A stretch of DNA of 64,000 bases from Bacteroidota bacterium (GTDB lineage: Bacteria; Bacteroidota; Bacteroidia; UKL13-3), in the NCBI GenBank assembly GCA_027484685.1, contig JAIXSO010000059.1, forward strand, positions 1 to 64,000, written 5' to 3'. The position numbers and the translations under genes are program-made. Positions 1 through 64,000 of the stretch are shown here, piece after piece (positions within the stretch are counted from its first letter, which is position 1; every line of letters starts with the position of its first letter). The notes under the pieces were generated by a model, which saw only the letters and a program-made list of their open reading frames with translations, was not told the DNA's origin and made no database searches.

Positions 1-111
1 ATTACCACTTTGAAAATTTGTGCAACAGGAGAAAAACGAAGGTGGCTGGATGCTCTTTTTGATACGGTACCTAAAACAACTGCTCCTTATATCTTTTCTA
101 ATGCATAATTT
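1..111 (+). CDS. 3' end of an unidentified gene cut by the window edge
   Basis: Frame 1 is open from the first base to a TAA at 109-111 and would give the last 36 residues of a protein (ending ...TTAPYIFSNA). The stretch looks protein-like but I do not recognise the family. A second candidate in frame 2, starting at GTG 20 and ending at 211 (63 residues), overlaps it; it starts behind an in-frame stop and reads less like a protein. A third frame is open only to about 62. Which frame is real cannot be settled without the upstream sequence, so this is a weak call. Confidence 0.3.
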
Positions 112-221
112 GGGTTTAACAAATAGCTTTGGTGATATTTTTATAGCTAGACCTAAAACGGGAGTTTTAAAAATACAAACAAAAAAAGTACTTTACGAAT
201 TAATCAAATAAGCAAAATACC

Positions 222-731
222 TTAATACTGCATCAATTTTATTTCATCAGCATTTCTAAAAAAATGCAGTTTCAGTGTTTCGCTCGAGGTATCGCTAGTG
301 TAAACTCCGCGGCTAAATATCAAATCATCGTAGCGCATTTTTACATCAAATTTGCCTGTTAAGTGGTTGCTGGTATCGGCACCGGTAAATTCAAATTCTA
401 AAAAATATTGGTTGTTAATGCTCCAAGTTCCTTTGCCCGTTGGGTTTTGGGTAGTTATGGTGCTATCGGCTTTAAACTCAATTTTAAAAGCATTGTCGGG
501 ATTTAAAAATTCGCGCGAGTCGTTATACACCATTTTGCGTTTGTTAAACTTGCGGTTTTCAAATTGAAATAAAGTCCAAGGTTTACGGCAAAGTTCATTT
601 ACCAACGAGTCGTTTACTTTATCGCGTTTGGTAAAAAAGTAAGTGTATTTGGTAGTGTAAACCGTATCTGATTTAAAATTACAAGCACCAAATATGGTTA
701 ACACAACTACTGCAGCAATTAATTTTTTCAT
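222..731 (-). CDS. small lipoprotein, lipocalin-like fold suspected
   Basis: A 169-residue protein with a lipoprotein signal: a hydrophobic stretch then the lipobox FGAC with Cys17 as the predicted lipidated residue, so it is probably anchored in the envelope. The mature part has the pattern of small Bacteroidota lipocalin-like lipoproteins (PWTLFQFE near residue 51, then KGTWSINNQYFLEFEF and later beta strands), that is, one beta-rich domain that measures a difference between 'expected' and 'actual' strands. It has no catalytic motif. It is convergent with the partial gene at the window start and divergent from prfA. The lipocalin-like reading is inference; the lipoprotein call is firm. Confidence 0.8.
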   Translation of the reverse strand: MKKLIAAVVVLTIFGACNFKSDTVYTTKYTYFFTKRDKVNDSLVNELCRKPWTLFQFENRKFNKRKMVYNDSREFLNPDNAFKIEFKADSTITTQNPTGKGTWSINNQYFLEFEFTGADTSNHLTGKFDVKMRYDDLIFSRGVYTSDTSSETLKLHFFRNADEIKLMQY

Positions 732-849
732 TAATAATATTAATTTTTAAAGTTTAGCAATATAAAATAAGGATTGAATTTTAAAAAAACGGATTGAAAT
801 ATCCAATCAACAAAAAATCAAAATCTTAGGTAATAAAGCGCAGGTGGCT

Positions 850-857
850 TATATTTG
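850..857 (+). promoter_or_regulatory. -7 promoter box of prfA (TATATTTG)
   Basis: TATATTTG matches the Bacteroidota -7 consensus TAnnTTTG and lies 28 bases before the prfA ATG. No clear -33 TTTG is seen at the usual distance, so only the -7 element is claimed. Confidence 0.5.
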
Positions 858-885
858 CGCCTCAAATTTTAAAGCTTTATAAGCA

Positions 886-1959
886 ATGTTAGATAAATTA
901 GAAGCAATTTATACCCGCTTTAAAAATGTAGAAGAGCTTATCAGTCAGCCAGATATACTTTCTGACATGAAACGTTTTACCACATTAAACAAGGAATATA
1001 AAAACTTAAATGGAATTGTGAATAAATACCATGAGTATAAAAACTTAATGGATAATATAGACAATGCCCGCGATATTTTAAAAAATGAAAAAGATTCGGA
1101 TTTGCGCGATATGGCCAAAGAAGAATTAGATATGCTTGAGCCAAAAGTGCAACCTTTGGAAGAAGAAATTAGAATTTTACTAATTCCGAAAGAGCCTGAG
1201 GATGAGAAAAATGCAACCATTGAGATTAGAGGTGGAACTGGTGGCGATGAGGCTTCGTTATTTGCTGGCGAGTTATTTAGAATGTACAGCCGCTATTGCG
1301 AAAGCAAAGGTTGGAAAACCGAAGTGCTTGATTTTACCGAAGGTTCGGTTGGTGGTTACAAAGAAATTGTAATGGAAGTAACTGGCGAAGATGTGTATGG
1401 AATTTTAAAATACGAAAGTGGTGTTCACCGTGTGCAACGTGTGCCTGATACTGAATCGCAAGGAAGGGTTCATACTTCGGCTGCATCGGTAGTGGTTTTA
1501 CCTGAAGCCGAAGAGGTGGATGTAGAAATTAATCCAGCCGATATTGAAATGCAAACTTCACGCTCTGGTGGTGCTGGTGGGCAAAATGTAAATAAGGTAG
1601 AATCGAAAGTGCAATTAACCCACAAACCTTCGGGAATTGTGGTAGTTTGTCAGGTAGAACGTAACCAAAAAGGTAACCGCGAGCGTGCCATGCAAATGTT
1701 AAGAACCAAATTATACGAAATTGAGTTGAAAAAACATTTAGATGGTATTTCGAGCAGACGTAAAACCATGGTTTCTACGGGTGATAGAAGTGCTAAAATT
1801 AGAACTTATAATTATCCGCAAGCACGTGTAACCGATCATAGAATTGGGTTAACTAAATACAATTTGCCTGAGGTTATAAATGGTGATATTCAAGAGTTTA
1901 TTGATCAATTACAAATAGCCGAAAATGCTGAAAAGCTAAAAGAAGGCGGCATGAACTAA
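886..1959 (+). CDS. prfA: peptide chain release factor 1
   Basis: Release factor 1, which reads UAA and UAG in the ribosomal A site and triggers hydrolysis of peptidyl-tRNA. The 357-residue length is normal. The codon-recognition loop appears as PDT at residues 187-189 within [11 protein letters not shown], the RF1-type PxT motif rather than the SPF of RF2. The catalytic GGQ lies at 231-233 in [11 protein letters not shown]; its glutamine is normally methylated by PrmC. The N-terminal half (1-100) is the helical domain. The ATG at 886 follows a good -7 box and the protein begins as family members do ([12 protein letters not shown]). The gene stands alone; the next gene starts 106 bases later. 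Identification is secure. Confidence 0.98.
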
Positions 1960-2065
1960 TATTGGTTTTATACTTTAGGTTAATTTATTAAAAGGTTAAA
2001 TTTACATCAAGCATTCAAGCAAATAGATTTAAAATGAGTATGTTTGATGCTTTCTATTTAATGAA

Positions 2066-3547
2066 ATGAAAAATATTAAATACTTATTTTTTGTATTAGC
2101 AGTAATTACCGTTTTGGGTTGTAAAAAAGGGTTTGAAGGCGAGTTAAGTTCTCAGTCAAATCCTGAAACTTTTATGGCGGTTAATAAAATTGAACGCAGT
2201 GGTACCAACAGATTAACTACCCGTGTTGATGCATATTGGTGGGGAACTTCGCAAGATGGTTTTGTGGTTGGTTTTGAAGTTTCAATTGATAGCATGAAAA
2301 CTTGGACTTACACTACCAGAACCGATAGCAGCTTGTTGTTGATTATTCCACAAGGAAGCGATACTGCCGATATTGATGTTTTTGTAAGAGCCATTGATAA
2401 TTTAGGCCAAAAAGATTTAACGCCTGCAAGTTTAGCTTATCCTGTTAGAAATTCTGCTCCTAACGCTGCTATTACCAATATTGCAGGTAAAAAAACTACT
2501 AAATCTTTTCCAGCAGTTCACTTTTTTTGGACAGCAAACGATGCGGATGGTTTACAAGATATAAATGGTTTTGAGGTACTTTTAAACGATACCAATGCTA
2601 CTCCATATACATTAGCCAGCAGTGTAAACGATATTACCATTATGGCCGATAACAATTTTTCAGATTCGTGTTTTGTGTATGTAGGTACTAAAACCAAAGC
2701 GCTTGACGGCCGCATAAAAGGTATTAAATACAATGTTTGGAACTATTTTTATGTAAGAGCTTTTGATAAAGCAGGATTGCGTTCAGCATTTGTTTTCGAT
2801 TCTATTTTTATTAAAAAGCCTGTTTCTAAAGTATTGTTCATCAATGCATATTTAACTTCGCGGAATGCACCACAAAATTTTATAGCTACCAGAACGGTAA
2901 GTTTTATTCCTGCTTTCGATACTTTATATTTAAATAATAGAGATGCGCAACAAAATAGCTTTGAACAATCGCCAGATGCATTAACACAAGCTCGTGTATT
3001 TTCATTTTTCGATAAGATAATTTGGATTAGTGATGAAGGAGCAACTGCTGCCACTTTATCGTTAGCACAAATAAGTACAGCTGATTTTTTTGAAAATGGT
3101 GGCCGTATGTTTATGATGTGTAATTTTGGTTCAGATATTCCAAATGAATTAGAAAGTTTTGGATTTACACCAATTCAAAAATTAGTCAGCGATTCGAGTG
3201 GACTGGCTATACGCATGAATGTAAATGATGAAATGACACCTTTTGACAATACTTGGCCAACTTTAAAATGTAATACCATTATTTCGAGTGCTAGGCCATT
3301 TTTTACCCAAACCACGTCAAGCGGAACTAGTAGTTTTGACTCTACCTATAAAGCTAAGTTGATAACATTAGGTCCTGGTGGTGTTAGACCATTTAATGGA
3401 CAATCTACTGTGGTGGGTAAACGTATTTCGTTAAAATACAATAGAACTGCCTTGGTATTTATGAGTTTACCTGTTCAAAACCTAAATGGAAACAGCAATG
3501 GGAATTTGTTTTTAGAAAAAGTATTAAAAGACGAATTAGGATTTTAG
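2066..3547 (+). CDS. lipoprotein with fibronectin-like domains, function unknown
   Basis: A 493-residue lipoprotein: signal peptide with lipobox VLGC and Cys19 as the lipid attachment site. Residues about 45-125 and 130-250 read as two beta-sandwich (fibronectin III-like) modules, each with phrases such as DGFVVGFEVSIDS and ADGLQDINGFEVLLNDT. The C-terminal half (about 255-490) starts KVLFINAYLT and contains WISDEGATAATLSL, which resembles an alpha/beta fold with a glutamine-amidotransferase-like flavour, but no catalytic triad was identified. It is followed one base later by purN, so the two may be co-transcribed, although purN plainly has its own role. No function can be given. Confidence 0.85.
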   Translation: MKNIKYLFFVLAVITVLGCKKGFEGELSSQSNPETFMAVNKIERSGTNRLTTRVDAYWWGTSQDGFVVGFEVSIDSMKTWTYTTRTDSSLLLIIPQGSDTADIDVFVRAIDNLGQKDLTPASLAYPVRNSAPNAAITNIAGKKTTKSFPAVHFFWTANDADGLQDINGFEVLLNDTNATPYTLASSVNDITIMADNNFSDSCFVYVGTKTKALDGRIKGIKYNVWNYFYVRAFDKAGLRSAFVFDSIFIKKPVSKVLFINAYLTSRNAPQNFIATRTVSFIPAFDTLYLNNRDAQQNSFEQSPDALTQARVFSFFDKIIWISDEGATAATLSLAQISTADFFENGGRMFMMCNFGSDIPNELESFGFTPIQKLVSDSSGLAIRMNVNDEMTPFDNTWPTLKCNTIISSARPFFTQTTSSGTSSFDSTYKAKLITLGPGGVRPFNGQSTVVGKRISLKYNRTALVFMSLPVQNLNGNSNGNLFLEKVLKDELGF

Positions 3548-3548
3548 T

Positions 3549-4112
3549 TTGAAAAACATCATCATATTTGCTTCAGGTAGTGGCAGCAATGCTGAAAATA
3601 TAGCCCAATATTTTACCAATAATAGTAACGTAAAAATACAAGCAGTATTTACCAATAATGCGCAAGCAGGTGTAATTGCGCGCATGGAAAAGTTTAATAT
3701 TCCATGTGTAGTTTTTAACCGTGCAGAGTATAAAGATGAAACTTTTTTCTTAAATAAAATCAACCAATACCAACCTGATTTAATAGTTTTAGCAGGTTTT
3801 TTATGGCTTGTACCTGAATTTTTGGTAAATGCTTTTCCTAATAAAATTATCAATATTCACCCAGCTTTGTTGCCAAAATTTGGTGGAAAAGGCATGTATG
3901 GAATGCATGTGCACGAAGCAGTAAAAGCTGCTAACGAAACCGAAACAGGTATTACCATTCATTATGTAAACCAACATTTTGACGAAGGTGAACCTATATT
4001 TCAAGCCAAAGTAGCATTAACACAAACCGATACTCCCGATTCTATTGCACATAAAATTCATGATTTGGAAATGGCTCATTTCCCAAAAGTGATAGAAAAT
4101 TTATTATTTTAG
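3549..4112 (+). CDS. purN: phosphoribosylglycinamide formyltransferase
   Basis: GAR transformylase of purine biosynthesis: transfers the formyl group of 10-formyltetrahydrofolate to GAR. Its 187 residues match the family. The nucleotide-phosphate loop ASGSGSN is at residues 8-14. The catalytic set Asn102, His104 (INIHPALLP) and Asp145 (HFDEGEPI) corresponds to the Asn/His/Asp of the E. coli enzyme. The likely start is TTG at 3549, one base after the upstream stop, because the protein then begins MKNIIIFASGSGSN exactly as the family does; no ATG lies nearby in frame. It is the last housekeeping gene before the three-gene cassette at 4162-6442. Confidence 0.96.
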   Translation: MKNIIIFASGSGSNAENIAQYFTNNSNVKIQAVFTNNAQAGVIARMEKFNIPCVVFNRAEYKDETFFLNKINQYQPDLIVLAGFLWLVPEFLVNAFPNKIINIHPALLPKFGGKGMYGMHVHEAVKAANETETGITIHYVNQHFDEGEPIFQAKVALTQTDTPDSIAHKIHDLEMAHFPKVIENLLF

Positions 4113-4161
4113 TGGCAGTTGTTGTTATTTTTAGTTTTATTCGTAAAATAAATTTAAAAAG

Positions 4162-4833
4162 ATGCTAAAAGAATATCTTCAGATTAATGCACGAAGTATA
4201 GTTTTCTTAGGTGATTTCAACCCGATTATTATCCAGCCTTTCTGGCTTTCTTCAAAAAAGATAATCAGAGAACTTGAAGCGAAGGATGCCAATGTTGAGG
4301 TTATACATAATGAAATTGTAAAATATACAATTTCTCAGTGGGCATCTTTGGAAATAACGCCCAAGAGGTTTGAGCTGAAGACAACTCAAGAACCTTTTTT
4401 TGAACCGTTAAAAGACTTAGCAATTTCTGTCTTTTCTATTTTGAGAGAGACTCCAATAAGAGCAGTAGGCATAAATCATATATTTCATTATGCATTACCA
4501 GATAAAGAGAGATACTTAAAACTAGGTAAGGTATTATCTCCCTTAGATCAGCTAGACTCCATAATGAATGACCCTAAATTATTGTCTATCGAGTTTGTTG
4601 AAAATCAAAGAAAGGATTCTAATTTAGGACATTACAGGGTTCGAATTGAGCCATCAGATAAAATTCCGGGTGAACAGTTTGGAGTTTCATTAAATATTAA
4701 TGACCATCTTGCAATAGCTGATATTGATGCAAATAATACTGAAATGGCTTTAAGCCTTCTAAAAGACAATTGGCTAAACTCGGCAAATAGAGCAAATAAA
4801 TTAGGAGAAGAGTTATGGAAAAAGATAATGTAG
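4162..4833 (+). CDS. TIGR04255-like hypothetical protein, cassette gene 1
   Basis: A 223-residue cytoplasmic protein without signal peptide or membrane segment. The order of features recalls the sporadically distributed TIGR04255 family: an N-terminal strand set, a central RAVGINHIFHYAL segment (about residues 93-106), then a region rich in paired strands (GHYRVRIEPSD near 153-163) and a C-terminal segment in which a strand pair precedes a long helix. I recall this from memory and have not searched it. It is the first gene of a cassette in which the second gene starts inside its 3' end (overlap 4815-4833) and the third overlaps the second by one base, so translation is probably coupled. Candidate sensor or scaffold; the biochemical role is unknown. 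Confidence 0.75.
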   Translation: MLKEYLQINARSIVFLGDFNPIIIQPFWLSSKKIIRELEAKDANVEVIHNEIVKYTISQWASLEITPKRFELKTTQEPFFEPLKDLAISVFSILRETPIRAVGINHIFHYALPDKERYLKLGKVLSPLDQLDSIMNDPKLLSIEFVENQRKDSNLGHYRVRIEPSDKIPGEQFGVSLNINDHLAIADIDANNTEMALSLLKDNWLNSANRANKLGEELWKKIM

Positions 4834-5360
4834 AGTTATTAACTACTGATTATAATATACCAGTAGTATTGGATAAATTGAATAGTAATTATCAAAAAAA
4901 GAAGGAAAAGCTTGTAGACTTTTTTGATAACTTAGGAGTAAAAAAGTCTTATTTGGAAAACAATGGATCTGAATTTAATTCAGATGAAAAAATAGTGGTT
5001 CCCAATTTTCATGATTCTAAATCAAATTTGCTTGGCAATCATACTAAAAGAACTCAGAGTTGGATCGGATTTATTACACACATATATAGCGATTCTCTAT
5101 CATTTGAGGCCAAAATTTATGATATTTACGATAGGTCAACATATGAGATTCAAACCTTTTATTTTAATGAAATATCGGATGAAGATAAAGAGTTTATTTT
5201 AGAAGGTAGTGTGTTCTATTGGAGTATTGGGCAAAATGTTAGAAATAGTCAAGTTTTTACTGAGTCTTCAATTAGATTTCAAAGATTACCGCAATTGACT
5301 GTTGAAGAAGTTGATGAAGCAATTGATAAAGCAAATGAATTATTTAATTTTTTTGTTTGA
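4815..5360 (+). CDS. small beta-rich hypothetical protein, cassette gene 2
   Basis: A 181-residue cytoplasmic protein that begins 19 bases before the end of gene 1 (ATG at 4815). Residues 1-50 are charged and helical (QKKKEKLVDFF). Residues about 78-160 form a small beta-barrel-like module: WIGFITHIYSDSLSFEAKIYD, then EIQTFYFNEIS, then the striking FYWSIGQN and SSIRFQRLP motifs. I recall short uncharacterised proteins with the same FYWSIG...IRFRRLP signature in other bacteria, often described only as hypothetical; this is memory, not a search. It has no catalytic motif. Its place between a TIGR04255-like protein and a hydrolase suggests a partner or regulator of one of them. Confidence 0.75.
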   Translation: MEKDNVELLTTDYNIPVVLDKLNSNYQKKKEKLVDFFDNLGVKKSYLENNGSEFNSDEKIVVPNFHDSKSNLLGNHTKRTQSWIGFITHIYSDSLSFEAKIYDIYDRSTYEIQTFYFNEISDEDKEFILEGSVFYWSIGQNVRNSQVFTESSIRFQRLPQLTVEEVDEAIDKANELFNFFV

Positions 5361-6442
5361 TGTTTGCAGAGGTAAATCTTATTGGGACCGGTGGTGGTTA
5401 TGGGGAATCTATTGTAATTAATTTAGGGAATAACGAATGGATTATTGTTGATTCTTGTATAAATCCGATCTCTAAAGAACCACTTGCATTGGAATATCTT
5501 CAAGGGAGAGGAGTAAATCTAAAAGAGTCTGTTAAATTAATTATTTGTACCCATTGGCATAATGATCACATTAAAGGACTAAGTAAAATACTTAATGAAT
5601 GCGCAAATGCTAAGTTTTGCTATACTCAAGTTACCGATAAAGCTAAGTTTTTCAGATACATAACATTTGATTCTAAAAAAGTTGTAAGTGATGAAGAAAC
5701 TGCTTCCACAACTGAATTTTTAAAATGTCTAGAAATTTTAAAATTTAGAAAAAGTCAACCTATATACGCTTTTCAAGATAGAAATTTATTTTCGACAGAT
5801 TATGGTTGTTCTATTTATTCCCTAAGCCCATCAGATTATATATTAGATCAGTTTAATGTTGAACTTGAATCTTTGCTTAATAATGACTTTAGTGTTAATC
5901 GTAAACATATAAATAAAACACCAAATAATAAATCAGTGGTACTGTTATTTATGTTTAAAAATCATTGTGCGTTATTAGGTGCTGATTTAGAGGTCTCTAA
6001 AAACAAGAACGAAGGATGGTTTCATATAGTCTCTAATTCTACTGTTTTAAAACCGCTTAAATTAAGTTTATTCAAAATTCCACACCACGGTTCTAAAAAT
6101 GCTTATTTTGAAGATTTGTGGAATTATCACATTGAAAAGAATGCTACTTCGGTTTTAACACCGTTTAATCTGTCAACTAGACTTCCTAAACTAGAGATGC
6201 TTCAAAAATATGCTAATCATACAAATAGTTTGTATATGACATCAAAAGTTACTGATTCACCAAAAGCTAAACCCAGAGCTAAACCAATTGAGAGACTTTT
6301 GAAAAATCTCGATAGAAAACCCTTTGAAGTGAAATTTGAAAAAGGTATCATTAATAATTCGATAAATTTACTTGATTCTGAAGCGACTTGGGAAACAAAG
6401 GTTTTTGAGGCTGCATTTCATGTTAATCCAATATTCAAATAA
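5360..6442 (+). CDS. ComEC/Rec2-type MBL-fold metallohydrolase, cassette gene 3
   Basis: A 360-residue soluble metallo-beta-lactamase-fold enzyme. The metal ligands are all visible: THWHNDH at residues 64-70 (His65, His67, Asp69, His70), the bridging Asp209 in LLGADLE, and the PHHGS motif at 241-245 typical of the ComEC C-terminal domain and its stand-alone relatives. Such enzymes hydrolyse phosphodiesters of nucleic acid or nucleotides. The N-terminal phrase GTGGGYGESIVINLG also fits the family. The start was taken as ATG 5360, which overlaps the previous stop as TGATG; a TTG three bases earlier is possible. Unlike ComEC it has no membrane channel, so it is not a DNA uptake protein. It is the probable effector or catalytic part of the cassette. 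Confidence 0.88.
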   Translation: MFAEVNLIGTGGGYGESIVINLGNNEWIIVDSCINPISKEPLALEYLQGRGVNLKESVKLIICTHWHNDHIKGLSKILNECANAKFCYTQVTDKAKFFRYITFDSKKVVSDEETASTTEFLKCLEILKFRKSQPIYAFQDRNLFSTDYGCSIYSLSPSDYILDQFNVELESLLNNDFSVNRKHINKTPNNKSVVLLFMFKNHCALLGADLEVSKNKNEGWFHIVSNSTVLKPLKLSLFKIPHHGSKNAYFEDLWNYHIEKNATSVLTPFNLSTRLPKLEMLQKYANHTNSLYMTSKVTDSPKAKPRAKPIERLLKNLDRKPFEVKFEKGIINNSINLLDSEATWETKVFEAAFHVNPIFK

Positions 6443-6449
6443 AAAGATT

Positions 6450-7619
6450 TCAACAATTTGGATTTCTTATATTTTCTATAAAATTACTTGCTAAATGGTA
6501 ATTAATATGGAACCAAATAAAAATACAAGGCACTGCTTTTAGTACATAAGGCACTATAATGTGTACACGCACGTATGGTGGGAATAAATCGGTTGGCGAA
6601 AGGCTGGTAAGTAAAATACAACTGATTAGTAAACCATTTTTAAGTTTGCTAGCAGGCATCAATAAGTAATACAATGCCACACCTACCAATGCTATATTAA
6701 ACGTACTCGATTCGGCTTTATGGTTAAAAATAATTACCCAAATACAACTACTGGCAAAAAGTAAAGTACGTTGTGTAGCTGTATTGTTTTTTATAAATAA
6801 TAAAATGCTTGTGCCCAATATTAATAAGCCTGCACCAACTACAGCAGTTTTATTTGGCTCAATAAAAAACCAAGTTTTTATCCAACCCATTACCGAAAGA
6901 CCATAACTTACCGAATGATCTTGTTGAAGCATTAACCACCAACTTTTGTATAAAAAAATCAACTGATTTGGGCTAACTACTACCAACGGAATTAGGAGCA
7001 ATACCACAAACCAAATAATTGACCATAAAATAAATTTAGGTTTTTGGTTATACAATAAAAATAATGGAAAAAGTATCAAGCCAAATAATTTTATAAATAC
7101 CGAAAGCATGAGCATTAATGCTGCCCAATTAGGTTTTTCTGATTCAAAAAAATGATAAGCAAACAGGAACAATATAACCATTAATATATTGGTTTGTGCG
7201 CTTTGCAAACTGGTTAGTGTTTCAAAAAAAATCAATAATAAAGCTATTTGTTTTTGGGTAGTATTTAAAATATTTAGCTTAAAAATAGCCCATAACAACA
7301 AAACGGTACTTGTTAAATTCCATACTACCAAACCAAGCCAATCGGGTAGAATGGCAAATGGTGCCATGGCCAAAGCAAAGGCCGGACTGTATTTAAATAA
7401 ATCGTATTGATCAGTTAAATGATGGATGTAAAGGTCTTTGTAATCAATTAAATGGATGAACGAATATTTGAAAATTACATAGTTATTATAATGCGTGTAA
7501 GTGCCACCAAAAGTATTATTGGGCAATAAATATAAATGCAAACTAGCCACAATGGTAGCCAATATATAAAGCCCAATAAGGGTTTTATCTTGCATAAAAA
7601 ACGCTTTGATTTTTTGCAT
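6450..7619 (-). CDS. GT87/DUF2029-like membrane glycosyltransferase
   Basis: A 389-residue integral membrane protein with about ten hydrophobic segments. The loop after the first segment contains DLYIHHLTDQYDLFKYSPAF, the KYSPxFAL signature of the GT87 (DUF2029) family, which uses polyprenyl-phosphate sugars, as in mycobacterial mannosyltransferases. The donor and acceptor here are unknown. It ends 8 bases from the convergent cassette gene 3 and is 13 bases from the RDD gene stop (7633) on the same strand, so it is probably the distal gene of a minus-strand group with the RDD and YifB genes. The family call rests on topology plus the motif. Confidence 0.8.
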   Translation of the reverse strand: MQKIKAFFMQDKTLIGLYILATIVASLHLYLLPNNTFGGTYTHYNNYVIFKYSFIHLIDYKDLYIHHLTDQYDLFKYSPAFALAMAPFAILPDWLGLVVWNLTSTVLLLWAIFKLNILNTTQKQIALLLIFFETLTSLQSAQTNILMVILFLFAYHFFESEKPNWAALMLMLSVFIKLFGLILFPLFLLYNQKPKFILWSIIWFVVLLLIPLVVVSPNQLIFLYKSWWLMLQQDHSVSYGLSVMGWIKTWFFIEPNKTAVVGAGLLILGTSILLFIKNNTATQRTLLFASSCIWVIIFNHKAESSTFNIALVGVALYYLLMPASKLKNGLLISCILLTSLSPTDLFPPYVRVHIIVPYVLKAVPCIFIWFHINYHLASNFIENIRNPNC

Positions 7620-7632
7620 AAAGAATAAAAAC

Positions 7633-8022
7633 TTAAAGTTCTATAACTACACTTCCCGTAAGCATATCGTGAATGGCTCTTTTTCGAGGATTTACATTTA
7701 TGGTAAAAAATGAAATAATACCCAAAAGCGCTTTGATTGGATAGCGAAAAATAGCTTGAAAAAGATCAATTCTTTTAGAGGTATCCTCTGCGCTTCTTAC
7801 CCTAATTTTACTTATATAATTGCCAAGTGTACAGCCATAAGCTACACAAATGGGTTCGTACAACACAACAACAATCACAAACAACAACATCCTAGCCGTT
7901 TCTGTTGTTTCTGGAAAGTAATCAATAATATTGGCAACAATAGCAAGCATTATTATTACAAAAATCGAGTCAATTAAGGTAGATTGAATGCGTGTTTTTA
8001 ATAAAGGGTATTTTTCTTCCAT
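7633..8022 (-). CDS. RDD family membrane protein
   Basis: Small integral membrane protein of the RDD family (function poorly known; some members are transporters). With the ATG at 8022 it has 129 residues (MEEKYPLLKTRIQS...). An upstream ATG at 8061 would overlap the end of yifB by 32 bases, so the internal start, 7 bases beyond the yifB stop, is preferred. Three hydrophobic segments are visible, and the conserved tail RKRAIHDMLTGSVVI with its Asp matches the family end (HDxLxxTxVV). The N-terminal Arg-Asp pair typical of the family appears as RIQSTLIDSIF. It lies in the same orientation as yifB and the GT87-like gene. Confidence 0.85.
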   Translation of the reverse strand: MEEKYPLLKTRIQSTLIDSIFVIIMLAIVANIIDYFPETTETARMLLFVIVVVLYEPICVAYGCTLGNYISKIRVRSAEDTSKRIDLFQAIFRYPIKALLGIISFFTINVNPRKRAIHDMLTGSVVIEL

Positions 8023-8029
8023 AAATATA

Positions 8030-9583
8030 TTAATTATTTCCAGCCCAAGTTTCTCTATCAAGGCTTCGGTATTGAATGGCTTCGGCTAAATGTTCTGTTT
8101 TTATTTCTTCGCTTCCTGCTAAATCGCTAATGGTTCTGGCTACTTTTAAAATTCTATCGTAAGCCCTGGCCGAAAGCTGTAATTTGTTCATAGCAGTTTT
8201 AAGCAATGTTTGGCCAATATTACTTATTTGGCATAACTCGCGCACTTGTGTACTGCTCATTTGTGCATTGCAATAAATATTGGGGTTATTGGCAAAACGC
8301 GCACTTTGAACCAACCTTGCTTTAATTACTCTTTCTCTAATGTTTTCGCTTTTTTCGGCTTTGCGTGTATCGGCCAGTTGGTCAAAGTTTACAGGTGTAA
8401 CCTCTATGTGAATGTCAATTCTATCTAATAACGGTCCAGAAACTTTACTTAAGTATTTTTGAACTACGGTAGTGCCGCAAACACAATCTTTTTCAGGATG
8501 GTTAAAATAACCGCATGGGCAAGGATTCATGCTGGCTACCAACATAAAACTAGCAGGATATTCAATGCTAAATTTGGCCCTTGAAATGGTTACTCGCCTT
8601 TCTTCTAATGGCTGACGCATTACTTCTAAAACGGTTCGTTTAAATTCAGGTAATTCGTCTAAAAACAATACGCCATTGTGTGCTAAACTTATTTCGCCAG
8701 GCTGAGGCACATTGCCACCCCCAACTAAAGCAATATCAGAAATGGTGTGATGAGGCGCTCTGAAAGGGCGCATGTATAAAAGCGATGAACCGCCTTTTAA
8801 CCTGCCTGCCACCGAATGTATTTTGGTGGTTTCTAAGGCTTCGTGTAAGTTTAATGGAGGCAAAATGCTTGGTAAACGTTTGGCCAACATGGTTTTTCCA
8901 GCTCCCGGAGGTCCAATCAAAATAACGTTATGACCACCTGCTGCTGCAATTTCTAATGCGCGTTTGATGTTTTCTTGGCCTTTTACATCGGCAAAATCGT
9001 CTTCGTTTAAAGCTAAATTTTCTTCAAATTCTTTGCGTGTATCTATTTCATATCTTGTTAAATGCGATTCGTCTCCATTAAAAAACTCAATGATTTCGCG
9101 GATATGAGTAGCTCCATATACTTTTAAATTATTTACAATGGCAGCTTCTTTAGCATTTTCTTGTGGTAAAATAAATCCTTCAAATCCTTCTTGACGTGCT
9201 TTTATGGCTATAGGCAATGCGCCTTTTATTGGTTTTAAATAACCATCAAGGCTTAGCTCACCCATAATGATGTATTTTTCAATATTATCAGCCACCAATT
9301 GGTCAGAAGCGGCTAAATAACCAATGGCAATAGTGGCATCGTACGATGAACCTTCTTTTCTAATATCGGCCGGAGCCATATTAATTACTACTTTTTGCCT
9401 TGGAATTTTATAGTGGTTATTTTTTAAAGCAGTTTCTATTCTATGCTGACTTTCTTTTACTGCATTATCGGGTAAGCCCACTAAAAAATAACCTACCCCA
9501 TTGCCCTCGCTTACATTTACTTCTACAGTAATGGTAACTGCATCTACACCATACACGGCACTTCCAAAGGTTCTAACAAGCAT
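8030..9583 (-). CDS. yifB: YifB/ComM family Mg-chelatase-like AAA ATPase
   Basis: A 517-residue protein of the YifB/ComM family; ComM is a hexameric helicase that promotes branch migration in natural transformation. The N-terminal Lon-like domain (1-185) is followed by the AAA+ module: Walker A GPPGAGKT at 224-231, Walker B VLFLDE near 305-310, and the MNPCPCG zinc-like motif of the Mg-chelatase group with further CVCG near 366-372. The C-terminal helical domain ends with the family's Mg_chelatase C region. Start [12 protein letters not shown] is the usual N terminus. It is followed on the same strand by the RDD gene, with 7 bases between stop and ATG. Its role here as ComM-like is by family only. 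Confidence 0.95.
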
Positions 9584-9732
9584 GTTTTGTTTATGTAAAT
9601 ATTATTAATAGCAATTATAAGCCGAAACCCAATTTTAAACAAGCAGGTTTTTAAATAGATTGGTATAAATCAACCTTGCCATTATTGAAACAGAAATGAA
9701 GGTAAACTTCTTATTGAGTTTTATAAAAGCTA

Positions 9733-10170
9733 TTATTTTTTCTTTTTACCAAAATCTTTTGGTCCGTAACCTTGCTCGGCTAATGCTTGCCAATACTCGC
9801 GGCCGTAGGCCACAAATATTTCATCGCCAGCTTTAAAATTGCGGCTAGCTATAATAAAAACCCTTCCACGAATAATTTCAAATCGAGCATTGTTTTTTAA
9901 GCCATCTATTTTGGTAAAACCATTGGCATCGTTGCAATAACGAGCTAAACTATCAAGGTGGTTTTGTGCATCAATGCATTTTTTTTCACTTATATAAAAA
10001 TAATAAGCGCCTACACCATCTTTTATTTCATTATTTCTGCGTTCGCACTCTTTCCAAGTAATTACATCGCCTGTGTATTCAATTATACGTTCACCACGTT
10101 TAATTATAGAGTCGGTAAATAATCCTTTGCCAGCACCTTTAAGCGTGCTTTCGCCAACATATAAAGCCAT
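9733..10170 (-). CDS. SET domain-containing protein (possible lysine methyltransferase)
   Basis: A 145-residue protein that is almost entirely a SET domain, the S-adenosylmethionine-dependent lysine methyltransferase fold better known from eukaryotic histone modifiers. The order is right: GAGKGLFTDSIIKRGERIIEYTGDV at the N-terminal part (residues 12-36), YYFYISEKKCIDA, then LARYCNDANG as the counterpart of the RFxNHS cofactor and substrate loop, and GDEIFVAYGREYW as the ELxxDY-type C-terminal tyrosine motif. The lysine-rich tail PKDFGKKKK is probably unstructured. Bacterial SET proteins occur in Bacteroidota and their substrates are mostly unknown. It precedes uridine kinase on the minus strand with 39 bases between them. 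Confidence 0.85.
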   Translation of the reverse strand: MALYVGESTLKGAGKGLFTDSIIKRGERIIEYTGDVITWKECERRNNEIKDGVGAYYFYISEKKCIDAQNHLDSLARYCNDANGFTKIDGLKNNARFEIIRGRVFIIASRNFKAGDEIFVAYGREYWQALAEQGYGPKDFGKKKK

Positions 10171-10209
10171 TAATTACAAATGTGTTGTTTTAAAATTAAA
10201 ATACAAGCG

Positions 10210-10839
10210 TTATTTTTTACCAATAATCATCCTAAAATGATCGTCAATTACATTTAAGCTATTGTCAAAATGGTCGTTATTGTTTATAATAATATCAGCT
10301 TGAGGCATAAATGGAAGTAAAAACTTTTGGTAAGCTGGCATTACATGGTTATTCCATTGGTAATGAATGTAATCAACAGGAATATTGCGCTCGGCAGAAT
10401 CACGTTTTAGCCTTCGGTTTAAAGCTATTGATTCTTCTGCTTGAATAAATATTTTTAAATCGAATTGGCGTCTAATTTCTTCTGAATAAAAAATAAACAA
10501 ACCCTCGCAAACTATAATAGGAGCAGGCTTAAATGTTAAAAGTGGACCAACTTGGTTTTCGTGTTGAAATAAATACTCGTTTCGGTATATGGTTTCGTTA
10601 TTATGCAGCTTTTCTAAATCTTCGGCAAAGGCTTTTAAATCTATACATTCAGGAAGGTCAAAATTAATATTCCCTTCAGGATCTAGTTGGTGTTCAAAAG
10701 CTAATTTGTAATAGTTATCTTGGCTAATAACACACAATTCTTCGGTAGAGAATAGTTTTTTTAGCGAATTTAAAAAGTGGGTTTTACCCATGGCGCTTCC
10801 GCCTGTAATACCAACTAAATACGGTTTTTGAACTTGCAT
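10210..10839 (-). CDS. udk: uridine kinase
   Basis: Pyrimidine salvage kinase that phosphorylates uridine and cytidine using ATP or GTP. The P-loop GGSAMGKT is at residues 13-20. Residues VISQDNYYKL (about 38-47) supply the Asp that contacts the ribose, and the Y-x-Y pattern after it is typical of the family. NFDLPECIDLKAF and EGLFIFYSEEIRRQFDLKIFI match the remaining uridine-kinase blocks. Length 209 fits the single-domain enzyme. It sits between the SET gene and the giant outer-membrane gene, all on the minus strand, without an obvious functional link. The symbol is a family assignment. Confidence 0.93.
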   Translation of the reverse strand: MQVQKPYLVGITGGSAMGKTHFLNSLKKLFSTEELCVISQDNYYKLAFEHQLDPEGNINFDLPECIDLKAFAEDLEKLHNNETIYRNEYLFQHENQVGPLLTFKPAPIIVCEGLFIFYSEEIRRQFDLKIFIQAEESIALNRRLKRDSAERNIPVDYIHYQWNNHVMPAYQKFLLPFMPQADIIINNNDHFDNSLNVIDDHFRMIIGKK

Positions 10840-10907
10840 AATTGGGCTGCAAAATAAGGGTTTTACAGCTGTAAATAAAATTTAGCTTTAAAATAGCACT
10901 TAATAAA

Positions 10908-13900
10908 CTAAAAATCTAACCCAAGAGCAAAATAATAAATGGGTTTGCTAGCCACTTCTGCATCTTGAATTCCCCAAGCAGTATCAAATCTAAGAAAATA
11001 GCCCAATATTTTAGTACGTAAACCACCTCCAAAACCCGCTACCAATGGGTCGCGTACATTGGTAACTCTTGCTAAAACAGGTGTAATATTTATTATTTTT
11101 TGGTTAAATGTATTTTCATCACCATAAGGGTTATTGCCTATCCAAGCCATACCCATATCAAAAAATGGAATGATTTGGAAATTATTTAAAAACTCGCTGC
11201 GCAGTGGGCGGTTAAAGGCATATTGGAAAATTGGAATTCTTATTTCTGTATTCATCAAAGCAAAATTATTTCCGTTTCTAATATTTTGCTCAAAACCACG
11301 CATGTTTGCTGCCAATGCCTGAAATACATAATTTTCGGTTGTTGAGGTGCTCGATTCATTGTTAAAACGAGGAGCAATCCAATTTTCAACTCCACCTAAA
11401 TAATATACCACTTTAGCTGGTCCAAACGATGAATTGGCCGTTAAACGTGTACACCAAATAATTTGGCGGTGAATTTTTTCGTAATGGCGTGCATCAAAAC
11501 CAATGGCATTTAGCTGAATATTCCAATCGTCAAAATTGGCATAACGCTCATAAAATATTTTAAAACGGGTGCCATTCCATAAGTTTAAACCTTTGGGAAC
11601 TGTATTATCAAACACATATTCTAACTTAGCTCCAACCCAATTGGTTACTCTATCGGGCACTTCTAAAGTTACATTGCTTGAGCCACGTAAAATATCTCTA
11701 TCGCTTCTACCAAATACATTTAACCTTAAACTACTGGTTTGCGATATTGGATATTTTAAAATATAGCGCAACTCATGGCTAAAACTTTTAACAGCGGTAT
11801 TGTTTTCTGGCACTCCACCACTGCGGCTTTGGCGATAAAATACAAACTTATGGTCTAGGCGTTTTTTCAATGTTTCAAACGATGCAAAATAATCAAAACC
11901 CGAAGCATCAAAACTTACACGGATACCGCCTGTAAAACGGTAATCTTCCAATAAATCAATCATGCCTAATTTAAACATACCATTTAAACCCGGATTAAAC
12001 ATTTGCGAAGCAGCGCCACTTATAGGTTGGTAATAAGTATTGATGATGGAATTGTCAATTTGAGTTACCACTTGGTCGGCAAAAAAAGTTACATCATAAA
12101 ATTTTGGTGAACTTATTTTCAATCCTTTTTTAGTGGTTTCCATAGCCGATGCTTTTGGCATTACAATATACGCGGGGCGTTTATAATCTTCTGGTGTAAA
12201 CTCGCTCATAAAAAAGTACAACGAAGTGTCTTGAGCTATGCGTGTTTCGGTTTCTTGTTCTTCTTTATTTTCACTTATACTATAATTGGTATCAGGTGCA
12301 TTGATTTCTTCTGCAAAACTTCTAAAAACACGCAATCCACTTTCAAATTGTTTATTGGTAACCCCCGTTTTTAACCTGTACATATTTGGGTAACTTTCAA
12401 CCGATTTGCTCCATTCTTCAATATTTTTTTCTTGCGGACTGGTTTTTATATAATACTTATTGTTATAAAGCATTAAATCGTAAGTGGTTTTGGCTTGTGC
12501 CGATACATCGTGCGCTAAAATACCTCGCTGATAATTGGTAATAGGATAAGTGTAAACCAAATCTTTATTGTAAACAATGGTATCCATTTTTTCTACTGTG
12601 CTATCAAGCACAATACTTTTGCCTCTGTAAGTAAATTTATTGCCACTCCACGTAGGTTTTTCGGTAAATAATAAAGTATCTGTTGGCTTTTCGGTATAGT
12701 CAAAGTATTTGATGTAAATACCTGTAAAATCGTATTCTTCTTCTAAGCGTGTGGCATATCTGTTTTTGGTACCATTGTAATCGCTAATGTAAGCATAATA
12801 ATTGCGCTTGTATTCTATGGGACTGGTTTCGTTAATATAAGGCGTTTTGGTAAGCCTTTTTAACATACGTGTTTTTGGCGATTCATCTATATCGTATAAA
12901 TAAACATCGTAGTTATTATCAGGTTGCAAACCAGTAATTACACCTGCGTTTAACGAATCGGTAGGGCGGTTTGAACTGAAAATAATTTTGCTCGAACCAT
13001 CAGTATATCTTGGAAAAGCATCATCGTAAATATCGTTGGTTAATTGTTTTTCTTTCCTACTTGGAATATCGTAAACATATATATCCGATTGACCTTTTCT
13101 AATGGCACTAACTACCAAAGTTCTGCCATTATCGCTGTAATCAAATCCTGTAATTTTATCAAACTTAAAAAACTCAATTACTTCTTTGTTTTTGTTCACT
13201 AAATCCAAGGTTTTAAGTAAAAGTTTACCCTTTTTCTCATAAACCATGGCTAATTTATCACCGCCTTGCTGCCAAGCCACAGTTGGAAAACTGTAATCGT
13301 ATTCTAATTGGTAATATTTAATACCGCCTTTTAGTACTTTCTTTATTTTATTGGTTTGGGTATTCAGCAACCAAACTTTGTATTTTCCATTTTTATTAGA
13401 GGTAAAACAGACAAAATTTCCTTTGCTCGAAACCTTCATTTGCGGTTGTACATATTGGGCTATTCTGCGTTTTATTTTTACATCAACCAAAGGCATATTG
13501 CGGCCTACATCCTCGCGGTTATACATTTTTTGATAGTACTCAAACCAATCTTTTTGTATTTGCTTAAACGTTTTTTCGCCACCGCATACATAACTTAAGG
13601 CGCTTTCGTAATTGCGTGTTACCCTCACTGCATAAATTACTTGTTTTATAACCTCTTCAGGTCTTTCGTTATTATCAATAATGTATTTCCAAATACTATG
13701 GCCTGCAAAAACAGCATCTTTTTGGTTTAAACGATTAAATTTTTTGAATTTTTTACTTAAAATTCCATCTTTCATGCGGTTATCCATATCAGCATCCCAA
13801 TCCTTACTAATATAGCTGGTTAATCCGCGTAAAAACCATTCGGGCAAGTTAAGCAAAGCTGCATTTTGAATACGCTCTTGCAAGCTTCCGCCATACAATA

Positions 13901-14345
13901 CTTCGTTAATCAATACCATGGCAATTCCTTCGTTCAATTGTCTCGCTAAATCAGCATGGTCGCCATTAAAGTACACATAAATTTTGTTGCTATTTACTTG
14001 TGTGTAACCACCTGTATTTTGCGCTAAATCTTCCAAACCAAAATTGCTTTGTTTTAAATCAGATTGAGTATTAAAACAAATAATTTCAATACGCCCGCTT
14101 AGTGGATGCTCCATTTTATCTTCAATTACGGGCAGCTTTTCGTTTACATATTTTAAACAAAAAGTAGCCAACTCTTTTCCGCCACTGTAATAGTAAGCAT
14201 CAAAATTTTCTACACGTAAGTAGTTCCAATCAAAAGGGCCGTATTGCACCCTATTTTGACCAAAAGGAGTATTTATACCTTGGCCAAATAAGCAATTATT
14301 AAAGCCAAGTAATAGAAATAGAATTAAAAATTTGAGTATACGCAT
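10908..14345 (-). CDS. large outer-membrane protein: degenerate peptidase, TolB-like propeller, beta-barrel
   Basis: A 1145-residue exported protein (signal peptide ending about residue 22). Three regions can be read. Residues about 30-270 resemble a peptidase-MA-like (gluzincin) domain including LPEWFLRGLTSYIS, but where HExxH would stand there is RQLNEGIAMVLINE, so the zinc site is lost. Residues about 290-640 are beta-propeller blades of the TolB/WD40-like type (DIYVYDIPSRKEKQLTNDIYDD; DAFPRYTDGSSKIIFSSNRP). Residues about 750-1145 read as strands of an outer-membrane beta-barrel (surface-antigen type) ending FALGLDF. The three-part layout is found in other Bacteroidota proteins annotated as biopolymer-transport or peptidase-like; the function is unknown. 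A structural or export role is inferred. Confidence 0.8.
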   Translation of the reverse strand: MRILKFLILFLLLGFNNCLFGQGINTPFGQNRVQYGPFDWNYLRVENFDAYYYSGGKELATFCLKYVNEKLPVIEDKMEHPLSGRIEIICFNTQSDLKQSNFGLEDLAQNTGGYTQVNSNKIYVYFNGDHADLARQLNEGIAMVLINEVLYGGSLQERIQNAALLNLPEWFLRGLTSYISKDWDADMDNRMKDGILSKKFKKFNRLNQKDAVFAGHSIWKYIIDNNERPEEVIKQVIYAVRVTRNYESALSYVCGGEKTFKQIQKDWFEYYQKMYNREDVGRNMPLVDVKIKRRIAQYVQPQMKVSSKGNFVCFTSNKNGKYKVWLLNTQTNKIKKVLKGGIKYYQLEYDYSFPTVAWQQGGDKLAMVYEKKGKLLLKTLDLVNKNKEVIEFFKFDKITGFDYSDNGRTLVVSAIRKGQSDIYVYDIPSRKEKQLTNDIYDDAFPRYTDGSSKIIFSSNRPTDSLNAGVITGLQPDNNYDVYLYDIDESPKTRMLKRLTKTPYINETSPIEYKRNYYAYISDYNGTKNRYATRLEEEYDFTGIYIKYFDYTEKPTDTLLFTEKPTWSGNKFTYRGKSIVLDSTVEKMDTIVYNKDLVYTYPITNYQRGILAHDVSAQAKTTYDLMLYNNKYYIKTSPQEKNIEEWSKSVESYPNMYRLKTGVTNKQFESGLRVFRSFAEEINAPDTNYSISENKEEQETETRIAQDTSLYFFMSEFTPEDYKRPAYIVMPKASAMETTKKGLKISSPKFYDVTFFADQVVTQIDNSIINTYYQPISGAASQMFNPGLNGMFKLGMIDLLEDYRFTGGIRVSFDASGFDYFASFETLKKRLDHKFVFYRQSRSGGVPENNTAVKSFSHELRYILKYPISQTSSLRLNVFGRSDRDILRGSSNVTLEVPDRVTNWVGAKLEYVFDNTVPKGLNLWNGTRFKIFYERYANFDDWNIQLNAIGFDARHYEKIHRQIIWCTRLTANSSFGPAKVVYYLGGVENWIAPRFNNESSTSTTENYVFQALAANMRGFEQNIRNGNNFALMNTEIRIPIFQYAFNRPLRSEFLNNFQIIPFFDMGMAWIGNNPYGDENTFNQKIINITPVLARVTNVRDPLVAGFGGGLRTKILGYFLRFDTAWGIQDAEVASKPIYYFALGLDF

Positions 14346-14453
14346 GTAACTTTTTTACTGACACCAAAAATAAACGCAATTTTATAATTACAAAGTAATA
14401 TTATTATAAAGTTTAATGACAATAAAAATGGGTTATTGGTTCAGTTCTTAAAA
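14346..14453. other. start of a long gene-poor interval
   Basis: The interval 14346-14891 lacks a normal gene. Bases 14346-14453 are AT-rich with no recognisable element; the rest is taken up by the repeat copies and the orphan signal-peptide fragment listed separately below. The upstream region of the minus-strand gene ending at 14345 is here, but no clear -7 box is visible. Confidence 0.4.
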
Positions 14454-14512
14454 GGTGCGGGAGCGTCATCCTGATTCCACCAAAGCGGATAAAGGAACTT
14501 TACACGGTGTTT
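14454..14512. repeat. dispersed repeat family R1, copy A
   Basis: About 58 bases, ggtgcgggagcgtcatcctg... through ...acacggtgtt. The same unit recurs at 14595-14652 and 20788-20845. The three copies differ at only a few positions, including the second base of the gattccNcc core and a few positions in the tail. No open reading frame runs through them. Confidence 0.85.
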
Positions 14513-14594
14513 TTTCCGCTCCTTATAAAGAGCTTTCCTGCTTTAGCAGGACAGGCTGTTCCTCAGCATGACCCTGATTAGTGTTTTGTTTATC

Positions 14595-14652
14595 GGTGCG
14601 GGAGCGTCATCCTGATTCCTCCAAAGCGGAAGAAGGAACTTTACACGGTGTT
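14595..14652. repeat. dispersed repeat family R1, copy B
   Basis: Second copy of the R1 unit, in direct orientation with copy A. The preceding bases (cagcatgacc, then gttttgtt) are also shared with copy C at 20788, so the real unit in B and C is longer than in A. Confidence 0.85.
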
Positions 14653-14655
14653 GTT

Positions 14656-14779
14656 TAGTCCTCGGTTGCTGTATTCACCAATCGATTAGGAGTGATTGTA
14701 GGGACACCAACCACGGACATAAAAAACTGAATCCGTCATGCAAGGCATCTCCTTAATTTGGCAACCAAGTTAGCTAATG
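14656..14779. repeat. dispersed repeat family R2, copy 1
   Basis: Begins tagtcctcgg and ends ...gttagctaatg. It aligns with 20626-20722 over its whole length except for a 26-base insertion (about 14690-14720) that contains gggacaccaacc. Together with the other copy it brackets the accessory block 14892-20241. Confidence 0.8.
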
Positions 14780-14816
14780 CACAAGCAAATAATAGTATAG
14801 CAATGAGTGTTTTCAT
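14736..14816 (-). pseudogene. orphan lipoprotein signal peptide running into repeat R2
   Basis: On the minus strand ATG 14816 starts MKTLIAILLFACALANLV..., a textbook lipoprotein leader with lipobox LFAC, but the frame runs into the R2 repeat and stops after 26 residues at 14736. It looks like the 5' end of a lipoprotein gene whose body was replaced or cut off where the repeat begins. It could also be chance, since short leaders are easy to meet in AT-rich DNA. Confidence 0.45.
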
Positions 14817-14891
14817 AATTGTTATGTTTGCTTATTTGTTCTAATTTAAAATTTCAGTCTCTCCTGATTCAAATGCTAACTACCAATTTTG

Positions 14892-15404
14892 TTAGTAAAA
14901 CTTAAAATTGCCAGTTACTTTTGGCTTTAATGAATCTGGATAATAATAACCTTCATAAGTACCATTTAAAGCACCATCACTACCCCAATATGTTGACTTT
15001 ATATTGTAAAAGCTAGTATCTGAAATAATACTATCGTATATCGCCCGATCATAAAATGGGCCAGGTACTAAAACATAGTGTTTAAAATTAGAACAATAAA
15101 CATTATTATTATTCACAACAATAGAATCGCAAAAAGCATCACCTATTCCAACACAAACTAATTTATTACCATCTCTTTTATTAGCATCTGCTGGATATAA
15201 TTTATTATTCTTTTTAATTGCCAGTAAATAATAATCGGGATAAGTAGTTGTTCCGCTTTTAATATTATAAAAGGCAATTCCATAACACCCATCTAGCAAT
15301 TCATGATTGCTATTATTATTCTCCTTGCTACATGCAAGAAATAATATTAAAATAGATAGCTTGAAGGTGTTTTTTATTCCTAAGGAAGTATCTCTTGTTT
15401 TCAT
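14892..15404 (-). CDS. small lipoprotein, unknown family
   Basis: A 170-residue lipoprotein if started at ATG 15404 (MKTRDTSLGIKNTF...); the longer reading from 15440 adds 12 unlikely residues. The lipobox is FLAC with Cys25. The mature part begins SKENNNSNHELLDGCYGIAFYN and has several strand-like stretches and four cysteines (about residues 38-100) that might form disulfides in the periplasm. It belongs to a run of minus-strand lipoprotein genes (to 17812) but does not share the YYYYxNGIKSKEYTK motif of the other three. No function can be suggested. A terminator-like hairpin lies just upstream at 15421-15447. Confidence 0.75.
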   Translation of the reverse strand: MKTRDTSLGIKNTFKLSILILFLACSKENNNSNHELLDGCYGIAFYNIKSGTTTYPDYYLLAIKKNNKLYPADANKRDGNKLVCVGIGDAFCDSIVVNNNNVYCSNFKHYVLVPGPFYDRAIYDSIISDTSFYNIKSTYWGSDGALNGTYEGYYYPDSLKPKVTGNFKFY

Positions 15405-15420
15405 AATTGTTATTTTTATA

Positions 15421-15447
15421 AAAGGGCTTGCCCTTAGCAAACCCTTT
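15421..15447 (-). terminator. terminator-like hairpin, copy 1
   Basis: AAAGGGCTTGC...GCAAACCCTTT can fold as an 11-bp stem with G-T pairs. It lies between the stop of the lipoprotein gene at 15454 and the start of the next gene on the minus strand. Related hairpins follow the two neighbouring lipoprotein genes (16289 and 17111). Confidence 0.6.
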
Positions 15448-15453
15448 TGTTCT

Positions 15454-16200
15454 TTATTTAAAATCTAGGGTACATATTGCTAAATTCAATCCTTGGCTAC
15501 TAAATGGAACATATATATCTTTAGTGTATTCTTTACTTTTAACTCCATTAGAATAATAATAATATTTTAGTGTATTAATTTTTGAGCATTCTGCTGAGAA
15601 TGAAGAATAATATGTATCCTCGCTTGTAAGAATATATTTAGGTATATTATGTTCATAGACACTAACTGTATTATTGCTAACAAACAATGAATCAATATTT
15701 TTATCTAAAGCAGTACTTTTGTAAATTTGATATTTTACTTCACATGTTGGTTGCATCTCTATGGTAAATTTAAAATTGGTTTTAGTACTATCATTATGAT
15801 AAATATATTCACCCCCTGAATATAATTCATCATTTCTTAAACTATCTATAATTGCTGAAGAATCTTGACTGCTGCCCATTGCTATTGCATAGAAAATGTT
15901 ATTTAAATTTTGAAATAGTAATGATTTTATCTCGAATTTAACATCACCATTAGTATTAGTTTGAAAGTACTGAATAATTGAATCTTTATAACTCATACCA
16001 CTTTGACTCCACGTTCTTTTAAAAAAACATAGATTACAATTTTTCATTGGACTTTTGTCGCTTAATTTTTGAACATGCACCTCAAAAACCTTGTATTCAT
16101 TAGGGTCTTCAGTAATAACAGTATTTGGTTTATCTTTTTCGCAACTAACTATAATTATTATAAGAAAAATGGGTAATATTATTTTATTTATCGCTTTCAT
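15454..16200 (-). CDS. lipoprotein of a three-member tandem family, member 3
   Basis: A 248-residue lipoprotein when started at ATG 16200 (MKAINKIILPIF...); the ATG at 16224 lies inside a relic sequence and is rejected. Lipobox IVSC, Cys20. The body shares blocks with the two upstream genes: an early KVFEVHVQKLSDKSPMKN, a WSQSG patch, and near the C terminus KYYYYSNGVKSKEYTKDIYVP, followed by a short LDFK end. The N-terminal part resembles a small immunoglobulin-like or CarboxypepD-like strand set. It is about 57-70% recognisable against its neighbour at 16322 by eye, so recent tandem duplication is likely. No catalytic residues. Confidence 0.85.
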   Translation of the reverse strand: MKAINKIILPIFLIIIIVSCEKDKPNTVITEDPNEYKVFEVHVQKLSDKSPMKNCNLCFFKRTWSQSGMSYKDSIIQYFQTNTNGDVKFEIKSLLFQNLNNIFYAIAMGSSQDSSAIIDSLRNDELYSGGEYIYHNDSTKTNFKFTIEMQPTCEVKYQIYKSTALDKNIDSLFVSNNTVSVYEHNIPKYILTSEDTYYSSFSAECSKINTLKYYYYSNGVKSKEYTKDIYVPFSSQGLNLAICTLDFK

Positions 16201-16211
16201 AACTTTAGTTT

Positions 16212-16286
16212 TTAAGGTGTACATTCACATATATTGGCATAAAACTCGCCTCCTGCCTCTACTTCAAAGCCACCTTTTAGTTTTAA
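16212..16286 (-). pseudogene. 75-bp relic of a GH16-type gene 3' end, copy 1
   Basis: The minus strand reads 24 codons ending GGEFYANICECTP then a stop at 16212-16214. This matches the last residues of the glycanase gene at 17821 (GGEFYAAICECTN then stop). It has no start of its own, and a stop codon lies just upstream in frame. The relic ends 11 bases before the ATG of the lipoprotein gene at 16200, the same arrangement as the intact glycanase and the lipoprotein at 17812. It is a fossil of a duplication, not an expressed gene. Confidence 0.75.
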
Positions 16287-16288
16287 TT

Positions 16289-16316
16289 AAAGGGCTTGCC
16301 CTTAGCAAACCCTTTT
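16289..16316 (-). terminator. terminator-like hairpin, copy 2
   Basis: Near-identical to 15421-15447 (AGGGCTTGCCCTTAGCAAACCC). It follows the lipoprotein gene ending at 16322 on the minus strand and precedes the relic at 16212-16286. Confidence 0.6.
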
Positions 16317-16321
16317 GTTCT

Positions 16322-17023
16322 TTATTTAAAATCTAATGTACAAGTTACTATATCTAAACCTCTACTGCTGTATGGTATATAAATATCTTTAGTGTATTCT
16401 TTGCTTTTTATGCCATTGGAATAGTAATAATACCGAATGGTATTGGTCTTGGAACAGTCCGCACCCATTTCAGTATAATACTCTTTTTCTTCTGAGTACA
16501 TTACTTTAGAGAGACAACACTTATTAAGTACCAGTATTGAATCAATATTTAAACTATTCCAATTAACTAAATCACATTGTAGATTAACTCTGCAAATTGG
16601 TTGAACTTCAATTAATTTATTATCTGTTTTTTTTGTGTGATAAACTTCTATTCCGCCATAATAGTCACTGTTTTCGGTACTGTCAACGTGATAGTAACTA
16701 GTAATATCATAAAAATAGTTAACAGAATCATAAATTTTTCCGTTTTCCACTTTAAAAATGGCATCTCCATTGTCATTTGTTTTGTTTGTTGAAAGATATG
16801 ATATTTTATAACTCTGTCCGCTCTTACTCCATGCCGTTTGAGCTAAATATAGTCTAAAATTCTGCATAGGACTTTTATCTGATAACTTTTGCACATGTAC
16901 ATTAAAAATTTTGAATTGGATTGAATCTTCTTGGGGTGGAGCTTGGGTTTCTTTGTTATCTTTTTCGCAACTGGTAAATACGATTGCAATTAGTGTAATA
17001 GCTATTACATGTATGTGTTTCAT
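16322..17023 (-). CDS. lipoprotein of a three-member tandem family, member 2
   Basis: A 233-residue lipoprotein started at ATG 17023 (MKHIHVIAITLIAIVFTSC, lipid Cys19); the ORF's first ATG at 17047 falls in the relic. It has the same blocks as the neighbours: FKIFNVHVQKLSDKSPMQNFRL, WSKSGQSYKI, KTDNKLIEVQPICRVNLQ, and YYYYSNGIKSKEYTKDIYIPY at the C terminus. Between these the sequence has diverged, as expected if the copies are drifting in specificity or merely decaying. A signal peptidase II site implies anchoring to the outer membrane. Its function is not known. Confidence 0.85.
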   Translation of the reverse strand: MKHIHVIAITLIAIVFTSCEKDNKETQAPPQEDSIQFKIFNVHVQKLSDKSPMQNFRLYLAQTAWSKSGQSYKISYLSTNKTNDNGDAIFKVENGKIYDSVNYFYDITSYYHVDSTENSDYYGGIEVYHTKKTDNKLIEVQPICRVNLQCDLVNWNSLNIDSILVLNKCCLSKVMYSEEKEYYTEMGADCSKTNTIRYYYYSNGIKSKEYTKDIYIPYSSRGLDIVTCTLDFK

Positions 17024-17034
17024 AATTTTATTTT

Positions 17035-17109
17035 TTAAGGTGTACATTCACATATATTGGCATAAAACTCGCCTCCTGCCTCTACTTCAAAGCCACCTTT
17101 TAGTTTTAA
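17035..17109 (-). pseudogene. 75-bp relic of a GH16-type gene 3' end, copy 2
   Basis: Same 24 codons plus stop as at 16212-16286; the two copies are nearly identical through the coding relic. Its stop is followed by 11 bases and then the ATG of the lipoprotein at 17023. No stop immediately precedes it, so the frame is open a little further upstream, but no start is seen. Confidence 0.75.
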
Positions 17110-17110
17110 T

Positions 17111-17140
17111 AAAAGGGCTCGCCTTAAGCAAACCCCTTTT
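17111..17140 (-). terminator. terminator-like hairpin, copy 3
   Basis: Variant of the 15421 hairpin (AAAAGGGCTCGCCTTAAGCAAACCCC region). It follows the lipoprotein gene at 17147. Confidence 0.5.
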
Positions 17141-17146
17141 ATTATC

Positions 17147-17812
17147 TTAAAATTCTAATTCATAATTTGTTCTACTAGTAAATTCATTACTTCTACTTAT
17201 AAAAATGTTTTTAGTGTATTCTTTGCTTTTAATACCATTTGTATAATAGTAATACTTTAAAGGTACACTCTCTGAACATTCTAAGTTTCCAAAAATATAA
17301 TACAGTTCAGTGTAATCTTTATTCATGTATTTTTCAATAGGCGTTTCCAAACACAAGGAATCTATGCCCATTGCCAAATATTTGTCTTGTGCTAGTGTAA
17401 CTCTTAAACTGCATGAACAACGAGTTTTTATATTTATTTTTTCATTATTATAAATTTGATATCCAAAATAGTATTTAAAATTATTATTAGTACTGTCAAA
17501 AACTAAAGTGTCCGGAATATAACTTTGAATACCATAATGTACATTTGGTTTATTAATTATTGCAGATGCTTTGAAAGTAAAACTAACATTTCCTTCGTTA
17601 TCAGTTTTATTAAATTCTAAAATTGAGTCCGTAAAGGTTCTGTAGTCAATCCATGTTCTTTGTTTAAAAAATAAATAAAAATTGGCTAGTGGGGATAGAT
17701 TTTTTGGAGTAACTATTTTAAACTCATAGGTTATATACTCGCTGGTAGGGGCGTTTTCTTTTTCGCAAGCAAAAAGAAATATTAATACTGAGAATAGATA
17801 TAGTTTTTTCAT
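17147..17812 (-). CDS. lipoprotein of a three-member tandem family, member 1
   Basis: A 221-residue lipoprotein, lipobox LFAC with Cys16. It is the most diverged member: it keeps the early FKIVTPKNLSPLANFYLFF block (aligned to VHVQKLSDKSPMQNFRL), the central WID/WSQ patch and the end block KYYYYTNGIKSKEYTKNIFIS. It lies 8 bases after the stop of the GH16-like gene (minus strand), so translation may be coupled to it. Its relation to the other two suggests that the unit [glycanase 3' end + lipoprotein] was copied twice. Role unknown; the glycanase neighbour suggests a link to a secreted polysaccharide system, which is inference. Confidence 0.85.
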   Translation of the reverse strand: MKKLYLFSVLIFLFACEKENAPTSEYITYEFKIVTPKNLSPLANFYLFFKQRTWIDYRTFTDSILEFNKTDNEGNVSFTFKASAIINKPNVHYGIQSYIPDTLVFDSTNNNFKYYFGYQIYNNEKINIKTRCSCSLRVTLAQDKYLAMGIDSLCLETPIEKYMNKDYTELYYIFGNLECSESVPLKYYYYTNGIKSKEYTKNIFISRSNEFTSRTNYELEF

Positions 17813-17820
17813 AACTTATA

Positions 17821-19203
17821 TTAGTTAGTACATTCGCAAATAGCTGCATAAAACTCGCCTCCTGGGAACACTTCAAAACCTTCTTTTAACTCAATACTGC
17901 CCTTAGCCCTTAGCGATACATTCATGCCATTGGTTACTTTGGCTTGGCAATTTGTACCCCCAAATATAATATTATTTTTTACACCATAGGTATAGGCATT
18001 AAAATCGTAAATGGTATTCGCATTTTGTATTACATTAACAGCATCGGTACATATTAACCTATATACCTTTATATAATCAATTTCATAATCAATTTTTTCT
18101 AGAGTCTTGTTTTCGGGCTCTGCTGTTTTACAAAAATAATTAGCCCCAAAGCCTACTATAATTTTCATATCAGAAAATGAACTTGGCAATGCATCTGGGT
18201 TATCTTTATGTCTGTATTGCATTACCCTATCATTATTATAATAAGTAGTTATATTATTATTTAACCATTCTAACGAAAATGTTTTAAAGTTAAACATATC
18301 TATATGCCTATCTTGATAAAATTTATTACCTTGACAATCTAAACCTCCCAAAAGGTTTGGATCACTTCTATTGCCATAATAGCCCGGCACATTGTATTTA
18401 GGAGCTTGCAAATTAATATGTGTATTGGAGGTCATCAAACCCCTACTCATGTCATTTTCAAATATATCAATTTCGCTATATATGTTTGGTTTCCATCCAA
18501 AAAGCCAGAAATTATAGCCAATACCTGTAAAATTAAAGTTAGCAGGGTTAGGAATAGGTAAAGGGGTTTTTATACGGCATTTTATTTCAAACCAACCATA
18601 CTTAAACCATTGGTTACTTTGCAGCATGCCTTCTGTATATCTATATTGATTTGTTGCCTCTACTGGTACTATTTTCTTTTGATAGCCAGATACCCCAGGC
18701 CAAGAATCAGGCTTTGTATTATCGTACTCAGCATCGGCAGGATATACAGGATACCAACCTTTAAAATTTTCAACTTTTTCCAATCTTAATACGCAGGAGG
18801 TTATGCCACTTGTTTGATTAAAAAAGTGAGATTGATAACCGGAATAAGAATATGGACCAGGGTAATCTTCAGGACTATTTATAAAATCATTTCCATCTAC
18901 CATACTAAAGTGTGTTTGAAAAAAACTAGTAACACTTGGGTCATAATTTTTTGCCCTCATGTTTTCGGGCAAGTAAGCCCAATAGTTCATATTATTGGGG
19001 TAACCTGTGGTTAATGCATTAGAAATAAACTCGGAGTTTAACTTTAATATAGTTACATTCCAGTTTTTATCGTTTCTTACAGGGTTTCCGCTTCCGTCAA
19101 GCAAATGACTGCCCGTTACTGTATCTATTTTGTAAGGCGATTGGGCTTTAGCCACCGCCATACCCATAAACAAGCCTATTATTATAAATAAGTACTTTTT
19201 CAT
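17821..19203 (-). CDS. secreted GH16-like beta-glycanase with a C-terminal sorting-type tail
   Basis: A 460-residue exported enzyme (signal peptide about 1-20, VAKAQ). The glycoside hydrolase family 16 signature is visible: EIDIFE at 244-249, whose Glu244 and Glu249 would be the nucleophile and the acid/base, with Asp246 between; before it WFKYGWFEIKCRIK (strand pair at 199-212) and after it a WLNNNITTYY strand and YEIDYIKVYR. Family members cleave beta-1,3- or 1,3/1,4-glucans, agarose or similar; the substrate here is not clear. The last 70 residues (VSLRAKGSIELKEGFEVFPGGEFYAAICECTN) look like a short strand-rich tail, not a standard Por-type T9SS domain, and the same end is copied as two relics downstream. 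Confidence 0.85.
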   Translation of the reverse strand: MKKYLFIIIGLFMGMAVAKAQSPYKIDTVTGSHLLDGSGNPVRNDKNWNVTILKLNSEFISNALTTGYPNNMNYWAYLPENMRAKNYDPSVTSFFQTHFSMVDGNDFINSPEDYPGPYSYSGYQSHFFNQTSGITSCVLRLEKVENFKGWYPVYPADAEYDNTKPDSWPGVSGYQKKIVPVEATNQYRYTEGMLQSNQWFKYGWFEIKCRIKTPLPIPNPANFNFTGIGYNFWLFGWKPNIYSEIDIFENDMSRGLMTSNTHINLQAPKYNVPGYYGNRSDPNLLGGLDCQGNKFYQDRHIDMFNFKTFSLEWLNNNITTYYNNDRVMQYRHKDNPDALPSSFSDMKIIVGFGANYFCKTAEPENKTLEKIDYEIDYIKVYRLICTDAVNVIQNANTIYDFNAYTYGVKNNIIFGGTNCQAKVTNGMNVSLRAKGSIELKEGFEVFPGGEFYAAICECTN

Positions 19204-19224
19204 AATTTTATTGCTTTAAAAAAA

Positions 19225-20241
19225 TTATTTTAAAAGAATCATTTTTTTAGTATCTACCTCTTTATTATCAACCAATAAAGTATAGTAATATGAGCCAGCC
19301 CCTAAGTTACTTCCATCAATAAATATTGATTGTAAACCTTGCCCATTATTGTTTAGTTTAATGGCATTTAGTTGTTGTCCGTTTAGGTTATATATTATTA
19401 TCTTAGCATCGGTAGTAACAGTAGGTAGGTAAAATTTAACTTCGGTTTTATCGTTAAACGGATTGGGATTGTTTTGGTATAATAAAGGCAAGCCACTATT
19501 TAAGTTTTTAAAATCGTTTTCAGTTTTATTGGCCATATTATCAGTATTATTGGTTTTACCTACTTTACCAGTATTTATGCCGCAGCAGTTTTGCAATGGT
19601 ACCATATTGCTATTAATGGTATTTATTTGTGTTTGTAGTTGGTTGATAGTGGCTTGTTGTTGTTTAAAAGCCTCGGTTAATATAGGTAGTATACCCATGT
19701 AGTTAACACTATATAGGTCTATATTTGGATCGTATGAAACTAATTCTGGAAGTATTTCATTAACTTGTTGTGCTATGTAACCATATTGATCATTTTTCAT
19801 TCCTTGTGCTTGATTCACAGAATCTGGTTGACCTACTAAATATTGATTAGTAAAATTATATTTATAAGCATTTAAGGAATTAATTATACTTACAGGGTTT
19901 TCTATTGTTCTTATATTTTGTTTTATCCTTTGGTCACTATACCAAAATATTTGATTTAGTTTTAAATTTTGCGTATAAACCAAATTTAGTCGTTTGTCAT
20001 TTTTACCAAGTTGCAAATACACATCATTTTGTGGGTAAATTACCGCTCCATAATAATCTCCAGTCCAATCCAGCATTACATCAGTCCAATTACTGAATCG
20101 TGCTGTTCCTTCTACATCTATTTTGTATGTTGGAGTAGAAGTGTTAATTCCAACATTTCCATTGCTCAATACTTTTAATTGAGCACTTACTTGAGTGGCG
20201 GTTGCAGCTATAAGGCAACCTAGTAAAATAATTTTTTTCAT
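19225..20241 (-). CDS. secreted S74-chaperone protein with T9SS type A domain
   Basis: A 338-residue exported protein (signal peptide ending VSAQ). Near residue 103 SDQRIKQNIRTIENPVS matches the start of the intramolecular-chaperone (peptidase S74) domain of tail-fibre and endosialidase-type proteins, followed by YGYIAQQVNEILPELV and VNYMGILPILTEAFKQQQ, a coiled-coil-prone helix. This domain normally assembles trimers and is then cleaved. The C-terminal end (LLYQNNPNPFNDKTEVKFYLP onward to MILLK) is a type A T9SS sorting domain. A repetitive N-terminal stretch, LKVLSNGNVGINT, is a typical head of such proteins. It lies 21 bases before the GH16-like gene on the same strand. Confidence 0.85.
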   Translation of the reverse strand: MKKIILLGCLIAATATQVSAQLKVLSNGNVGINTSTPTYKIDVEGTARFSNWTDVMLDWTGDYYGAVIYPQNDVYLQLGKNDKRLNLVYTQNLKLNQIFWYSDQRIKQNIRTIENPVSIINSLNAYKYNFTNQYLVGQPDSVNQAQGMKNDQYGYIAQQVNEILPELVSYDPNIDLYSVNYMGILPILTEAFKQQQATINQLQTQINTINSNMVPLQNCCGINTGKVGKTNNTDNMANKTENDFKNLNSGLPLLYQNNPNPFNDKTEVKFYLPTVTTDAKIIIYNLNGQQLNAIKLNNNGQGLQSIFIDGSNLGAGSYYYTLLVDNKEVDTKKMILLK

Positions 20242-20625
20242 AATTTTTTTTATTAAATTGGTATAACAAACATATATTAATTAAAATTAAAGTATTACAT
20301 AAAATATAAATAATAATATAAAATAGTTCAAATACTGACCCACGTCAGTATTTTGCCCGTTTAAGCATATAAAAAGCCTCAATATGCTTAATATGAGGCC
20401 TATTAGTAGCGTATATTGTTAATTGTAATTACAAAAAACAAATAAATAACTTGAAAATAATTTTAAGTTTACTTTTATTTGTCTCAAATAAAATTGAACT
20501 CGCCTATGTTTTATGATGGTTTTTGGTATATTATTGAAATAGAATATATAAAAACGTATGAATTAGAATTATACTTACATAACATTCTAAAAAATTTACC
20601 CCTTGTCCAATCTCAATATATAATT
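20242..20625. other. AT-rich intergenic interval
   Basis: Nothing recognisable apart from a small hairpin at 20376-20399 (GCCTCA...TGAGGC). No start of a gene is apparent. The upstream control of the minus-strand gene at 20241 must lie here, but no clear -7 box was picked out. Confidence 0.5.
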
Positions 20626-20722
20626 TAATCCTCGGTTGGTGTCCTCACCAATCGATTTGGAGTGGAAAACAGAATCAGTCATGCAGCGCATCTCCTTTGT
20701 TCGGCAACTAAGTTATCTAATG
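20626..20722. repeat. dispersed repeat family R2, copy 2
   Basis: Aligns to 14656-14779 from taatcctcgg to ctaatg, without the 26-base insertion of the other copy. It is in the same orientation. The two copies enclose about 5.8 kb of minus-strand lipoprotein, glycanase and S74 genes. Confidence 0.8.
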
Positions 20723-20787
20723 GCAAGTAATCATTTATAGCCAAGAAGATGCTTCCAGCATGACCTCAAACTATGTTTTGTTCACAT

Positions 20788-20845
20788 GGTGCGGGAGCGT
20801 TATCCTGATTCCGCCAAAGCGGATTAAGGAACTTTATAAGGTGTT
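20788..20845. repeat. dispersed repeat family R1, copy C
   Basis: Third copy of the ggtgcgggagcg... unit, in the same orientation as copies A and B. It lies 65 bases after R2 copy 2. At the other end of the block the order is A, B, then R2, so the elements are not an exact mirror. Confidence 0.8.
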
Positions 20846-20867
20846 TCGATTTGCGTTTACTAACGAA

Positions 20868-20928
20868 CGTCATTGCGAGCGAAGCGCGGCAATCTCTCTG
20901 TGGGATTGCTTCGTGCCTCGCAATGACG
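20868..20928. repeat. intergenic inverted repeat of the CGTCATTGCGAG type
   Basis: The left arm CGTCATTGCGAG (20868-20879) is the perfect reverse complement of the right arm (20917-20928), 12 bp each, with a 37-base interior. An inner pair GCAATC/GATTGC extends the stem. Repeats with these arms are common in the intergenic regions of many bacteria; no protein is encoded. It is followed by a GTCGTTGAGCAGAGTCGAAAC tract (about 20950-20970) resembling another dispersed motif. Confidence 0.8.
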
Positions 20929-21115
20929 TAAGCTATCAGCCGAAACGTGGTCGTTGAGCAGAGTCGAAACAGAATATGGTAAGTATCTGAATTTTCCATG
21001 GTCCATCGTCCAAAAACTAAAAGCCAACAGCAAAGCCAAAAAATCAACCAAATATCAACACGCTTTTAAGTGTCTAATAAAATACTCACATTGCAGCCAA
21101 TTAATCGATTTCAAA

Positions 21116-22483
21116 ATGAGTAAAATTTTAATTATTGACGATGAAAAAGCTATTCGCAATACCCTTCGCGAAATATTGGAATACGAAAGTTACCAAGTAG
21201 ATGAAGCCAGTAATGGCGAAGAAGGTTTAGAAAAGCTAGAAGTAGGTGAGTATGCAGCTGTGCTTTGCGATATTAAAATGCCTAAAATGGATGGTATTGA
21301 GGTACTTACCAAAGCCCAAGAAATGGATGCCGATGTACCATTTATTATGATTTCGGGCAATGGCACCATTGAAACTGCCGTTGAAGCTACTAAAAAAGGT
21401 GCTTACGATTTTATTTCAAAACCACCTGATTTGAATCGTTTATTAATTACCCTTCGCAATGCCATTGATAAAAAATCGTTAACGGTTGAAACAAAAGTAT
21501 TACGTAGAAAAGTAACCAAAACCCGCGAAATTATTGGCGATAGCCCTGCTATTCAAAACATAATGAGCACTATTGATAAAGTAGCTCCTACCGATGCACG
21601 TGTGTTAATTACAGGCGAAAACGGAACAGGTAAAGAGTTAGTGGCTCGTTGGATTCACGAAAAAAGTAACCGTGCTAAAAACATGTTGGTAGAGGTTAAC
21701 TGCGCTGCTATTCCTACCGATTTAATTGAATCGGAATTATTCGGACACGAAAAAGGTGCTTTTACATCGGCTATTAAACAGCGCATTGGCAAGTTTGAAC
21801 AAGCCAATGGTGGTACTTTGTTTTTAGATGAAATAGGCGATATGAGTTTGGCTGCACAAGCCAAAGTATTACGCGCTTTGCAAGAAGGAAAAATTACCCG
21901 CGTTGGTGGTGATAAAGACATAGATGTAGATGTGCGTGTGGTAGCTGCTACCAATAAAAATTTATTGCAAGAAATAGAGCGTAACAATTTCCGTATGGAT
22001 TTGTACCACCGTTTAAGCGTTATTTTAATTCATGTTCCTTCGCTTAACGATAGAAAAGATGATATTCCATCGTTAGCCGAAAAGTTTATTAAAGAAGTGT
22101 GCGAAGACAATAATTTTCCTAAAAAAATGTTTTTACCGCAAGCCTTAGATGAACTTAAAAAACTAGATTATTATGGTAATATCCGTGAGCTACGCAATGT
22201 GGTAGAACGTTTGGTAATATTAGGTCAGCAGCGCATTACAGTTGAAGATGTAAAGAAATTTGCAAGCCCACTAAGTGCCCGCGAGGAAGAAAAAAATATT
22301 TACGAGCGCTTTAGTACTTTACAAGATTTTAAAGAATATGTAGAGCGTATTTTTATTGAAGAAAAACTAAAGAAAAACGGTTGGAATGTGGCTAAAACTG
22401 CATTAGAAATTGATATTCAACGCAGTCATTTATACAATAAAATTGAAAAATATAACCTAAAACGTGGCGAGTACATTGATTAG
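21116..22483 (+). CDS. sigma-54-dependent response regulator, NtrC family
   Basis: A 455-residue transcription activator with three modules. The receiver domain has IIDDE at 6-10 and the phospho-acceptor Asp52 (VLCDIKMPKMDG), with Ser80 and Lys102 in SGNG and SKPPD. The AAA+ domain has Walker A GENGTGKE at 167-174, Walker B GGTLFLDEIGDM at 232-243, and the sigma-54 contact loop as GAFTSA at 214-219 rather than the usual GAFTGA. The C-terminal Fis-type HTH (GWNVAKTALEIDIQRSHLYNK, about 426-446) binds DNA. Start ATG 21116 gives the usual MSKILIIDDE; a longer reading from 20954 would run through repeat DNA. No sensor kinase is adjacent. Confidence 0.95.
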   Translation: MSKILIIDDEKAIRNTLREILEYESYQVDEASNGEEGLEKLEVGEYAAVLCDIKMPKMDGIEVLTKAQEMDADVPFIMISGNGTIETAVEATKKGAYDFISKPPDLNRLLITLRNAIDKKSLTVETKVLRRKVTKTREIIGDSPAIQNIMSTIDKVAPTDARVLITGENGTGKELVARWIHEKSNRAKNMLVEVNCAAIPTDLIESELFGHEKGAFTSAIKQRIGKFEQANGGTLFLDEIGDMSLAAQAKVLRALQEGKITRVGGDKDIDVDVRVVAATNKNLLQEIERNNFRMDLYHRLSVILIHVPSLNDRKDDIPSLAEKFIKEVCEDNNFPKKMFLPQALDELKKLDYYGNIRELRNVVERLVILGQQRITVEDVKKFASPLSAREEEKNIYERFSTLQDFKEYVERIFIEEKLKKNGWNVAKTALEIDIQRSHLYNKIEKYNLKRGEYID

Positions 22484-22523
22484 GTTTTAAAATATTATCT
22501 TTACCTAAAAGGCTGTCCCAAAC

Positions 22524-22644
22524 GCCTTAAAGTGCTCGTCAGTTCGAGCGAAGTCGAGAACTTAATATTCACGTTTTCAAAACATTTCGACTTCGCTCAA
22601 TGTGACAAAAAACGAAGAGGTTGTTCTTTTATGACAATCTCTTT
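22524..22644. repeat. direct repeat R3, copy 1, upstream of the esterase gene
   Basis: Begins gccttaaagtgctcgtcag, includes the TTCGAGCGAAGTCGA motif and its near-inverted partner TTTCGACTTCGCTCAA, and ends in an imperfect gaggttgtt...aatctctttt hairpin. Its second copy is at 24121-24257, beyond the esterase gene. The two flank one gene. Confidence 0.75.
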
Positions 22645-22698
22645 TGTTTTTTAAAATATGTTGAGCGAAAAACAGTTATTTGTACTCCATTTAAAATT

Positions 22699-24102
22699 AT
22701 GAAAAAAGCATTTTTATTCTATTTATTATTGGCGGTATGCAGCAACTTATTGGCTCAAGTTACCATTAATGTTATATCAGTTCCAACCAATACTCCAGCC
22801 ACTGACGACTTGTTTATAGCAGGAAATTTCAATAATTGGAATCCAAAAGATAACAATTTTAAGTTAACCAAGGTTGGCAGCGGATATAGCGTTGTTATTC
22901 CGGCTGGTAGCGGAAAAGCTGAATATAAATTTACGCGCGGAAGTTGGCCCACAGTAGAAGGTGATGTAAACGGAAATGTAATCAGTAACCGCAGTTTTAC
23001 TTATACCGTAAATGGGGTAGAAAATGTATCAATAGCAGGTTGGGAAGATAAAAAAAGTGGGGGAGGAGTAGCTTCTACTGCATTGCCAAATGTTAAAGTA
23101 TTGAGCAATAATTTTTTTATTCCTCAATTAAATAAATCGCGCAGGGTTTGGATTTATTTGCCTAACGATTACCAAACTAATTTAACCAAACGTTACCCTG
23201 TTTTGTACATGCACGATGGTCAAAATTGTTTTGATAAAACTACCGCCTTTGCTGACGAATGGGGAATAGATGAAACTTTAAGTAACAAACAAAACAATGG
23301 AGATAAAGGTTGCATTGTTGTAGCGGTTGATAATGGCGGAACCACTCGTTTAGATGAGTATTCACCTTATAATAATCCGCAATATGGCGGAGGCCAAGGC
23401 GATGCTTATGTTGATTTTTTAGCATTAACCTTAAAACCTTTTATTGATTCGGCTTATCGTACATTTCCCGATAAAATAAATACAGCCATGGCTGGCAGCA
23501 GCATGGGCGGATTAATTACCACTTACGCCATGTTTAAATATCCTGATGTATATGGTAAGGCTGGTATTTTTTCGCCTGCATATTGGTTCAGCAATCAACT
23601 TTATACTTATGTATTGAATAAAAGTAAATCCAATAATCAAAAATTTTATTTTGTATGCGGGCAAAATGAAGGAGGCAATATGGCCAAGTGGCAAGATAGT
23701 ATGAATGTAGTTTTGCAGCAAAAAGGCTATGCAAACAATACTGATTTAATGAATGTAATTAAACCCAACGGAACTCATACTGAAGCATTTTGGCGCGCTG
23801 AATTTGGCGCTTGTTACGATTGGCTGTTTTCTGACTTAAAATTAAACGTAAAAAAAAACGAAAAATTAAATCCAATAATTAGTGTTTATCCAAACCCCAA
23901 TACCAGTTCAATTATTAGTATTACTGTAAATGGCAAATTTTTAAATGGAAAAGTAAAAATATACAATAATTTAGGAGCTTTAGTTGATGAATGTACCATG
24001 CAAACTGAAGGTTTGGAAATGAATAATTCTAAATTTCCTAAAGGAATATATTTTATAAAAACAGAAATTAGTACTGAATTATTTAAAGTAATATTAGAAT
24101 AA
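22699..24102 (+). CDS. secreted esterase: AMPK1-CBM-like module, alpha/beta hydrolase, T9SS type A domain
   Basis: A 467-residue exported protein from ATG 22699 (MKKAFLFYLLLAVCSNLLAQ); an upstream ATG at 22621 lies in repeat DNA. Residues about 22-115 resemble the AMPK1-type glycogen-binding module (DLFIAGNFNNWNPKDN). Residues about 135-380 are a putative-esterase (PF00756-like) alpha/beta-hydrolase domain: YPVLYMHDGQNCFDKTTAF, then the nucleophile elbow GSSMGG with Ser268 as the nucleophile. The expected acid and His are probably in the later part (NGTHTEAFWRAEF). The C terminus from YPNPNTSS onward is a T9SS type A sorting domain. A carbohydrate-linked esterase, for example acetyl- or feruloyl-type, is plausible but unproved. 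Confidence 0.9.
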   Translation: MKKAFLFYLLLAVCSNLLAQVTINVISVPTNTPATDDLFIAGNFNNWNPKDNNFKLTKVGSGYSVVIPAGSGKAEYKFTRGSWPTVEGDVNGNVISNRSFTYTVNGVENVSIAGWEDKKSGGGVASTALPNVKVLSNNFFIPQLNKSRRVWIYLPNDYQTNLTKRYPVLYMHDGQNCFDKTTAFADEWGIDETLSNKQNNGDKGCIVVAVDNGGTTRLDEYSPYNNPQYGGGQGDAYVDFLALTLKPFIDSAYRTFPDKINTAMAGSSMGGLITTYAMFKYPDVYGKAGIFSPAYWFSNQLYTYVLNKSKSNNQKFYFVCGQNEGGNMAKWQDSMNVVLQQKGYANNTDLMNVIKPNGTHTEAFWRAEFGACYDWLFSDLKLNVKKNEKLNPIISVYPNPNTSSIISITVNGKFLNGKVKIYNNLGALVDECTMQTEGLEMNNSKFPKGIYFIKTEISTELFKVILE

Positions 24103-24120
24103 AAAAGAGGTTGTATTAAT

Positions 24121-24257
24121 TACCTTAAAATGCTTGTCAGTTCGAGCGAAGTCGATAACTTAATAATCATGTTTCCAAAAAATTTCTTCCTATAAATTGA
24201 AATAGCTTAATGTTACAAAACACAAAGAGGTTGTCTTTTTGAGACAACCTCTTTGTG
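24121..24257. repeat. direct repeat R3, copy 2, downstream of the esterase gene
   Basis: Shares with copy 1 the run gtcagttcgagcgaagtcga and the caaagaggttgt end, with more decay in the middle (the inverted partner TTTCGACTTCGCTCAA is degraded). It contains the strong terminator hairpin listed separately. Confidence 0.7.
24221..24257. terminator. bidirectional terminator between convergent genes
   Basis: A perfect 16-bp stem (cacaaagaggttgtct with its reverse complement at 24242-24257) and a 5-base loop. It stands between the convergent esterase gene (stop 24102) and the DUF4249 gene (stop 24272). Confidence 0.85.
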
Positions 24258-24271
24258 AGAAATAATATTTA

Positions 24272-25321
24272 TTATTTTATGTTAAAATCAAAATTAGTCA
24301 TTTTGGTTGTGATGGTCATTTTATGTGATGCACCAAACCAACCTAATACTTTAATTTTTGAGTTTCCAAATGGAAAAATATTAGAAGGCACATTGGTAAC
24401 AGGAGTTGCAAATAATCCTGAAAATCCACCACCGGTTCCATTGGTTAGTTCTGTTTTTAAACGTACATAAAAGAATAGATTTTCGCGTGTAATACTATAA
24501 ATTTCAGCTTTAATTGAATCGCCTGGATAATAAGCCGGACGTAAAGAAATATCATCTTCTACCACGTTAATAGAACGTGCAACAGGAAAGTTAAACAATG
24601 CTTCTTTTTCCAATTGCGAATTTGGTGATTGATCGCCACTGTTTGATTCACTTACCGTTATTAAATTATTTATTTTATCGTAATAAGTCCAACCAGTGAA
24701 ACCCTTACTTTCAGTAAAATAGGGATTGCTTGCTACTGGATTTCGTTTAACAAAGTATTTAATTCTATAACTATCGCCCAAACCAGCAGGGTCTGATACT
24801 TTCATATCTACGTATCCCCAGCCCGATTTAAGCGGTCCGCCTGGTCCAGTTCTACCCACACTTTGATCATTTAATACCAATGTTGTTAAGCTAGTATCGC
24901 CATAAGTTATACATGGGCGATTAATTTTAGTAAATGAAATTACAGTATCGCCAGTTGAAAAACGAACTAATAAAATATAACTATGTAAAGGCTGTGGTTT
25001 ATTGGTTAATGAAATATAATTTCCATTGCCTACATTCTTAAAAGTATCTACCACAAAATTTCCACCTGTGGAGTCAATAACCAATACTGTTGCATCGTTT
25101 ACTTTTGGCGTTTCTCCATTATCTAAATAGCCAATTGATTTGGTAATTTTAATGGTATCTTTTATTAGTTTATTAGGGTCTAAAGGGTCGTAAACAATTG
25201 ATGCATCAATAACAAATTGTGGTTCACCATTTCCTGCATCTATGTCAATTTTTTCAATACATGAACTAATCATTGCCACGGCAATAAAAAGCATAAGGTA
25301 TAATTTATTTATTGTTTTCAT
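24272..25321 (-). CDS. DUF4249 domain lipoprotein paired with TonB-dependent receptor
   Basis: A 349-residue lipoprotein, lipobox ISSC with Cys21. Residues about 33-330 carry the DUF4249 pattern: PQFVIDASIVYDPLDP, ATVLVIDSTGG and the later strand GYVDMKVSDPAG, ending with the IKVLGWFGAS motif. DUF4249 proteins lie beside TonB-dependent receptors in many Bacteroidota and are thought to be the surface partner of the receptor. The gene ends convergent with the esterase gene and starts 22 bases after the receptor gene on the minus strand, so the two very likely form an operon with the receptor first. Confidence 0.9.
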   Translation of the reverse strand: MKTINKLYLMLFIAVAMISSCIEKIDIDAGNGEPQFVIDASIVYDPLDPNKLIKDTIKITKSIGYLDNGETPKVNDATVLVIDSTGGNFVVDTFKNVGNGNYISLTNKPQPLHSYILLVRFSTGDTVISFTKINRPCITYGDTSLTTLVLNDQSVGRTGPGGPLKSGWGYVDMKVSDPAGLGDSYRIKYFVKRNPVASNPYFTESKGFTGWTYYDKINNLITVSESNSGDQSPNSQLEKEALFNFPVARSINVVEDDISLRPAYYPGDSIKAEIYSITRENLFFYVRLKTELTNGTGGGFSGLFATPVTNVPSNIFPFGNSKIKVLGWFGASHKMTITTKMTNFDFNIK

Positions 25322-25342
25322 TTTAGGTATTTAATATTTATT

Positions 25343-27763
25343 TTAAAACTTAAAGTTATAAGTAAAAGCAGGAATAGGTACTGCAAATAATGAGAATTGA
25401 ACCAATTCTGTAATAGCTGGTGATTTATCATTAACCCTTGGATATACTGCAAATGCATTACGTCTTCCAAGTAAGTTATAAATACCAAATACTATTTCCC
25501 ATTCATAAGTATATTTCATTCGTTTTAAAAAATTAGTAGGCATAATTTCTGGTTGTTTGCGCTCTTTACTTTTTACAGTGGCAGTTAAATCTACTCTAAA
25601 AAAATCAGGAATTCGAATATTATTTCTAGGTGCATTTGGATTATGAGGCACTTGGTATCCTTCAAATGCAAATTTGTTGGTTGGTAAATTTACTGGTGTT
25701 CCACTTCCATATACCACATTGGTATTAAGTGTCCAGCGTTTATTCAAATCATAACTTACTACTAAATTTAAATTATGTAATTTATCAAAACGGGTAGGAT
25801 ACCAGTCATTATTATTAATTCTATCAACTTGGCGTTCAGTTCTAGCCAAAGTGTAGCTAATAAAACCTGTTAGTTTACCAGTATTTTTCTTTACAAAAAA
25901 CTCTAAACCATAAGCACGGCCCTTGCCACTTAATATTTGACCCTCAATAAATGGATTCAACAATAAATCAGCTCCATCAATATAGTCAATTTGGTTCTGC
26001 ATATCCTTATAATACGCTTCCACCGATGTTTCGTAATCGTTTTTAGTGTTACCAAAGTTTTTAAAATATCCTATTGCTACTTGGTCGGCTATTTGAGGTT
26101 TAATATTATTGGTACTTGGTGTCCATACATCTAAAGGAATAGATGCTGCTGTATTCGAAATTAAATGAACGTATTGGCTGGTGCGCATATAACTTGCCTT
26201 TAAACTGCTTGTAGAGTTTAATTCATATTTTACAGCTGCTCTTGGCTCCAGGTTAAAGTAGTTTTGCATCGATTCAAAGTCATCATATTTTTCAATTCCA
26301 GTTAATACTTTTCCAAACGAGTTAAATTCATTGCTGTAAATTTGTTTTTCGCCATTACCCAAATAATGAAAAGTTGAAAAGCGTAATCCATAACTTACCG
26401 ATAACCTAGCGTTAATAGTTTGGTCGTTAGACGCATACAGCGCGTTTTCTAATGAATATTTATAAGGCAAATTAATATCCTGACGAACTCCACCACTTAC
26501 AAAACTTGCATTAGCAGGATTGAATTGGTAAAAAATGCTTTGACCACCAACATTGATAGTGTTTTTACTGTTTAAATACCAAGTAAAATCTTGTTTTAAA
26601 CTGTAGTTAATAATGCGCGAAGTCCATTTAAAAGCATCTCTTGCACCTAAGTTATCAGTGCCAATTCCATAATCGTAATTACTGTAAAATGCAGTGGTAT
26701 TGCTAAATAATTTGCTTTTTATTTCATGGTTCCAACGTGCAGTCAATGTTTGATTTCCCCAATTAAATCCAAAAGTTGATACCCCAAAAACATCACGTCC
26801 CATATAACCCGAAAGGAAAACTTTATCTTTTTTACCCAAACTATAATTGGCTTTAACAGTTAAGTCGTAAAAATATAATTGAAGGCCATTAAAATCGGCA
26901 TTTCCAGCTAAAAATGGCGCTGCTAATACATCACCATAACTTCTTCTTCCAGCAATAATGTATGAACCTTTACCTTTTTTTATTGGTCCTTCTAATGTTA
27001 AACGCGAAAAAATTAAACCAATTCCACCTTGTGCTGCAAAATGTTTTTTGTTTCCATCTTTTAACCTCACATCTAAAATGGATGATAACCTTCCCCCATA
27101 TTTAGCATTGATACCACCTTTAAATAGTTTTACATCTTTTACGGCATCAGGGTTAAATACCGAAAAGAAACCAAACAAATGCGATGAATTATAAACCGGG
27201 GCTTCATCTAATAAAATTAAATTTTGGTCAATGCTTCCCCCGCGCACATTAAAACCTGAGGCTCCTTCGCCTACAGTACTTACGCCCGGCAAAAGTTGTA
27301 TACTTCTTACTAAATCTACCTCGCCTAAAAGTGCTGGAATTTTACTAATGGCTTTCATGTCTAACTTATTGGTCGACATTTCAGTAGTTTTAATATTTTC
27401 GTTTTTCTTTTCACCAGTTACATTTACTGCCTTCAGTTCTTTGTTTTGAGGAACTAATTCAAAATTTAATTTAAGATTATTAGTTAAACTTACTGCTTGA
27501 ATATTAGTAACATAACCAATATATTTTACTGAAATATTATAATTTCCGGCAGGTAATGTAATTGAATAATAACCGTATTCGTTGGTTAAGGCTCCTTTAC
27601 CTGTTTCTTTTACAATTACAGATACGCCAATTAGGTCTTCACCAGTTTTGCTATCGCGAACATAGCCACTCAGCACTACTTTGTCTTTTTGCTGGGCAAA
27701 GGAAGTAACGCTTGAAAATAGAATAATAGAATAAATCAAAAATGATTTTAGGGTAAATTTCAT
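25343..27763 (-). CDS. TonB-dependent outer-membrane receptor
   Basis: An 806-residue outer-membrane transporter. Signal peptide to about residue 24; residues about 29-115 are the CarboxypepD_reg-like domain (LSGYVRDSKTGEDLIG), about 125-230 the plug (VDLVRSIQLLPGVSTVGEGASGFNVRGGSIDQNL), and the rest a 22-strand barrel ending FAVPIPAFTYNFKF. The ligand is imported through TonB-driven movement; the nature of the ligand cannot be read, but the DUF4249 partner (downstream) is typical of uncharacterised nutrient receptors rather than SusC/SusD pairs. Transcribed divergently from the MarR-like gene. Secure family call. Confidence 0.92.
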   Translation of the reverse strand: MKFTLKSFLIYSIILFSSVTSFAQQKDKVVLSGYVRDSKTGEDLIGVSVIVKETGKGALTNEYGYYSITLPAGNYNISVKYIGYVTNIQAVSLTNNLKLNFELVPQNKELKAVNVTGEKKNENIKTTEMSTNKLDMKAISKIPALLGEVDLVRSIQLLPGVSTVGEGASGFNVRGGSIDQNLILLDEAPVYNSSHLFGFFSVFNPDAVKDVKLFKGGINAKYGGRLSSILDVRLKDGNKKHFAAQGGIGLIFSRLTLEGPIKKGKGSYIIAGRRSYGDVLAAPFLAGNADFNGLQLYFYDLTVKANYSLGKKDKVFLSGYMGRDVFGVSTFGFNWGNQTLTARWNHEIKSKLFSNTTAFYSNYDYGIGTDNLGARDAFKWTSRIINYSLKQDFTWYLNSKNTINVGGQSIFYQFNPANASFVSGGVRQDINLPYKYSLENALYASNDQTINARLSVSYGLRFSTFHYLGNGEKQIYSNEFNSFGKVLTGIEKYDDFESMQNYFNLEPRAAVKYELNSTSSLKASYMRTSQYVHLISNTAASIPLDVWTPSTNNIKPQIADQVAIGYFKNFGNTKNDYETSVEAYYKDMQNQIDYIDGADLLLNPFIEGQILSGKGRAYGLEFFVKKNTGKLTGFISYTLARTERQVDRINNNDWYPTRFDKLHNLNLVVSYDLNKRWTLNTNVVYGSGTPVNLPTNKFAFEGYQVPHNPNAPRNNIRIPDFFRVDLTATVKSKERKQPEIMPTNFLKRMKYTYEWEIVFGIYNLLGRRNAFAVYPRVNDKSPAITELVQFSLFAVPIPAFTYNFKF

Positions 27764-28001
27764 GTTTTGTGCTTTTTTTCGGCCGCAATATTAATGCAGC
27801 AATGGGTTAATTTTATTATTTTTAATTTAAATATTGCCAAAATATTGTAAATGGCTAACTACAAAAATTATTGGTCATACAAACTGATATAAGGTTTTTT
27901 ATTCAATTTAGTTTTTGTATGTTTTCGTATTTTATAGGTGCAATAATAATACGATAACATGTTTAATGCAAGTTTTTTTTACGAAATCATACTTTTTTAA
28001 A

Positions 28002-28009
28002 TAAATTTG
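28002..28009 (+). promoter_or_regulatory. -7 promoter box of the MarR-like gene (TAAATTTG)
   Basis: TAAATTTG fits the TAnnTTTG consensus, 24 bases before the ATG at 28034. Nearby, ACGAAA occurs twice (about 27981 and 28012), which could be part of an operator, but this is a guess. Confidence 0.5.
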
Positions 28010-28033
28010 TAACGAAAGTTTTTTTAAAAATCA

Positions 28034-28699
28034 ATGAAATCAAAGGCTATTTTACAGCAATTAATTAACGATTTAAGCAACTATGAAATTGAAAATGAGG
28101 GTAGTAGTGAATTGGATTATGTTGACTTTATTGCTTATTTAAGTAGTAAAGTACAATCAACTCCAACCGAAATAAGAAATTTGAGAGGCGAAGAGGAAAT
28201 GTGGATTGATGAACAATACAAAGATTCACAGACTGATATTGTAATTTTTATTACCCTTTTGTATCGATATGCCAAAGTCTATATAAAAAAAGCACTAAAA
28301 AATAGTTTGGTTCAAACTGCTGATGAGTTTTCGTATTTAATCGTACTAATGACACACGAAAGTTTAAGCAAATCCGATTTAATACAAAAAAATGTAATGG
28401 AAAAAACTTCTGGTGTTGAGGTTATTAAACGTTTAGTAAATAACAACTTAATACATCAATTTGAAGATAAGGATGATAAAAGAATTGTGAGGGTGGCTAT
28501 AACTGAAAAGGGTAAATTCGAAATTATTAAACTTTTGCCTGAAATGGCTAAAGTTTCAAAAATTGTCTCTGCCAATTTAATACCAAATGAGTTATTAATA
28601 TTAACTCAATTGCTAAAAAAACTTGATTTATACCACAATAACTTGTATTTAAATAAAAAGAATTTAGATCTCGATAATTTATTGATAAACAATAGTTAA
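28034..28699 (+). CDS. MarR-like winged-helix transcriptional regulator
   Basis: A 221-residue regulator. Residues about 95-175 have the winged-helix layout of MarR: ALKNSLVQTADEFSYLIVLM (helices), then SLSKSDLIQKNVMEKTSGVEVIKRLVNNNLIHQFEDKDDKRIVRVAITEKG (recognition helix, wing with DKRIVRV). The N-terminal 90 residues are a dimer helix region (MKSKAILQQLINDL). It ends at 28699 and the HEAT-repeat pseudogene begins two bases later; in related genomes such regulators are often paired with HEAT-repeat proteins (memory, not searched), so the pair is probably an old operon whose second gene has died. Confidence 0.8.
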   Translation: MKSKAILQQLINDLSNYEIENEGSSELDYVDFIAYLSSKVQSTPTEIRNLRGEEEMWIDEQYKDSQTDIVIFITLLYRYAKVYIKKALKNSLVQTADEFSYLIVLMTHESLSKSDLIQKNVMEKTSGVEVIKRLVNNNLIHQFEDKDDKRIVRVAITEKGKFEIIKLLPEMAKVSKIVSANLIPNELLILTQLLKKLDLYHNNLYLNKKNLDLDNLLINNS

Positions 28700-28700
28700 T

Positions 28701-29222
28701 ATGAATAAAATGGTTGGAGAGTTATTAAACGATAAATTAATAAACCAAAAGAAAAAACAAAGGAACTAAGTGCTTGATTATTAAAAAGTACAGTTTCAAT
28801 TGATGAATTGCTATCATTTGCAACTTAGGCTAAGTATTCTCCAAAGGCTATCTGCCTTGAAGCACTAGCGTTTACTTATTAACAAAATGCAGCTATTGTT
28901 AATGAGTCTTGCTTCAATTTTTGGTACAATTATTTTAAGCTAATAGCCCCTTGTGTAAATTGGGAGTCAGCCAGCTTAATTGGTAATACTACTTATTTAT
29001 ATACCAATCTTTTAAATGTAGTCATTCAATATTTATGTTAAATATTTAAACACGATTGAAACGTAGTAAGATGAAATGCTACTTTTGCTTTAGGCCAAAT
29101 TTTAAAACTTATATCCTAACATAATAAAACATTATTGAATGCTATTAAAGCTATTTTTAAAAAGAAGGAAAAAGTAGTATTCAAAAGATTTATTTAACTA
29201 CCTTAAAAAAGCAGGTAAATAA
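28701..29222 (+). pseudogene. decayed HEAT-repeat-type gene
   Basis: No intact frame runs here, yet fragments in different frames read as one protein. The first 22 codons (MNKMVGELLNDKL...) end in a stop. A second frame gives TVSIDELLSFAT, stop, AKYSPKAICLEALAFTY, stop, then NFWYNYFKLIAPCVNWESASLIGN. A later frame gives KSSIQKIYLTTLKK. This resembles a small HEAT-like repeat protein. At least two premature stops and two frame changes are needed to join the pieces, so the gene is dead. It starts two bases after the MarR-like gene. Confidence 0.65.
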
Positions 29223-29370
29223 GTAACAGATAATTTAAAAATCAGATTAAATTAAAATTCTTAAAAATTGCACAATTCTTTTAAGGTGATTGTAATAATT
29301 GAATAAGTATTACAAATCAACTTGTTTTTGATTGGTTTTTAACGACATTTGCCACGTTTAAAAAATATAA

Positions 29371-30381
29371 ATGAACAATATAGCTGAGCTAAAACCTTTA
29401 TTACTAGCAAATTTAAAACCTAAAATAGTAATTACTACTCACCATAAACCTGATGCCGATGCTTTGGGTTCTAGTTTGGGTTTATATAACTTTTTATTAC
29501 AATTAAATATTACTGCTCAAGTAATAACGCCTACCGATTATGGCGATTTTTTAATGTGGATGCCGGGTGAGCCAACTGTAATAAATTTTGAGGAAGAAAC
29601 AGAATTAGCTACTCAATTGGTGGCCGATGCTGATTTTATTTTTTGTTTAGACTTTAATGCTTTAAAACGTATCAATGCTTTAGGCGAATTGGTGAATGCA
29701 AGTAGAGCAAAGAAAGTAATGATTGACCATCATTTACAACCTGAAAATTTTGATGATTATCGTTTATGGACAAGCAAGGCTAGTAGCACATGTGAGTTAA
29801 TTTATTGGTTTATTCAAACTTTACAATTTGAGCATTTAATTAATAAAGAAATTGCTTCTTGCTTATACGCAGGTATTATGACCGATACAGCTTCCTTCAA
29901 ACATAGTAGTACCACAGCTAATACTCACCGTGTAGCTGCCGAATTACTTGAAAAAGGTGCCGAAAGCAATATAATTTTTGAAAATATTTACGACAATTAT
30001 TCCGAAAACAGAACCCGCTTTATTGGCTACTGTTTAAACGAAAAATTGCAAATTTTACCTGAATATCACACAGCAATTATTTGTGTAACTGCTCAAGAAT
30101 TAGAAAAATACAATATTATTGTTGGCGATTCTGAAGGTTTGGTTAATTATGGATTATCAATAAAAGGAATTAAATTTTCGGTTTTGGTAGTTGATAGAAC
30201 CGTGGCACGCAAAATGAGTTTTAGGGCAAAAGGTAATTTCCCTGCTAATGAATTTGCAAGAAAATATTTTAATGGAGGAGGGCACTTTAGTGCGGCAGGT
30301 GGCGAAAGTAAAGATACCATTGAAAACGTAGAAATTAAGCTAAAAGAATCGATTGCTGAATATGCAGCATTTTTAAAATAA
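29371..30381 (+). CDS. nrnA: DHH-DHHA1 phosphoesterase, NrnA-like (oligoribonuclease/pAp phosphatase)
   Basis: A 336-residue soluble enzyme of the DHH/DHHA1 family that degrades short oligoribonucleotides and 3'-phosphoadenosine 5'-phosphate. The metal ligands are visible: HHKPDADALGS at about 25-35, CLDFN at about 93-97 (second-metal Asp), MIDHH at about 121-125, and GIMTDTASFKH near 170-180 (the later Asp). The DHHA1 part has NGGGHFSAAGG near the C terminus (substrate contact). The start MNNIAELKPLLLANLKPKIVI is right for the family. It precedes the FKBP cluster by 26 bases on the same strand. Confidence 0.93.
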   Translation: MNNIAELKPLLLANLKPKIVITTHHKPDADALGSSLGLYNFLLQLNITAQVITPTDYGDFLMWMPGEPTVINFEEETELATQLVADADFIFCLDFNALKRINALGELVNASRAKKVMIDHHLQPENFDDYRLWTSKASSTCELIYWFIQTLQFEHLINKEIASCLYAGIMTDTASFKHSSTTANTHRVAAELLEKGAESNIIFENIYDNYSENRTRFIGYCLNEKLQILPEYHTAIICVTAQELEKYNIIVGDSEGLVNYGLSIKGIKFSVLVVDRTVARKMSFRAKGNFPANEFARKYFNGGGHFSAAGGESKDTIENVEIKLKESIAEYAAFLK

Positions 30382-30407
30382 ATAACGAATAGAACAAATA
30401 AAGAAAG

Positions 30408-31298
30408 ATGAGAAAGTTAGTAGTAGTAATGGCAGCATTAGCCATGTTTGGAGTGAGTAGTTGTGGTAAAAAAATGCAAACAACTGAAAATGGAATTAAT
30501 TACAGAATTATTCAAAGTTCTGACACTGCGCGTTTAATAACTAAAGGCGATTTGATGATGATTCAAATGATTGGTTTAGGTCAATTAGCTGATTCGTTAG
30601 GTGGAAAAGATACAACCATTTTTGATTCATATAAAGTTGGAAAAGCATATTATATACCTGCTGATGAAACTACTTTAAAAGATGTGTTTATGATGTTACA
30701 TAAAGGCGATAGTGCTGAATTTGAGGTAAGTGCAGATACATTATTTATGAAAAGTTTTGGTCAGTTAACGCCTGGTTTCTTAAAGAAAAATAGTAATATT
30801 CACTTTTATGTAAAGGTGGAAAATATTTATAGCCAAAGCGAATTAGAGGTTATGAAAGCCGAAGAAAGAGCAAAATCTATTATGAAAGATTCAGTAGAAG
30901 CTGCTGCTTATATTGCTAATTTAACCAATGTGCAAACTACCACAAGTGGTTTAAAATATGTAATTACTAAACCTTCAAAAGGTGCGCAACCTAAAGCTGG
31001 CCAAGAAGTGAGTATGCTTTACAGAGGTTTATTATTGAACGGTACAAAATTTGACGAAAACCAAGACGAGGCAAATCCATTTAAATTTACTGTTGGTATG
31101 CGTCAAGTAATTCCAGGTTGGGATGAAGGTGTAATGTTATTGCACGAAGGTGAAGAGGCTAAATTTATTATACCTGCTCGCTTAGCTTATGGCGAACAAG
31201 GTGGTGGGCCAATTCCTCCAAACTCAACCTTGATTTTTGACGTAAAGTTATTGAAAATTAATACAGCCCCTAAGACACCAACTGCAAAAGGAAATTAA
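30408..31298 (+). CDS. FKBP-type peptidyl-prolyl isomerase, lipoprotein, cluster gene 1
   Basis: A 296-residue lipoprotein, lipobox VSSC with Cys19. The C-terminal domain (about 188-285) is a full FKBP fold: KAGQEVSMLYRGLLLNGTKFDENQ, then IPGWDEGVMLLHEGEEAKFIIPARLAYGEQG and IPPNSTLIFDVKLL. The N-terminal half (about 30-150) has a strand set with YYIPADETTLKDVFMMLHKGDSAEF that resembles a second, degenerate FKBP domain. It catalyses cis-trans isomerisation of proline bonds, presumably in the periplasm. The next gene starts 1 base after it, so the four genes 30408-33931 are probably co-transcribed with nrnA. Confidence 0.92.
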   Translation: MRKLVVVMAALAMFGVSSCGKKMQTTENGINYRIIQSSDTARLITKGDLMMIQMIGLGQLADSLGGKDTTIFDSYKVGKAYYIPADETTLKDVFMMLHKGDSAEFEVSADTLFMKSFGQLTPGFLKKNSNIHFYVKVENIYSQSELEVMKAEERAKSIMKDSVEAAAYIANLTNVQTTTSGLKYVITKPSKGAQPKAGQEVSMLYRGLLLNGTKFDENQDEANPFKFTVGMRQVIPGWDEGVMLLHEGEEAKFIIPARLAYGEQGGGPIPPNSTLIFDVKLLKINTAPKTPTAKGN

Positions 31299-31299
31299 G

Positions 31300-32184
31300 A
31301 TGCAAAAGGTTGTTTCAATATTAATTCTATGTTTTTTTGTAGTAAGTAGCGTATTTTCTCAAAAAGGGAAATCGGTAGCCACTAACACCTTTACTAAACT
31401 AAGTAAAGGTGTTAGTTATAAAATAGTTACTACTGGGCCCAATAATAAAAAACTAAAATTGAATGATTTGCTGTTGATTAATTTATTGGGAATAGGCAAA
31501 ACAACCAATGGGAAAGATACGGTAGTGTTCAATACTTATGGTAGTGGAAAGCCATTTTATATTCCTGTTACAGAGCCCACATTTACCGAAGTTTTTTTGA
31601 AGTTATATAAAAACGACAGTGCTATTTTAAATATCAATGCTGACTCTCTTTTTACAAACAGTTTTGGACAACCTGCTCCAGATTTTTTAGCTAAAAATAG
31701 CATTATTAAATTTAATTTAAAAGTAGTAGAAGTTTTTGATGAAAAAGAAGTTGAAGAATTAAGAGAATCTGAGCGAGCTAAGACAGTTGCAAAAGATTCA
31801 ATAGAAATAAATGCGCTTTTGGCTAAATATAAAGACATAAAAACAACTGCTTCTGGTTTAAAATATATTATTACTAAACCAACTACTGGCAAAATTCCTC
31901 AAAAAGGTGATGAAGTTGAAATGAATTATACTGGAATGTTTGCAGACGGGAAAAAATTTGATGAGAATTTAAATATAGCAAATCCATTTAGTTTTAAATT
32001 AGGATTAGGACAAGTTATAGCTGGTTGGGATGAAGCAATTATGTTACTTCACGAGGGTGAAGAAGCAAAGCTAATAATTCCTTCTAACTTAGGTTATGGC
32101 GAGCAAGGAGCAGGCCCAATTCCACCAAATGCTTCACTGGTTTTTGATGTAAAATTATTGAAAATTAAATCTAACACTAAATAA
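31300..32184 (+). CDS. FKBP-type peptidyl-prolyl isomerase, cluster gene 2
   Basis: A 294-residue exported protein (signal peptide ending about residue 21, SVFSQ). Same plan as gene 1: a degenerate N-terminal FKBP-like half (LLLINLLGIG, YIPVTEPTFTEVFLKLYKND) and an intact C-terminal domain (GDEVEMNYTGMFADGKKFDEN; VIAGWDEAIMLLHEGEEAKLIIPSNLGYGEQG; IPPNASLVFDVKLLK). It starts 1 base after gene 1 and its stop shares the A of the next gene's ATG. The N-terminal half has drifted from gene 1 but the C-terminal half stays close, as expected of a recent duplicate under selection for isomerase function. Confidence 0.9.
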   Translation: MQKVVSILILCFFVVSSVFSQKGKSVATNTFTKLSKGVSYKIVTTGPNNKKLKLNDLLLINLLGIGKTTNGKDTVVFNTYGSGKPFYIPVTEPTFTEVFLKLYKNDSAILNINADSLFTNSFGQPAPDFLAKNSIIKFNLKVVEVFDEKEVEELRESERAKTVAKDSIEINALLAKYKDIKTTASGLKYIITKPTTGKIPQKGDEVEMNYTGMFADGKKFDENLNIANPFSFKLGLGQVIAGWDEAIMLLHEGEEAKLIIPSNLGYGEQGAGPIPPNASLVFDVKLLKIKSNTK

Positions 32185-33035
32185 TGAAAAAATCGGCTAT
32201 CATCATTGCTTTATTAATTTTTTCCATCAAAATCCATAGTCAAACTTGGATTAAGACAGATGGTGGTACAGTATTTAAGTACATTACCAAAAACGAAAAA
32301 GGCCGTAAAATTAGACCAAACATGATTATGTTGGTTGATTTATTAGGCAAAGTACAAAAGGCAGGTAATATAGCTGAAGACACAGTAATTTTTAACAGTG
32401 GTACAAGCGATAAACCTTTTTATATTCCTACCGAACAGCCTGGCCTTCAAAATGTGTTTTATAATTTAAATACTGGCGATAGTATTGAAATAAAAATAAT
32501 TGCAGATACATTTTATAACAAAGTATTTGCAGCAAATCTGCCTGATTTTGTGGCAAAAGGTAGTATAGTAACACTTTATTTTCATGTTCAAGAAGCTTTA
32601 ACTAAAGAAGAAATTGAGGATAGGGTAAAAATTCAAAACACCAAAGCTGTTAAGTCTGACTCCTTAAATGTATTGAAATACTGTAATAAAATAAAAGGTG
32701 TAAAAAAGTTGGCAAGTGGATTGCGCTATAAACCTTTAAAGTTAAATCCAACAGGTACCTTAGCAAAAAAGGGTTCAATGGTTTCGGTTAGGTACAAAGG
32801 TTGGCTTATAGATGGTGATGTATTTGACGAAAATGAAACTGGTGAGCCATTTAAATTAGTGTTAGGAATGAACCAAGTAATTAAAGGTTGGGAAGAAGGG
32901 CTTAAACTAATGAAAACCGGAGAAAAATATAGGCTTATAATACCTTGGTATTTAGCTTATGGAACTTTGGGCAATGGCCCAATACCTCCTTTTACCAGCA
33001 TTGTTTTTGATGTGCAATTAATTGAAATTAAGTAA
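32184..33035 (+). CDS. FKBP-type peptidyl-prolyl isomerase, cluster gene 3
   Basis: A 283-residue exported protein (signal peptide about 1-19, KIHSQ). Its C-terminal FKBP domain has GSMVSVRYKGWLIDGDVFDEN, VIKGWEEGLKLMKTGEKYRLIIPWYLAYG and IPPFTSIVFDVQLIEIK. The N-terminal half is again an altered FKBP-like part (MIMLVDLLGKV ... FYIPTEQPGLQNVFYNL). Start ATG 32184 overlaps the end of gene 2 by one base. It is the most diverged of the first three, and its domain has WYLAYGTLG where the other two have NLGYG/RLAYG, so a different client or reduced activity is possible. Confidence 0.9.
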   Translation: MKKSAIIIALLIFSIKIHSQTWIKTDGGTVFKYITKNEKGRKIRPNMIMLVDLLGKVQKAGNIAEDTVIFNSGTSDKPFYIPTEQPGLQNVFYNLNTGDSIEIKIIADTFYNKVFAANLPDFVAKGSIVTLYFHVQEALTKEEIEDRVKIQNTKAVKSDSLNVLKYCNKIKGVKKLASGLRYKPLKLNPTGTLAKKGSMVSVRYKGWLIDGDVFDENETGEPFKLVLGMNQVIKGWEEGLKLMKTGEKYRLIIPWYLAYGTLGNGPIPPFTSIVFDVQLIEIK

Positions 33036-33049
33036 TATACTAAAATAAT

Positions 33050-33931
33050 ATGAAAAAAAGTACCGCAACATTATTATTGGTTTTATCTTCTTCGTTTTTG
33101 TTTGCACAGCAAGCAAAAGGTGGCAAAAAACAAGCTAAAACCAAAGCAAAAACAACTCCAATAGCAACAATAAAGAAAGTAGAAAATAAGATGGATTCTA
33201 ATGAAACAGTAACCGCAAGCGGTTTAAAAGTTAAAATTACGGAACACGGAATTGGTCGTCAGGTACAAAAAGGCGATAAAGTAACAGCTCATTATACTGG
33301 TTTACTAACCGATGGTAAAAAGTTTGATAGCTCAAAAGATAGAAATCAACCGTTTTCGTTTAAAGTTGGCGTTGGACAAGTAATAGCTGGTTGGGATGAA
33401 GGTTTTCAGTTATTAAAGGTGGGTGATAAAGCAACTTTTACCATTCCTCCACAAATAGCTTACGGTGCTTCTGGTGCTGGTGGGGGAGTAATACCGCCAA
33501 ATGCTACTTTGGTTTTTGATGTAGAAGTTATTGATGCTGTTGAAGCTCCTAAACCTCGTCCTGCAGTTCCTTACGATGTTACAGGATTAGATACTGTAAA
33601 AATGCAAAGTGGTTTGCGTTTTGTAAAAGTAGAGTCGGGTAATGGTGTAAAGGCTCAACAAGGTAAATATGTTTCGGTACACTATACCGGCTATTTAATG
33701 GATGGCAAAAAATTCGATTCATCAGTAGAACGTGGTGAGCCAATTGAGTTTCAATTAGGTAGAGGCATGGTTATTAAAGGTTGGGAAGAAGGAATAGAGC
33801 TAATGCATGTTGGCGATAAAATGCGTTTTATTATTCCTAGCGAATTGGCTTATGGCGAAAATGGAGCTCCTGGAGCTATTCCTCCAAATGCTACTTTAAT
33901 TTTTGATTGCGAATTAGTAGATGTACAATAA
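33050..33931 (+). CDS. exported double-FKBP peptidyl-prolyl isomerase, cluster gene 4
   Basis: A 293-residue exported protein (signal peptide about 1-20, SFLFAQ) with two clear FKBP domains instead of one degenerate and one intact. Domain 1 (about 55-165) has GDKVTAHYTGLLTDGKKFDSS, QVIAGWDEGFQLLKVGDKATFTIPPQIAYG and IPPNATLVFDVEV. Domain 2 (about 190-290) has GKYVSVHYTGYLMDGKKFDSS, VIKGWEEGIELMHVGDKMRFIIPSELAYG and AIPPNATLIFDCELVDVQ. The lysine-rich linker after the signal (KGGKKQAKTKAKTTP) is unusual. It ends the FKBP run, 14 bases after gene 3, and is followed by a strong terminator. Confidence 0.92.
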   Translation: MKKSTATLLLVLSSSFLFAQQAKGGKKQAKTKAKTTPIATIKKVENKMDSNETVTASGLKVKITEHGIGRQVQKGDKVTAHYTGLLTDGKKFDSSKDRNQPFSFKVGVGQVIAGWDEGFQLLKVGDKATFTIPPQIAYGASGAGGGVIPPNATLVFDVEVIDAVEAPKPRPAVPYDVTGLDTVKMQSGLRFVKVESGNGVKAQQGKYVSVHYTGYLMDGKKFDSSVERGEPIEFQLGRGMVIKGWEEGIELMHVGDKMRFIIPSELAYGENGAPGAIPPNATLIFDCELVDVQ

Positions 33932-33960
33932 ATAAACATTTACATAACAATATATTAAAA

Positions 33961-33990
33961 GTCGGCCAATGTAAATTGGCCGACTTTTTT
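33961..33990 (+). terminator. Rho-independent terminator after the FKBP cluster
   Basis: GTCGGCCAAT...ATTGGCCGAC forms a 10-bp stem followed by a T run, 30 bases after the stop of the last FKBP gene. It ends the nrnA-FKBP group cleanly before the regulatory region of the TonB receptor. Confidence 0.9.
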
Positions 33991-33995
33991 GTTGT

Positions 33996-34046
33996 TAACC
34001 TTATGGTAACATTGTGGTAATTTATACATAACCTGAAGGTAACATT
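33996..34046 (+). promoter_or_regulatory. five-fold 11-bp-period repeat, PhoB/PhoP-type operator candidate
   Basis: Heptamers TAACCTT, TAACATT, TAATTTA, TAACCTG, TAACATT begin at 33996, 34007, 34018, 34029 and 34040, each 7 bases with 4-base spacers. The 11-bp period and TTAACA-like unit resemble the boxes bound by PhoB/PhoP (OmpR-family) response regulators. The last unit ends 18 bases before the -7-like box TTCCTTTG at 34065. Confidence 0.75.
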
Positions 34047-34064
34047 CTGTTTAAAAGGTAATAG

Positions 34065-34072
34065 TTCCTTTG
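34065..34072 (+). promoter_or_regulatory. -7-like promoter box of the TonB receptor (TTCCTTTG)
   Basis: One mismatch to TAnnTTTG, 20 bases before the ATG at 34093. It has exactly the same spacing (18 bases) from the operator repeats as the -7 box at 37112. Confidence 0.5.
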
Positions 34073-34092
34073 CGGCAGGTTAATTTTAGAAA

Positions 34093-36960
34093 ATGAATAG
34101 ATTATTTAAACATGCACTCGTGTTTGCTTTTATTATTACAAGCATATCATTTGTGTCGGCCCAAACGGGCAAAATTTCTGGTAAAGTACAAGATAAAAAT
34201 ACCGGGGAAGCCATTATTTCAGCAGTAGTTAGCATTCCTGCATTAAGTTTATCAACTACTACCGATTTTGAAGGAAAATACATTTTGCAAAACGTAAAAG
34301 CGGGAACCTATACATTAACAGTATCTTATGTTAATTACATAAAAAAAGAAATTCCTAATGTAGTTGTAGAAGCTAAAGAAACTGAGGTTATTAATGTTTC
34401 GCTTGAGGAAAAAGAAAGTTTAAAAGCTATTACTATTAAAGGCAAAGTTAAAAGAGAAAGCGCAAACGAAGTTTTAATTCAACAGAAGGCAGCCATCGCG
34501 GTATCAAGTGGGGTATCGGCTGAGGCAATTAGAAAAACACCAGATAGAACTACCGCTGATGTTATTAAACGTGTAAGTGGTGCTAGTATTCAAGATGGAA
34601 AGTTTGCCATTGTTCGCGGTTTAGGCGATAGATACAATATGGGCTTTATAAATGGAGCTCCATTACCTAGCTCTGAAAGCGATAGAAAAGCATTTAGTTT
34701 AGATATTATTCCAGCAGCAGTATTGGATAATATGATGATTACCAAAACTGCTACACCTGATATGCCAGGTGATTTTGCAGGAGGTTTTATTCAAATAAAT
34801 ACCAAAGATATTCCAGACGAAAACAATACTTCAGTTCAATTAGGATTAGGTACACATTCACTAACTACTTTTCAAAATACCAACCGTGTTGGTGGTGGTT
34901 CAACCGATTTTTTAGGTTTTGATAACGGCAATAGAGCTATTCCTGCTGGATTTCCTGGAACTGATGCTTCAAAAGCAATAACCGATAATGCTAAATTAGC
35001 TAATTATACCAAAGGTTTTAACAATAATTTTGCGCCAGAAAATGTAAGTTTTACACGTCCTAATTTTAACTTACAGGCTAATAGCAGCCGTAGATGGAAA
35101 ATTGGTAAAAACGATTTTGGTGTAGTAGGAGCATTAACTTATAGTAATTCATTGCGTTATATGCCATTTACTATTAGAAATGTGGACGGTGCTAACACTA
35201 TTAATGAACTTGCTGACAATGCCAAATATGATGGCTCAACACTAGATTATAATAACTATAGAAATACAGTAAACTTAGGTGGTATTTTAAATTTTAGTTA
35301 TAAAATAGGTAAAAATACAAAGTTGGTATTTAAAAACTTAATTACCCAAACGGGCGATGATCAAACCATTACTAGAACTGGAAGCTCAATTAAAGGTGTT
35401 AACGATCCAATTGAATCGCAAGTAGAGCGTAAGTTTCAACATTATATTTACCAATACCAACAAAGCAGAATGATTAGTTCTCAGTTCGGTGGAGATCATT
35501 TTTTTACAGGGTCTAAAATAAAAGTGAACTACACATTAGGCTATAATAATTTAAATAAGCAAATGCCTGATTTTAAACGTTTGTTTTATCAAGCAGATAG
35601 AAATGTATCTACTGAGTTTGGTGCAACTGAAGCTCAAATTACGGATAACGCTAGTGCTTTTTCGGTAGCGAATAGTGGTAGATTTGTTTCTAATTTATCA
35701 GAAAATAGTTTCAATGCCAATTATAGTGCAACCATTCCATTTAAATTTTTACCAAAAGTATTTGCTCGTAACGAGTTAAAAGTGGGTGGAATGAATATGT
35801 ATAGAACACGCGATTTTAAGGCCAGAAACTTTATATATACATTTAATGGAAATGTGTTTGATAGAAATATTTTACAGAGCGATGTCAGCACATTGTTCAA
35901 CAATATAGGCGAAAATGGAATTTTTCAAAAAGAAACAACTCAAAAGTTTGATTCGTATGATGCAAATTCAACCTTACATGCAGGCTTTATTATGTTAAAT
36001 CAAAAATTAAGTAATTTAAGATTGATTTATGGTGTTAGAGTTGAAAGCTTTAATCAAAAGGTAAATTCGTTTGATAACAGTGGTAATCCAGTAAATGTTA
36101 ATAGCACGGTTGTTGATTTTTTACCTTCATTAAATGCAATTTATGAAATTACTAATAAACAAAATTTACGTTTAGGTTATGCTAAAACTGTTTCGCGACC
36201 TGAATTTAGAGAGTTTGCTCCATTGGCCTTTTTTGAGGTAAACTATAACGGGGTAGTAACAGGCAATCCAAACTTGGTTAGAGCAACCATTGACAATTTA
36301 GATTTGAAATGGGAAATGTTCCCATCAGCTGGTCAAACCTTTTCAGTAAATCCATTTTATAAAAGATTTACCAATCCAGTGGAGTTAATTGCGAATCCTG
36401 CCTTGGATGGTGCTTTACAATTTACTTATGGTAATGCGGCCGAAGCATATAATTATGGTGTGGAGTTAGAAGCAAGAGTTACTTTGAGTACTTTTACTAA
36501 AAACAAAGCAGGTATATTAAATAGATTTACCTTGTATTCTAATTTTAGCTTTATTCAGTCAGAAGTTAACGTGGGTGCAATGGGCGGAGCTGTAACTAAC
36601 AGACCTTTACAAGGACAGTCTCCTTATGTATTCAATGCTGGGGTTAACTATAGCAATCCTAAAAAATTCTTTGATATTACTTTAAATGCCAATAGAGTAG
36701 GAAGACGTATTGCATTTGTGGGTACTCAAGATAATTTTACTATTTGGGAAAACCCAAGAACAATATTAGATGCAAGTATTTCAAAAACATTTAAAAAGAA
36801 ATTGATAGCTAAATTAACCATGGGCGATTTGTTAGCTCAAAACTTAGTTTTCTATCAAGATTTAAATAAAAACGGTAACTATGATGAAGGTAAAGATATT
36901 GCTACTTTCAACTACCGATTTGGGTTCACAACTTCATTTTCATTAACCTATAATTTTTAG
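34093..36960 (+). CDS. TonB-dependent receptor, operator-linked to a T9SS protein
   Basis: A 955-residue outer-membrane receptor. Signal peptide about 1-23 (SFVSAQ). Residues about 26-115 are a CarboxypepD-like domain (ISGKVQDKNTGEAIISAVVS). The plug (about 130-240) has the variant block ADVIKRVSGASIQDGKFAIVRGLGDRYNM and ends QINTKDIPDENNTS. The barrel runs to ...GFTTSFSLTYNF. It resembles the receptor type (VIKRVSGASIQDGKFAIVRGLGDRYN) that stands alone rather than with SusD-like partners. Repeats of the 33996 operator precede both it and the next gene, so co-regulation is likely; phosphate import or phosphate-ester uptake is possible, but only inferred from the operator type. Confidence 0.9.
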   Translation: MNRLFKHALVFAFIITSISFVSAQTGKISGKVQDKNTGEAIISAVVSIPALSLSTTTDFEGKYILQNVKAGTYTLTVSYVNYIKKEIPNVVVEAKETEVINVSLEEKESLKAITIKGKVKRESANEVLIQQKAAIAVSSGVSAEAIRKTPDRTTADVIKRVSGASIQDGKFAIVRGLGDRYNMGFINGAPLPSSESDRKAFSLDIIPAAVLDNMMITKTATPDMPGDFAGGFIQINTKDIPDENNTSVQLGLGTHSLTTFQNTNRVGGGSTDFLGFDNGNRAIPAGFPGTDASKAITDNAKLANYTKGFNNNFAPENVSFTRPNFNLQANSSRRWKIGKNDFGVVGALTYSNSLRYMPFTIRNVDGANTINELADNAKYDGSTLDYNNYRNTVNLGGILNFSYKIGKNTKLVFKNLITQTGDDQTITRTGSSIKGVNDPIESQVERKFQHYIYQYQQSRMISSQFGGDHFFTGSKIKVNYTLGYNNLNKQMPDFKRLFYQADRNVSTEFGATEAQITDNASAFSVANSGRFVSNLSENSFNANYSATIPFKFLPKVFARNELKVGGMNMYRTRDFKARNFIYTFNGNVFDRNILQSDVSTLFNNIGENGIFQKETTQKFDSYDANSTLHAGFIMLNQKLSNLRLIYGVRVESFNQKVNSFDNSGNPVNVNSTVVDFLPSLNAIYEITNKQNLRLGYAKTVSRPEFREFAPLAFFEVNYNGVVTGNPNLVRATIDNLDLKWEMFPSAGQTFSVNPFYKRFTNPVELIANPALDGALQFTYGNAAEAYNYGVELEARVTLSTFTKNKAGILNRFTLYSNFSFIQSEVNVGAMGGAVTNRPLQGQSPYVFNAGVNYSNPKKFFDITLNANRVGRRIAFVGTQDNFTIWENPRTILDASISKTFKKKLIAKLTMGDLLAQNLVFYQDLNKNGNYDEGKDIATFNYRFGFTTSFSLTYNF

Positions 36961-36994
36961 TTGTTTTTGTATTCAAAAAAATGGCTATTTAAAC

Positions 36995-37025
36995 TAAACC
37001 CTGTAAGAAGTTGCAGGGTTTTTTT
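36995..37025 (+). terminator. terminator of the TonB receptor gene
   Basis: AAACCCTGTAA...TTGCAGGGTTTTTT folds into a stem with a T run, just downstream of the stop at 36960. It precedes the second operator-repeat cluster. Confidence 0.75.
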
Positions 37026-37042
37026 ATGCTCAAATGTGTAGT

Positions 37043-37093
37043 TAACATTTAAGTAATACTACATTTACCTAAGCATAACCTTGAAGTAACATA
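37043..37093 (+). promoter_or_regulatory. second five-fold 11-bp-period repeat, same operator type
   Basis: Heptamers TAACATT, TAATACT, TTACCTA, TAACCTT, TAACATA begin at 37043, 37054, 37065, 37076 and 37087, period exactly 11. The last unit ends 18 bases before the -7 box TACTTTCG at 37112, the same distance as at the receptor gene. Confidence 0.75.
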
Positions 37094-37111
37094 CACGCAA
37101 CAACGGCAATC

Positions 37112-37119
37112 TACTTTCG
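37112..37119 (+). promoter_or_regulatory. -7-like promoter box of the T9SS protein (TACTTTCG)
   Basis: TACTTTCG matches TAnnTTTG at all but one position, 20 bases before the ATG at 37140. Confidence 0.5.
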
Positions 37120-37139
37120 CGGATATTTATTTTATAAAA

Positions 37140-40100
37140 ATGAAAACAAAGATTTCCTTATTAATTCTAGCTGTAATGATTTACAGCAATGGTTTTGCCC
37201 AGTTTTTCGATTCAGTTCCATTTCGTGGAGCTTTTGGAGTAAACGGAACTACTAAGAATATTTCATCAGGGTATAATCCTGATCCAACTAACACTTCGGC
37301 CGATTGGAGTAAACCTTGGGCTAATTGGACCCCAAATGCTACTGCATATCCAGGTGATGCTGGCTACAACTCAAGTAACCCTCAGTTTTTTACAGTAGGA
37401 ACCGCTGCCGAAAAAGTAGTATTAAGTGGCGATATTGCTTCTGACTTAACTTTATCGAGCAGCAAATGGTACGAAATTAGTGGAACAATCCACGTTTTAA
37501 ATGGAGCTACTTTAACCATTCCCGCTGGAACTTGTTTACGCGGAAGTACAACAAATATTGGTGTTTTAATTATTGCCAAAGGTGGTAAATTAAACGCTGT
37601 TGGTACCAAAGATCATCCAATTGTAATTACCTCAGGTAAAGCTGCTGGTTCACGTATTCGTGCCGATTGGGGTGGATTATTATTAATTGGTAATGCTCAT
37701 ACCAATACTCCAGGTGGAGCTCGTCAATACGAAGCTTTACCTTCTGATCCATTAGCTAATTATGGTGGAGGTTTAAATCCTAACGATGCAGATAACAGTG
37801 GTACAATGCGTTACATGCGCATTGAGTTTGCTGGTTTTAACTACTTACCAGATCAAGAAATTAACGGGATTACCTTTGCAGGAGTTGGTAGTGGTACTAA
37901 AGCCGATTATTTAATGGTTAGTTTTTCAAACGATGATAACTTTGAATGGTTTGGTGGTGCCGTAAATCATAAATACCTTATCTCTTTTGCAAGTACTGAT
38001 GATGAGTTTGATATGGATGAAGGTTACAATGGAAAATGTCAATATTTATTAGGTGTGCGTAATCCTGCTGTTTTTGAAACTTCACCAACTGGAACATCAA
38101 ATGGTTTAGAACATGATAATAATACAGGTTTAGGTACTTCTGGTGTTATTAATCCAAATACGCCAACTCCAACCCCAACTACTGCTCCTGTTATTTCTAA
38201 TATGACTTTGGTTGGACCAATTAAAGCAGGTTCAAACAGAACAACTTTATCAACTACTGCAAATTCACGTTTTGGTAGAGCTTTAGAGTATAGAACAAAT
38301 GTTTCTACATCGGTATTTAATTCAGTAATTTGGGGTTACCCAACATTATTCCAATTAGGAAACCCAACAGGTACTTTCCCTGCTAGTACTCAAACAAGAG
38401 CTTTTGATGATCAATTATCGTTAAGAAATTCAACATTTATTTCAACTGCTACAGGCAGTGATGTAAGATTTAACAGTCAAAATGCACCAACTTATAATAG
38501 TGTAAGTTTAAATACTTCATGGATGCGTAATTGGTTAATTAACGGCCCAACTGTAGGTTTTACTGGTGCTACCGATAATGATACAGTAAGAACTACTTTA
38601 ACAGTAGGTACTGAATTTACAAACCCAATTTATGCTGGTACTACTAACGGTGCTTTAAATCAATTAGATTTTTCAGGTGTTGACTATACTTTAGCAGTTG
38701 GAAGTCCATTTGCCAATGCATCTAATTTTAGTCATCCAAAAATTTCGGTAGTTCCAACTCCAAGTGTTGCTATTACTGCCTCTAGCTTGGCTCCATTTAA
38801 TATCATTTTAGGTCAACCTTTGCAAGTAAAATGGATTGTTTTAACTGCAAGTGCTTTAGCTGGTAATGTAAATATTACTGCACCAACTAATTTTGAAATC
38901 TCATGGAGCAGAACTACTGGTTGGGCTGCTAATATCTCTAAAAATGGTCCTGCTGTTAATGATACAATATTTGTACGTTTTAATAGAACCTCTACTGGTT
39001 CTAACAATGGTTTCTTAAACGTTTCTTCAACTGTTTCAGCTGATTTTAGCCCATTAAATATTGCATTAAACGGAACTGCTGTAGCACCTGCTGCAGCTTA
39101 TGTAAATATAACTGAAAGTGGATTAAGTTTTAACAACGCTGTTGGTGCTCCAACTACTGCTATGTTTAGCATTTTAGGTAAAAACTTAGTTGATACAGTA
39201 GCTTTGGTAGCTCCTACTAATTTTGAAATTTCGTTAAATGCTACTTCGGGTTTTGCTCAAACTTTAACTTTAAACAACCCTGTTAAACCTTCTTTTGCAT
39301 CTACTTTGGTTTATGTAAGGTACAATCCTACAACTGCTTCTGCATCACACAGCGGTAATTTAGTTGTATCATCTAAAACTATTGATGCTATCAATATAAC
39401 TTTAGCTGGAAATTCAGCTGCTACTTTAACTTCATCACCAGCTCAGTTAACTGAAATTGCTACTATTGTTGGAACTCCATCATTGGCTTATGCTATTTCA
39501 TTATCAGGTGTTAAATTAAGCGATACTGTAAAAGTGGTTGCTCCTGCTGGTTTCCAATTATCAATTGATTCAGTATTTACAACTCCAGTTACTTCATTAA
39601 ACTTAAATATTCCTACTGCTGCGGTATTGGCTAATACCAAAGTTTATGTACGCTATAATCCATCATCCGCTGGTACTGCAACAGGTAATGTTTCAATTTC
39701 GAGCACAGGTGCTACCACTAGAAACGTGGTTGTAACAGGCAGAGCTTTAGCTGCTAATGCAAAAGCGGTTTTTGCTTATTCGTCAGCTTTTTCATTAGTA
39801 TTTACTACTATTTTTACCACTCCTGCTGTTCCGTCAGCTTCTCAAGCTATAACTGTAAGTGGTATAAACTTAGGAACTGATTCATTGGTTGTAACTGCTC
39901 CTTCAAGCTTTGAAGTTTCATTAGATAATTCAAACTATGTTTCGGTAATTAAATTAGGAAATATTGGCGGAATAGTTGCTCCTACAACGGTTTATGTGCG
40001 TTACAATCCAGTTGTTCAATCGGCACAAAACCAACAGTTATATGTTCACTTATCGTCTGCTAATCCATCAACTACTTCAAGTGCAACAAATGTTGTAATG

Positions 40101-41066
40101 TTTGTAAACGGAAATTCATCTCCATCAATTACAGTTAATTCATCGGTTGAGCCAACATTATACACTACTTTTGGTAAACCATCGGTTGCTTCATCGGTAA
40201 TAGTTAATGGAACTCGTTTGGTTGACAATGTAATTGCAACTGCTCCTACTGGTTTCGAATTATCTTTAGATTCAGTTAACTTTACTACTTCGGTAACTAT
40301 TAATAAAACAGGTACTACTTTAGCTAATACTACAGTTTATATTCGCTTTAACCCTAGTGTAGCTGGTGCTTCTGCTCCTAATAGTTTTGTTTCGTTCAAT
40401 ACAGTGAATGGTGCTGCTGTTCCAGTTGCAGTTTCAGGTATAGCAGTTGTTCCTGCTACTCCAATTGTTTCATTATCTACTGCTACTTTACCAATGTTTA
40501 CTACTAACGGTGTGGTTCCAACTGCTCCAGTTTCATTTACATTCAACGCACAAAACTTAGTAGCTGATTTAGCTATAACAGTTGGTAACGATTTTGAACT
40601 TTCAAACGATTCAGTAACTTATAAAAACACTTGGAATATTACTCCTGATGTAGATGGTAATATTGGAACTACTAAATTATTCTGTCGCTTTAAACGCGCT
40701 ACTACTGGTTCGGTAAGCGATAGTATTAAATTTAACAGTACTAACTTAGTTGAACAAGCAATTGCTTTAACTGGTAAAAATACTACTGGTGTAGTTGAAG
40801 TAAATGCAGTTTCTGCTTTAAAATTATATCCAAATCCTGCTAGCAGCCAAGTTGCAGTTGAGTTTGAATTAAACGAAAATAGCCAAGTAACTATTGCTAT
40901 AGTTGATTTGAGTGGTAAAATAGTTGGAACCACAGTTTCTAACCAATTTAATAAAGGTTTTAACAGTGTAGAAATTCCTACTAGCGATTTATTAAATGGT
41001 TTCTATTTTGTAAACATTGTTTCAGAAAAAGGAGCTAAAACTGCTAAACTTTCAGTTATTAAATAA
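37140..41066 (+). CDS. giant T9SS-secreted protein with beta-helix-like N-terminal part and six repeats
   Basis: A 1308-residue secreted protein (signal peptide about 1-20, NGFAQ). Residues about 100-540 read as strand-rich, solenoid-like sequence (GGKLNAVGTKDHPIVITSGKAAGSRIRADWGGLLLIGNAH), which suggests a right-handed beta-helix; the DDNFEWFGGAVNHKYLISFASTDDEFDMDEGY segment is distinctive. Residues about 541-1220 hold six repeats of about 90-110 residues, each with a (AP)xxFE(I/L)S(L/W) core and an ending V(Y/R)xRxNP. The C terminus from YPNPASSQVAVEFELNENSQVTIAI onward is a type A T9SS sorting domain. It shares the operator of the receptor gene. It may be a surface anchor or a binding partner; function unknown. 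Confidence 0.88.
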   Translation: MKTKISLLILAVMIYSNGFAQFFDSVPFRGAFGVNGTTKNISSGYNPDPTNTSADWSKPWANWTPNATAYPGDAGYNSSNPQFFTVGTAAEKVVLSGDIASDLTLSSSKWYEISGTIHVLNGATLTIPAGTCLRGSTTNIGVLIIAKGGKLNAVGTKDHPIVITSGKAAGSRIRADWGGLLLIGNAHTNTPGGARQYEALPSDPLANYGGGLNPNDADNSGTMRYMRIEFAGFNYLPDQEINGITFAGVGSGTKADYLMVSFSNDDNFEWFGGAVNHKYLISFASTDDEFDMDEGYNGKCQYLLGVRNPAVFETSPTGTSNGLEHDNNTGLGTSGVINPNTPTPTPTTAPVISNMTLVGPIKAGSNRTTLSTTANSRFGRALEYRTNVSTSVFNSVIWGYPTLFQLGNPTGTFPASTQTRAFDDQLSLRNSTFISTATGSDVRFNSQNAPTYNSVSLNTSWMRNWLINGPTVGFTGATDNDTVRTTLTVGTEFTNPIYAGTTNGALNQLDFSGVDYTLAVGSPFANASNFSHPKISVVPTPSVAITASSLAPFNIILGQPLQVKWIVLTASALAGNVNITAPTNFEISWSRTTGWAANISKNGPAVNDTIFVRFNRTSTGSNNGFLNVSSTVSADFSPLNIALNGTAVAPAAAYVNITESGLSFNNAVGAPTTAMFSILGKNLVDTVALVAPTNFEISLNATSGFAQTLTLNNPVKPSFASTLVYVRYNPTTASASHSGNLVVSSKTIDAINITLAGNSAATLTSSPAQLTEIATIVGTPSLAYAISLSGVKLSDTVKVVAPAGFQLSIDSVFTTPVTSLNLNIPTAAVLANTKVYVRYNPSSAGTATGNVSISSTGATTRNVVVTGRALAANAKAVFAYSSAFSLVFTTIFTTPAVPSASQAITVSGINLGTDSLVVTAPSSFEVSLDNSNYVSVIKLGNIGGIVAPTTVYVRYNPVVQSAQNQQLYVHLSSANPSTTSSATNVVMFVNGNSSPSITVNSSVEPTLYTTFGKPSVASSVIVNGTRLVDNVIATAPTGFELSLDSVNFTTSVTINKTGTTLANTTVYIRFNPSVAGASAPNSFVSFNTVNGAAVPVAVSGIAVVPATPIVSLSTATLPMFTTNGVVPTAPVSFTFNAQNLVADLAITVGNDFELSNDSVTYKNTWNITPDVDGNIGTTKLFCRFKRATTGSVSDSIKFNSTNLVEQAIALTGKNTTGVVEVNAVSALKLYPNPASSQVAVEFELNENSQVTIAIVDLSGKIVGTTVSNQFNKGFNSVEIPTSDLLNGFYFVNIVSEKGAKTAKLSVIK

Positions 41067-41082
41067 ATAAACTTTCAATTAT

Positions 41083-41110
41083 AAAAAGCGGCTTATAAAC
41101 CGCTTTTTAT
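41083..41110 (+). terminator. terminator of the T9SS protein gene
   Basis: AAAAAGCGGCTTATAAACCGCTTTTT, a stem with T run, 17 bases after the stop at 41066. Confidence 0.85.
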
Positions 41111-41128
41111 AATTTGTTTAAGATTTGT

Positions 41129-41156
41129 AAAGCACCGCTTAAGCGGTGCTTTTTTG
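41129..41156. terminator. second hairpin (AAAGCACCGCTTAAGCGGTGCTTTTT)
   Basis: A 12-bp palindrome with loop CTTAAG-like centre and a T run. It follows the first terminator and stands upstream of prmA; it could terminate read-through in either direction. Confidence 0.7.
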
Positions 41157-41183
41157 TTTGCTAAGTTTTTCAATAACATACAA

Positions 41184-41191
41184 TATATTTG
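41184..41191 (+). promoter_or_regulatory. promoter of prmA: -7 TATATTTG with TTTG upstream
   Basis: TATATTTG at 41184-41191 with TTTG at 41157-41160 (23 bases before). Fits the Bacteroidota promoter layout; the ATG is at 41210. Confidence 0.6.
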
Positions 41192-41209
41192 CCACCTTAA
41201 TTTTTTATT

Positions 41210-42046
41210 ATGACTAACTACAAAGTTTTCCAAATTAATTGCGGTGCCGATTTAACTGATATTTTAATAGCTGAATTAGCCGAAATTGGCTTTGAAGGAT
41301 TTTTGGAAAATGAAACTGGTTTTGAAGCCTATTTATTAGAAAGTGAATACAATGAAAATTTATTCAAAGAAATTATAAGTAATTATGGTTTAGCCCAAAA
41401 TCAAATAATTGAAAACACCATTCCTCAACAAAATTGGAATGCACAATGGGAAAGTAGTTTTGAGCCTGTTATAGTTAGCAATCAATTAATTATAAAAGCA
41501 CCTTTCCATCAAATTGAACAAAAATATCCTTACGAAATAATTATTCAACCTAAAACTTCGTTTGGAACTGGCCACCACGAAACCACGCAAAGCATCATGG
41601 AGTTAATGCTTAAAATGGATTTTAAAAACAAAACCGTTTTTGATTATGGTTGTGGCACAGGTGTTTTGGCTATATTAGCTTCGCAATTAGGCGCTACCAG
41701 TATTTTTGCTAACGATATTGACGATTGGGCTTTTGAAAATGTAGGCGAAAATGCCGCTATGAATAATATTACTAATATTGATTACCAAAAAGGCGATTTA
41801 AGCATTGTTCCCAATACTGAATACGATATTATTTTAGCCAATATCAATAAAAATATTTTACTAAAAAGCTTTGAACAATTAAGCAAACACGTTAAAGCAA
41901 ACGGAATAGTTTTAATAAGTGGTTTCTATGAATCTGATTTAGCTGATTTATTGGATTGTTGCCAAGCTTTTGGCCTAAATTTACAACAAAAAGTAGTTAC
42001 TAATAATTGGTGCGCTGCGGTTTTGGTGATGGATTCTGGCAACTAG
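41210..42046 (+). CDS. prmA: ribosomal protein L11 methyltransferase
   Basis: S-adenosylmethionine-dependent methyltransferase that trimethylates ribosomal protein L11. The N-terminal part (1-100) is the substrate-recognition domain (ending NWNAQWESSFEPV). The methyltransferase part has KTSFGTGHHETTQ at about 117-129, the signature GTGHH of PrmA, then TVFDYGCGTGVLAILA (motif I, about 142-157), NDIDDWAFENVGENA (motif II) and ILANINKN (NPPY-like). Length 278 is right for Bacteroidota PrmA. Single gene with its own promoter and a preceding terminator. Confidence 0.93.
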   Translation: MTNYKVFQINCGADLTDILIAELAEIGFEGFLENETGFEAYLLESEYNENLFKEIISNYGLAQNQIIENTIPQQNWNAQWESSFEPVIVSNQLIIKAPFHQIEQKYPYEIIIQPKTSFGTGHHETTQSIMELMLKMDFKNKTVFDYGCGTGVLAILASQLGATSIFANDIDDWAFENVGENAAMNNITNIDYQKGDLSIVPNTEYDIILANINKNILLKSFEQLSKHVKANGIVLISGFYESDLADLLDCCQAFGLNLQQKVVTNNWCAAVLVMDSGN

Positions 42047-42079
42047 CAACTGACTTCTGGCCGCTGGCTGAATTTGTTA

Positions 42080-42104
42080 ATGGACTATTGACCATGGACC
42101 ATAG
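42080..42104. repeat. dispersed ATGGACTATTGACCATGGACCAT-type motif
   Basis: A short motif (tggactattgaccatggacc) that recalls the tccatggtccatcgtcc stretch near 20995. It belongs to the intergenic dispersed motifs of this genome. Nearby 42183-42199 has aactttgtcaaagtt, a near-palindrome also seen in other Bacteroidota. Confidence 0.5.
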
Positions 42105-42118
42105 AAGTAGCCGCTGAG

Positions 42119-42144
42119 CTTCGTCCGATAGCTATCGGACGAAG
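42119..42144. repeat. perfect 26-bp palindrome
   Basis: CTTCGTCCGATAG joined to its exact reverse complement at 42132-42144. Half of it (cgtccgatagct) recurs near 44510. It might be a protein-binding or hairpin element; no promoter overlap is obvious. Confidence 0.8.
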
Positions 42145-42327
42145 CGCGTTTGTTGTTGCTGTTTTAGACTTTTTTAAAGATTTAACTTTGTCAAAGTTTT
42201 CCCGCAACTTTAGTTATAGGATTTGTTAATCAACCTGCATTTAAGAAGCAAAGTTTAATGATTTATGCATATTGAATAAATTTGAACATAAGATAAAATA
42301 TTGATAAATTAAAGTTTACAAAAAAAC

Positions 42328-42872
42328 ATGATTGTATCTTATAAAATTGACGAAAATAACTTCTTGACTCATCAGCTTTATGTTGCATCAAAGTCAGACA
42401 GAATAAAGAAAAAAGACGAAAGAGTAAAGTTATAGTGCCTGTTATTTATGTTTTTTTAGGTCTTTTGCTTATATTTATGGAGGAATCATCAACAGGAATT
42501 ACTTTTTTGATAATATCACCCTTATGGTTTTTTTTATATCCTATTTGGGAAAAAAAGTATTATGTAAAACATTACAAAGGTTTCATTATTGAAAATTATA
42601 AAGACCGATTTGATAGAACTATAAATTTAGAAATTAATAATGAATTTATAATTACTAAGGAAAATGGAAGTGAAAGTACAATTTTAACATCTGAATTTGA
42701 TGAAATAGTAGAAATTCATTCAATCATATTGATAAAATTAAAAAACGGACATTGGTTAATTTTACCGAAAGTTAAAATAAATGAACTTGACCTTTTGACA
42801 AATAAGCTTAAAGAACTTGCAACACACTTGAATATTAAATATCGATTGGACCTTCAATGGAAATGGAATTGA
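42328..42872 (+). pseudogene. YcxB-like gene split by a frameshift
   Basis: ATG 42328 starts MIVSYKIDENNFLTHQLYVASKSDRIKKKDERVKL and stops at TAG 42433-42435. The following frame, from a GTG at 42435 that overlaps the stop by one base, continues VIYVFLGLLLIF...WFFLYPIWEKKYYVKHYKGFI, two membrane segments and a soluble tail, to 42872 (145 residues). Together they have the layout of small YcxB-like membrane proteins: short N-terminal RIKKKxxR segment, two hydrophobic helices, then a domain with a TLEINNEFIITKENGSES-like strand. A one-base indel at about 42433 would restore a single frame. Either the gene is a recent pseudogene or the base is a sequencing error. Confidence 0.65.
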
Positions 42873-42939
42873 TTAATGTTGTTTGTAACGTTGTTTAAAA
42901 TTGAATTATTACTAAATCTTATTCCGCTTATATTCATAA

Positions 42940-43142
42940 AAGCTTCATGTCTTATCCCGTAGGGATAAACTTATGGTAGCAAATAAATAACGAAATATCA
43001 TATAAGCCCTGTAAGGGCGACCTTACAACAAAACGAAGCTTTTCCTTAAATAAGGTCATCCCTCCGGGACTTAACTTTCATAATATTTCTATTACTACCA
43101 TAAGTTCGCCTTTACAAGGCTGTTGATTTTGTTAAAACCTAA
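42940..43142. repeat. 203-bp direct repeat R4, copy 1
   Basis: Starts aagcttcatgtcttatccc, contains several nested short palindromes (TTATCCCGTAGGGATAA, GCCCTGTAAGGGC, GTCATCCCTCCGGGAC-like, GCCTTTACAAGGC) and ends gttaaaacctaa. Its second copy at 44257-44459 has the same length. The pair flanks the lipoprotein gene 43325-44224. No transposase is inside. Confidence 0.85.
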
Positions 43143-43288
43143 ACTACTTGGAGCCAAAAGGCCACTGAGCGGAGCCGAAGTGGCTTTTCGGCTCCCGCTA
43201 AACGTCCAAATCAACTCAATTAACCCTTCAACCCCAAAATCCTCTATCCACGCCTAAATCAACTTTCAAAACCATCAGCCAAGTTCCT
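43143..43288. other. gene-free interval 42873-43324: R4 copy 1 and a spacer
   Basis: Apart from the R4 copy (42940-43142), the rest of 42873-43324 has only a palindromic GCCACTGAGCGGAGCCGAAGTGGC-type hairpin near 43161-43184 and no open frame. The promoter below drives the next gene. Confidence 0.5.
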
Positions 43289-43296
43289 TAACTTTG
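43289..43296 (+). promoter_or_regulatory. -7 box TAACTTTG of the next gene
   Basis: Exact TAnnTTTG match, 29 bases before the ATG at 43325. Confidence 0.55.
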
Positions 43297-43324
43297 TAAA
43301 GCACAAAAACTCATTTATAGTTCA

Positions 43325-44224
43325 ATGAAACAGTTGTTTACTTTTATAATATTTTCGGTATTTCTTATCGTTTCTTGTGGTCCTTCGGCAGAAGAAATAG
43401 CTGCAATGAAAAGATGTATTCAGGAGGAAATCGACATTGAAACTGCTGTAAGAGAAAATCTACAAAATACTTTTGATGCTCCATTTCCAAAAAGGAATAA
43501 GAATTTGGCAAAAATTTTAGGCGATACCTTGCAATTGGAAGGAAGGTGTTTTCCTTTAACTTTTAAAATTTTGTCTACCCGCAAATCTAATTTAATCATC
43601 AATATCAATACTGGCGACACACTTTTTAAAGGAACTGTTTGTAAGTATAGAGATTTCTTTTATTTCAGTGAGCAGATAAATGATACCTCTTATAGAATAT
43701 TTGCATTAAAAATTACTGATAGTTTAATTTATGGGTTTCAAAACTACTTTCAATATGCGCAAATTGATAGTTTAGTAGCACAAGGAAAGTTCCCCCAACT
43801 TGTTAAATGTATTGATAAAAATAAAAAAGTAATAAGGCTTCATCCTGATAAGAAAGAACTCAGAAAATTATTTAATTCTATTCTTGCAAACACCAAACCT
43901 TTTGAAATAATAGGAGCAAAGGCCAATATAAAAGCCAATGATTTAGAAGAGGCACCCACGCCAATTGAAACTGAGGATTTGGAAGTTATAGCCAAGGTTT
44001 ATCCAAATCCAGCAGTTGACGAATTAAATATTGAATTGTATCAAAGAAACACAGCAACCGAATTTTATTTGTCCGATCTAAATGCAAAAGTAATGTTGAA
44101 AGGAGATTTGGGAGAAATTGTAAATAAAGTCGATATCAGCCATTTACCAAATGGTATTTACACATTAACGGTTTTATCTTCTAGCAAACAAACTGAAACA
44201 GTAAAAATAATTAAGGGAAGATGA
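43325..44224 (+). CDS. lipoprotein with a C-terminal T9SS type A domain
   Basis: A 299-residue protein with two localisation signals. The N-terminal signal peptide has a lipobox IVSC with Cys18, so it should be lipidated. The body (about 25-215) is an unrecognised helical and strand mix (MKRCIQEEIDIETAVRENL). The last 75 residues, from VYPNPAVDELNIELYQ to VKIIKGR, form a T9SS type A sorting domain. Lipidation and T9SS sorting are normally alternative routes to the surface, so the pairing is odd. It is flanked by R4 repeats and preceded by a -7 box. Function unknown. Confidence 0.85.
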   Translation: MKQLFTFIIFSVFLIVSCGPSAEEIAAMKRCIQEEIDIETAVRENLQNTFDAPFPKRNKNLAKILGDTLQLEGRCFPLTFKILSTRKSNLIININTGDTLFKGTVCKYRDFFYFSEQINDTSYRIFALKITDSLIYGFQNYFQYAQIDSLVAQGKFPQLVKCIDKNKKVIRLHPDKKELRKLFNSILANTKPFEIIGAKANIKANDLEEAPTPIETEDLEVIAKVYPNPAVDELNIELYQRNTATEFYLSDLNAKVMLKGDLGEIVNKVDISHLPNGIYTLTVLSSSKQTETVKIIKGR

Positions 44225-44256
44225 TGAAAATTTATTATAACAGATTTGTTTTTTAT

Positions 44257-44459
44257 AAGCTTCATGTCTTATCCCTTAGGGATAAACTTATGGTAGCAAA
44301 TAAATAATGAAATGTTATATAAGCCCTGTAAGGGTGACCTTACAAAAAGACCAAGCTTTTTCTAAAATAAGGTCGTCCCTCTGGGACTTTACTATAATAA
44401 TATTTCTATTACTACCATAAGTTCGCCTTTACAAGGCTATTGATTTTGTTAAAACCTAA
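44257..44459. repeat. 203-bp direct repeat R4, copy 2
   Basis: Second R4 copy, in direct orientation, begins 33 bases after the stop of the lipoprotein gene. It differs from copy 1 at scattered positions, mostly in the loops, while the stems are kept. Confidence 0.85.
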
Positions 44460-44646
44460 TTCTAGCAATATATTTAGTAAAAGTGTGGTTGAAAAAACCG
44501 AAGTCACGTTTCGTCCGATAGCTATGTGACTCCGCTCAACGTCCACTCAACCTATCAACATTTTTAACTTCATTAACCGACCTACCCCAAAAACACTATC
44601 AACCGACAACCATCAACAATCAACTAAAAAGCCTTACCTTTGCCAA
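44460..44646. other. rest of gene-free interval before rluD-type gene
   Basis: The interval 44225-44646 holds R4 copy 2 (44257-44459), a half copy of the 42119 palindrome near 44511-44527, the CTCCGCTCAACGTCC motif, and the promoter listed next. No gene is seen. Confidence 0.5.
44635..44642 (+). promoter_or_regulatory. -7 box TACCTTTG of the pseudouridine synthase gene
   Basis: Exact TAnnTTTG match. It lies only 5 bases before the ATG at 44647, so the transcript leader would be very short or the true start lies further downstream. Confidence 0.45.
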
Positions 44647-45699
44647 ATGTATTTAAAGCCGCTTTTAGAAGACGACAATAACGAAGAACAAGAATTATAC
44701 GAACATCACCGAGTAGAAGTAGAAAAGGGTCAGGCCATGCTTCGAATTGATAAATATTTAATGATTCGTATAGCCAATGCTACACGCTCCAAATTGCAGC
44801 AAGCCTGCGAGTTAGGTTGTGTTTTGGTAAACGAAAAACCAGTAAAATCGAATTATAAAGTTAAACCTTTTGATGTAATCAGCATTGTTTTACCCAATCC
44901 TCCAGCTAATACCGAAATTGTTGCAGAAAATATTCCGTTAAATATTATTTACGAAGATGATTCGTTATTAATAGTAAACAAACCTACTAACATGGTGGTT
45001 CATCCTGGTTATAATAACACTACTGGTACTTTGGTAAATGCTTTGGCTTGGCATTTTCAAGATTTACCTTTTGCCAAGGAAAACAATGTAAGGCCAGGTT
45101 TGGTGCATAGAATTGATAAAAATACCACCGGTTTATTGGTGGTAGCAAAAACCGAACATGCCATGACCCATTTGGCTAAACAGTTTTACGAACACAGCAT
45201 TGATAGAAGTTATAATGCCATAGCTTGGGGCGAAATGCCGGAACCTGAAGGAACCATAACTGGATATATTGGCCGCAGTAACCACGACAGAAAAATTTTC
45301 CAACTTTATAATGAAGAAGAAAAAGGAAAATGGAGTGTAACGCATTACAAAGTGTTGGAAAACTTAACCTATGTAAGTTTAATTGAATTAAAGTTGGAAA
45401 CAGGCAGAACGCATCAAATCAGGGTGCATTGCAAAAGCATTGGGCATCCACTTTTTGGCGATACTACTTATGGTGGCGATAGAATTTTAAAAGGAACAAC
45501 ATTTACTAAATACAAGCAATTTGTAGATAATTGTTTTGAAATATTGCCTCGCCAGGCTTTGCACGCACATTCACTTGGGTTTACACATCCTGTAACCAAT
45601 GAGCGCATGTTTTTTGAAAGTCCTTTGCCTGACGATTTTGTGAAAGTATTAGATAAATGGAAAAATTACGCCCATTTTAAACCAATGGAGGAGGAATAA
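44647..45699 (+). CDS. RluA-family pseudouridine synthase
   Basis: Isomerises uridine to pseudouridine in ribosomal RNA (RluD-like, 23S rRNA, by family). Residues about 24-85 are an S4 RNA-binding domain (LRIDKYLMIRIANATRSKLQQA). The catalytic domain follows, with the catalytic Asp157 in HRIDKNTTGLLVVAK, and GRTHQIRVHCKSIGHPLFGD near 258-276 as the second motif. Length 350 fits RluD. It is followed by the transglycosylase gene 2 bases later, so the two are probably transcribed together, though without an obvious functional link. Confidence 0.93.
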   Translation: MYLKPLLEDDNNEEQELYEHHRVEVEKGQAMLRIDKYLMIRIANATRSKLQQACELGCVLVNEKPVKSNYKVKPFDVISIVLPNPPANTEIVAENIPLNIIYEDDSLLIVNKPTNMVVHPGYNNTTGTLVNALAWHFQDLPFAKENNVRPGLVHRIDKNTTGLLVVAKTEHAMTHLAKQFYEHSIDRSYNAIAWGEMPEPEGTITGYIGRSNHDRKIFQLYNEEEKGKWSVTHYKVLENLTYVSLIELKLETGRTHQIRVHCKSIGHPLFGDTTYGGDRILKGTTFTKYKQFVDNCFEILPRQALHAHSLGFTHPVTNERMFFESPLPDDFVKVLDKWKNYAHFKPMEEE

Positions 45700-45701
45700 A
45701 T

Positions 45702-46613
45702 ATGAAATTTTGGAATAAAAATACGGTTATCATTCTGTTAGTTGGTATCATTTGTTTTGGCAGCGGTTTGTTTATTAAAGGCAGTTTACGCTACGATGAC
45801 AAGCAGCAGCAGTTAATTGAACAAAACATCCGAAGTTATTCATTGCCAATTCCCGAAAGTGTAACATTTGCTGGGCAAAAAATTAGCTTAAAGGAGTTTG
45901 ATGTGCGCGAAAGATTTGATAGAGAATTGCTTACCAATGTATATTGGCAATCGCAAACTATTTTGTTATTGAAGCGTGCAAATCGATTTTTTCCAACCAT
46001 TGAGCGCATTTTAAAGGAACAAGGTATGCCCGATGATTTAAAATATGTGGCATTAATTGAAAGTGGTTTAATGAATGTAAATTCTCCAGTTGGTGCTTCG
46101 GGCTTTTGGCAGTTTATGGATAAAACAGGCAAACAGTATGGCTTAACTATCAATACCGAAGTAGATGAGCGCTACAACCTTGAAAAAGCTACTTATGCAG
46201 CTTGCAAGTACTTTAAAGAATCGTATGCAGTTTTTAACGATTGGGGTTTGGTGGCTGCCAGTTATAATATGGGAATTGAGGGTTTAAGGCGTCAGCTAAA
46301 AAATCAATCAGGTAGCAGTTATTACGATTTGTTTTTAAATACCGAAACATCGCGTTATGTGTTTAGAATTTTAGCCATGAAGGAAATAGCCGAAAAGCCA
46401 CAGCAATATGGCTTTTATATAGCTAAAAATCATTTGTACGATCCAATTCCAACCATGAACTTATCGGTTAATTATTCCATTCCTGATTTGGCTGCTTGGG
46501 CTATTCAGTTTAAAACCAATTATAAAACGGTAAAATTATTAAACCCTTGGTTGCGTAGCAATACACTTACTTTAAAAGAAGGCGAAAGTGTAGAAATTAC
46601 TTTGAGGAAATAA
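45702..46613 (+). CDS. lytic transglycosylase with SLT domain (MltD-like)
   Basis: A 303-residue membrane-anchored or exported protein with a hydrophobic N-terminal segment (about 8-26). The SLT domain (about 95-235) has VALIESGLMN with Glu120 as the single catalytic acid, followed by GASGFWQFM, the typical G-x-W-Q-F-M block, and ERYNLEKATYAACKY, then AASYNMG. It cleaves the murein glycan chain to form 1,6-anhydromuramic ends. The C-terminal part (TLKEGESVEITL) looks like the tail of a short LysM-like segment but is too short for a sure call. It starts 2 bases after the pseudouridine synthase gene. Confidence 0.9.
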   Translation: MKFWNKNTVIILLVGIICFGSGLFIKGSLRYDDKQQQLIEQNIRSYSLPIPESVTFAGQKISLKEFDVRERFDRELLTNVYWQSQTILLLKRANRFFPTIERILKEQGMPDDLKYVALIESGLMNVNSPVGASGFWQFMDKTGKQYGLTINTEVDERYNLEKATYAACKYFKESYAVFNDWGLVAASYNMGIEGLRRQLKNQSGSSYYDLFLNTETSRYVFRILAMKEIAEKPQQYGFYIAKNHLYDPIPTMNLSVNYSIPDLAAWAIQFKTNYKTVKLLNPWLRSNTLTLKEGESVEITLRK

Positions 46614-46656
46614 GTTCTGGCAGCTAGCTTCTAGCAACTAGCTTAATTTACCCAAT

Positions 46657-46696
46657 AAAAAAGCCCTGCTAAAATAGTTTAGCAAGGCTTTTTTTT
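46657..46696. terminator. bidirectional terminator between convergent genes
   Basis: AAAAAAGCCCTGCTAAA...TTTAGCAAGGCTTTTTTT folds with a T run on both sides. It lies between the transglycosylase gene (stop 46613) and the Crp/Fnr gene (stop 46695, minus strand). Confidence 0.8.
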
Positions 46697-47405
46697 ATAC
46701 AGTGGCGTGCGATATGCGTTCTAACGCGCCTTTATTTAAAATTTTTATTCGCTTACCTTCAAAATCAATGTATTTGTCGGTTTTAAATTCCGAAAGTAAT
46801 CTTATTAAAGTTTCAGTTGCAGTTCCAACTATGTTAGCTAAATCTTCACGAGGTAAACTTATTGGAATTACAGGCTCCTCTTCTACCGATTTTTGAGCAA
46901 AGGTTTGGTGTAAATACAAAATGGTCTCAGCCACTCTTTCTCTCACACTTTTTTGAGCTAAACTTTGTACTTTTTCGTTGTTTAAACCCATATCGTGGCA
47001 TAATGCTTTAAACATTTGTTTGTTTATTTCGGCATTGCTTTGCAATAAGTCTAAAAACACTTGGCGAGGTATAAAACAAGCCGTTACATCTTCAATACAA
47101 GTAGCAGTAGCAGTTAAAGGCTCTTCGGCTATTACAGCCCTGTAACCTAAAAACTCACCTTCTTTGGCAAAACGAAGAATTTGCTCTTTACCAAAATTAT
47201 TACTTCGGGTTAGTTTAACTATTCCTTTGGTAATACAATAAATTCCAAGTGGCAAATTATCTTCATAAAAAATGGATTGACCTTTTTTGTAGTAACCACA
47301 TGATTTTGCATTAGAAACGGCAAGCGTTTCTTCTGGTGTACAGTATTTCATAAATGAAATGGCTTTTGAGTCGCACATTTCGCATTCAAGTTTTACTTTT
47401 TGCAT
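46695..47405 (-). CDS. Crp/Fnr family transcriptional regulator
   Basis: A 236-residue regulator. The cyclic-nucleotide-binding-like domain (about 28-140) has the jelly-roll pattern CGYYKKGQSIFYEDNLPLGIYCITKGIVKL, GKEQILRFAKEGEFLG and ATATCIEDVTACFIPR. A long helix (about 141-165) leads to the Crp-type HTH: SLPREDLANIVGTATETLIRLLSEFK (about 185-210). The N terminus carries CEMCDS and Cys22, reminiscent of Fnr-like iron-sulfur cysteines, but whether these bind a cluster cannot be told. Its target genes are unknown; it may respond to oxygen, nitric oxide or cAMP-like signals. Convergent with the transglycosylase gene. Confidence 0.9.
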   Translation of the reverse strand: MQKVKLECEMCDSKAISFMKYCTPEETLAVSNAKSCGYYKKGQSIFYEDNLPLGIYCITKGIVKLTRSNNFGKEQILRFAKEGEFLGYRAVIAEEPLTATATCIEDVTACFIPRQVFLDLLQSNAEINKQMFKALCHDMGLNNEKVQSLAQKSVRERVAETILYLHQTFAQKSVEEEPVIPISLPREDLANIVGTATETLIRLLSEFKTDKYIDFEGKRIKILNKGALERISHATV

Positions 47406-47446
47406 AGTAAAAAGATTGGTTTAAACGATGTTTCAAATATATAATC

Positions 47447-48877
47447 CTATCTGTTAACCAAAAAATTAAATAGTGAATTATTTTCAGAATTTATACTTTT
47501 TGTTAATTTATTATTACTTATTGAACAATCAAAGTAAGGTAAAATGTTTTGTAATTCTGTAATTATTTTATTTTTCCCCCATATAACTGTCTCAAAATAA
47601 CGTTCAAAACTTTCTTGGCCGTATTTTTCGAGCAGTAATTTATAGTCGTTTTCGGTATATCCTTTGTTTTGTTTGTAAAATAAATGGTACAAATCGTGCA
47701 TTACATTATCCAAACTATATTTACCGTTTGAATTTTTTATAATAGTTAAATCTGCAAGCATTGCTGCAAGCATTCCTTCTACATAAATGCTTACTTTTCG
47801 CGCAGGTACGCCAGTTACATAGCCATCTAACCAAGTATCGAAACTTGATTCTGCTACAGAATAGTTTTGGTTACCAGCATTGTTTATATGACGCAAAAAA
47901 TCGCCATTCCAACTATCTACATATTGCTCCCAGCTCCAAACTCCGCTTCTAAGTAGCATTAAATCACCATAATAGGTTGTTATTCCTTCATAAACATAAC
48001 CTAAATGACTATAATTTTCTTTGGTAAAATCGTAAGGCCACATGCTTTCTGGGCGAATGCGTTTTATATTCCATAAATGGAATAGTTCGTGGCTGCTAAT
48101 GGCTAAAAGATCGTTATAAAAATCGTCTCGAAGCATTTCATTGCTCATTCCGATGGCAATTACTGTGCTATCGGCATGTTCTACACCGTGCCTAAAAGGT
48201 GTGGGTAAAATTTGATATAAAAAATGGTAATCAGCACAAGGTAATTCTTTAAAAATAGCTGTTTGTGCTTTGGTATAAGCTATGGTGTCCAATTCAAGCT
48301 GCGCTAAATCCATTTCGTGTTTGCCTTGAAACCAAAAATGAATTTTAGTATTTTCAACCATAAACTCATGGTGTTGCAAATTTGCACTTGCAATAAAAGG
48401 ACTATCGGCCAATTGGTCAAAATTTTCAGCTTTTAAAATATTTAAATTGTGAGGTAATTGGCAAGCAATTTTGTAATCAAAAGGAATATTTAATTTTATC
48501 TCAAAAGGCTCATTTATTTTACCAACTTCATACATAAAACAATGTACCGGATTTACATACAATTGTTCAGTATTTAAAAAACATGCACCTGCATCTAGCT
48601 GATTAGCATAGTATTCGTAATAAATAGTAATTTTTTTATTGTTATCAATATTAAATATTTTCCAACTGTCTTTGGTTTGTTTCCTAACCTTAAGTTCTGT
48701 TCCATTTTGCGCAGTGGCTTTAAAACACCTAATATTTTTTGCAAAATTAGCAAGTTCATACCTGCCCGGCCTCCAAGCTGGTAATTGCAATATAATTTCA
48801 GCATCGTTTGTGCTTATTTCGGCTTCAATTTCAATAAAATTTTCTAAAGCCTTGTTTATTGATACTTGGTATTTCAT
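47447..48877 (-). CDS. M61 family metallopeptidase (glycyl aminopeptidase type)
   Basis: A 476-residue enzyme of the M61 family, soluble by the lack of a signal peptide. The zinc motif HELFH lies at residues 263-267 (His263, Glu264, His267) in ISSHELFHLWNIKRIRP, and the third ligand Glu297 in YVYEGITTYYGDLML. Residues 1-160 have the N-terminal beta domain (LQLPAWRPGRYEL). Typical Bacteroidota homologues run to about 600 residues and end in a PDZ domain; this one stops at 476 with the tail SENNSLFNFLVNR, so the PDZ appears missing. It starts 14 bases before the divergent small-membrane-protein gene. Confidence 0.9.
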   Translation of the reverse strand: MKYQVSINKALENFIEIEAEISTNDAEIILQLPAWRPGRYELANFAKNIRCFKATAQNGTELKVRKQTKDSWKIFNIDNNKKITIYYEYYANQLDAGACFLNTEQLYVNPVHCFMYEVGKINEPFEIKLNIPFDYKIACQLPHNLNILKAENFDQLADSPFIASANLQHHEFMVENTKIHFWFQGKHEMDLAQLELDTIAYTKAQTAIFKELPCADYHFLYQILPTPFRHGVEHADSTVIAIGMSNEMLRDDFYNDLLAISSHELFHLWNIKRIRPESMWPYDFTKENYSHLGYVYEGITTYYGDLMLLRSGVWSWEQYVDSWNGDFLRHINNAGNQNYSVAESSFDTWLDGYVTGVPARKVSIYVEGMLAAMLADLTIIKNSNGKYSLDNVMHDLYHLFYKQNKGYTENDYKLLLEKYGQESFERYFETVIWGKNKIITELQNILPYFDCSISNNKLTKSINSENNSLFNFLVNR

Positions 48878-48891
48878 ATTTGTTGCAAAAT

Positions 48892-49143
48892 ATGAACATA
48901 GCCGTTATAACCGCAATTTTTTCTGTAATTATGTTATTAATTTTTACAGCGCTTTCTCTTTTAAAAACCCAAAATATGATGTTACAGCTTGTATTTGTGG
49001 TAGTTGCATCGTTTAATATTGGTGTAATTTCGTGCATAATTTTGGTAAATTACGAAAGTAAATCGGCCTTAATTTGGCCAGGACTTTTTGTAATTATGTT
49101 AGTTAATAAAGTAATAGAAATTAGTAAAAACCTTCGTTCATAA
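48892..49143 (+). CDS. small membrane protein, unknown
   Basis: An 83-residue protein with three hydrophobic stretches (IAVITAIFSVIMLLIFTALS, MMLQLVFVVVASFNIGVISC, LIWPGLFVIMLVNKVI). Start ATG 48892 is chosen over a TTG- or ATG-led reading from 48859, which would run into the divergent M61 gene. No domain recognised. It precedes the LolA-like gene by 35 bases and may be part of its operon. Confidence 0.65.
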   Translation: MNIAVITAIFSVIMLLIFTALSLLKTQNMMLQLVFVVVASFNIGVISCIILVNYESKSALIWPGLFVIMLVNKVIEISKNLRS

Positions 49144-49178
49144 TTTTTTACTACATTTACAGCCCAAAAATAAGTCCT

Positions 49179-49817
49179 GTGAAAAAATACATTTTAATTA
49201 TTTTAAGTTTTTTAACTTTAAGTAGCATAGCCCAAAGTAGTAAAGATGCCGATTTACTAATTGATAAAATTAGCAAACGCTACAAAAAGTTTAAATCAAT
49301 AAAAGCCGATTTTACGTATAGCATTGAGAGCAAAGCTGAAAAAATTAATGAAAAGCAAAAAGGCAATATTGTAATAAAAGGCAATAAGTTTAGGTTAGAT
49401 ATAGCAGGGCAAACCATTATTTGCGATAATAAAACGCAATGGACTTATAGCAAAGAAATTAACGAAGTTAATATACAAAATTACAAACCTAAAGAAGGTG
49501 TAATGAAGTTAGATGATATTTTTACCATGTACAGTAAAGGTTTTGTAAGCCGTATAGCTGAAGTGGTAAAAGAAAATGGTAGAGAGTTAACCGTGATAGA
49601 ATTGGCACCTAAAGACAAAAAGAAGAACTATTTTAAAATAAAACTATACGTTGAAAAAAATAACCAACAAATAATTAGATCGGTAATATTTGATAAAAAT
49701 GGAAGTGTTCATACTTATACCATTACCAATCAAATACCTAATATTAAGTTTGAAGATGGTTATTTTACTTTTAATCCTAAAAAATATCCAAACGTAGAAA
49801 TAAACGATATGCGATAA
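49179..49817 (+). CDS. LolA-like outer-membrane lipoprotein carrier
   Basis: A 212-residue exported protein (signal peptide about 1-18, SSIAQ) that begins at GTG 49179. The mature part has the LolA pattern: SKDADLLIDKISKRYKKFKSIKADFTYSIESK, KQKGNIVIKGNKFRLDIAGQTIICDNKTQWTY, then a basic middle and strands with FKIKLYVEKNNQQI and FEDGYFTFNPKKYPNVEI. LolA ferries lipoproteins from the inner to the outer membrane through the periplasm; Bacteroidota often have several LolA-like paralogues, so this may not be the essential copy. The next gene starts 6 bases later. Confidence 0.85.
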   Translation: MKKYILIILSFLTLSSIAQSSKDADLLIDKISKRYKKFKSIKADFTYSIESKAEKINEKQKGNIVIKGNKFRLDIAGQTIICDNKTQWTYSKEINEVNIQNYKPKEGVMKLDDIFTMYSKGFVSRIAEVVKENGRELTVIELAPKDKKKNYFKIKLYVEKNNQQIIRSVIFDKNGSVHTYTITNQIPNIKFEDGYFTFNPKKYPNVEINDMR

Positions 49818-49823
49818 TAAAGT

Positions 49824-50348
49824 ATGAAAAGAGCGCTTAACATACTGATTATATTATTAATACTAACCTTTGCAAGTGGTATTGTTTGGTTTATTTATAA
49901 TCCTGATAAATACTCTGACACCAATCTTGACTCTATAGTAGAAGAAAATTTTAAGGTTTATCCTAACTATTATACTTCATCCGATAATTTTACTGACACC
50001 AGTAGCCTTGCTTTAACTGCTATGAAATACTACACTTTAGGTAACTATCAAATAGCTATGGAAACCTTTAGAAAGTATGAGCCTGAACCCCGGGATGATG
50101 GTTATTATAACTTATACGCAGGTATTTGTTTTTTTAAATGTGGTTATACCAATGTAGCTATTAGGCATTTTGACGAGTCAGTTGAGTCGTTTAATATGTT
50201 TAGTGATAAAACTGTAGCACGTTGGTATATGGCATTAGCCATGTTAAAAGCTAATAGAGTAGCCGATGCCAAAGAAATTTTATTACAATTAGTAAATCAA
50301 AACACTACCTATAAGAAGAAAGCTCAAGATATTTTAAAAGCGCTTTAG
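49824..50348 (+). CDS. membrane-anchored TPR-like protein
   Basis: A 174-residue protein with an N-terminal membrane helix (ALNILIILLILTFASGIVW) and a soluble part with helix pairs of the TPR type: AMKYYTLGNYQIAMETFRKYEP, NLYAGICFFKCGYTNVAIRHFDES, and WYMALAMLKANRVADAKEILLQL. Such proteins act as scaffolds. It lies 6 bases after the LolA-like gene, so it is likely co-transcribed and could assist it, but that is inference. Confidence 0.75.
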   Translation: MKRALNILIILLILTFASGIVWFIYNPDKYSDTNLDSIVEENFKVYPNYYTSSDNFTDTSSLALTAMKYYTLGNYQIAMETFRKYEPEPRDDGYYNLYAGICFFKCGYTNVAIRHFDESVESFNMFSDKTVARWYMALAMLKANRVADAKEILLQLVNQNTTYKKKAQDILKAL

Positions 50349-50378
50349 GTTAAAAATTCAACCTAAAGCTAATATTTT

Positions 50379-52073
50379 TTACCGGTGAGTGTAATTTAAT
50401 TTACTATGTTTTTTACCATAGAAAAAGTAAATAATTAAGCCAATTACTAACCATATTCCAAATGCTATCCAATTAGATTTTCCTAGTTGAGTCATTAAAT
50501 AAAAATTAGTAATCATACCTAAAACAGGCAGTAACGAAAAGCGTTTTAAGAAACTTAGAATAGATATTACAGCAAATAAAATCCAAAAACTATAAGCAGG
50601 AAAATTAGCCGACCAATCAAAATTTTGGAATATTTTGTTTTCATCATAAACAGTAAAAAGAAAAAAGCTCACTAAAAATAACAACGGCATAATTATTCTG
50701 CCACTTATGTAAGGCACCCTAAATCCTTTGTGGTTTTCGTTCCTATGGCTTTCCATTTGAATAACACCAGCATTTACCAAAACAAAGGCAAACAAAGTTC
50801 CAATACTGCTTATATCTGTTACTTCTTTTAGGTTTAAAAATAATGCGGGAATAGCTACCAAAGCACCCGTAATTAATGTTGAAAAATGTGGGGTTTTATA
50901 TTTTGGATGAATATTGCTGAATTTTTTAGGTAATAACCCATCACGGCTCATACTCATCCAAATACGTGGTTGCCCATTTTGAAAAACCAAAAGTACTGAA
51001 GCCATCGCTATTACAGCACTTACAGCTACTATTCCGCTCATCCAATTTACATTTAGTTTTTGGAAAACAAATGCCAATGGATCGCCAACGGCAAGTTCTT
51101 TATAACTAATCATTCCAGTTAAAGTTAAAGAAATAAGGATGTATAAAACGGTGCAAATTACCAACGATGCAATCATAGATTTTGGCAAATCGCGTTCAGG
51201 ATTTTTACACTCTTCGGCTGTGGTAGCCAAGGCATCAAAGCCAATATATGCAAAAAATACCGATGAAACTCCCTGTAAAACACCTGTTATTTTATTAGGC
51301 ATAAAAGGGCTCCAATTATCAGGATTTACATAAAATGCACCTACTACAATAACTAAAACAATAACAAATAGCTTAATGGCTACAAACATATTGCTAGCTT
51401 TTTTGGTTTCTTGTACTCCTCTGTAAATTAACGCAGTAATTGCTAGCACAACACCAACAGCTGGCAAATCAAAAATAAGTTTTGTGCCTAAAAATATAGG
51501 AGCTGTTAACCAAGCGCTGTGTTGTTCTGTTTGCACAAAAGTTAAAGTTTCGTTTTTAGCTAATAAGTTGCTTGCTGCTTCAAAACCATTTTTAGCTGTT
51601 AAATAATCCATGGTTAAATAATCAGGCACATGAATATGTAGTCCAGCTAATAAACCAGTAAAGTAATCGCTCCAACTTATGGCTACTACTATATTTCCAA
51701 TACCATATTCTAATATCAAAGCCCAACCTATAATCCAGGCTATAATTTCGCCAAACGAAGCATAAGCATAAGTGTAAGCGCTACCACTAATTGGAATTGA
51801 GGAAGCAAATTCAGCATAGCTCATAGCTGAAAATCCGCAAGCAATGGCAGTAAAAACAAACAGTAAAATAACAGCCGGTCCACCCATAAAACTAGCATTG
51901 CCAATGGTACTAAAAATACCAGCACCAATTATGGCTGCAATACCCATTGCGGTAAGGTCGCGCAACGATAATGTTTTATGTAATTGATGGCTTCCGTGTT
52001 CGGCTTTATTGGCTTCTGTTAATATTTGATTTACGTTTTTTTTGCGAAAAAGCGCTTTCATGTATTCTATCAT
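50379..52073 (-). CDS. amino-acid permease, APC family
   Basis: A 564-residue transporter of the amino acid-polyamine-organocation superfamily, close to cationic amino-acid permeases. About twelve hydrophobic segments are visible. The first, ALRDLTAMGIAAIIGAGIFS-like part (with GIAAIIGAGIFSTIG), is the substrate- and ion-binding hinge of APC transporters, and the GFxAMSYAEFA block follows; later EECKNPERDLPKSMI is a typical intracellular helix. Substrate specificity is not readable. Start either MIEY... at 52073 or MKALFRKK at 52061. It is divergent from the LutB-like gene. Confidence 0.9.
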   Translation of the reverse strand: MIEYMKALFRKKNVNQILTEANKAEHGSHQLHKTLSLRDLTAMGIAAIIGAGIFSTIGNASFMGGPAVILLFVFTAIACGFSAMSYAEFASSIPISGSAYTYAYASFGEIIAWIIGWALILEYGIGNIVVAISWSDYFTGLLAGLHIHVPDYLTMDYLTAKNGFEAASNLLAKNETLTFVQTEQHSAWLTAPIFLGTKLIFDLPAVGVVLAITALIYRGVQETKKASNMFVAIKLFVIVLVIVVGAFYVNPDNWSPFMPNKITGVLQGVSSVFFAYIGFDALATTAEECKNPERDLPKSMIASLVICTVLYILISLTLTGMISYKELAVGDPLAFVFQKLNVNWMSGIVAVSAVIAMASVLLVFQNGQPRIWMSMSRDGLLPKKFSNIHPKYKTPHFSTLITGALVAIPALFLNLKEVTDISSIGTLFAFVLVNAGVIQMESHRNENHKGFRVPYISGRIIMPLLFLVSFFLFTVYDENKIFQNFDWSANFPAYSFWILFAVISILSFLKRFSLLPVLGMITNFYLMTQLGKSNWIAFGIWLVIGLIIYFFYGKKHSKLNYTHR

Positions 52074-52228
52074 TTGTAAAACTATCTGTATGCAATTATA
52101 CCAATATTACCGGTAAATAAAATTGGTTCCATAATTAATAAGCGTTTCCAAAACTAGAAAAACATGTGTTTTTGTTAAAAATAAATATTTTGGCATTGTA
52201 CATATTTTACTTTAATTCGTAGAATTAG

Positions 52229-53602
52229 ATGAGCGCTGAACAAAATTTTCATCAAGCAGTAAAAAAATCGTTGCAAAACACCGAGTTGCAAACACGCACG
52301 GCTGCCGCTGCGGCTAAGCATCAATTTGCTGTGGCCGAAGCTTTAAAGCAATTTGCCGACCTTGAATTAGCGCGCAATAGAGCCAAATATATTAAATGGC
52401 GAGTAAACGAAAATTTAGATAAATACCTTATTGATTTTGAAGCCAATTTAATGCGTAAGGGCGGAAAAGTTATTTGGGCCGACACGCCTCAAACTGCTTT
52501 AGCCGAAATTGAACAAATCATAAAAAAAAATCAAGCAAAACATATTGTTAAGTCAAAATCGTCTATTTGTAACGAAATTGGCTTAAATGAATTTATAAAA
52601 GCCAAAGGTTACGATTTAACCGAAACCGATTTGGGTGATTTTATTGTAGATGGATTTAACGAAAAACCTTTTCATGGAATTTTACCAGCTGCTCATAAAA
52701 CCAAAGAAGAAATTAATAATTTACTGAACCAAAAAATTAGCACTTCCTTAGATATTGAGTTAAATGAAATGACTAAGGACGTGCGCGATTATATGCGCAG
52801 TAAATTTTTTAAAGCAGATATTGGAATAACAGGTGCAAATTTTTTAATTGCCGAAAATGGTATGGTTTGCATTTCTGAAAATGAAGGAAATGTTAGGCTT
52901 GCTAGCGCTTTTGCCAAAACACATATCATAATTGCTGGTATTGATAAAATACTACCTACCCTTCAGGATGTAGATTTATTTTTTTCATTATTAAGCAGTT
53001 ATGGAAATGGTCAGCGCTTAATGGCTTACAACTCTATAGTTGGTCCTAAAAATTTAGAAGAGCAAGATGGAGCCAATGAGTTTATTGTAATTTTAGTGGA
53101 TAATGGTCGTAGCAGCACTTTAGCTTCACACGATCAAAGGGAGGCGCTTTCATGTATTAAATGCGGAGCTTGTCATTTTGTTTGTCCAGTTTTTACCAAT
53201 ATTGGTGGCCACAGCTATGGTAGCAGTTATACGGGTCCAATTGGTTCAATTACTGAGCCTTTAGCACATGGTTTAAACGAATATAAACATTTAAGTAATG
53301 CCAGCACCAATTGTGGTAAATGCAACGATGTATGCCCTGTAAAAATTGATATAAGCAACCATATAATCAGAAATAGGCGTGACAATATTAATGCAGGTAA
53401 CGAAACCACAGGTGAAAAACTAGCTTGGTACACTTGGACAAAAGCCATGTTGAGTCGTAAAAACTTAAATCGGTCTACTTCTATTAAAAATTTTACTTTT
53501 AGACAATTATATAAAACCGCTTGGGGAGCTGAAAAAGAATTTCCAAAAATTGAAGAAAAATCTTTTAATCAATTATGGCGCGAAAAATTTGGTGGTGTTT
53601 AA
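52229..53602 (+). CDS. lutB: LutB-like iron-sulfur protein of lactate utilisation
   Basis: A 457-residue protein of the LutB/YkgF family, which with LutA and LutC oxidises L-lactate. The N-terminal domain (1-290) has the family pattern with KSKSSICNEIGLNEFI and the LUD-type ANFLIAENGMVCISENEGN. Two [4Fe-4S] motifs follow: CIKCGACHFVC (Cys309, 312, 315, 319) and CGKCNDVC with CP (Cys362, 365, 369). The C-terminal end (LWREKFGG) is normal. Neither lutA nor lutC is adjacent; the permease is divergent, so the operon is broken here or the other genes lie elsewhere. A terminator follows at 53630. Confidence 0.9.
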   Translation: MSAEQNFHQAVKKSLQNTELQTRTAAAAAKHQFAVAEALKQFADLELARNRAKYIKWRVNENLDKYLIDFEANLMRKGGKVIWADTPQTALAEIEQIIKKNQAKHIVKSKSSICNEIGLNEFIKAKGYDLTETDLGDFIVDGFNEKPFHGILPAAHKTKEEINNLLNQKISTSLDIELNEMTKDVRDYMRSKFFKADIGITGANFLIAENGMVCISENEGNVRLASAFAKTHIIIAGIDKILPTLQDVDLFFSLLSSYGNGQRLMAYNSIVGPKNLEEQDGANEFIVILVDNGRSSTLASHDQREALSCIKCGACHFVCPVFTNIGGHSYGSSYTGPIGSITEPLAHGLNEYKHLSNASTNCGKCNDVCPVKIDISNHIIRNRRDNINAGNETTGEKLAWYTWTKAMLSRKNLNRSTSIKNFTFRQLYKTAWGAEKEFPKIEEKSFNQLWREKFGGV

Positions 53603-53629
53603 TAAGTTTGGTTAAAAGCTATTGTAAAT

Positions 53630-53658
53630 AAAAAAAGCTCCAATTTGGAGCTTTTTTT
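53630..53658 (+). terminator. terminator of the LutB-like gene
   Basis: AAAAAAGCTCCAATTTGGAGCTTTTTTT, a stem and T run, just after the stop at 53602. It overlaps the 3' side of the tRNA-Cys gene's downstream region and could serve both. Confidence 0.85.
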
Positions 53659-53661
53659 GTG

Positions 53662-53732
53662 AGGTATCGAGCAGATTCGAACTGCTGTAGGAGCTTTTGC
53701 AGAGCTCAGCCTAGCCGCTCGGCCACGATACC
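53662..53732 (-). tRNA. tRNA-Cys (anticodon GCA)
   Basis: On the minus strand a full cloverleaf is readable: acceptor GGTATCG/CGATACC (7 bp), D arm GCC...GGC, anticodon stem GAGCT/AGCTC with loop CTGCAAA (anticodon GCA), and T arm AGCAG/CTGCT with TTCGAAT. The discriminator base is U, as expected for tRNA-Cys. The gene has no encoded CCA. Confidence 0.9.
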
Positions 53733-53933
53733 CTGATGCGATTAGGGTTGCAAATATATAAATATTATTTACTTATGATAAATTTTTTTTCCATTATTAG
53801 TCTTTTTATTTAAAAACCTGATTTTCTTAATTATTAATTTTTTATGTTTTTAGGTTGTACTGGCGTTTAACGCACTTATGGCTGTTCAATTTTTGTGTAT
53901 TTTGTATTACATCTAAAATATTGATAAATTAAC

Positions 53934-53956
53934 TTACCATAAATAACCTATGGTAA
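53934..53956. promoter_or_regulatory. inverted repeat TTACCATA...TATGGTAA
   Basis: A perfect 8-bp inverted repeat with a 7-base spacer, about 57 bases before the start of the DUF4920 gene (54013). It could be a dimeric regulator site. The remaining bases of 53733-54012 are AT-rich without other features. Confidence 0.45.
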
Positions 53957-54012
53957 TCATGTTATAAAATGTTTTATTTGTGTACTTAAAAATTTAAAAC
54001 TTAAACACAGAA

Positions 54013-54525
54013 ATGAAAAAAATAATTTTATGCGCAGCAGTTGCTTTAACTGTAATTGCATGTGGAAATGGTAACACACCAAAACAAGAAACAACTCCAA
54101 CAGATACAACCAAAACAGCAACAGATACTACAGCACAAGCTCAATATTTTGGTGCTAAAATTACTGAAGATGGAGCAATTGCTTTAGCAGACTTAAAAAG
54201 CGCAATGGGCGATAAAAAAGAGTTAAATGTAAAAGTATCGGGCGAGGTAGATGCGGTTTGCCAAAAGAAAGGCTGTTGGATGGAAATTAAAAATGCAGAT
54301 GGCGATGTAGTTCGTGTAACTTTTAAAGATTATGCATTTTTTATGCCAATGGATTGTGCTGGTAAAACTGCTGTAGTGGAAGGTGTTGCTAAAATTGAAG
54401 AAACTAGCGTAGCTGATTTAAAGGAATATGCTAAAGATGATAATCAAAGCAAAGAAGCTATTGCTGCTATAAAAGAGCCTAAAAAAGAATTGGTTTTTGA
54501 AGCTAGTGGCGTAATTTTAAAATAA
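54013..54525 (+). CDS. DUF4920 domain lipoprotein
   Basis: A 170-residue lipoprotein, lipobox VIAC with Cys17, then a Thr/Lys-rich linker (PKQETTPTDTTKTATDTTA). The domain (about 47-170) reads as DUF4920: LKSAMGDKKELNVKVSGEVDAVCQKKGCWMEIKN, VRVTFKDYAFFMPMDCAGKTAVVEGVA and LVFEASGVI. The pair of cysteines in CQKKGCW with FFMPMDCAG suggests a metal or redox site, but the domain's function is uncertain. It is the first gene of a small run of lipoproteins (54596 and 55065). Confidence 0.85.
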   Translation: MKKIILCAAVALTVIACGNGNTPKQETTPTDTTKTATDTTAQAQYFGAKITEDGAIALADLKSAMGDKKELNVKVSGEVDAVCQKKGCWMEIKNADGDVVRVTFKDYAFFMPMDCAGKTAVVEGVAKIEETSVADLKEYAKDDNQSKEAIAAIKEPKKELVFEASGVILK

Positions 54526-54534
54526 ATTTTTTAT

Positions 54535-54578
54535 AAGCCATATTGCAAGTGAATTATAACTAGCAATATGGCTTTTTT
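54535..54578 (+). terminator. terminator after the DUF4920 gene
   Basis: AAGCCATATTGC...GCAATATGGCTTTTTT folds into an 11-bp stem with a T run; it starts 10 bases after the stop. Confidence 0.85.
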
Positions 54579-54595
54579 AGTAAATTATATAATAA

Positions 54596-55060
54596 ATGAA
54601 AAAAATTATCTATTCCATTTTGGTTTTTGCAGCAATCGGTATTTTAATAAATGCTTGTTCAAATAACCAAAAACCAGCAATCGAGGCCAAAAGTGCAGAT
54701 TCAAGCGCTGTGCAAACCATTAAAGACCCAAATAGCCCAAAGCCAATGGCATTAATGATGCGCCAAATGGCTGCCAATGCCGATAGCATGAAAGCTAAGT
54801 TATTGCGCGGTGAAAGTTTAGATAGTTTATCATTTCCATTTATTCGTTTTTATTTGGTAGAACCTACCGATAAAAATGTGTTAGAGCCTCAGTTTTTTAA
54901 AAATGCAGATATTTATAAAGCTGCACATAAAGCTGTTTTCGACCATCCTAAAGAGCAAAAGAAATATTATAATTTAATGATTAATGCTTGTATTAGCTGT
55001 CATGAAAATTATTGCAGTGGCCCATTACGTAGAATCAGAAAAATGCCAATAACTGAGTAA
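54596..55060 (+). CDS. small lipoprotein with a CxxCH heme-type motif
   Basis: A 154-residue lipoprotein, lipobox INAC with Cys21. Near the C terminus the motif CISCH (Cys132, Cys135, His136) is the c-type heme-attachment signature, and the only other Cys is in the following ENYCSG. The middle (about 45-115) is helical (KPMALMMRQMAANADSMKAKLLRGE). The ligand methionine expected for a cytochrome fold is uncertain (MALMM, or the LMINA preceding CISCH). So it could be a small cytochrome-like electron carrier, or the motif could be coincidental. It starts 18 bases after the terminator and 4 bases before the thioredoxin-like gene. Confidence 0.75.
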   Translation: MKKIIYSILVFAAIGILINACSNNQKPAIEAKSADSSAVQTIKDPNSPKPMALMMRQMAANADSMKAKLLRGESLDSLSFPFIRFYLVEPTDKNVLEPQFFKNADIYKAAHKAVFDHPKEQKKYYNLMINACISCHENYCSGPLRRIRKMPITE

Positions 55061-55064
55061 AACT

Positions 55065-55550
55065 ATGAAAAGTAAAATATTATTAATTGCCATAATTTTG
55101 ATTAGTTCGTGCGGTATTTTTAAAAATAATTATTCAAAAATTTTGAACGGAAGAGCATCACAAGCTACATTTACTAAGAGCAAACAATTTGCTTGGTTTG
55201 ATTCTGAGTATAATGCATATAAAGTAAATACTGAATTGGTTAATCAATTAAAGCCTTTAAAAAACGATTTAAAGGTGCTTATTGTAGCTGGTTCGTGGTG
55301 TGGTGATACCCAACGTGAACTACCTCGATTTTTTAAAATTGCCAATGAAGTGGGCGTACCAAATCAAAACATTGAACTTATAATGGTAGATGAAAGCAAA
55401 GTTTCAAGTGCTATTAATGTTTCTGTTTTGCAAGTAACTAATATTCCAACTTTTATATTTTTTAAAGACGGAAAAGAACAAGGCCGCATCATTGAAAAAC
55501 CTAAAAATACCTTAGAAGAAGACTTGTGTAATTTACTTCATTTAATGTAA
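55065..55550 (+). CDS. thioredoxin-fold lipoprotein with a monothiol CGDT site
   Basis: A 161-residue lipoprotein, lipobox ISSC with Cys16. Residues about 60-160 form a thioredoxin fold: DLKVLIVAGSWCGDTQRELPRFF at about 69-91, with Cys79-Gly-Asp-Thr82 instead of CxxC, then LQVTNIPTFIFFKDGKE with the usual cis-proline (Ile-Pro-Thr). A single active-site Cys suggests a glutaredoxin- or peroxiredoxin-like reduction role, or mere binding. It is 4 bases after the CxxCH gene, so the two may act together in envelope redox chemistry. Confidence 0.85.
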   Translation: MKSKILLIAIILISSCGIFKNNYSKILNGRASQATFTKSKQFAWFDSEYNAYKVNTELVNQLKPLKNDLKVLIVAGSWCGDTQRELPRFFKIANEVGVPNQNIELIMVDESKVSSAINVSVLQVTNIPTFIFFKDGKEQGRIIEKPKNTLEEDLCNLLHLM

Positions 55551-55702
55551 CAAATAGGTAAACAATCGTTTGTACTTGTAATTTTATAAAAAATTAAGAT
55601 TTTGAATTATTAATTAATTATAAAACTTTACATATATTCGTTTTTGGTTTATTATAAAAGTTGTATTTGCAACTTTTAAGCTAAAATAAACTCATTACAT
55701 GT
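55551..55702. other. intergenic region before the giant PKD genes
   Basis: AT-rich. A TGTATTTG (about 55662-55669) with TTTTTGG upstream could be the -7 and -33 of the next gene. Nothing else. Confidence 0.35.
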
Positions 55703-58700
55703 ATGATAAAAAAGTTTTATATCTTTATTTTTTGTATTTTAACTTTACTAGAAGTAAATGCCCAAACTTGCACCATAATTCCTAGTTCAAAACTAGTTTG
55801 TATAAATAATGCTATTAACTTTACTGTAACTTACACTGCTGGTTTAACTCCTGCAAGTTACGATTGGAATTTTGGAAATGCAGTAACAAATTCACAAGCA
55901 AGTCCTACTTACAATTACCCCAATACAGGCACATTTATACCCACACTAAAAATAACTTTTACTAATAATGCTCAATGTATAGTTTCTGGTGATCCTATAA
56001 AAGTGGTTGCATTGCCTACAGCCGATTTTAGAATAACTACACCAACCACACAATGTTTTAAAGGCAATCAGGTTTGTATTAACGATTCTTCAAGGCCTGG
56101 TCCAAGTGGAAGTCCTATTGTTACTCGTACTTTTTTATGGGGAGATGGAGGTTTTGATGTAAGCAATATTTCTATAAAAAAGCTTTGCCACAATTATGTT
56201 AATGCAGCTGGAAGTACTAATTCGTTGGTAATTGAAGTTACCGATACCAATGGTTGTATCAGTCGTTTTGAAAGAAATAATTCAATTGTAATTTTACCTA
56301 AGCAAGATCCTATAAGTTTTACTACACAATACACTGTTCAGTGCAACACCACCCCAGTTACTTTTTTAAATACATCTATTTTAGCAAGAGCAAAAGTAAG
56401 CAAGTTTACTTGGGATTTTGGAGATGGAACATTTGATTCATCTAGTACCAATTGGAATAATTTTGTGCATAATTATACCAAAGGAGGTTTTTTTTCGCCT
56501 AGATTAATTATTACAGATTTAAATGGATGTAAAGATACGTTTACCTTAAATAATGGTGCCCAAAATTTAAAGCTAGATGATAAAATTACAATAAACACCA
56601 TTGATAAATGTTTTAGCAAACAAAGTTATACTTTTTCTGCCCCAGGCTCTGCGGGTGCCAATATTTCTTGGGCAGTTTACGGCCCTAATGGCAAGTTGTT
56701 TGATACCTTGGTAAATGCAACTTATTTTCAAACTTTAAATAAAAAATTTAATTGCGGTCAATATAAAGTTATTATGTATGCCGGCTTGGGTAATTGTAAA
56801 ATTGTGGTTGATACGCTGGTTGATGTATATGGACCAAATACTATTTTAGCAAATGATACCGTACGCCCTGTTAATGAAAACCAGTGTATTCCTAAAGACA
56901 CTGTGTTTTTTAGGGTTCCGCCACCCGAAATTTCTTGTTTTTATAAAAATGTAACTGAATGGTTATGGGATTTTGGTGATGGGTTTGCCCCTCCTTGTAC
57001 TACCGATACTAAAAATGGTCAGAATGTTGGCGTTAATTGCCGATATAGTAAAGATAGTACCAGAGTAAAACATCTTTACGATAAAACAAAGCCAGACTGT
57101 TATAATGTTAGGCTTACTATTACCGACCCAATTAAAGGATGCAGTGATGTAGATTCCTCATTAGTTATTTTGGCTGAGCCAAATGCCCATCCTGATTTAC
57201 CAGCACGCAGAGGATTATATTATTATACCATACCTCCTGGTATAAGCGGGCCGCCTCAAAATTGTTATAGCAGTGTATTTGTTTTTCAATACGAAGAAAC
57301 ATTGCCTAATTGTGGAAGGGAGAGGGCTTGGATAAATACCGATTCAACTGCGGGTATAAATAGATGGGATTCTATTAATCCAAAAAATAATTTTTATATT
57401 AAAAGATACCAAGATGTAGCCGACCCTAACGGTTGGGTTACTGTTGGGTTAATTATAAAAAATGGATTATGTTATGACACTGCTTGGTATCATAATATGT
57501 TTCAATTGATAAAAATTAAACCTCAATTTACTACTAAAGTGGAAGGCATTTGTCCACCTTACAAAGTAACAGTATCGCTTATAGATTCTATTCAAGATAG
57601 TTTAACTACTGCTAGGATTAATTTTTCAGGGGTTGATAGCGTGCAAACTTTTTCAATTACTGATTCCATTATAAAGCAAAAATCATTTGTGTATAATTCG
57701 ATGGGAATTAAGAATATTCGGGTTACTTTAACCAATCGAAAGGGTTGCTCGCAATCGTATGATACTACTATTTATTTTGGTTATTTTAAAGATTTAACGG
57801 TTACCAAACCAACTATTTGCTTAAAGGACTCAACTCAATTTGTGGAAAATATTGAATATTTTTCAAGAACTACAAATAATTGGAAAAACCCATTACGGGC
57901 AGCAGCCAATAAGGAAAAAGCATTTTGGAACTTTGGCGATACCAATGCATTTTTAGATTTAGGAATATTCCCAAAATACAAATTTAGGCGTACAGGCAAT
58001 TTTAAAGTGAGGTTAGCTATTCAAGATAGTCTGGGTTGTAGAGATACCTTTTTATTTAATCAAACCATTAAGGTTGTTGATGTAAATGCAGGTATTCAAC
58101 CAATAAGTGCCAATTTAATTTGTGCACCTAAAATTATTCCATTTAAAGATAACTCTTTTAGTATTGATTCATCTTCTATTTACGGTGACCCTAAATATGA
58201 TAGCATTGTAACTTGGTTTTGGGATTTTGGTGATTTAAAGGCCACTAGTTCTATAAAAGATCCTTTGCACGATTATACGAGTAACGATAATTTTATTGTT
58301 AAACATATGGTAACTACAGCAGCAGGTTGCAAAGATAGTGTGTTAATGCCTTTATCTATTAAAGGTCCAAAACCTAAATACGCATTTGCAAGTGGCGATA
58401 CTTTGGGATGCAGTCCGGTTAAACTTAAAATAAATAATACCACAGGAAGTCAATTACAAAGTTGGCAATGGAAAGTAGATGGGCCAATTAATTTTATTAT
58501 TTCTACCGATAAAGATACCGCTACTGATTTTTCGTTGGTTAAGGCTGGAAGGTATAGAATTTTGTTACTTGGAACCGATTCGTTAAAGAATGAAGTTACA
58601 GGTCAAATAGTTTATTGTACTTCTGTTTATCCCGATACTTTAAATCCAAGTCAAAAGCCAGTTTATGTTACTGTTTACGATAAACCTTTGGTAAATTTAA

Positions 58701-59488
58701 TTGGTCCTGATAGTGTTTGTCCTAACCAAAATGTCCAATTTATAGCTAAAGCAGATACCATTTATAAACAATTTAATTGGATAGTAAGCGATGGTTTTTC
58801 AACTGGTTTGAAACCTCGTACTGACACGTTATTTAATTATATATTTAAAGATACAGGTAATTATTTTATAAAATTAGCACCAACTACCAATGTGGCAATT
58901 ACTTGCTTAGATACTGGCTATAAAGCCATTTATGTGCAATCAATAAAAGCCGATTTTGATATTGATAATTCCCAATCACCATTTTATAAATTTACCAATA
59001 AATCAATTAATGCAGTGGCCTATTATTGGAATTTTGGTCAACCAAGTTCGGGTGCTGAAAACACATCAAATATTCAAAATCCAACACACGATTACAAGAA
59101 TTTAAACGATAGTTTTAAAATATGTTTAGTAGTTAAAAACGCAGGTGAATGTTTTGATACAACGTGCAAAGTTTTATTACCAAAATCGCGCTTAATCAAT
59201 ATTCCAAATGTATTTACCCCAAATAATGATGGCGTTAACGATGCATTTGATATTGATATATTTGGTGAATATTTTTATGAATTGAAAATTTTTAACCGTT
59301 GGGGAGGTAAGGTATTTGAAACCACCAAAGATGGTAAAGGCAACGATGGCATTAATTGGAATGGAAAAACCGATAATGATGGTGGAAACAATCCAGCAGG
59401 AGAGTATTTTTATACTTTTAAATATAAATTTAGCGAAGCTGAAAGTGAAAGAACGGTTCACGGAACCATTACACTTATAAGAGAATAA
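55703..59488 (+). CDS. giant PKD-domain protein with CHU_C (T9SS type B) C terminus, paralogue 1
   Basis: A 1261-residue secreted protein (signal peptide about 1-20, VNAQ). It is made of strand-rich modules with repeated WDFGDG-like cores (VTNSQASP..., KFTWDFGDGTFDSS, EWLWDFGDGFAPPCT, TWFWDFGDLKATSS, YYWNFGQPSS), which are PKD or PKD-like domains, together with variant Cys-rich modules. The last 95 residues start with NIPNVFTPNNDGVNDAFDI and contain IFNRWGGKVFE and FYTFKYK, a CHU_C gliding-motility-associated domain (T9SS type B). Such proteins are probably surface adhesins or SprB-like. A near full-length paralogue follows 39 bases later, so the two are a tandem duplication. Confidence 0.92.
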   Translation: MIKKFYIFIFCILTLLEVNAQTCTIIPSSKLVCINNAINFTVTYTAGLTPASYDWNFGNAVTNSQASPTYNYPNTGTFIPTLKITFTNNAQCIVSGDPIKVVALPTADFRITTPTTQCFKGNQVCINDSSRPGPSGSPIVTRTFLWGDGGFDVSNISIKKLCHNYVNAAGSTNSLVIEVTDTNGCISRFERNNSIVILPKQDPISFTTQYTVQCNTTPVTFLNTSILARAKVSKFTWDFGDGTFDSSSTNWNNFVHNYTKGGFFSPRLIITDLNGCKDTFTLNNGAQNLKLDDKITINTIDKCFSKQSYTFSAPGSAGANISWAVYGPNGKLFDTLVNATYFQTLNKKFNCGQYKVIMYAGLGNCKIVVDTLVDVYGPNTILANDTVRPVNENQCIPKDTVFFRVPPPEISCFYKNVTEWLWDFGDGFAPPCTTDTKNGQNVGVNCRYSKDSTRVKHLYDKTKPDCYNVRLTITDPIKGCSDVDSSLVILAEPNAHPDLPARRGLYYYTIPPGISGPPQNCYSSVFVFQYEETLPNCGRERAWINTDSTAGINRWDSINPKNNFYIKRYQDVADPNGWVTVGLIIKNGLCYDTAWYHNMFQLIKIKPQFTTKVEGICPPYKVTVSLIDSIQDSLTTARINFSGVDSVQTFSITDSIIKQKSFVYNSMGIKNIRVTLTNRKGCSQSYDTTIYFGYFKDLTVTKPTICLKDSTQFVENIEYFSRTTNNWKNPLRAAANKEKAFWNFGDTNAFLDLGIFPKYKFRRTGNFKVRLAIQDSLGCRDTFLFNQTIKVVDVNAGIQPISANLICAPKIIPFKDNSFSIDSSSIYGDPKYDSIVTWFWDFGDLKATSSIKDPLHDYTSNDNFIVKHMVTTAAGCKDSVLMPLSIKGPKPKYAFASGDTLGCSPVKLKINNTTGSQLQSWQWKVDGPINFIISTDKDTATDFSLVKAGRYRILLLGTDSLKNEVTGQIVYCTSVYPDTLNPSQKPVYVTVYDKPLVNLIGPDSVCPNQNVQFIAKADTIYKQFNWIVSDGFSTGLKPRTDTLFNYIFKDTGNYFIKLAPTTNVAITCLDTGYKAIYVQSIKADFDIDNSQSPFYKFTNKSINAVAYYWNFGQPSSGAENTSNIQNPTHDYKNLNDSFKICLVVKNAGECFDTTCKVLLPKSRLINIPNVFTPNNDGVNDAFDIDIFGEYFYELKIFNRWGGKVFETTKDGKGNDGINWNGKTDNDGGNNPAGEYFYTFKYKFSEAESERTVHGTITLIRE

Positions 59489-59527
59489 TACTCTTTTAAA
59501 TATAAACATTGCTAACCTTATAACTGC

Positions 59528-62500
59528 ATGTATAAACGCATTTATTTATATTTAATTATTTTATTTTATTCAATAAAAATAAATGCGCAAGTGTGTTCTA
59601 TTCAAACCAACGACACCATTGTTTGCTTAGGAAATGCCTTAAATTTTAGTACCACATACACATCAGGGCTAACGCCCACTGCTTACGAATGGGATTACGG
59701 CAATGGTGTAAAAAGTACCCAAGGTGCTAATACTTATAATTACACTTCGGCAGGTGTTTTTATTCCAACTTTAAAAATTACTTTTTCTAATAATTCGCAA
59801 TGTTTTGCTACTGGTAAAGCTATTAAAGTTGTAGCATTGCCTAAAGCTTATTTCTCTATACTAAGCGATACTTTTCAATGCTTTAAATACAATGAGGTTT
59901 GTATAAAAGATTCGGCTACTCCAGGGAGCAATGGAAGTTTAATAACCAAGCGAACTTTTATTTGGGGTGATGGAATTTTTGAAACGCAGTTTGGTTTTGG
60001 CGATACACTTTGTCATAACTATAGATATACTGCTGGAGGTGTTTACTCTTTGGTTTTAGAGGTAACCGACTCAAATAATTGTTTTTCGCGTTTTGAACGT
60101 AAGAATGCCATTCGTATTTTACCTCAACTTGAAAAAATTAGCTTTTCAAGTGTGTTAAAAAGGTGTGATTCTACCCTCATGATTTTTTCAAATACTTCCG
60201 CCTTTCCATACAGTAAAGTGCAAAAATTTGTATGGGATTTTGGCGATGGAAAAAAAGACACCACATCGCAAAAGTGGGGCACTTTTAATTATTTATACGA
60301 TTTTATTGGTGATTATACTGCTAGGTTAATCATTACCGATAAATTTAATTGTACAGATACTGCCAATAAACTTTTACGCGCCACAAAAAAGGTAATGGAT
60401 ACCAAAGTAACTTTTATTCGTAATAGCCAATGTTATAATTTACAGCCTTTTTCAGTTATTTATAAAGATGCTGTTGAGCGTGATAGCATCATTTGGAAAG
60501 TTTATGATAGTAATAATAAAAGATTGGATTCGGTTTATAATTATGCATTTTTTAGTCCTTTAATATCATACGAGTGCGGTAAATACCGCATTACCATGGA
60601 TGCTTTTTACGATAATATTTGTAAAATGAGTATTGATACCAGTTTTGAAATATTTGGTCCGCATGCCATACTCACACCAAAAGGTATACCTGTAGTTAAC
60701 CAATACCAATGCAATACCAACGATACTGTGTTTTTTAGAAATCCAATACCAGAATATTCGTGTTTGAATAATAATATGGGTAATAATTGGTTTTGGGATT
60801 TTGGTGATGGATTTGCACCGCCTTGTACCACAGATACCAAAAAGGGGCAGAATTTAGGTATCAATTGTAGATACAGTAAAGATAAAGATAACGTAAAACA
60901 TAAGTTTAATAATATTGGTGAAAACTGTTATTTTGTTAAAATGTATATTGCCGATACTGTCCGCAATTGTTCACATGTAGATTCAACTAAAGTAGTGATA
61001 GGCAATGTAAGTGCTGCACCTGATTTACCCTCTAGAAGAGGTTTATATTATTATACCATGCCTCCCGGAAAAGAATTACCTCCTCAACATTGCTTTAGGA
61101 ATACGTTTGTTTTTAAGTTTGATGAAACTTTGCCAAGTTGCGGACGAGAACAAATATGGATTATGCCAGATTCTGCGGCACCCAAAAAAAATTGGCTTGG
61201 AGTTGACCCATGGATTGATAGTACCGAAATTGTGTATTACAACGTTGGCGATTCTTCAGGTTGGGTAACGGTAGGCTTAATGGTTAAAAATGGACCTTGT
61301 ATCGATACTTTTTGGTATCACCGTATGTTTAAAATTATGCCAATTAACCCAAGGTTTAATACTACATTCAATTCTAAGTGTTTTCCTTATGCAACAACAA
61401 TCACTTTTGCCGATTCACTCCAAGATAGCATAAAAAAAGTAGCGGTTAATATTTATAAAATTAATGAAAATCCTTATGAGGAAATTTTTGTAAAGTCATT
61501 TGTTCAAAATATTACCAAGCAAGATTCAATAATTCATGCTGTAAAATATACTTTTAATGAACCATATAGGTATAAAATTGATGCATTGTTAATTAATTCT
61601 GATGGTTGTGGTTCATCGTATTCCGAACGTTTAAATATTGGTTATTATCAAACTAAACCAACTACTAAAACAGTGGTTTGTGTAACCGACTCTGTAGTGT
61701 TTGCAGATGAATTTGAATATTATGGTCAAAAAAACAATAATTGGAAAAATGAAGCTAGGGCTAATGCTAATTTAGAAAGATTTTGGTGGAATTTTGGTGA
61801 TTCAGTGGGGTATCAATTTTTAGGGGTCAACCCAAAACATAAATACGATAGTGTTGAAAATTATAATGTCACTTTATTGGTTCAAGACAGTGTGGCCTGT
61901 ATTGATACCTTAAAGAATTTTTATAACATTAAAGTAGTTGATGTAAAAGCTGCCATTGAACCTATTACCAAAAGTTTGTTATGTGCCCCAAAAGCAATTA
62001 CCTTTAAAAGCAATTCTCACACCATCGATAAATCAGCTAAATATGGACAGAATCCTTTTGATGAAGTGAATAGTTGGTACTGGGATTTTGGCGATGGTAA
62101 AGTGGCAAGTATTTCAAGCAACCCAACCCACGATTATTCAGATAACGATAGTTATAATGTTGTTCTTAAAATTAGCACTTTGGCAGGTTGTGTTGATAGC
62201 ACTAGCATGCCTATTACAATTAAAGGGCCCAAACCTAGATACAATTTTGCCATGGGTGATACCTTTGGTTGTAGTCCTGTAAAATTAACTTTAAATAATA
62301 CCACCGGTAAACAATTATTAAACTGGCAATGGAAAGTAAATGGTCCCGCTAGTTTTGTGGTTTCAACCAATAAAGATTCTGCCACTCCTTTTGAGTTGGT
62401 TAAAGCAGGTATTTACCGAATTTTATTGTTAGGAACTGATTCCTTTATAAATGAAATAACAGGTCAAACTATTTATTGTACATCAATTTATCCTGATACC

Positions 62501-63349
62501 AATAGTTTAACTCAACGACCAATTTATGTAAGAGTGGAAAATAAACCAACTGTTAAATTAACTGGGCCTGATACTGTTTGTGTTAATAATCCTTTTTCAA
62601 TTTCTGCTACGGCCGATGCTGTTTACAAACAGTTTATTTGGCAAACAAACGATGGCTTTAATTCAGGCATCAAACCTTTTTCCGATTCTGTTTTTAACTA
62701 TGTTTTTAAAGATTCGGGTAATTATTTTATAAGATTAATTCCAATACCGAGTATAAATATTCAGTGTATTGATACAGCAATACATCAAATAGTAGCTGGA
62801 AAAGTAAATGCTAACTTCGACATTGATGCCACTCAATCGCTATTATTTTTGTTTAAAAATAAATCCAAATTTGCCAATGGTTTTGAGTGGGATTTTGGCG
62901 ACCCTGCTTCAGGAGCAGATAATCAATCGTTTTTAGAAAATCCAACGCATACTTATAAAAACTTAAACGACAGTTTTAAAGTATGCCTTGTTACCAACAC
63001 TTTTTCCAAGTGTTTTGATACCATTTGTAAATACATTTTACCTAAACCACATTTAATAAATATACCTAATGTATTTACACCAAATAACGATGGGGTAAAC
63101 GATGCTTTTGATATTGAGATTGTTGGTTATTCAATATATGATTTAGTAATATTTAACCGTTGGGGAACCAAGGTTTTTGAAGGAGATAAAGATGGCATTG
63201 CCAATGATGGCATTAATTGGAATGGTAAAAATTTCAATACTGGGGAGCTTAATACCAATGGTGTTTACTATTACTCATTTAAGTATAAACTTAATTACGA
63301 TGAGGTAGAAAAATACGTTCATGGAACAATAACTTTAATTAGAGAATAA
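59528..63349 (+). CDS. giant PKD-domain protein with CHU_C C terminus, paralogue 2
   Basis: A 1273-residue paralogue of 55703-59488, with the same order of modules and the same C terminus (NVFTPNNDGVNDAFDI... then KVFEGDKDGI...NDGINWNGK, ending GTITLIRE). Highly conserved phrases are shared, for example FAPPCTTDTK, DLPxRRGLYYYT and NTTGKQLLNWQWKVNGP; elsewhere identity is lower, so the copies have diverged well. The signal peptide ends about residue 20 (KINAQ). It is likely a surface-exposed cell adhesin. It is followed 5 bases later by a small NTF2-like gene on the same strand. Confidence 0.92.
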   Translation: MYKRIYLYLIILFYSIKINAQVCSIQTNDTIVCLGNALNFSTTYTSGLTPTAYEWDYGNGVKSTQGANTYNYTSAGVFIPTLKITFSNNSQCFATGKAIKVVALPKAYFSILSDTFQCFKYNEVCIKDSATPGSNGSLITKRTFIWGDGIFETQFGFGDTLCHNYRYTAGGVYSLVLEVTDSNNCFSRFERKNAIRILPQLEKISFSSVLKRCDSTLMIFSNTSAFPYSKVQKFVWDFGDGKKDTTSQKWGTFNYLYDFIGDYTARLIITDKFNCTDTANKLLRATKKVMDTKVTFIRNSQCYNLQPFSVIYKDAVERDSIIWKVYDSNNKRLDSVYNYAFFSPLISYECGKYRITMDAFYDNICKMSIDTSFEIFGPHAILTPKGIPVVNQYQCNTNDTVFFRNPIPEYSCLNNNMGNNWFWDFGDGFAPPCTTDTKKGQNLGINCRYSKDKDNVKHKFNNIGENCYFVKMYIADTVRNCSHVDSTKVVIGNVSAAPDLPSRRGLYYYTMPPGKELPPQHCFRNTFVFKFDETLPSCGREQIWIMPDSAAPKKNWLGVDPWIDSTEIVYYNVGDSSGWVTVGLMVKNGPCIDTFWYHRMFKIMPINPRFNTTFNSKCFPYATTITFADSLQDSIKKVAVNIYKINENPYEEIFVKSFVQNITKQDSIIHAVKYTFNEPYRYKIDALLINSDGCGSSYSERLNIGYYQTKPTTKTVVCVTDSVVFADEFEYYGQKNNNWKNEARANANLERFWWNFGDSVGYQFLGVNPKHKYDSVENYNVTLLVQDSVACIDTLKNFYNIKVVDVKAAIEPITKSLLCAPKAITFKSNSHTIDKSAKYGQNPFDEVNSWYWDFGDGKVASISSNPTHDYSDNDSYNVVLKISTLAGCVDSTSMPITIKGPKPRYNFAMGDTFGCSPVKLTLNNTTGKQLLNWQWKVNGPASFVVSTNKDSATPFELVKAGIYRILLLGTDSFINEITGQTIYCTSIYPDTNSLTQRPIYVRVENKPTVKLTGPDTVCVNNPFSISATADAVYKQFIWQTNDGFNSGIKPFSDSVFNYVFKDSGNYFIRLIPIPSINIQCIDTAIHQIVAGKVNANFDIDATQSLLFLFKNKSKFANGFEWDFGDPASGADNQSFLENPTHTYKNLNDSFKVCLVTNTFSKCFDTICKYILPKPHLINIPNVFTPNNDGVNDAFDIEIVGYSIYDLVIFNRWGTKVFEGDKDGIANDGINWNGKNFNTGELNTNGVYYYSFKYKLNYDEVEKYVHGTITLIRE

Positions 63350-63354
63350 TATAC

Positions 63355-63708
63355 ATGACAAACGAACAAATTGCTTTAAAATGGTTTGAAGCATTTAATG
63401 AACATAACCTTGAAAATTTGCTTTCGCTTTATAGCGATAACGCCCAACATTTTAGCCCAAAACTAAAAATTAGGCAACCCGAAACCAATGGTTTGATAAT
63501 TGGAAAAAATGCCTTAAGAGCTTGGTGGGCCGATGCTTTTGAACGATTACCCAATTTGCACTATAAAGTAACTTCGTTAACTGCTAATGAACAACGCGTT
63601 TTTATGGAATATATTAGGCAAGTGCCAATGGAAGATGATATGCTGGTAGCCGAAGTATTAGAAATTGATAAAGGTTTGATAATAGCCTCAAGGGTTTATC
63701 ATGGATAA
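63355..63708 (+). CDS. SnoaL/NTF2-like small protein
   Basis: A 117-residue cytoplasmic protein with the NTF2 fold pattern (MTNEQIALKWFEAFNEHNLENLLSLYSDNAQHFSP..., WWADAFERLPNLHYKVTSLTANEQRVFMEYIRQVP, ending ASRVYHG). Family members are ketosteroid-isomerase-like, SnoaL-like or simple ligand binders; no catalytic dyad can be assigned with certainty. It starts 5 bases after the paralogue-2 stop but its function is probably unrelated. Confidence 0.8.
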   Translation: MTNEQIALKWFEAFNEHNLENLLSLYSDNAQHFSPKLKIRQPETNGLIIGKNALRAWWADAFERLPNLHYKVTSLTANEQRVFMEYIRQVPMEDDMLVAEVLEIDKGLIIASRVYHG

Positions 63709-63728
63709 TTTTTTTTAAATTTGTGCCA

Positions 63729-64000
63729 ATGAAATTAAGGCTATGGTTTATACCTATTGTTATACTACTTTTAAGTAGCTGCCAAAAAAGGTATTGGTAC
63801 CGTTCGTTTGTATTTGGTGGTGGTAAAAATTTAGTACCCGTAAATGTTGTTATACAAAACGAAAGCCCAACACTGTTAACCGAAACTTTTGAAAAGGAAA
63901 TTTTAGCAGCATGCGAAAAACAATTGCTTAAAAAAGGGTACAAAGCCACTGCTAAAAAAGCTATTTTTCAGTTTACATTGGTTATTAAAGTAGAAAAATT
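63729..64000 (+). CDS. lipoprotein, 3' end cut by the window
   Basis: ATG 63729 starts MKLRLWFIPIVILLLSSCQKR, lipobox LSSC with Cys18, so the product is lipidated. Ninety residues are visible; the mature part includes GGGKNLVPVNVVIQNESP and EILAACEKQLLKKGYKATAKKA. The frame stays open to the window end. Not recognised. Confidence 0.7.
   Translation, partial: MKLRLWFIPIVILLLSSCQKRYWYRSFVFGGGKNLVPVNVVIQNESPTLLTETFEKEILAACEKQLLKKGYKATAKKAIFQFTLVIKVEK

Follow-up and report, generated by a model that had tools for sequence, protein, structure and literature searches.

Remnants of GH16-like gene ends ahead of lipoprotein genes in a small gene array of a Bacteroidota genome

The window analysed here, a stretch of 64,000 nucleotides from contig JAIXSO010000059.1 of a Bacteroidota genome of 4.5 Mb in 72 contigs (G000), carries a short array on its minus strand. 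It consists of a GH16-like gene, lipoprotein gene A, a hairpin, relic 1, lipoprotein gene B, a hairpin, relic 2, lipoprotein gene C and a final hairpin, in that order; both relics are remnants of a GH16 tail and have no in-frame start codon. The GH16-like glycanase gene (17821–19203, 460 aa) ends, according to profile matches, in a GCX_COOH (3-coathanger stack) domain. Lipoprotein gene A (17147–17812, 221 aa) starts 8 bases past the GH16 stop and is followed by a predicted hairpin at 17107–17144 (−17.9 kcal/mol), which was not called as an intrinsic terminator. Relic 1 (17035–17109) ends 11 bases ahead of lipoprotein gene B (16322–17023, 233 aa), and relic 2 (16212–16286) ends 11 bases ahead of lipoprotein gene C (15454–16200, 248 aa), whose first 58 or so codons are unusually like those of lipoprotein 3 in the same-genus genome G004. 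These spacings of 11, 11 and 8 bases are as previously reported, and a lipoprotein ATG stands 8–12 bases after a GH16 tail stop in all seven array units of three genomes (G000, G004 and a second same-genus genome, G009). The relics lie within 79-base blocks (17032–17110 and 16209–16287) that are identical to each other, and the ends of lipoproteins B and C share a further identical block of 47 bases, which includes the hairpin behind B (16289–16335 and 15421–15467). The hairpin folded behind lipoprotein C (15420–15448) has no relic after it. Elsewhere in the window, a dispersed modular intergenic repeat occurs at 14445–14780 and 20586–20860, and its 14580–14780 part has 40 matches in the same genome at E ≤ 0.001.

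The GH16-like protein passes the GCX_COOH profile (NCBIfam NF045639) with 27.3 bits against a cut-off of 26, over positions 10–49 of 49; a literature search returned no paper on this coathanger domain. No Pfam match was obtained for the protein, and its relationship to GH16 was established by a three-sequence profile that matches kappa-carrageenase and GH16 structure chains (best E 8e-6). The protein contains EIDIFE, which would correspond to the catalytic ExDxxE motif of GH16; its structure model was unusable (pLDDT 31.9). At E 1e-20, the GH16 profile found matches in 3 of 395 genomes of the class, including this one. In other genera (L016, L017, L019 and L020, four of the seven loci listed with GH16-type genes), such genes adjoin small and, by eye, seemingly unrelated lipoprotein genes, and some of these loci are also near a chaperone/sorting-tail protein resembling that at 19225–20241 of the window.

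The lipoprotein family is found in the arrays of the three same-genus genomes and as one isolated copy in G000, with weaker matches in G001 and G080. Its profile found 5 of 64 family genomes at E 1e-3 (G000 included, one of the five weak) and 4 of 64 at E 1e-6, the family-level and order-level sets being the same 64 genomes. Read by eye, the isolated homologues on contig 1 of G000 and in G001 have no GH16 tail ahead of them. The cut-off of the radical SAM-associated lipoproteins of TIGR04134 (39.8 bits) is not reached: lipoprotein B scored 21.4 bits and A and C went unmatched. No PDB sequence matched the lipoproteins; a structure model reached pLDDT 75.7, and the best seven Foldseek matches, led by pilin/adhesin domains, had TM values of only 0.08–0.29, so that no fold is claimed. 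Lipoprotein A is 31–33% identical to B, C and G004 lipoproteins 1 and 3, and the GH16-like gene has 54–55% identity to its counterparts in G004 and G009; these two are 66% identical to one another. On these identities, the first cassette (17147–19203, GH16 and lipoprotein A) looks either replaced or fast-evolving.

By homology, both spacers are leftovers of GH16 gene tails. An earlier note on this DNA had matched them to the end of the GH16-like gene, and the match holds: 48 of 61 bases agree without gaps, against at most 35 in 2000 dinucleotide shuffles with placement allowed anywhere within the GH16 gene, and a DNA search of the own genome gives E 5e-8. Translated in register with the end of the GH16 gene, each relic gives KLKGGFEVEAGGEFYANICECTP-stop and the gene end itself ELKEGFEVFPGGEFYAAICECTN-stop, and the exact match to the GH16 gene of G004 begins at CTAAAAGG. 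The note's 24 codons plus stop per relic apply to the open codons of relic 2 but not to relic 1, which has 39, and clear homology spans about 22 codons plus the stop. Neither relic contains an in-frame ATG, GTG or TTG, and in relic 2 a stop codon stands directly upstream of the tail. On the GCX_COOH profile they score 17.2 and 16.9 bits, below the 26-bit cut-off, as fragments covering positions 29–49 of 49. The relics are thus homologous to part of a gene, shortened and without a start codon, as gene remnants are.

Another repeat family, named beforehand as the finding that would overturn this origin, is excluded as the source. At E ≤ 0.001, the relic matches only three places in its own genome (the two relics and the GH16 tail), all within the array; neither the search with the 76-aa tail (three matches at E ≤ 10) nor that with the GCX_COOH profile (seven matches at E ≤ 1) yielded a closer family. 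Across the genus, matches up to E 1 occur in all ten genomes, and those below 1e-4 only in G000 and G004.

Short relics are carried by two genomes only. The array of G004 runs GH16 gene, lipoprotein 1, short relic, lipoprotein 2, a remnant of 86 codons without internal stop, and lipoprotein 3; G009 has a single GH16 gene and a single lipoprotein gene. The proposed look for a relative with full-length sister glycanases was answered in part: an intact GH16 gene of the relic type exists in G004, but no array among 58 genomes holds two full-length GH16 genes (G000, G004 and G009 have one each). The 86-codon remnant shares 79% of its bases with the GH16 gene of G009 and 77% with that of G004. Its 86 codons differ from the G009 gene at 8 first, 9 second and 36 third positions, and this excess at third positions indicates that it worked as a coding sequence through most of its past. 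It forms an open frame of 89 codons with an ATG (L029:3882–4151) and, given this coding-type pattern of change, could still be expressed.

The nearest source of the relics is not the neighbouring gene. Over their last 66 bases, they differ at 2 positions from the G004 short relic, at 4 from the intact G004 GH16 gene, at 11 from the long G004 remnant, at 16 from the G009 gene and at 17 from their own neighbour, which points to a G004-type sister gene. A tree of the seven 72-base tails agrees, with weak support (55–63%) at the relevant nodes. The relics are also, as had been noted, nearer to each other than to the intact gene, being 100% identical over 79 bases, and the suggestion that both derive from a lost sister gene fits the intact G004 gene and the similarly placed 86-codon remnant. 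The genes behind the relics have a different age. Lipoproteins B and C share 46% of their residues, and their silent sites are near saturation: in the 112 codons whose first two bases agree, the third base agrees in 55%. The closest relative of C is G004 lipoprotein 3 (79%) and that of B is G004 lipoprotein 2 (52%). The lipoprotein genes are therefore far older than the identical spacers, and the 79-base identity ahead of both indicates that the relic block was copied between units.

These observations are probably best explained if the spacers are untranslated 3′ ends of sister GH16 genes, left by deletions and reshuffled by recombination. The ancestor would have carried several head-to-tail cassettes, each with one GH16 gene closely ahead of one lipoprotein gene. 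The inner cassettes would then have lost most of the GH16 gene, through deletions running from past the hairpin of the upstream lipoprotein gene into the GH16 tail; deletions of differing size would have left about 22–24 codons once and 86 codons another time, and remnants of two lengths are the expected outcome if complete cassettes suffered unequal deletions. The lipoprotein genes would have been retained and have diverged fast. Short blocks, namely the 79-base relic block and the 47-base hairpin block, would later have been copied between units and, by lateral exchange, perhaps also between species. A relic may persist simply because it does no harm where it lies, past a hairpin and ahead of a start codon within recombining DNA, and B and C would presumably be transcribed by read-through. 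So understood, the relics are fairly ordinary gene debris in a recombining array, and their odd feature is conservation between species.

That conservation is pronounced. The relics of G000 and G004 are identical at 64 of 66 bases, both differences falling at third positions. An NtrC-type regulator encoded in the window is 96% identical between the two species, and only 53% of its 146 four-fold sites are identical, which places the genomes far apart at silent sites. At 53% identity, the chance of so close a relic match is 1e-15, so neutral decay since the common ancestor is excluded. The relics differ less than neutral vertical descent permits; recent exchange would give an identical picture. 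Such lateral exchange is the first choice here, held with moderate confidence. Further tracts in the array look exchanged, among them the 47-base block shared by the ends of B and C. Near relic 2, third bases of lipoprotein C and G004 lipoprotein 3 agree at 46 of 52 sites in the first 58 codons and at 87 of 144 in the remainder (Fisher 1e-4; permutation p 0.001 for the best 50-site window), against a background of 297 of 429 in the NtrC gene. The leader that separates C from relic 2 resembles the G004 leader that follows the long remnant, while relic 2 is of the short type; a G004-type leader with a short-type relic suggests that the block replaced a longer tail there. Around relic 1 the exchanged tract would be very short: the sequence upstream is identical between the species at 40 of 50 bases, against 64 of 66 in the relic (Fisher p 0.004), and lipoprotein B behind it is 62% identical. 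The pattern there fits selection on the relic equally well.

It is possible, though rather unlikely, that the relic is instead a maintained cis-element, such as a binding site or a signal for mRNA stability or translation, which originated as a coding tail and has been preserved by selection. Its identity across species with far-diverged silent sites, its better conservation than the upstream spacer and the gene behind, and its presence before two genes in G000 would all follow from such a role. The same position in G004, however, holds a different tail (11 of 66 bases differ), lipoproteins A and 1 have coding tails ahead of them, no tail precedes two isolated homologues, and the third-position differences between the relics of G000 and G004 look more like a coding past. 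Searches for a signal were likewise negative. Folding of three spacers and four tails gave no RNA structure consistent between species, with z-scores of −1.19 for the relic 2 block of G000 and 0.02 for the G004 short relic. No Rfam family matched between 14300 and 18200, and 14 sigma-70-like sites were found where 14.6 were expected. For a Bacteroidota-type promoter motif, no site fell in the spacers, and two relaxed sites both lay within lipoprotein genes. No intrinsic terminators were called, though the hairpins fold. The idea that the tail serves as a ribosome-loading signal thus finds no backing, given the missing in-frame starts, the unremarkable folds and the two tail-less homologues. 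Exchange is preferred over selection because other tails occupy the same place before other units and isolated homologues have none, and because searches for a consistent RNA structure, an Rfam family, a promoter and a start codon all came out negative. In a further, unlikely variant, a dead tail would have become a cis-acting piece ahead of the lipoprotein genes and would overwrite the other tails of the array because it carries a signal that serves either expression or the recombination of lipoprotein units.

It is improbable that a lipoprotein gene was twice duplicated together with the final 25 codons of the GH16 gene next to it, as first proposed. Such events would account for the tail-to-ATG spacing and for a tail before every array lipoprotein, but a source closer than the neighbour exists, the lipoproteins have diverged far more than the relics, and remnants of unequal length exist. 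Dating by silent changes, which the same note had recommended, tells against it too: the B/C pair is old, and what was copied recently is the 79-base block. Translation of the tails as small coathanger-type peptides is very improbable, since the G000 relics offer no start codon and the tail of relic 2 has a stop just upstream, and the 89-aa frame of G004 shows by eye no signal peptide, even though that frame and the G004 short relic (23 aa) have in-frame ATGs and differences gather at third positions.

With an intact gene and remnants of 86 and 22 codons side by side in related genomes, the shrinkage and reshuffling of a GH16–lipoprotein array can be read from the sequence, and the relics are a small case, open to testing, in which non-coding gene debris decays more slowly than expected. 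Recombining loci of this general kind are reported for lipoproteins and surface proteins of Borrelia (PMC11389397) and as allelic exchange in Porphyromonas gingivalis (PMC5266723), where paralogous genes for surface lipoproteins or proteins likewise show exchanged tracts. The proteins of those loci are unrelated to the present ones, the present host is an environmental Bacteroidota, and nothing at this array indicates antigenic variation or phase switching. With the GCX_COOH domain, the relics share the last part of the profile, but their scores do not reach the cut-off and they lack a start codon. The decay of tandem duplicates leaves gene remnants in bacterial genomes, and the array resembles this process in having a start-less piece of a paralogue between genes that were kept, with a longer remnant in a relative. 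It differs in that the present remnants are conserved beyond neutral DNA and were apparently recopied between units.

Follow-up and report, generated by a model that had tools for sequence, protein, structure and literature searches.

Putative Pho boxes, direct-repeat arrays at an 11-bp pitch, precede the genes for a TonB-dependent receptor and a secreted beta-helix protein in a Bacteroidota genome

Gene organization and promoter architecture

The window, the whole 64,000-nt stretch of contig JAIXSO010000059.1 that was analyzed, carries a gene for a TonB-dependent receptor followed by a gene for a large secreted protein, and each is preceded by an array of five short direct repeats and a -7 box (Table 1). 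Four consecutive secreted FKBP-like genes (30408-33931; Pfam was run on the last one) lie immediately 5′ of array 1. The match of the receptor to NCBIfam TIGR01782 is below the cut-off. In the secreted protein, the N-terminal part is conserved in shorter homologues, and an AF2 model of low confidence (mean pLDDT 57) predicts a parallel beta-helix (pectate-lyase-like) with a fold match to pectate lyase Pel9A, in agreement with IPR011050, the entry given for the F. johnsoniae counterpart. Judged from domain make-up and from gene order in other Flavobacterium species, the pair appears to be the counterpart of Fjoh_0545 (receptor) and Fjoh_0546 (lipoprotein FII). Receptor and beta-helix partner probably capture a substrate that would contain phosphorus.

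Table 1. Features of the receptor and secreted-protein region, in window positions
Feature	Position	Strand	Basis or remark
Intrinsic-terminator-like hairpin, 14-pair stem then T-rich tail, 3′ of upstream FKBP gene	33957..33988	+	
Array 1, predicted PhoB site, five 7-bp units (TAACmTT), 11-bp pitch	33996..34046	+	R1 47.0 bits (training-set member)
-7 box TTCCTTTG, Bacteroidota type TAnnTTTG	34065..34072	+	18 bases past array 1
TonB-dependent receptor, 955 aa, carboxypeptidase-regulatory-like N-terminal domain	34093..36960	+	Pfam
Intrinsic-terminator-like hairpin between receptor and T9SS genes	36996..37021	+	
Array 2, predicted PhoB site, five 7-bp units, 11-bp pitch	37043..37093	+	R1 44.8 bits (training-set member)
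-7 promoter box TACTTTCG	37112..37119	+	18 bases past array 2
Secreted protein, 1308 aa: N-terminal parallel beta-helix, repeat region, T9SS C-terminal sorting domain	37140..41066	+	Por_Secre_tail, homologues

The units of array 1 are TAACCTT (33996), TAACATT (34007), TAATTTA (34018), TAACCTG (34029) and TAACATT (34040), and those of array 2 are TAACATT (37043), TAATACT (37054), TTACCTA (37065), TAACCTT (37076) and TAACATA (37087); degeneracy is seen in unit 3 of array 1 and in units 2 and 3 of array 2. A sequence-only reading of this DNA had listed these heptamers as starting in steps of exactly 11, with 18 bases to a -7-like box and 20 more to the ATG, and every coordinate and both spacings are correct for the two arrays, the ATG codons being at 34093 and 37140. 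The start of the last unit in array 1 is 29 bp from TTTG, one of the two distances preferred in relatives (see below), and the same 29 bp separates the last unit start of array 2 from its box core if this is read as TTCG. Both arrays stand in an identical register relative to the promoter.

When both strands of the window were scanned for five TAAC cores at an 11-bp pitch, arrays 1 and 2 were the top two positions, with scores of 19/20 and 18/20, and the remaining scores of at least 16 were these arrays themselves, shifted by 11 bp. In 200 runs of a first-order Markov null, scores of at least 17 came up at 0.025 positions per strand and scores of at least 18 never did, and no pitch from 5 to 24 other than 11 reached 17 in the window.

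A terminator-like hairpin separates the last FKBP gene from the receptor promoter, and the second, between the receptor and T9SS genes, implies that the latter gene requires its own promoter. With such hairpins ahead of both arrays, each gene probably forms a transcription unit of its own with its own operator. A weak match at 33925-33972 to the sequence model R1 (described below), also present in genus members, was discounted, as it is out of register and overlaps the terminator together with the final part of the FKBP gene.

Conservation of the array upstream of receptor homologues

The receptor homologues compared here come from two sources, whole genomes belonging to the same genus, family and class, and 79 contig loci spread over Bacteroidota. 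An array is present at the 99% level of shuffles in 93-97 of 109 usable upstream regions; these regions are related, and the pitch was therefore evaluated with 76 less redundant ones. In this set, drawn from relatives that are not mutually independent and include many Flavobacterium, 43 regions score at least 17/20 for five units with an 11-bp pitch, whereas none does so at the remaining pitches between 6 and 17. Of 52 TTTG occurrences, 32 lie 18 bp and 12 lie 29 bp after the start of the last unit, and an alignment of 32 arrays has the TAACATT units in phase with TAnnTTTG. Both window arrays also recur in several species of the same genus. The number of units varies from about three to six among relatives, so that the five units of the window arrays, previously regarded as more than usual, are not exceptional.

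The arrays have the make-up of a Pho box, in which two or more units of 6-8 bp are repeated directly every 11 bp. Their distance from the -10/-7 box is fixed, at 18 or 29 bp from TTTG, and places them over the -35/-33 region. In relatives they also stand before known phosphate genes, namely pst, phoB and genes for OprP-like porins; in the genome of the window this holds for phoB alone, with three units.

Phosphate genes that carry the array

An array at the 99% shuffle level precedes 22 of the phoB-like genes of 30 relatives, the phoB of the window genome among them. For pstS, the upstream regions from 16 genomes of the class contain an array at the 11-bp pitch in 7 cases, compared with 2.75% of shuffles, and R1, which was not trained on pstS, gives matches of 29.3, 26.9, 25.5, 23.6 and 23.0 bits within four of the array-bearing pstS loci. 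In one genome (contig L216 of G028), genes for the receptor, the T9SS beta-helix protein, an OprP-like porin, pstSCAB and phoU are consecutive and several of them have an array in front, and in two others (G026 and G021) arrays are located ahead of Porin_O_P genes, with pstS next. R1 independently picked the array before the gene for a 1288-aa beta-helix/T9SS homologue in G026. Within the 79 contig loci (L037-L115), a phoB match (E value of 1e-50 or better) lies no more than 6 kb from the receptor gene in 55, mostly in divergent orientation, and a beta-helix gene is near the receptor in nearly all. A perfect fourfold TAAC pattern, searched in 117 genomes, matches mostly receptor homologues, in addition to a second class of arrays (see below) and simple repeats, and also hits L144 and L146, at genes for a porin-like protein and a PhoB-like regulator, respectively.

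Several further sites were noted. Beside the pst/porin cluster, a gene with array-like sites upstream (L216:1412-2092, L292:1849-2580) encodes a small exported protein that contains a CxTNxRR-like motif; it is possibly phosphatase-like, and Pfam gave no match for the L216 copy. An array-like site (22 bits) is also present ~140 bp upstream of a gene for a Kup-type potassium transporter (L302:1063-3015, G025). Two weak R1 matches in genus members (L304, L305) were discarded as they are located inside genes, and a plasmid search with PhoB returned generic response regulators only.

Regulator, kinase and candidate regulon in the same genome

The phoB-like gene of the window genome (G000:C3, L251:5042-5743) encodes a receiver and a winged-helix DNA-binding domain (PF00072 and PF00486). 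The protein scores below the cut-offs of the curated models, at 218.9 versus 270 bits for the best, RespRegPhoBBctds, and at 212.3 versus 296.2 bits for TIGR02154, and is termed PhoB-like because it closely matches the phoB located beside the receptor in other species. Its gene is preceded by a site of three units, TAACAATTAACTAACAATAATCTAATTAA, that scores 11/12 and is missed by R1. An unlinked phoR-like gene (G000:C10:60032-61057) encodes a kinase 44% identical, over nearly its full length, to the F. seoulense kinase encoded beside phoB. A search of the genome for PhoU found none, and one for PstS, the single Pst component covered, gave no match at 1e-30; the sole good PBP_like_2 protein has a neighborhood that is not pst-like. 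On the question raised by the sequence-only reading, whether phosphate genes carry the array, phoB, pstS and porin genes do in relatives; in this genome phoB has the three units, and the PiT-porin operon (L218), an expected carrier, has no clear array.

Among the R1 matches obtained in this genome, the two window arrays come first, partly by construction as both were in the training set of this sequence model, and the next matches have 19.5 and 17.6 bits. The 19.5-bit site (L288:3176-3249, G000:C25), which is weak, is before the gene (1763-3160) for a 465-aa T9SS-tailed protein. The 17.6-bit site (L289:2863-2941, G000:C58), also weak and in register, is before a gene (2962-7001) for a choice-of-anchor I protein with a 5′-nucleotidase C-terminal domain, plausibly an extracellular phosphatase and a candidate phosphate-regulated exoenzyme. 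TAAC patterns with few mismatches are not enriched in the genome over a reversed-pattern control, in a scan that is too blunt for a regulon of few sites, and this is consistent with only few sites being strong. The gap to the next R1 matches and the recurrence of both window sites in genus members indicate that the strong regulon is very small, with the two window promoters plus, as weak candidates, the 5′-nucleotidase-like exoprotein, the T9SS protein and phoB.

Phosphate control and alternative explanations

The array is very probably the docking site of PhoB in Bacteroidota, since it is present before phosphate-uptake genes and the phosphate regulator across the phylum. With a probability of roughly 0.88, both window arrays are Bacteroidota Pho boxes from which PhoB would activate the receptor and its partner under phosphate limitation. 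The earlier suggestion that TonB receptor and T9SS protein share a phosphate-linked operator for an OmpR/PhoB-family regulator is largely borne out by the comparison, namely arrays before phoB, pstS and OprP-like porin genes, phoB near the receptor, and induction in F. johnsoniae. On phosphate depletion of F. johnsoniae, log2FC values of 8.0 and 9.9 were reported for Fjoh_0545 and Fjoh_0546, respectively, and both genes belong to the PhoBR cluster in which PhoB is Fjoh_0544 (PMC8115612). The text of that report names no Pho box.

Bacteroidota promoters have a -33 element in the zone that the array covers. When phosphate is limiting, PhoR would phosphorylate PhoB, an OmpR-family regulator, which would then bind head-to-tail on one face of the helix, presumably with cooperative strength, each 11-bp unit (TAACATT and the 4 bp that follow) taking up a single DNA-binding domain. 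The promoter-proximal units, 18 and 29 bp ahead of TTTG, would occupy the place of the -33 box; as these units cover the -33 zone, PhoB most likely replaces the -33 contact, by analogy with E. coli, and would recruit RNA polymerase to the -7 box, TAnnTTTG. Two separate promoters would thereby be switched on, making the TonB-dependent outer-membrane receptor and the secreted beta-helix partner the putative outer-membrane arm of the phosphate-starvation response.

That the arrays bind a different OmpR-family regulator, for example one responding to metal or envelope stress, with TAAC cores at an 11-bp pitch and a secondary link to phosphate, is improbable. A second class of 11-bp TAAC arrays is present ahead of small Cys/Lys-rich and cytochrome-like secreted proteins, so that PhoB is not proved by pitch and core on their own. 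A gene for a CusR-like regulator in the window genome (L127) also has a weak array. The second class, however, is spelled differently, in a fixed wording of its own, and serves other targets. The window type is found before phoB, pstS and OprP-like porin genes and next to phoB, and the corresponding F. johnsoniae pair is induced by phosphate depletion (PMC8115612). The four-unit form of the second class, TAACAAGTCrTTAACAAGnCAATAACTnnTnnnTAAC, is present near position 1500 of L129, L131-L133, L135, L136, L145, L148, L149 and L151, before genes for small Cys/Lys-rich secreted proteins, cytochrome-like lipoproteins and other exported proteins. It looks like a separate OmpR-family regulon, and a search of a wider phylum sample, 247 genomes in all, gave no instance of it.

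PhoB bound at these sites might instead repress or fine-tune transcription, as the arrays overlap the promoter and bound protein could also block polymerase, but this is a very remote prospect given that the constant 18- or 29-bp phase to the -7 box suits activation by contact and that the F. johnsoniae counterparts go up, not down, on phosphate depletion (PMC8115612). Least credible, to the point of being negligible, is that chance or a recent promoter duplication produced an array likeness with no regulatory meaning. The two arrays are close together and alike in their AT-rich composition, but their scores were never reached in the Markov nulls, their sequences differ while core, pitch and register are kept, and both are retained in several species of the genus, with the receptor array conserved across the phylum at one pitch only.

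A wider proposal, to which we give slightly less than even odds, is that the arrays represent a phylum-wide, polymerase-phased Pho operator of about three to six units, undescribed for Bacteroidota. In this genus its strongest, and almost its only, outputs would be the receptor and beta-helix partner, and in genomes with PhoU and a recognizable operon-type PstS not found, the core output would be outer-membrane scavenging instead of Pst transport. A literature search found no stated Pho box sequence for Bacteroidota, although most subscription papers were beyond reach and novelty is thus unproven. In B. fragilis, expression of pstC requires PhoB, and PhoB binds the pst promoter in EMSA; the text of this report was searched and no site consensus was found (PMC3547664).

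Bacteroidota, which scavenge phosphorus strongly and are dominant in guts, soils and algal blooms, have few operators that are legible at the sequence level. With its fixed promoter register, a defined Pho box is useful because it would make phosphate control readable in Bacteroidota, with phosphate-regulated genes predictable directly from their genomes, and low-phosphate control is thereby assigned to a widespread pair of TonB receptor and beta-helix protein.

Comparison with known systems

The B. subtilis PhoP unit is TTAACA, and this fits the window arrays. PhoB proteins bind head-to-tail to direct repeats (PMC4415409), and the operators of B. subtilis PhoP and Streptomyces PhoP similarly consist of direct-repeat 11-nt units (PMC4415409), but in other phyla and at other promoters. 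The Streptomyces PhoP unit is GTTCACC, in simple and in complex multi-unit operators. The E. coli Pho box also has direct 11-nt units, arranged head-to-tail just 5′ of the -10 box (PMC4415409, PMC1906773), but its unit is CTGTCAT, with at least two units, and the promoter has a sigma-70 -10 box rather than TAnnTTTG. Of the sites described so far, the one most like the window arrays is the cyanobacterial Pho box bound by SphR, in which at least three tandem 8-bp units, CTTAACCT, are separated by 3-bp linkers, giving an 11-bp pitch, and which has the TTAAC core and the pitch in common with the window arrays (PMC1906773). Unlike this site, the Bacteroidota arrays have about three to six units with the consensus TAACATT in fixed phase with TAnnTTTG.

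In gene content, the nearest system is the PUSIV/PhoBR cluster of F. johnsoniae (Fjoh_0541-0549), which similarly combines PhoB, a TonB receptor and a beta-helix lipoprotein and is strongly induced by phosphate depletion (PMC8115612). In the window genome, in contrast, phoB and phoR are located elsewhere and the partner is the 1308-aa T9SS protein, not a short lipoprotein. ElpS and Cc0171 of Caulobacter are likewise a co-occurring secreted protein and TonB receptor, and ElpS is made in phosphate starvation; ElpS is, however, a lipoprotein exported by a T2SS, and cc0171 is reported to be expressed alike in rich and poor media (PMC2996285). The F. johnsoniae study relates its FI, FII and FIII lipoproteins to a low-Pi lipoprotein of Caulobacter (PMC8115612).
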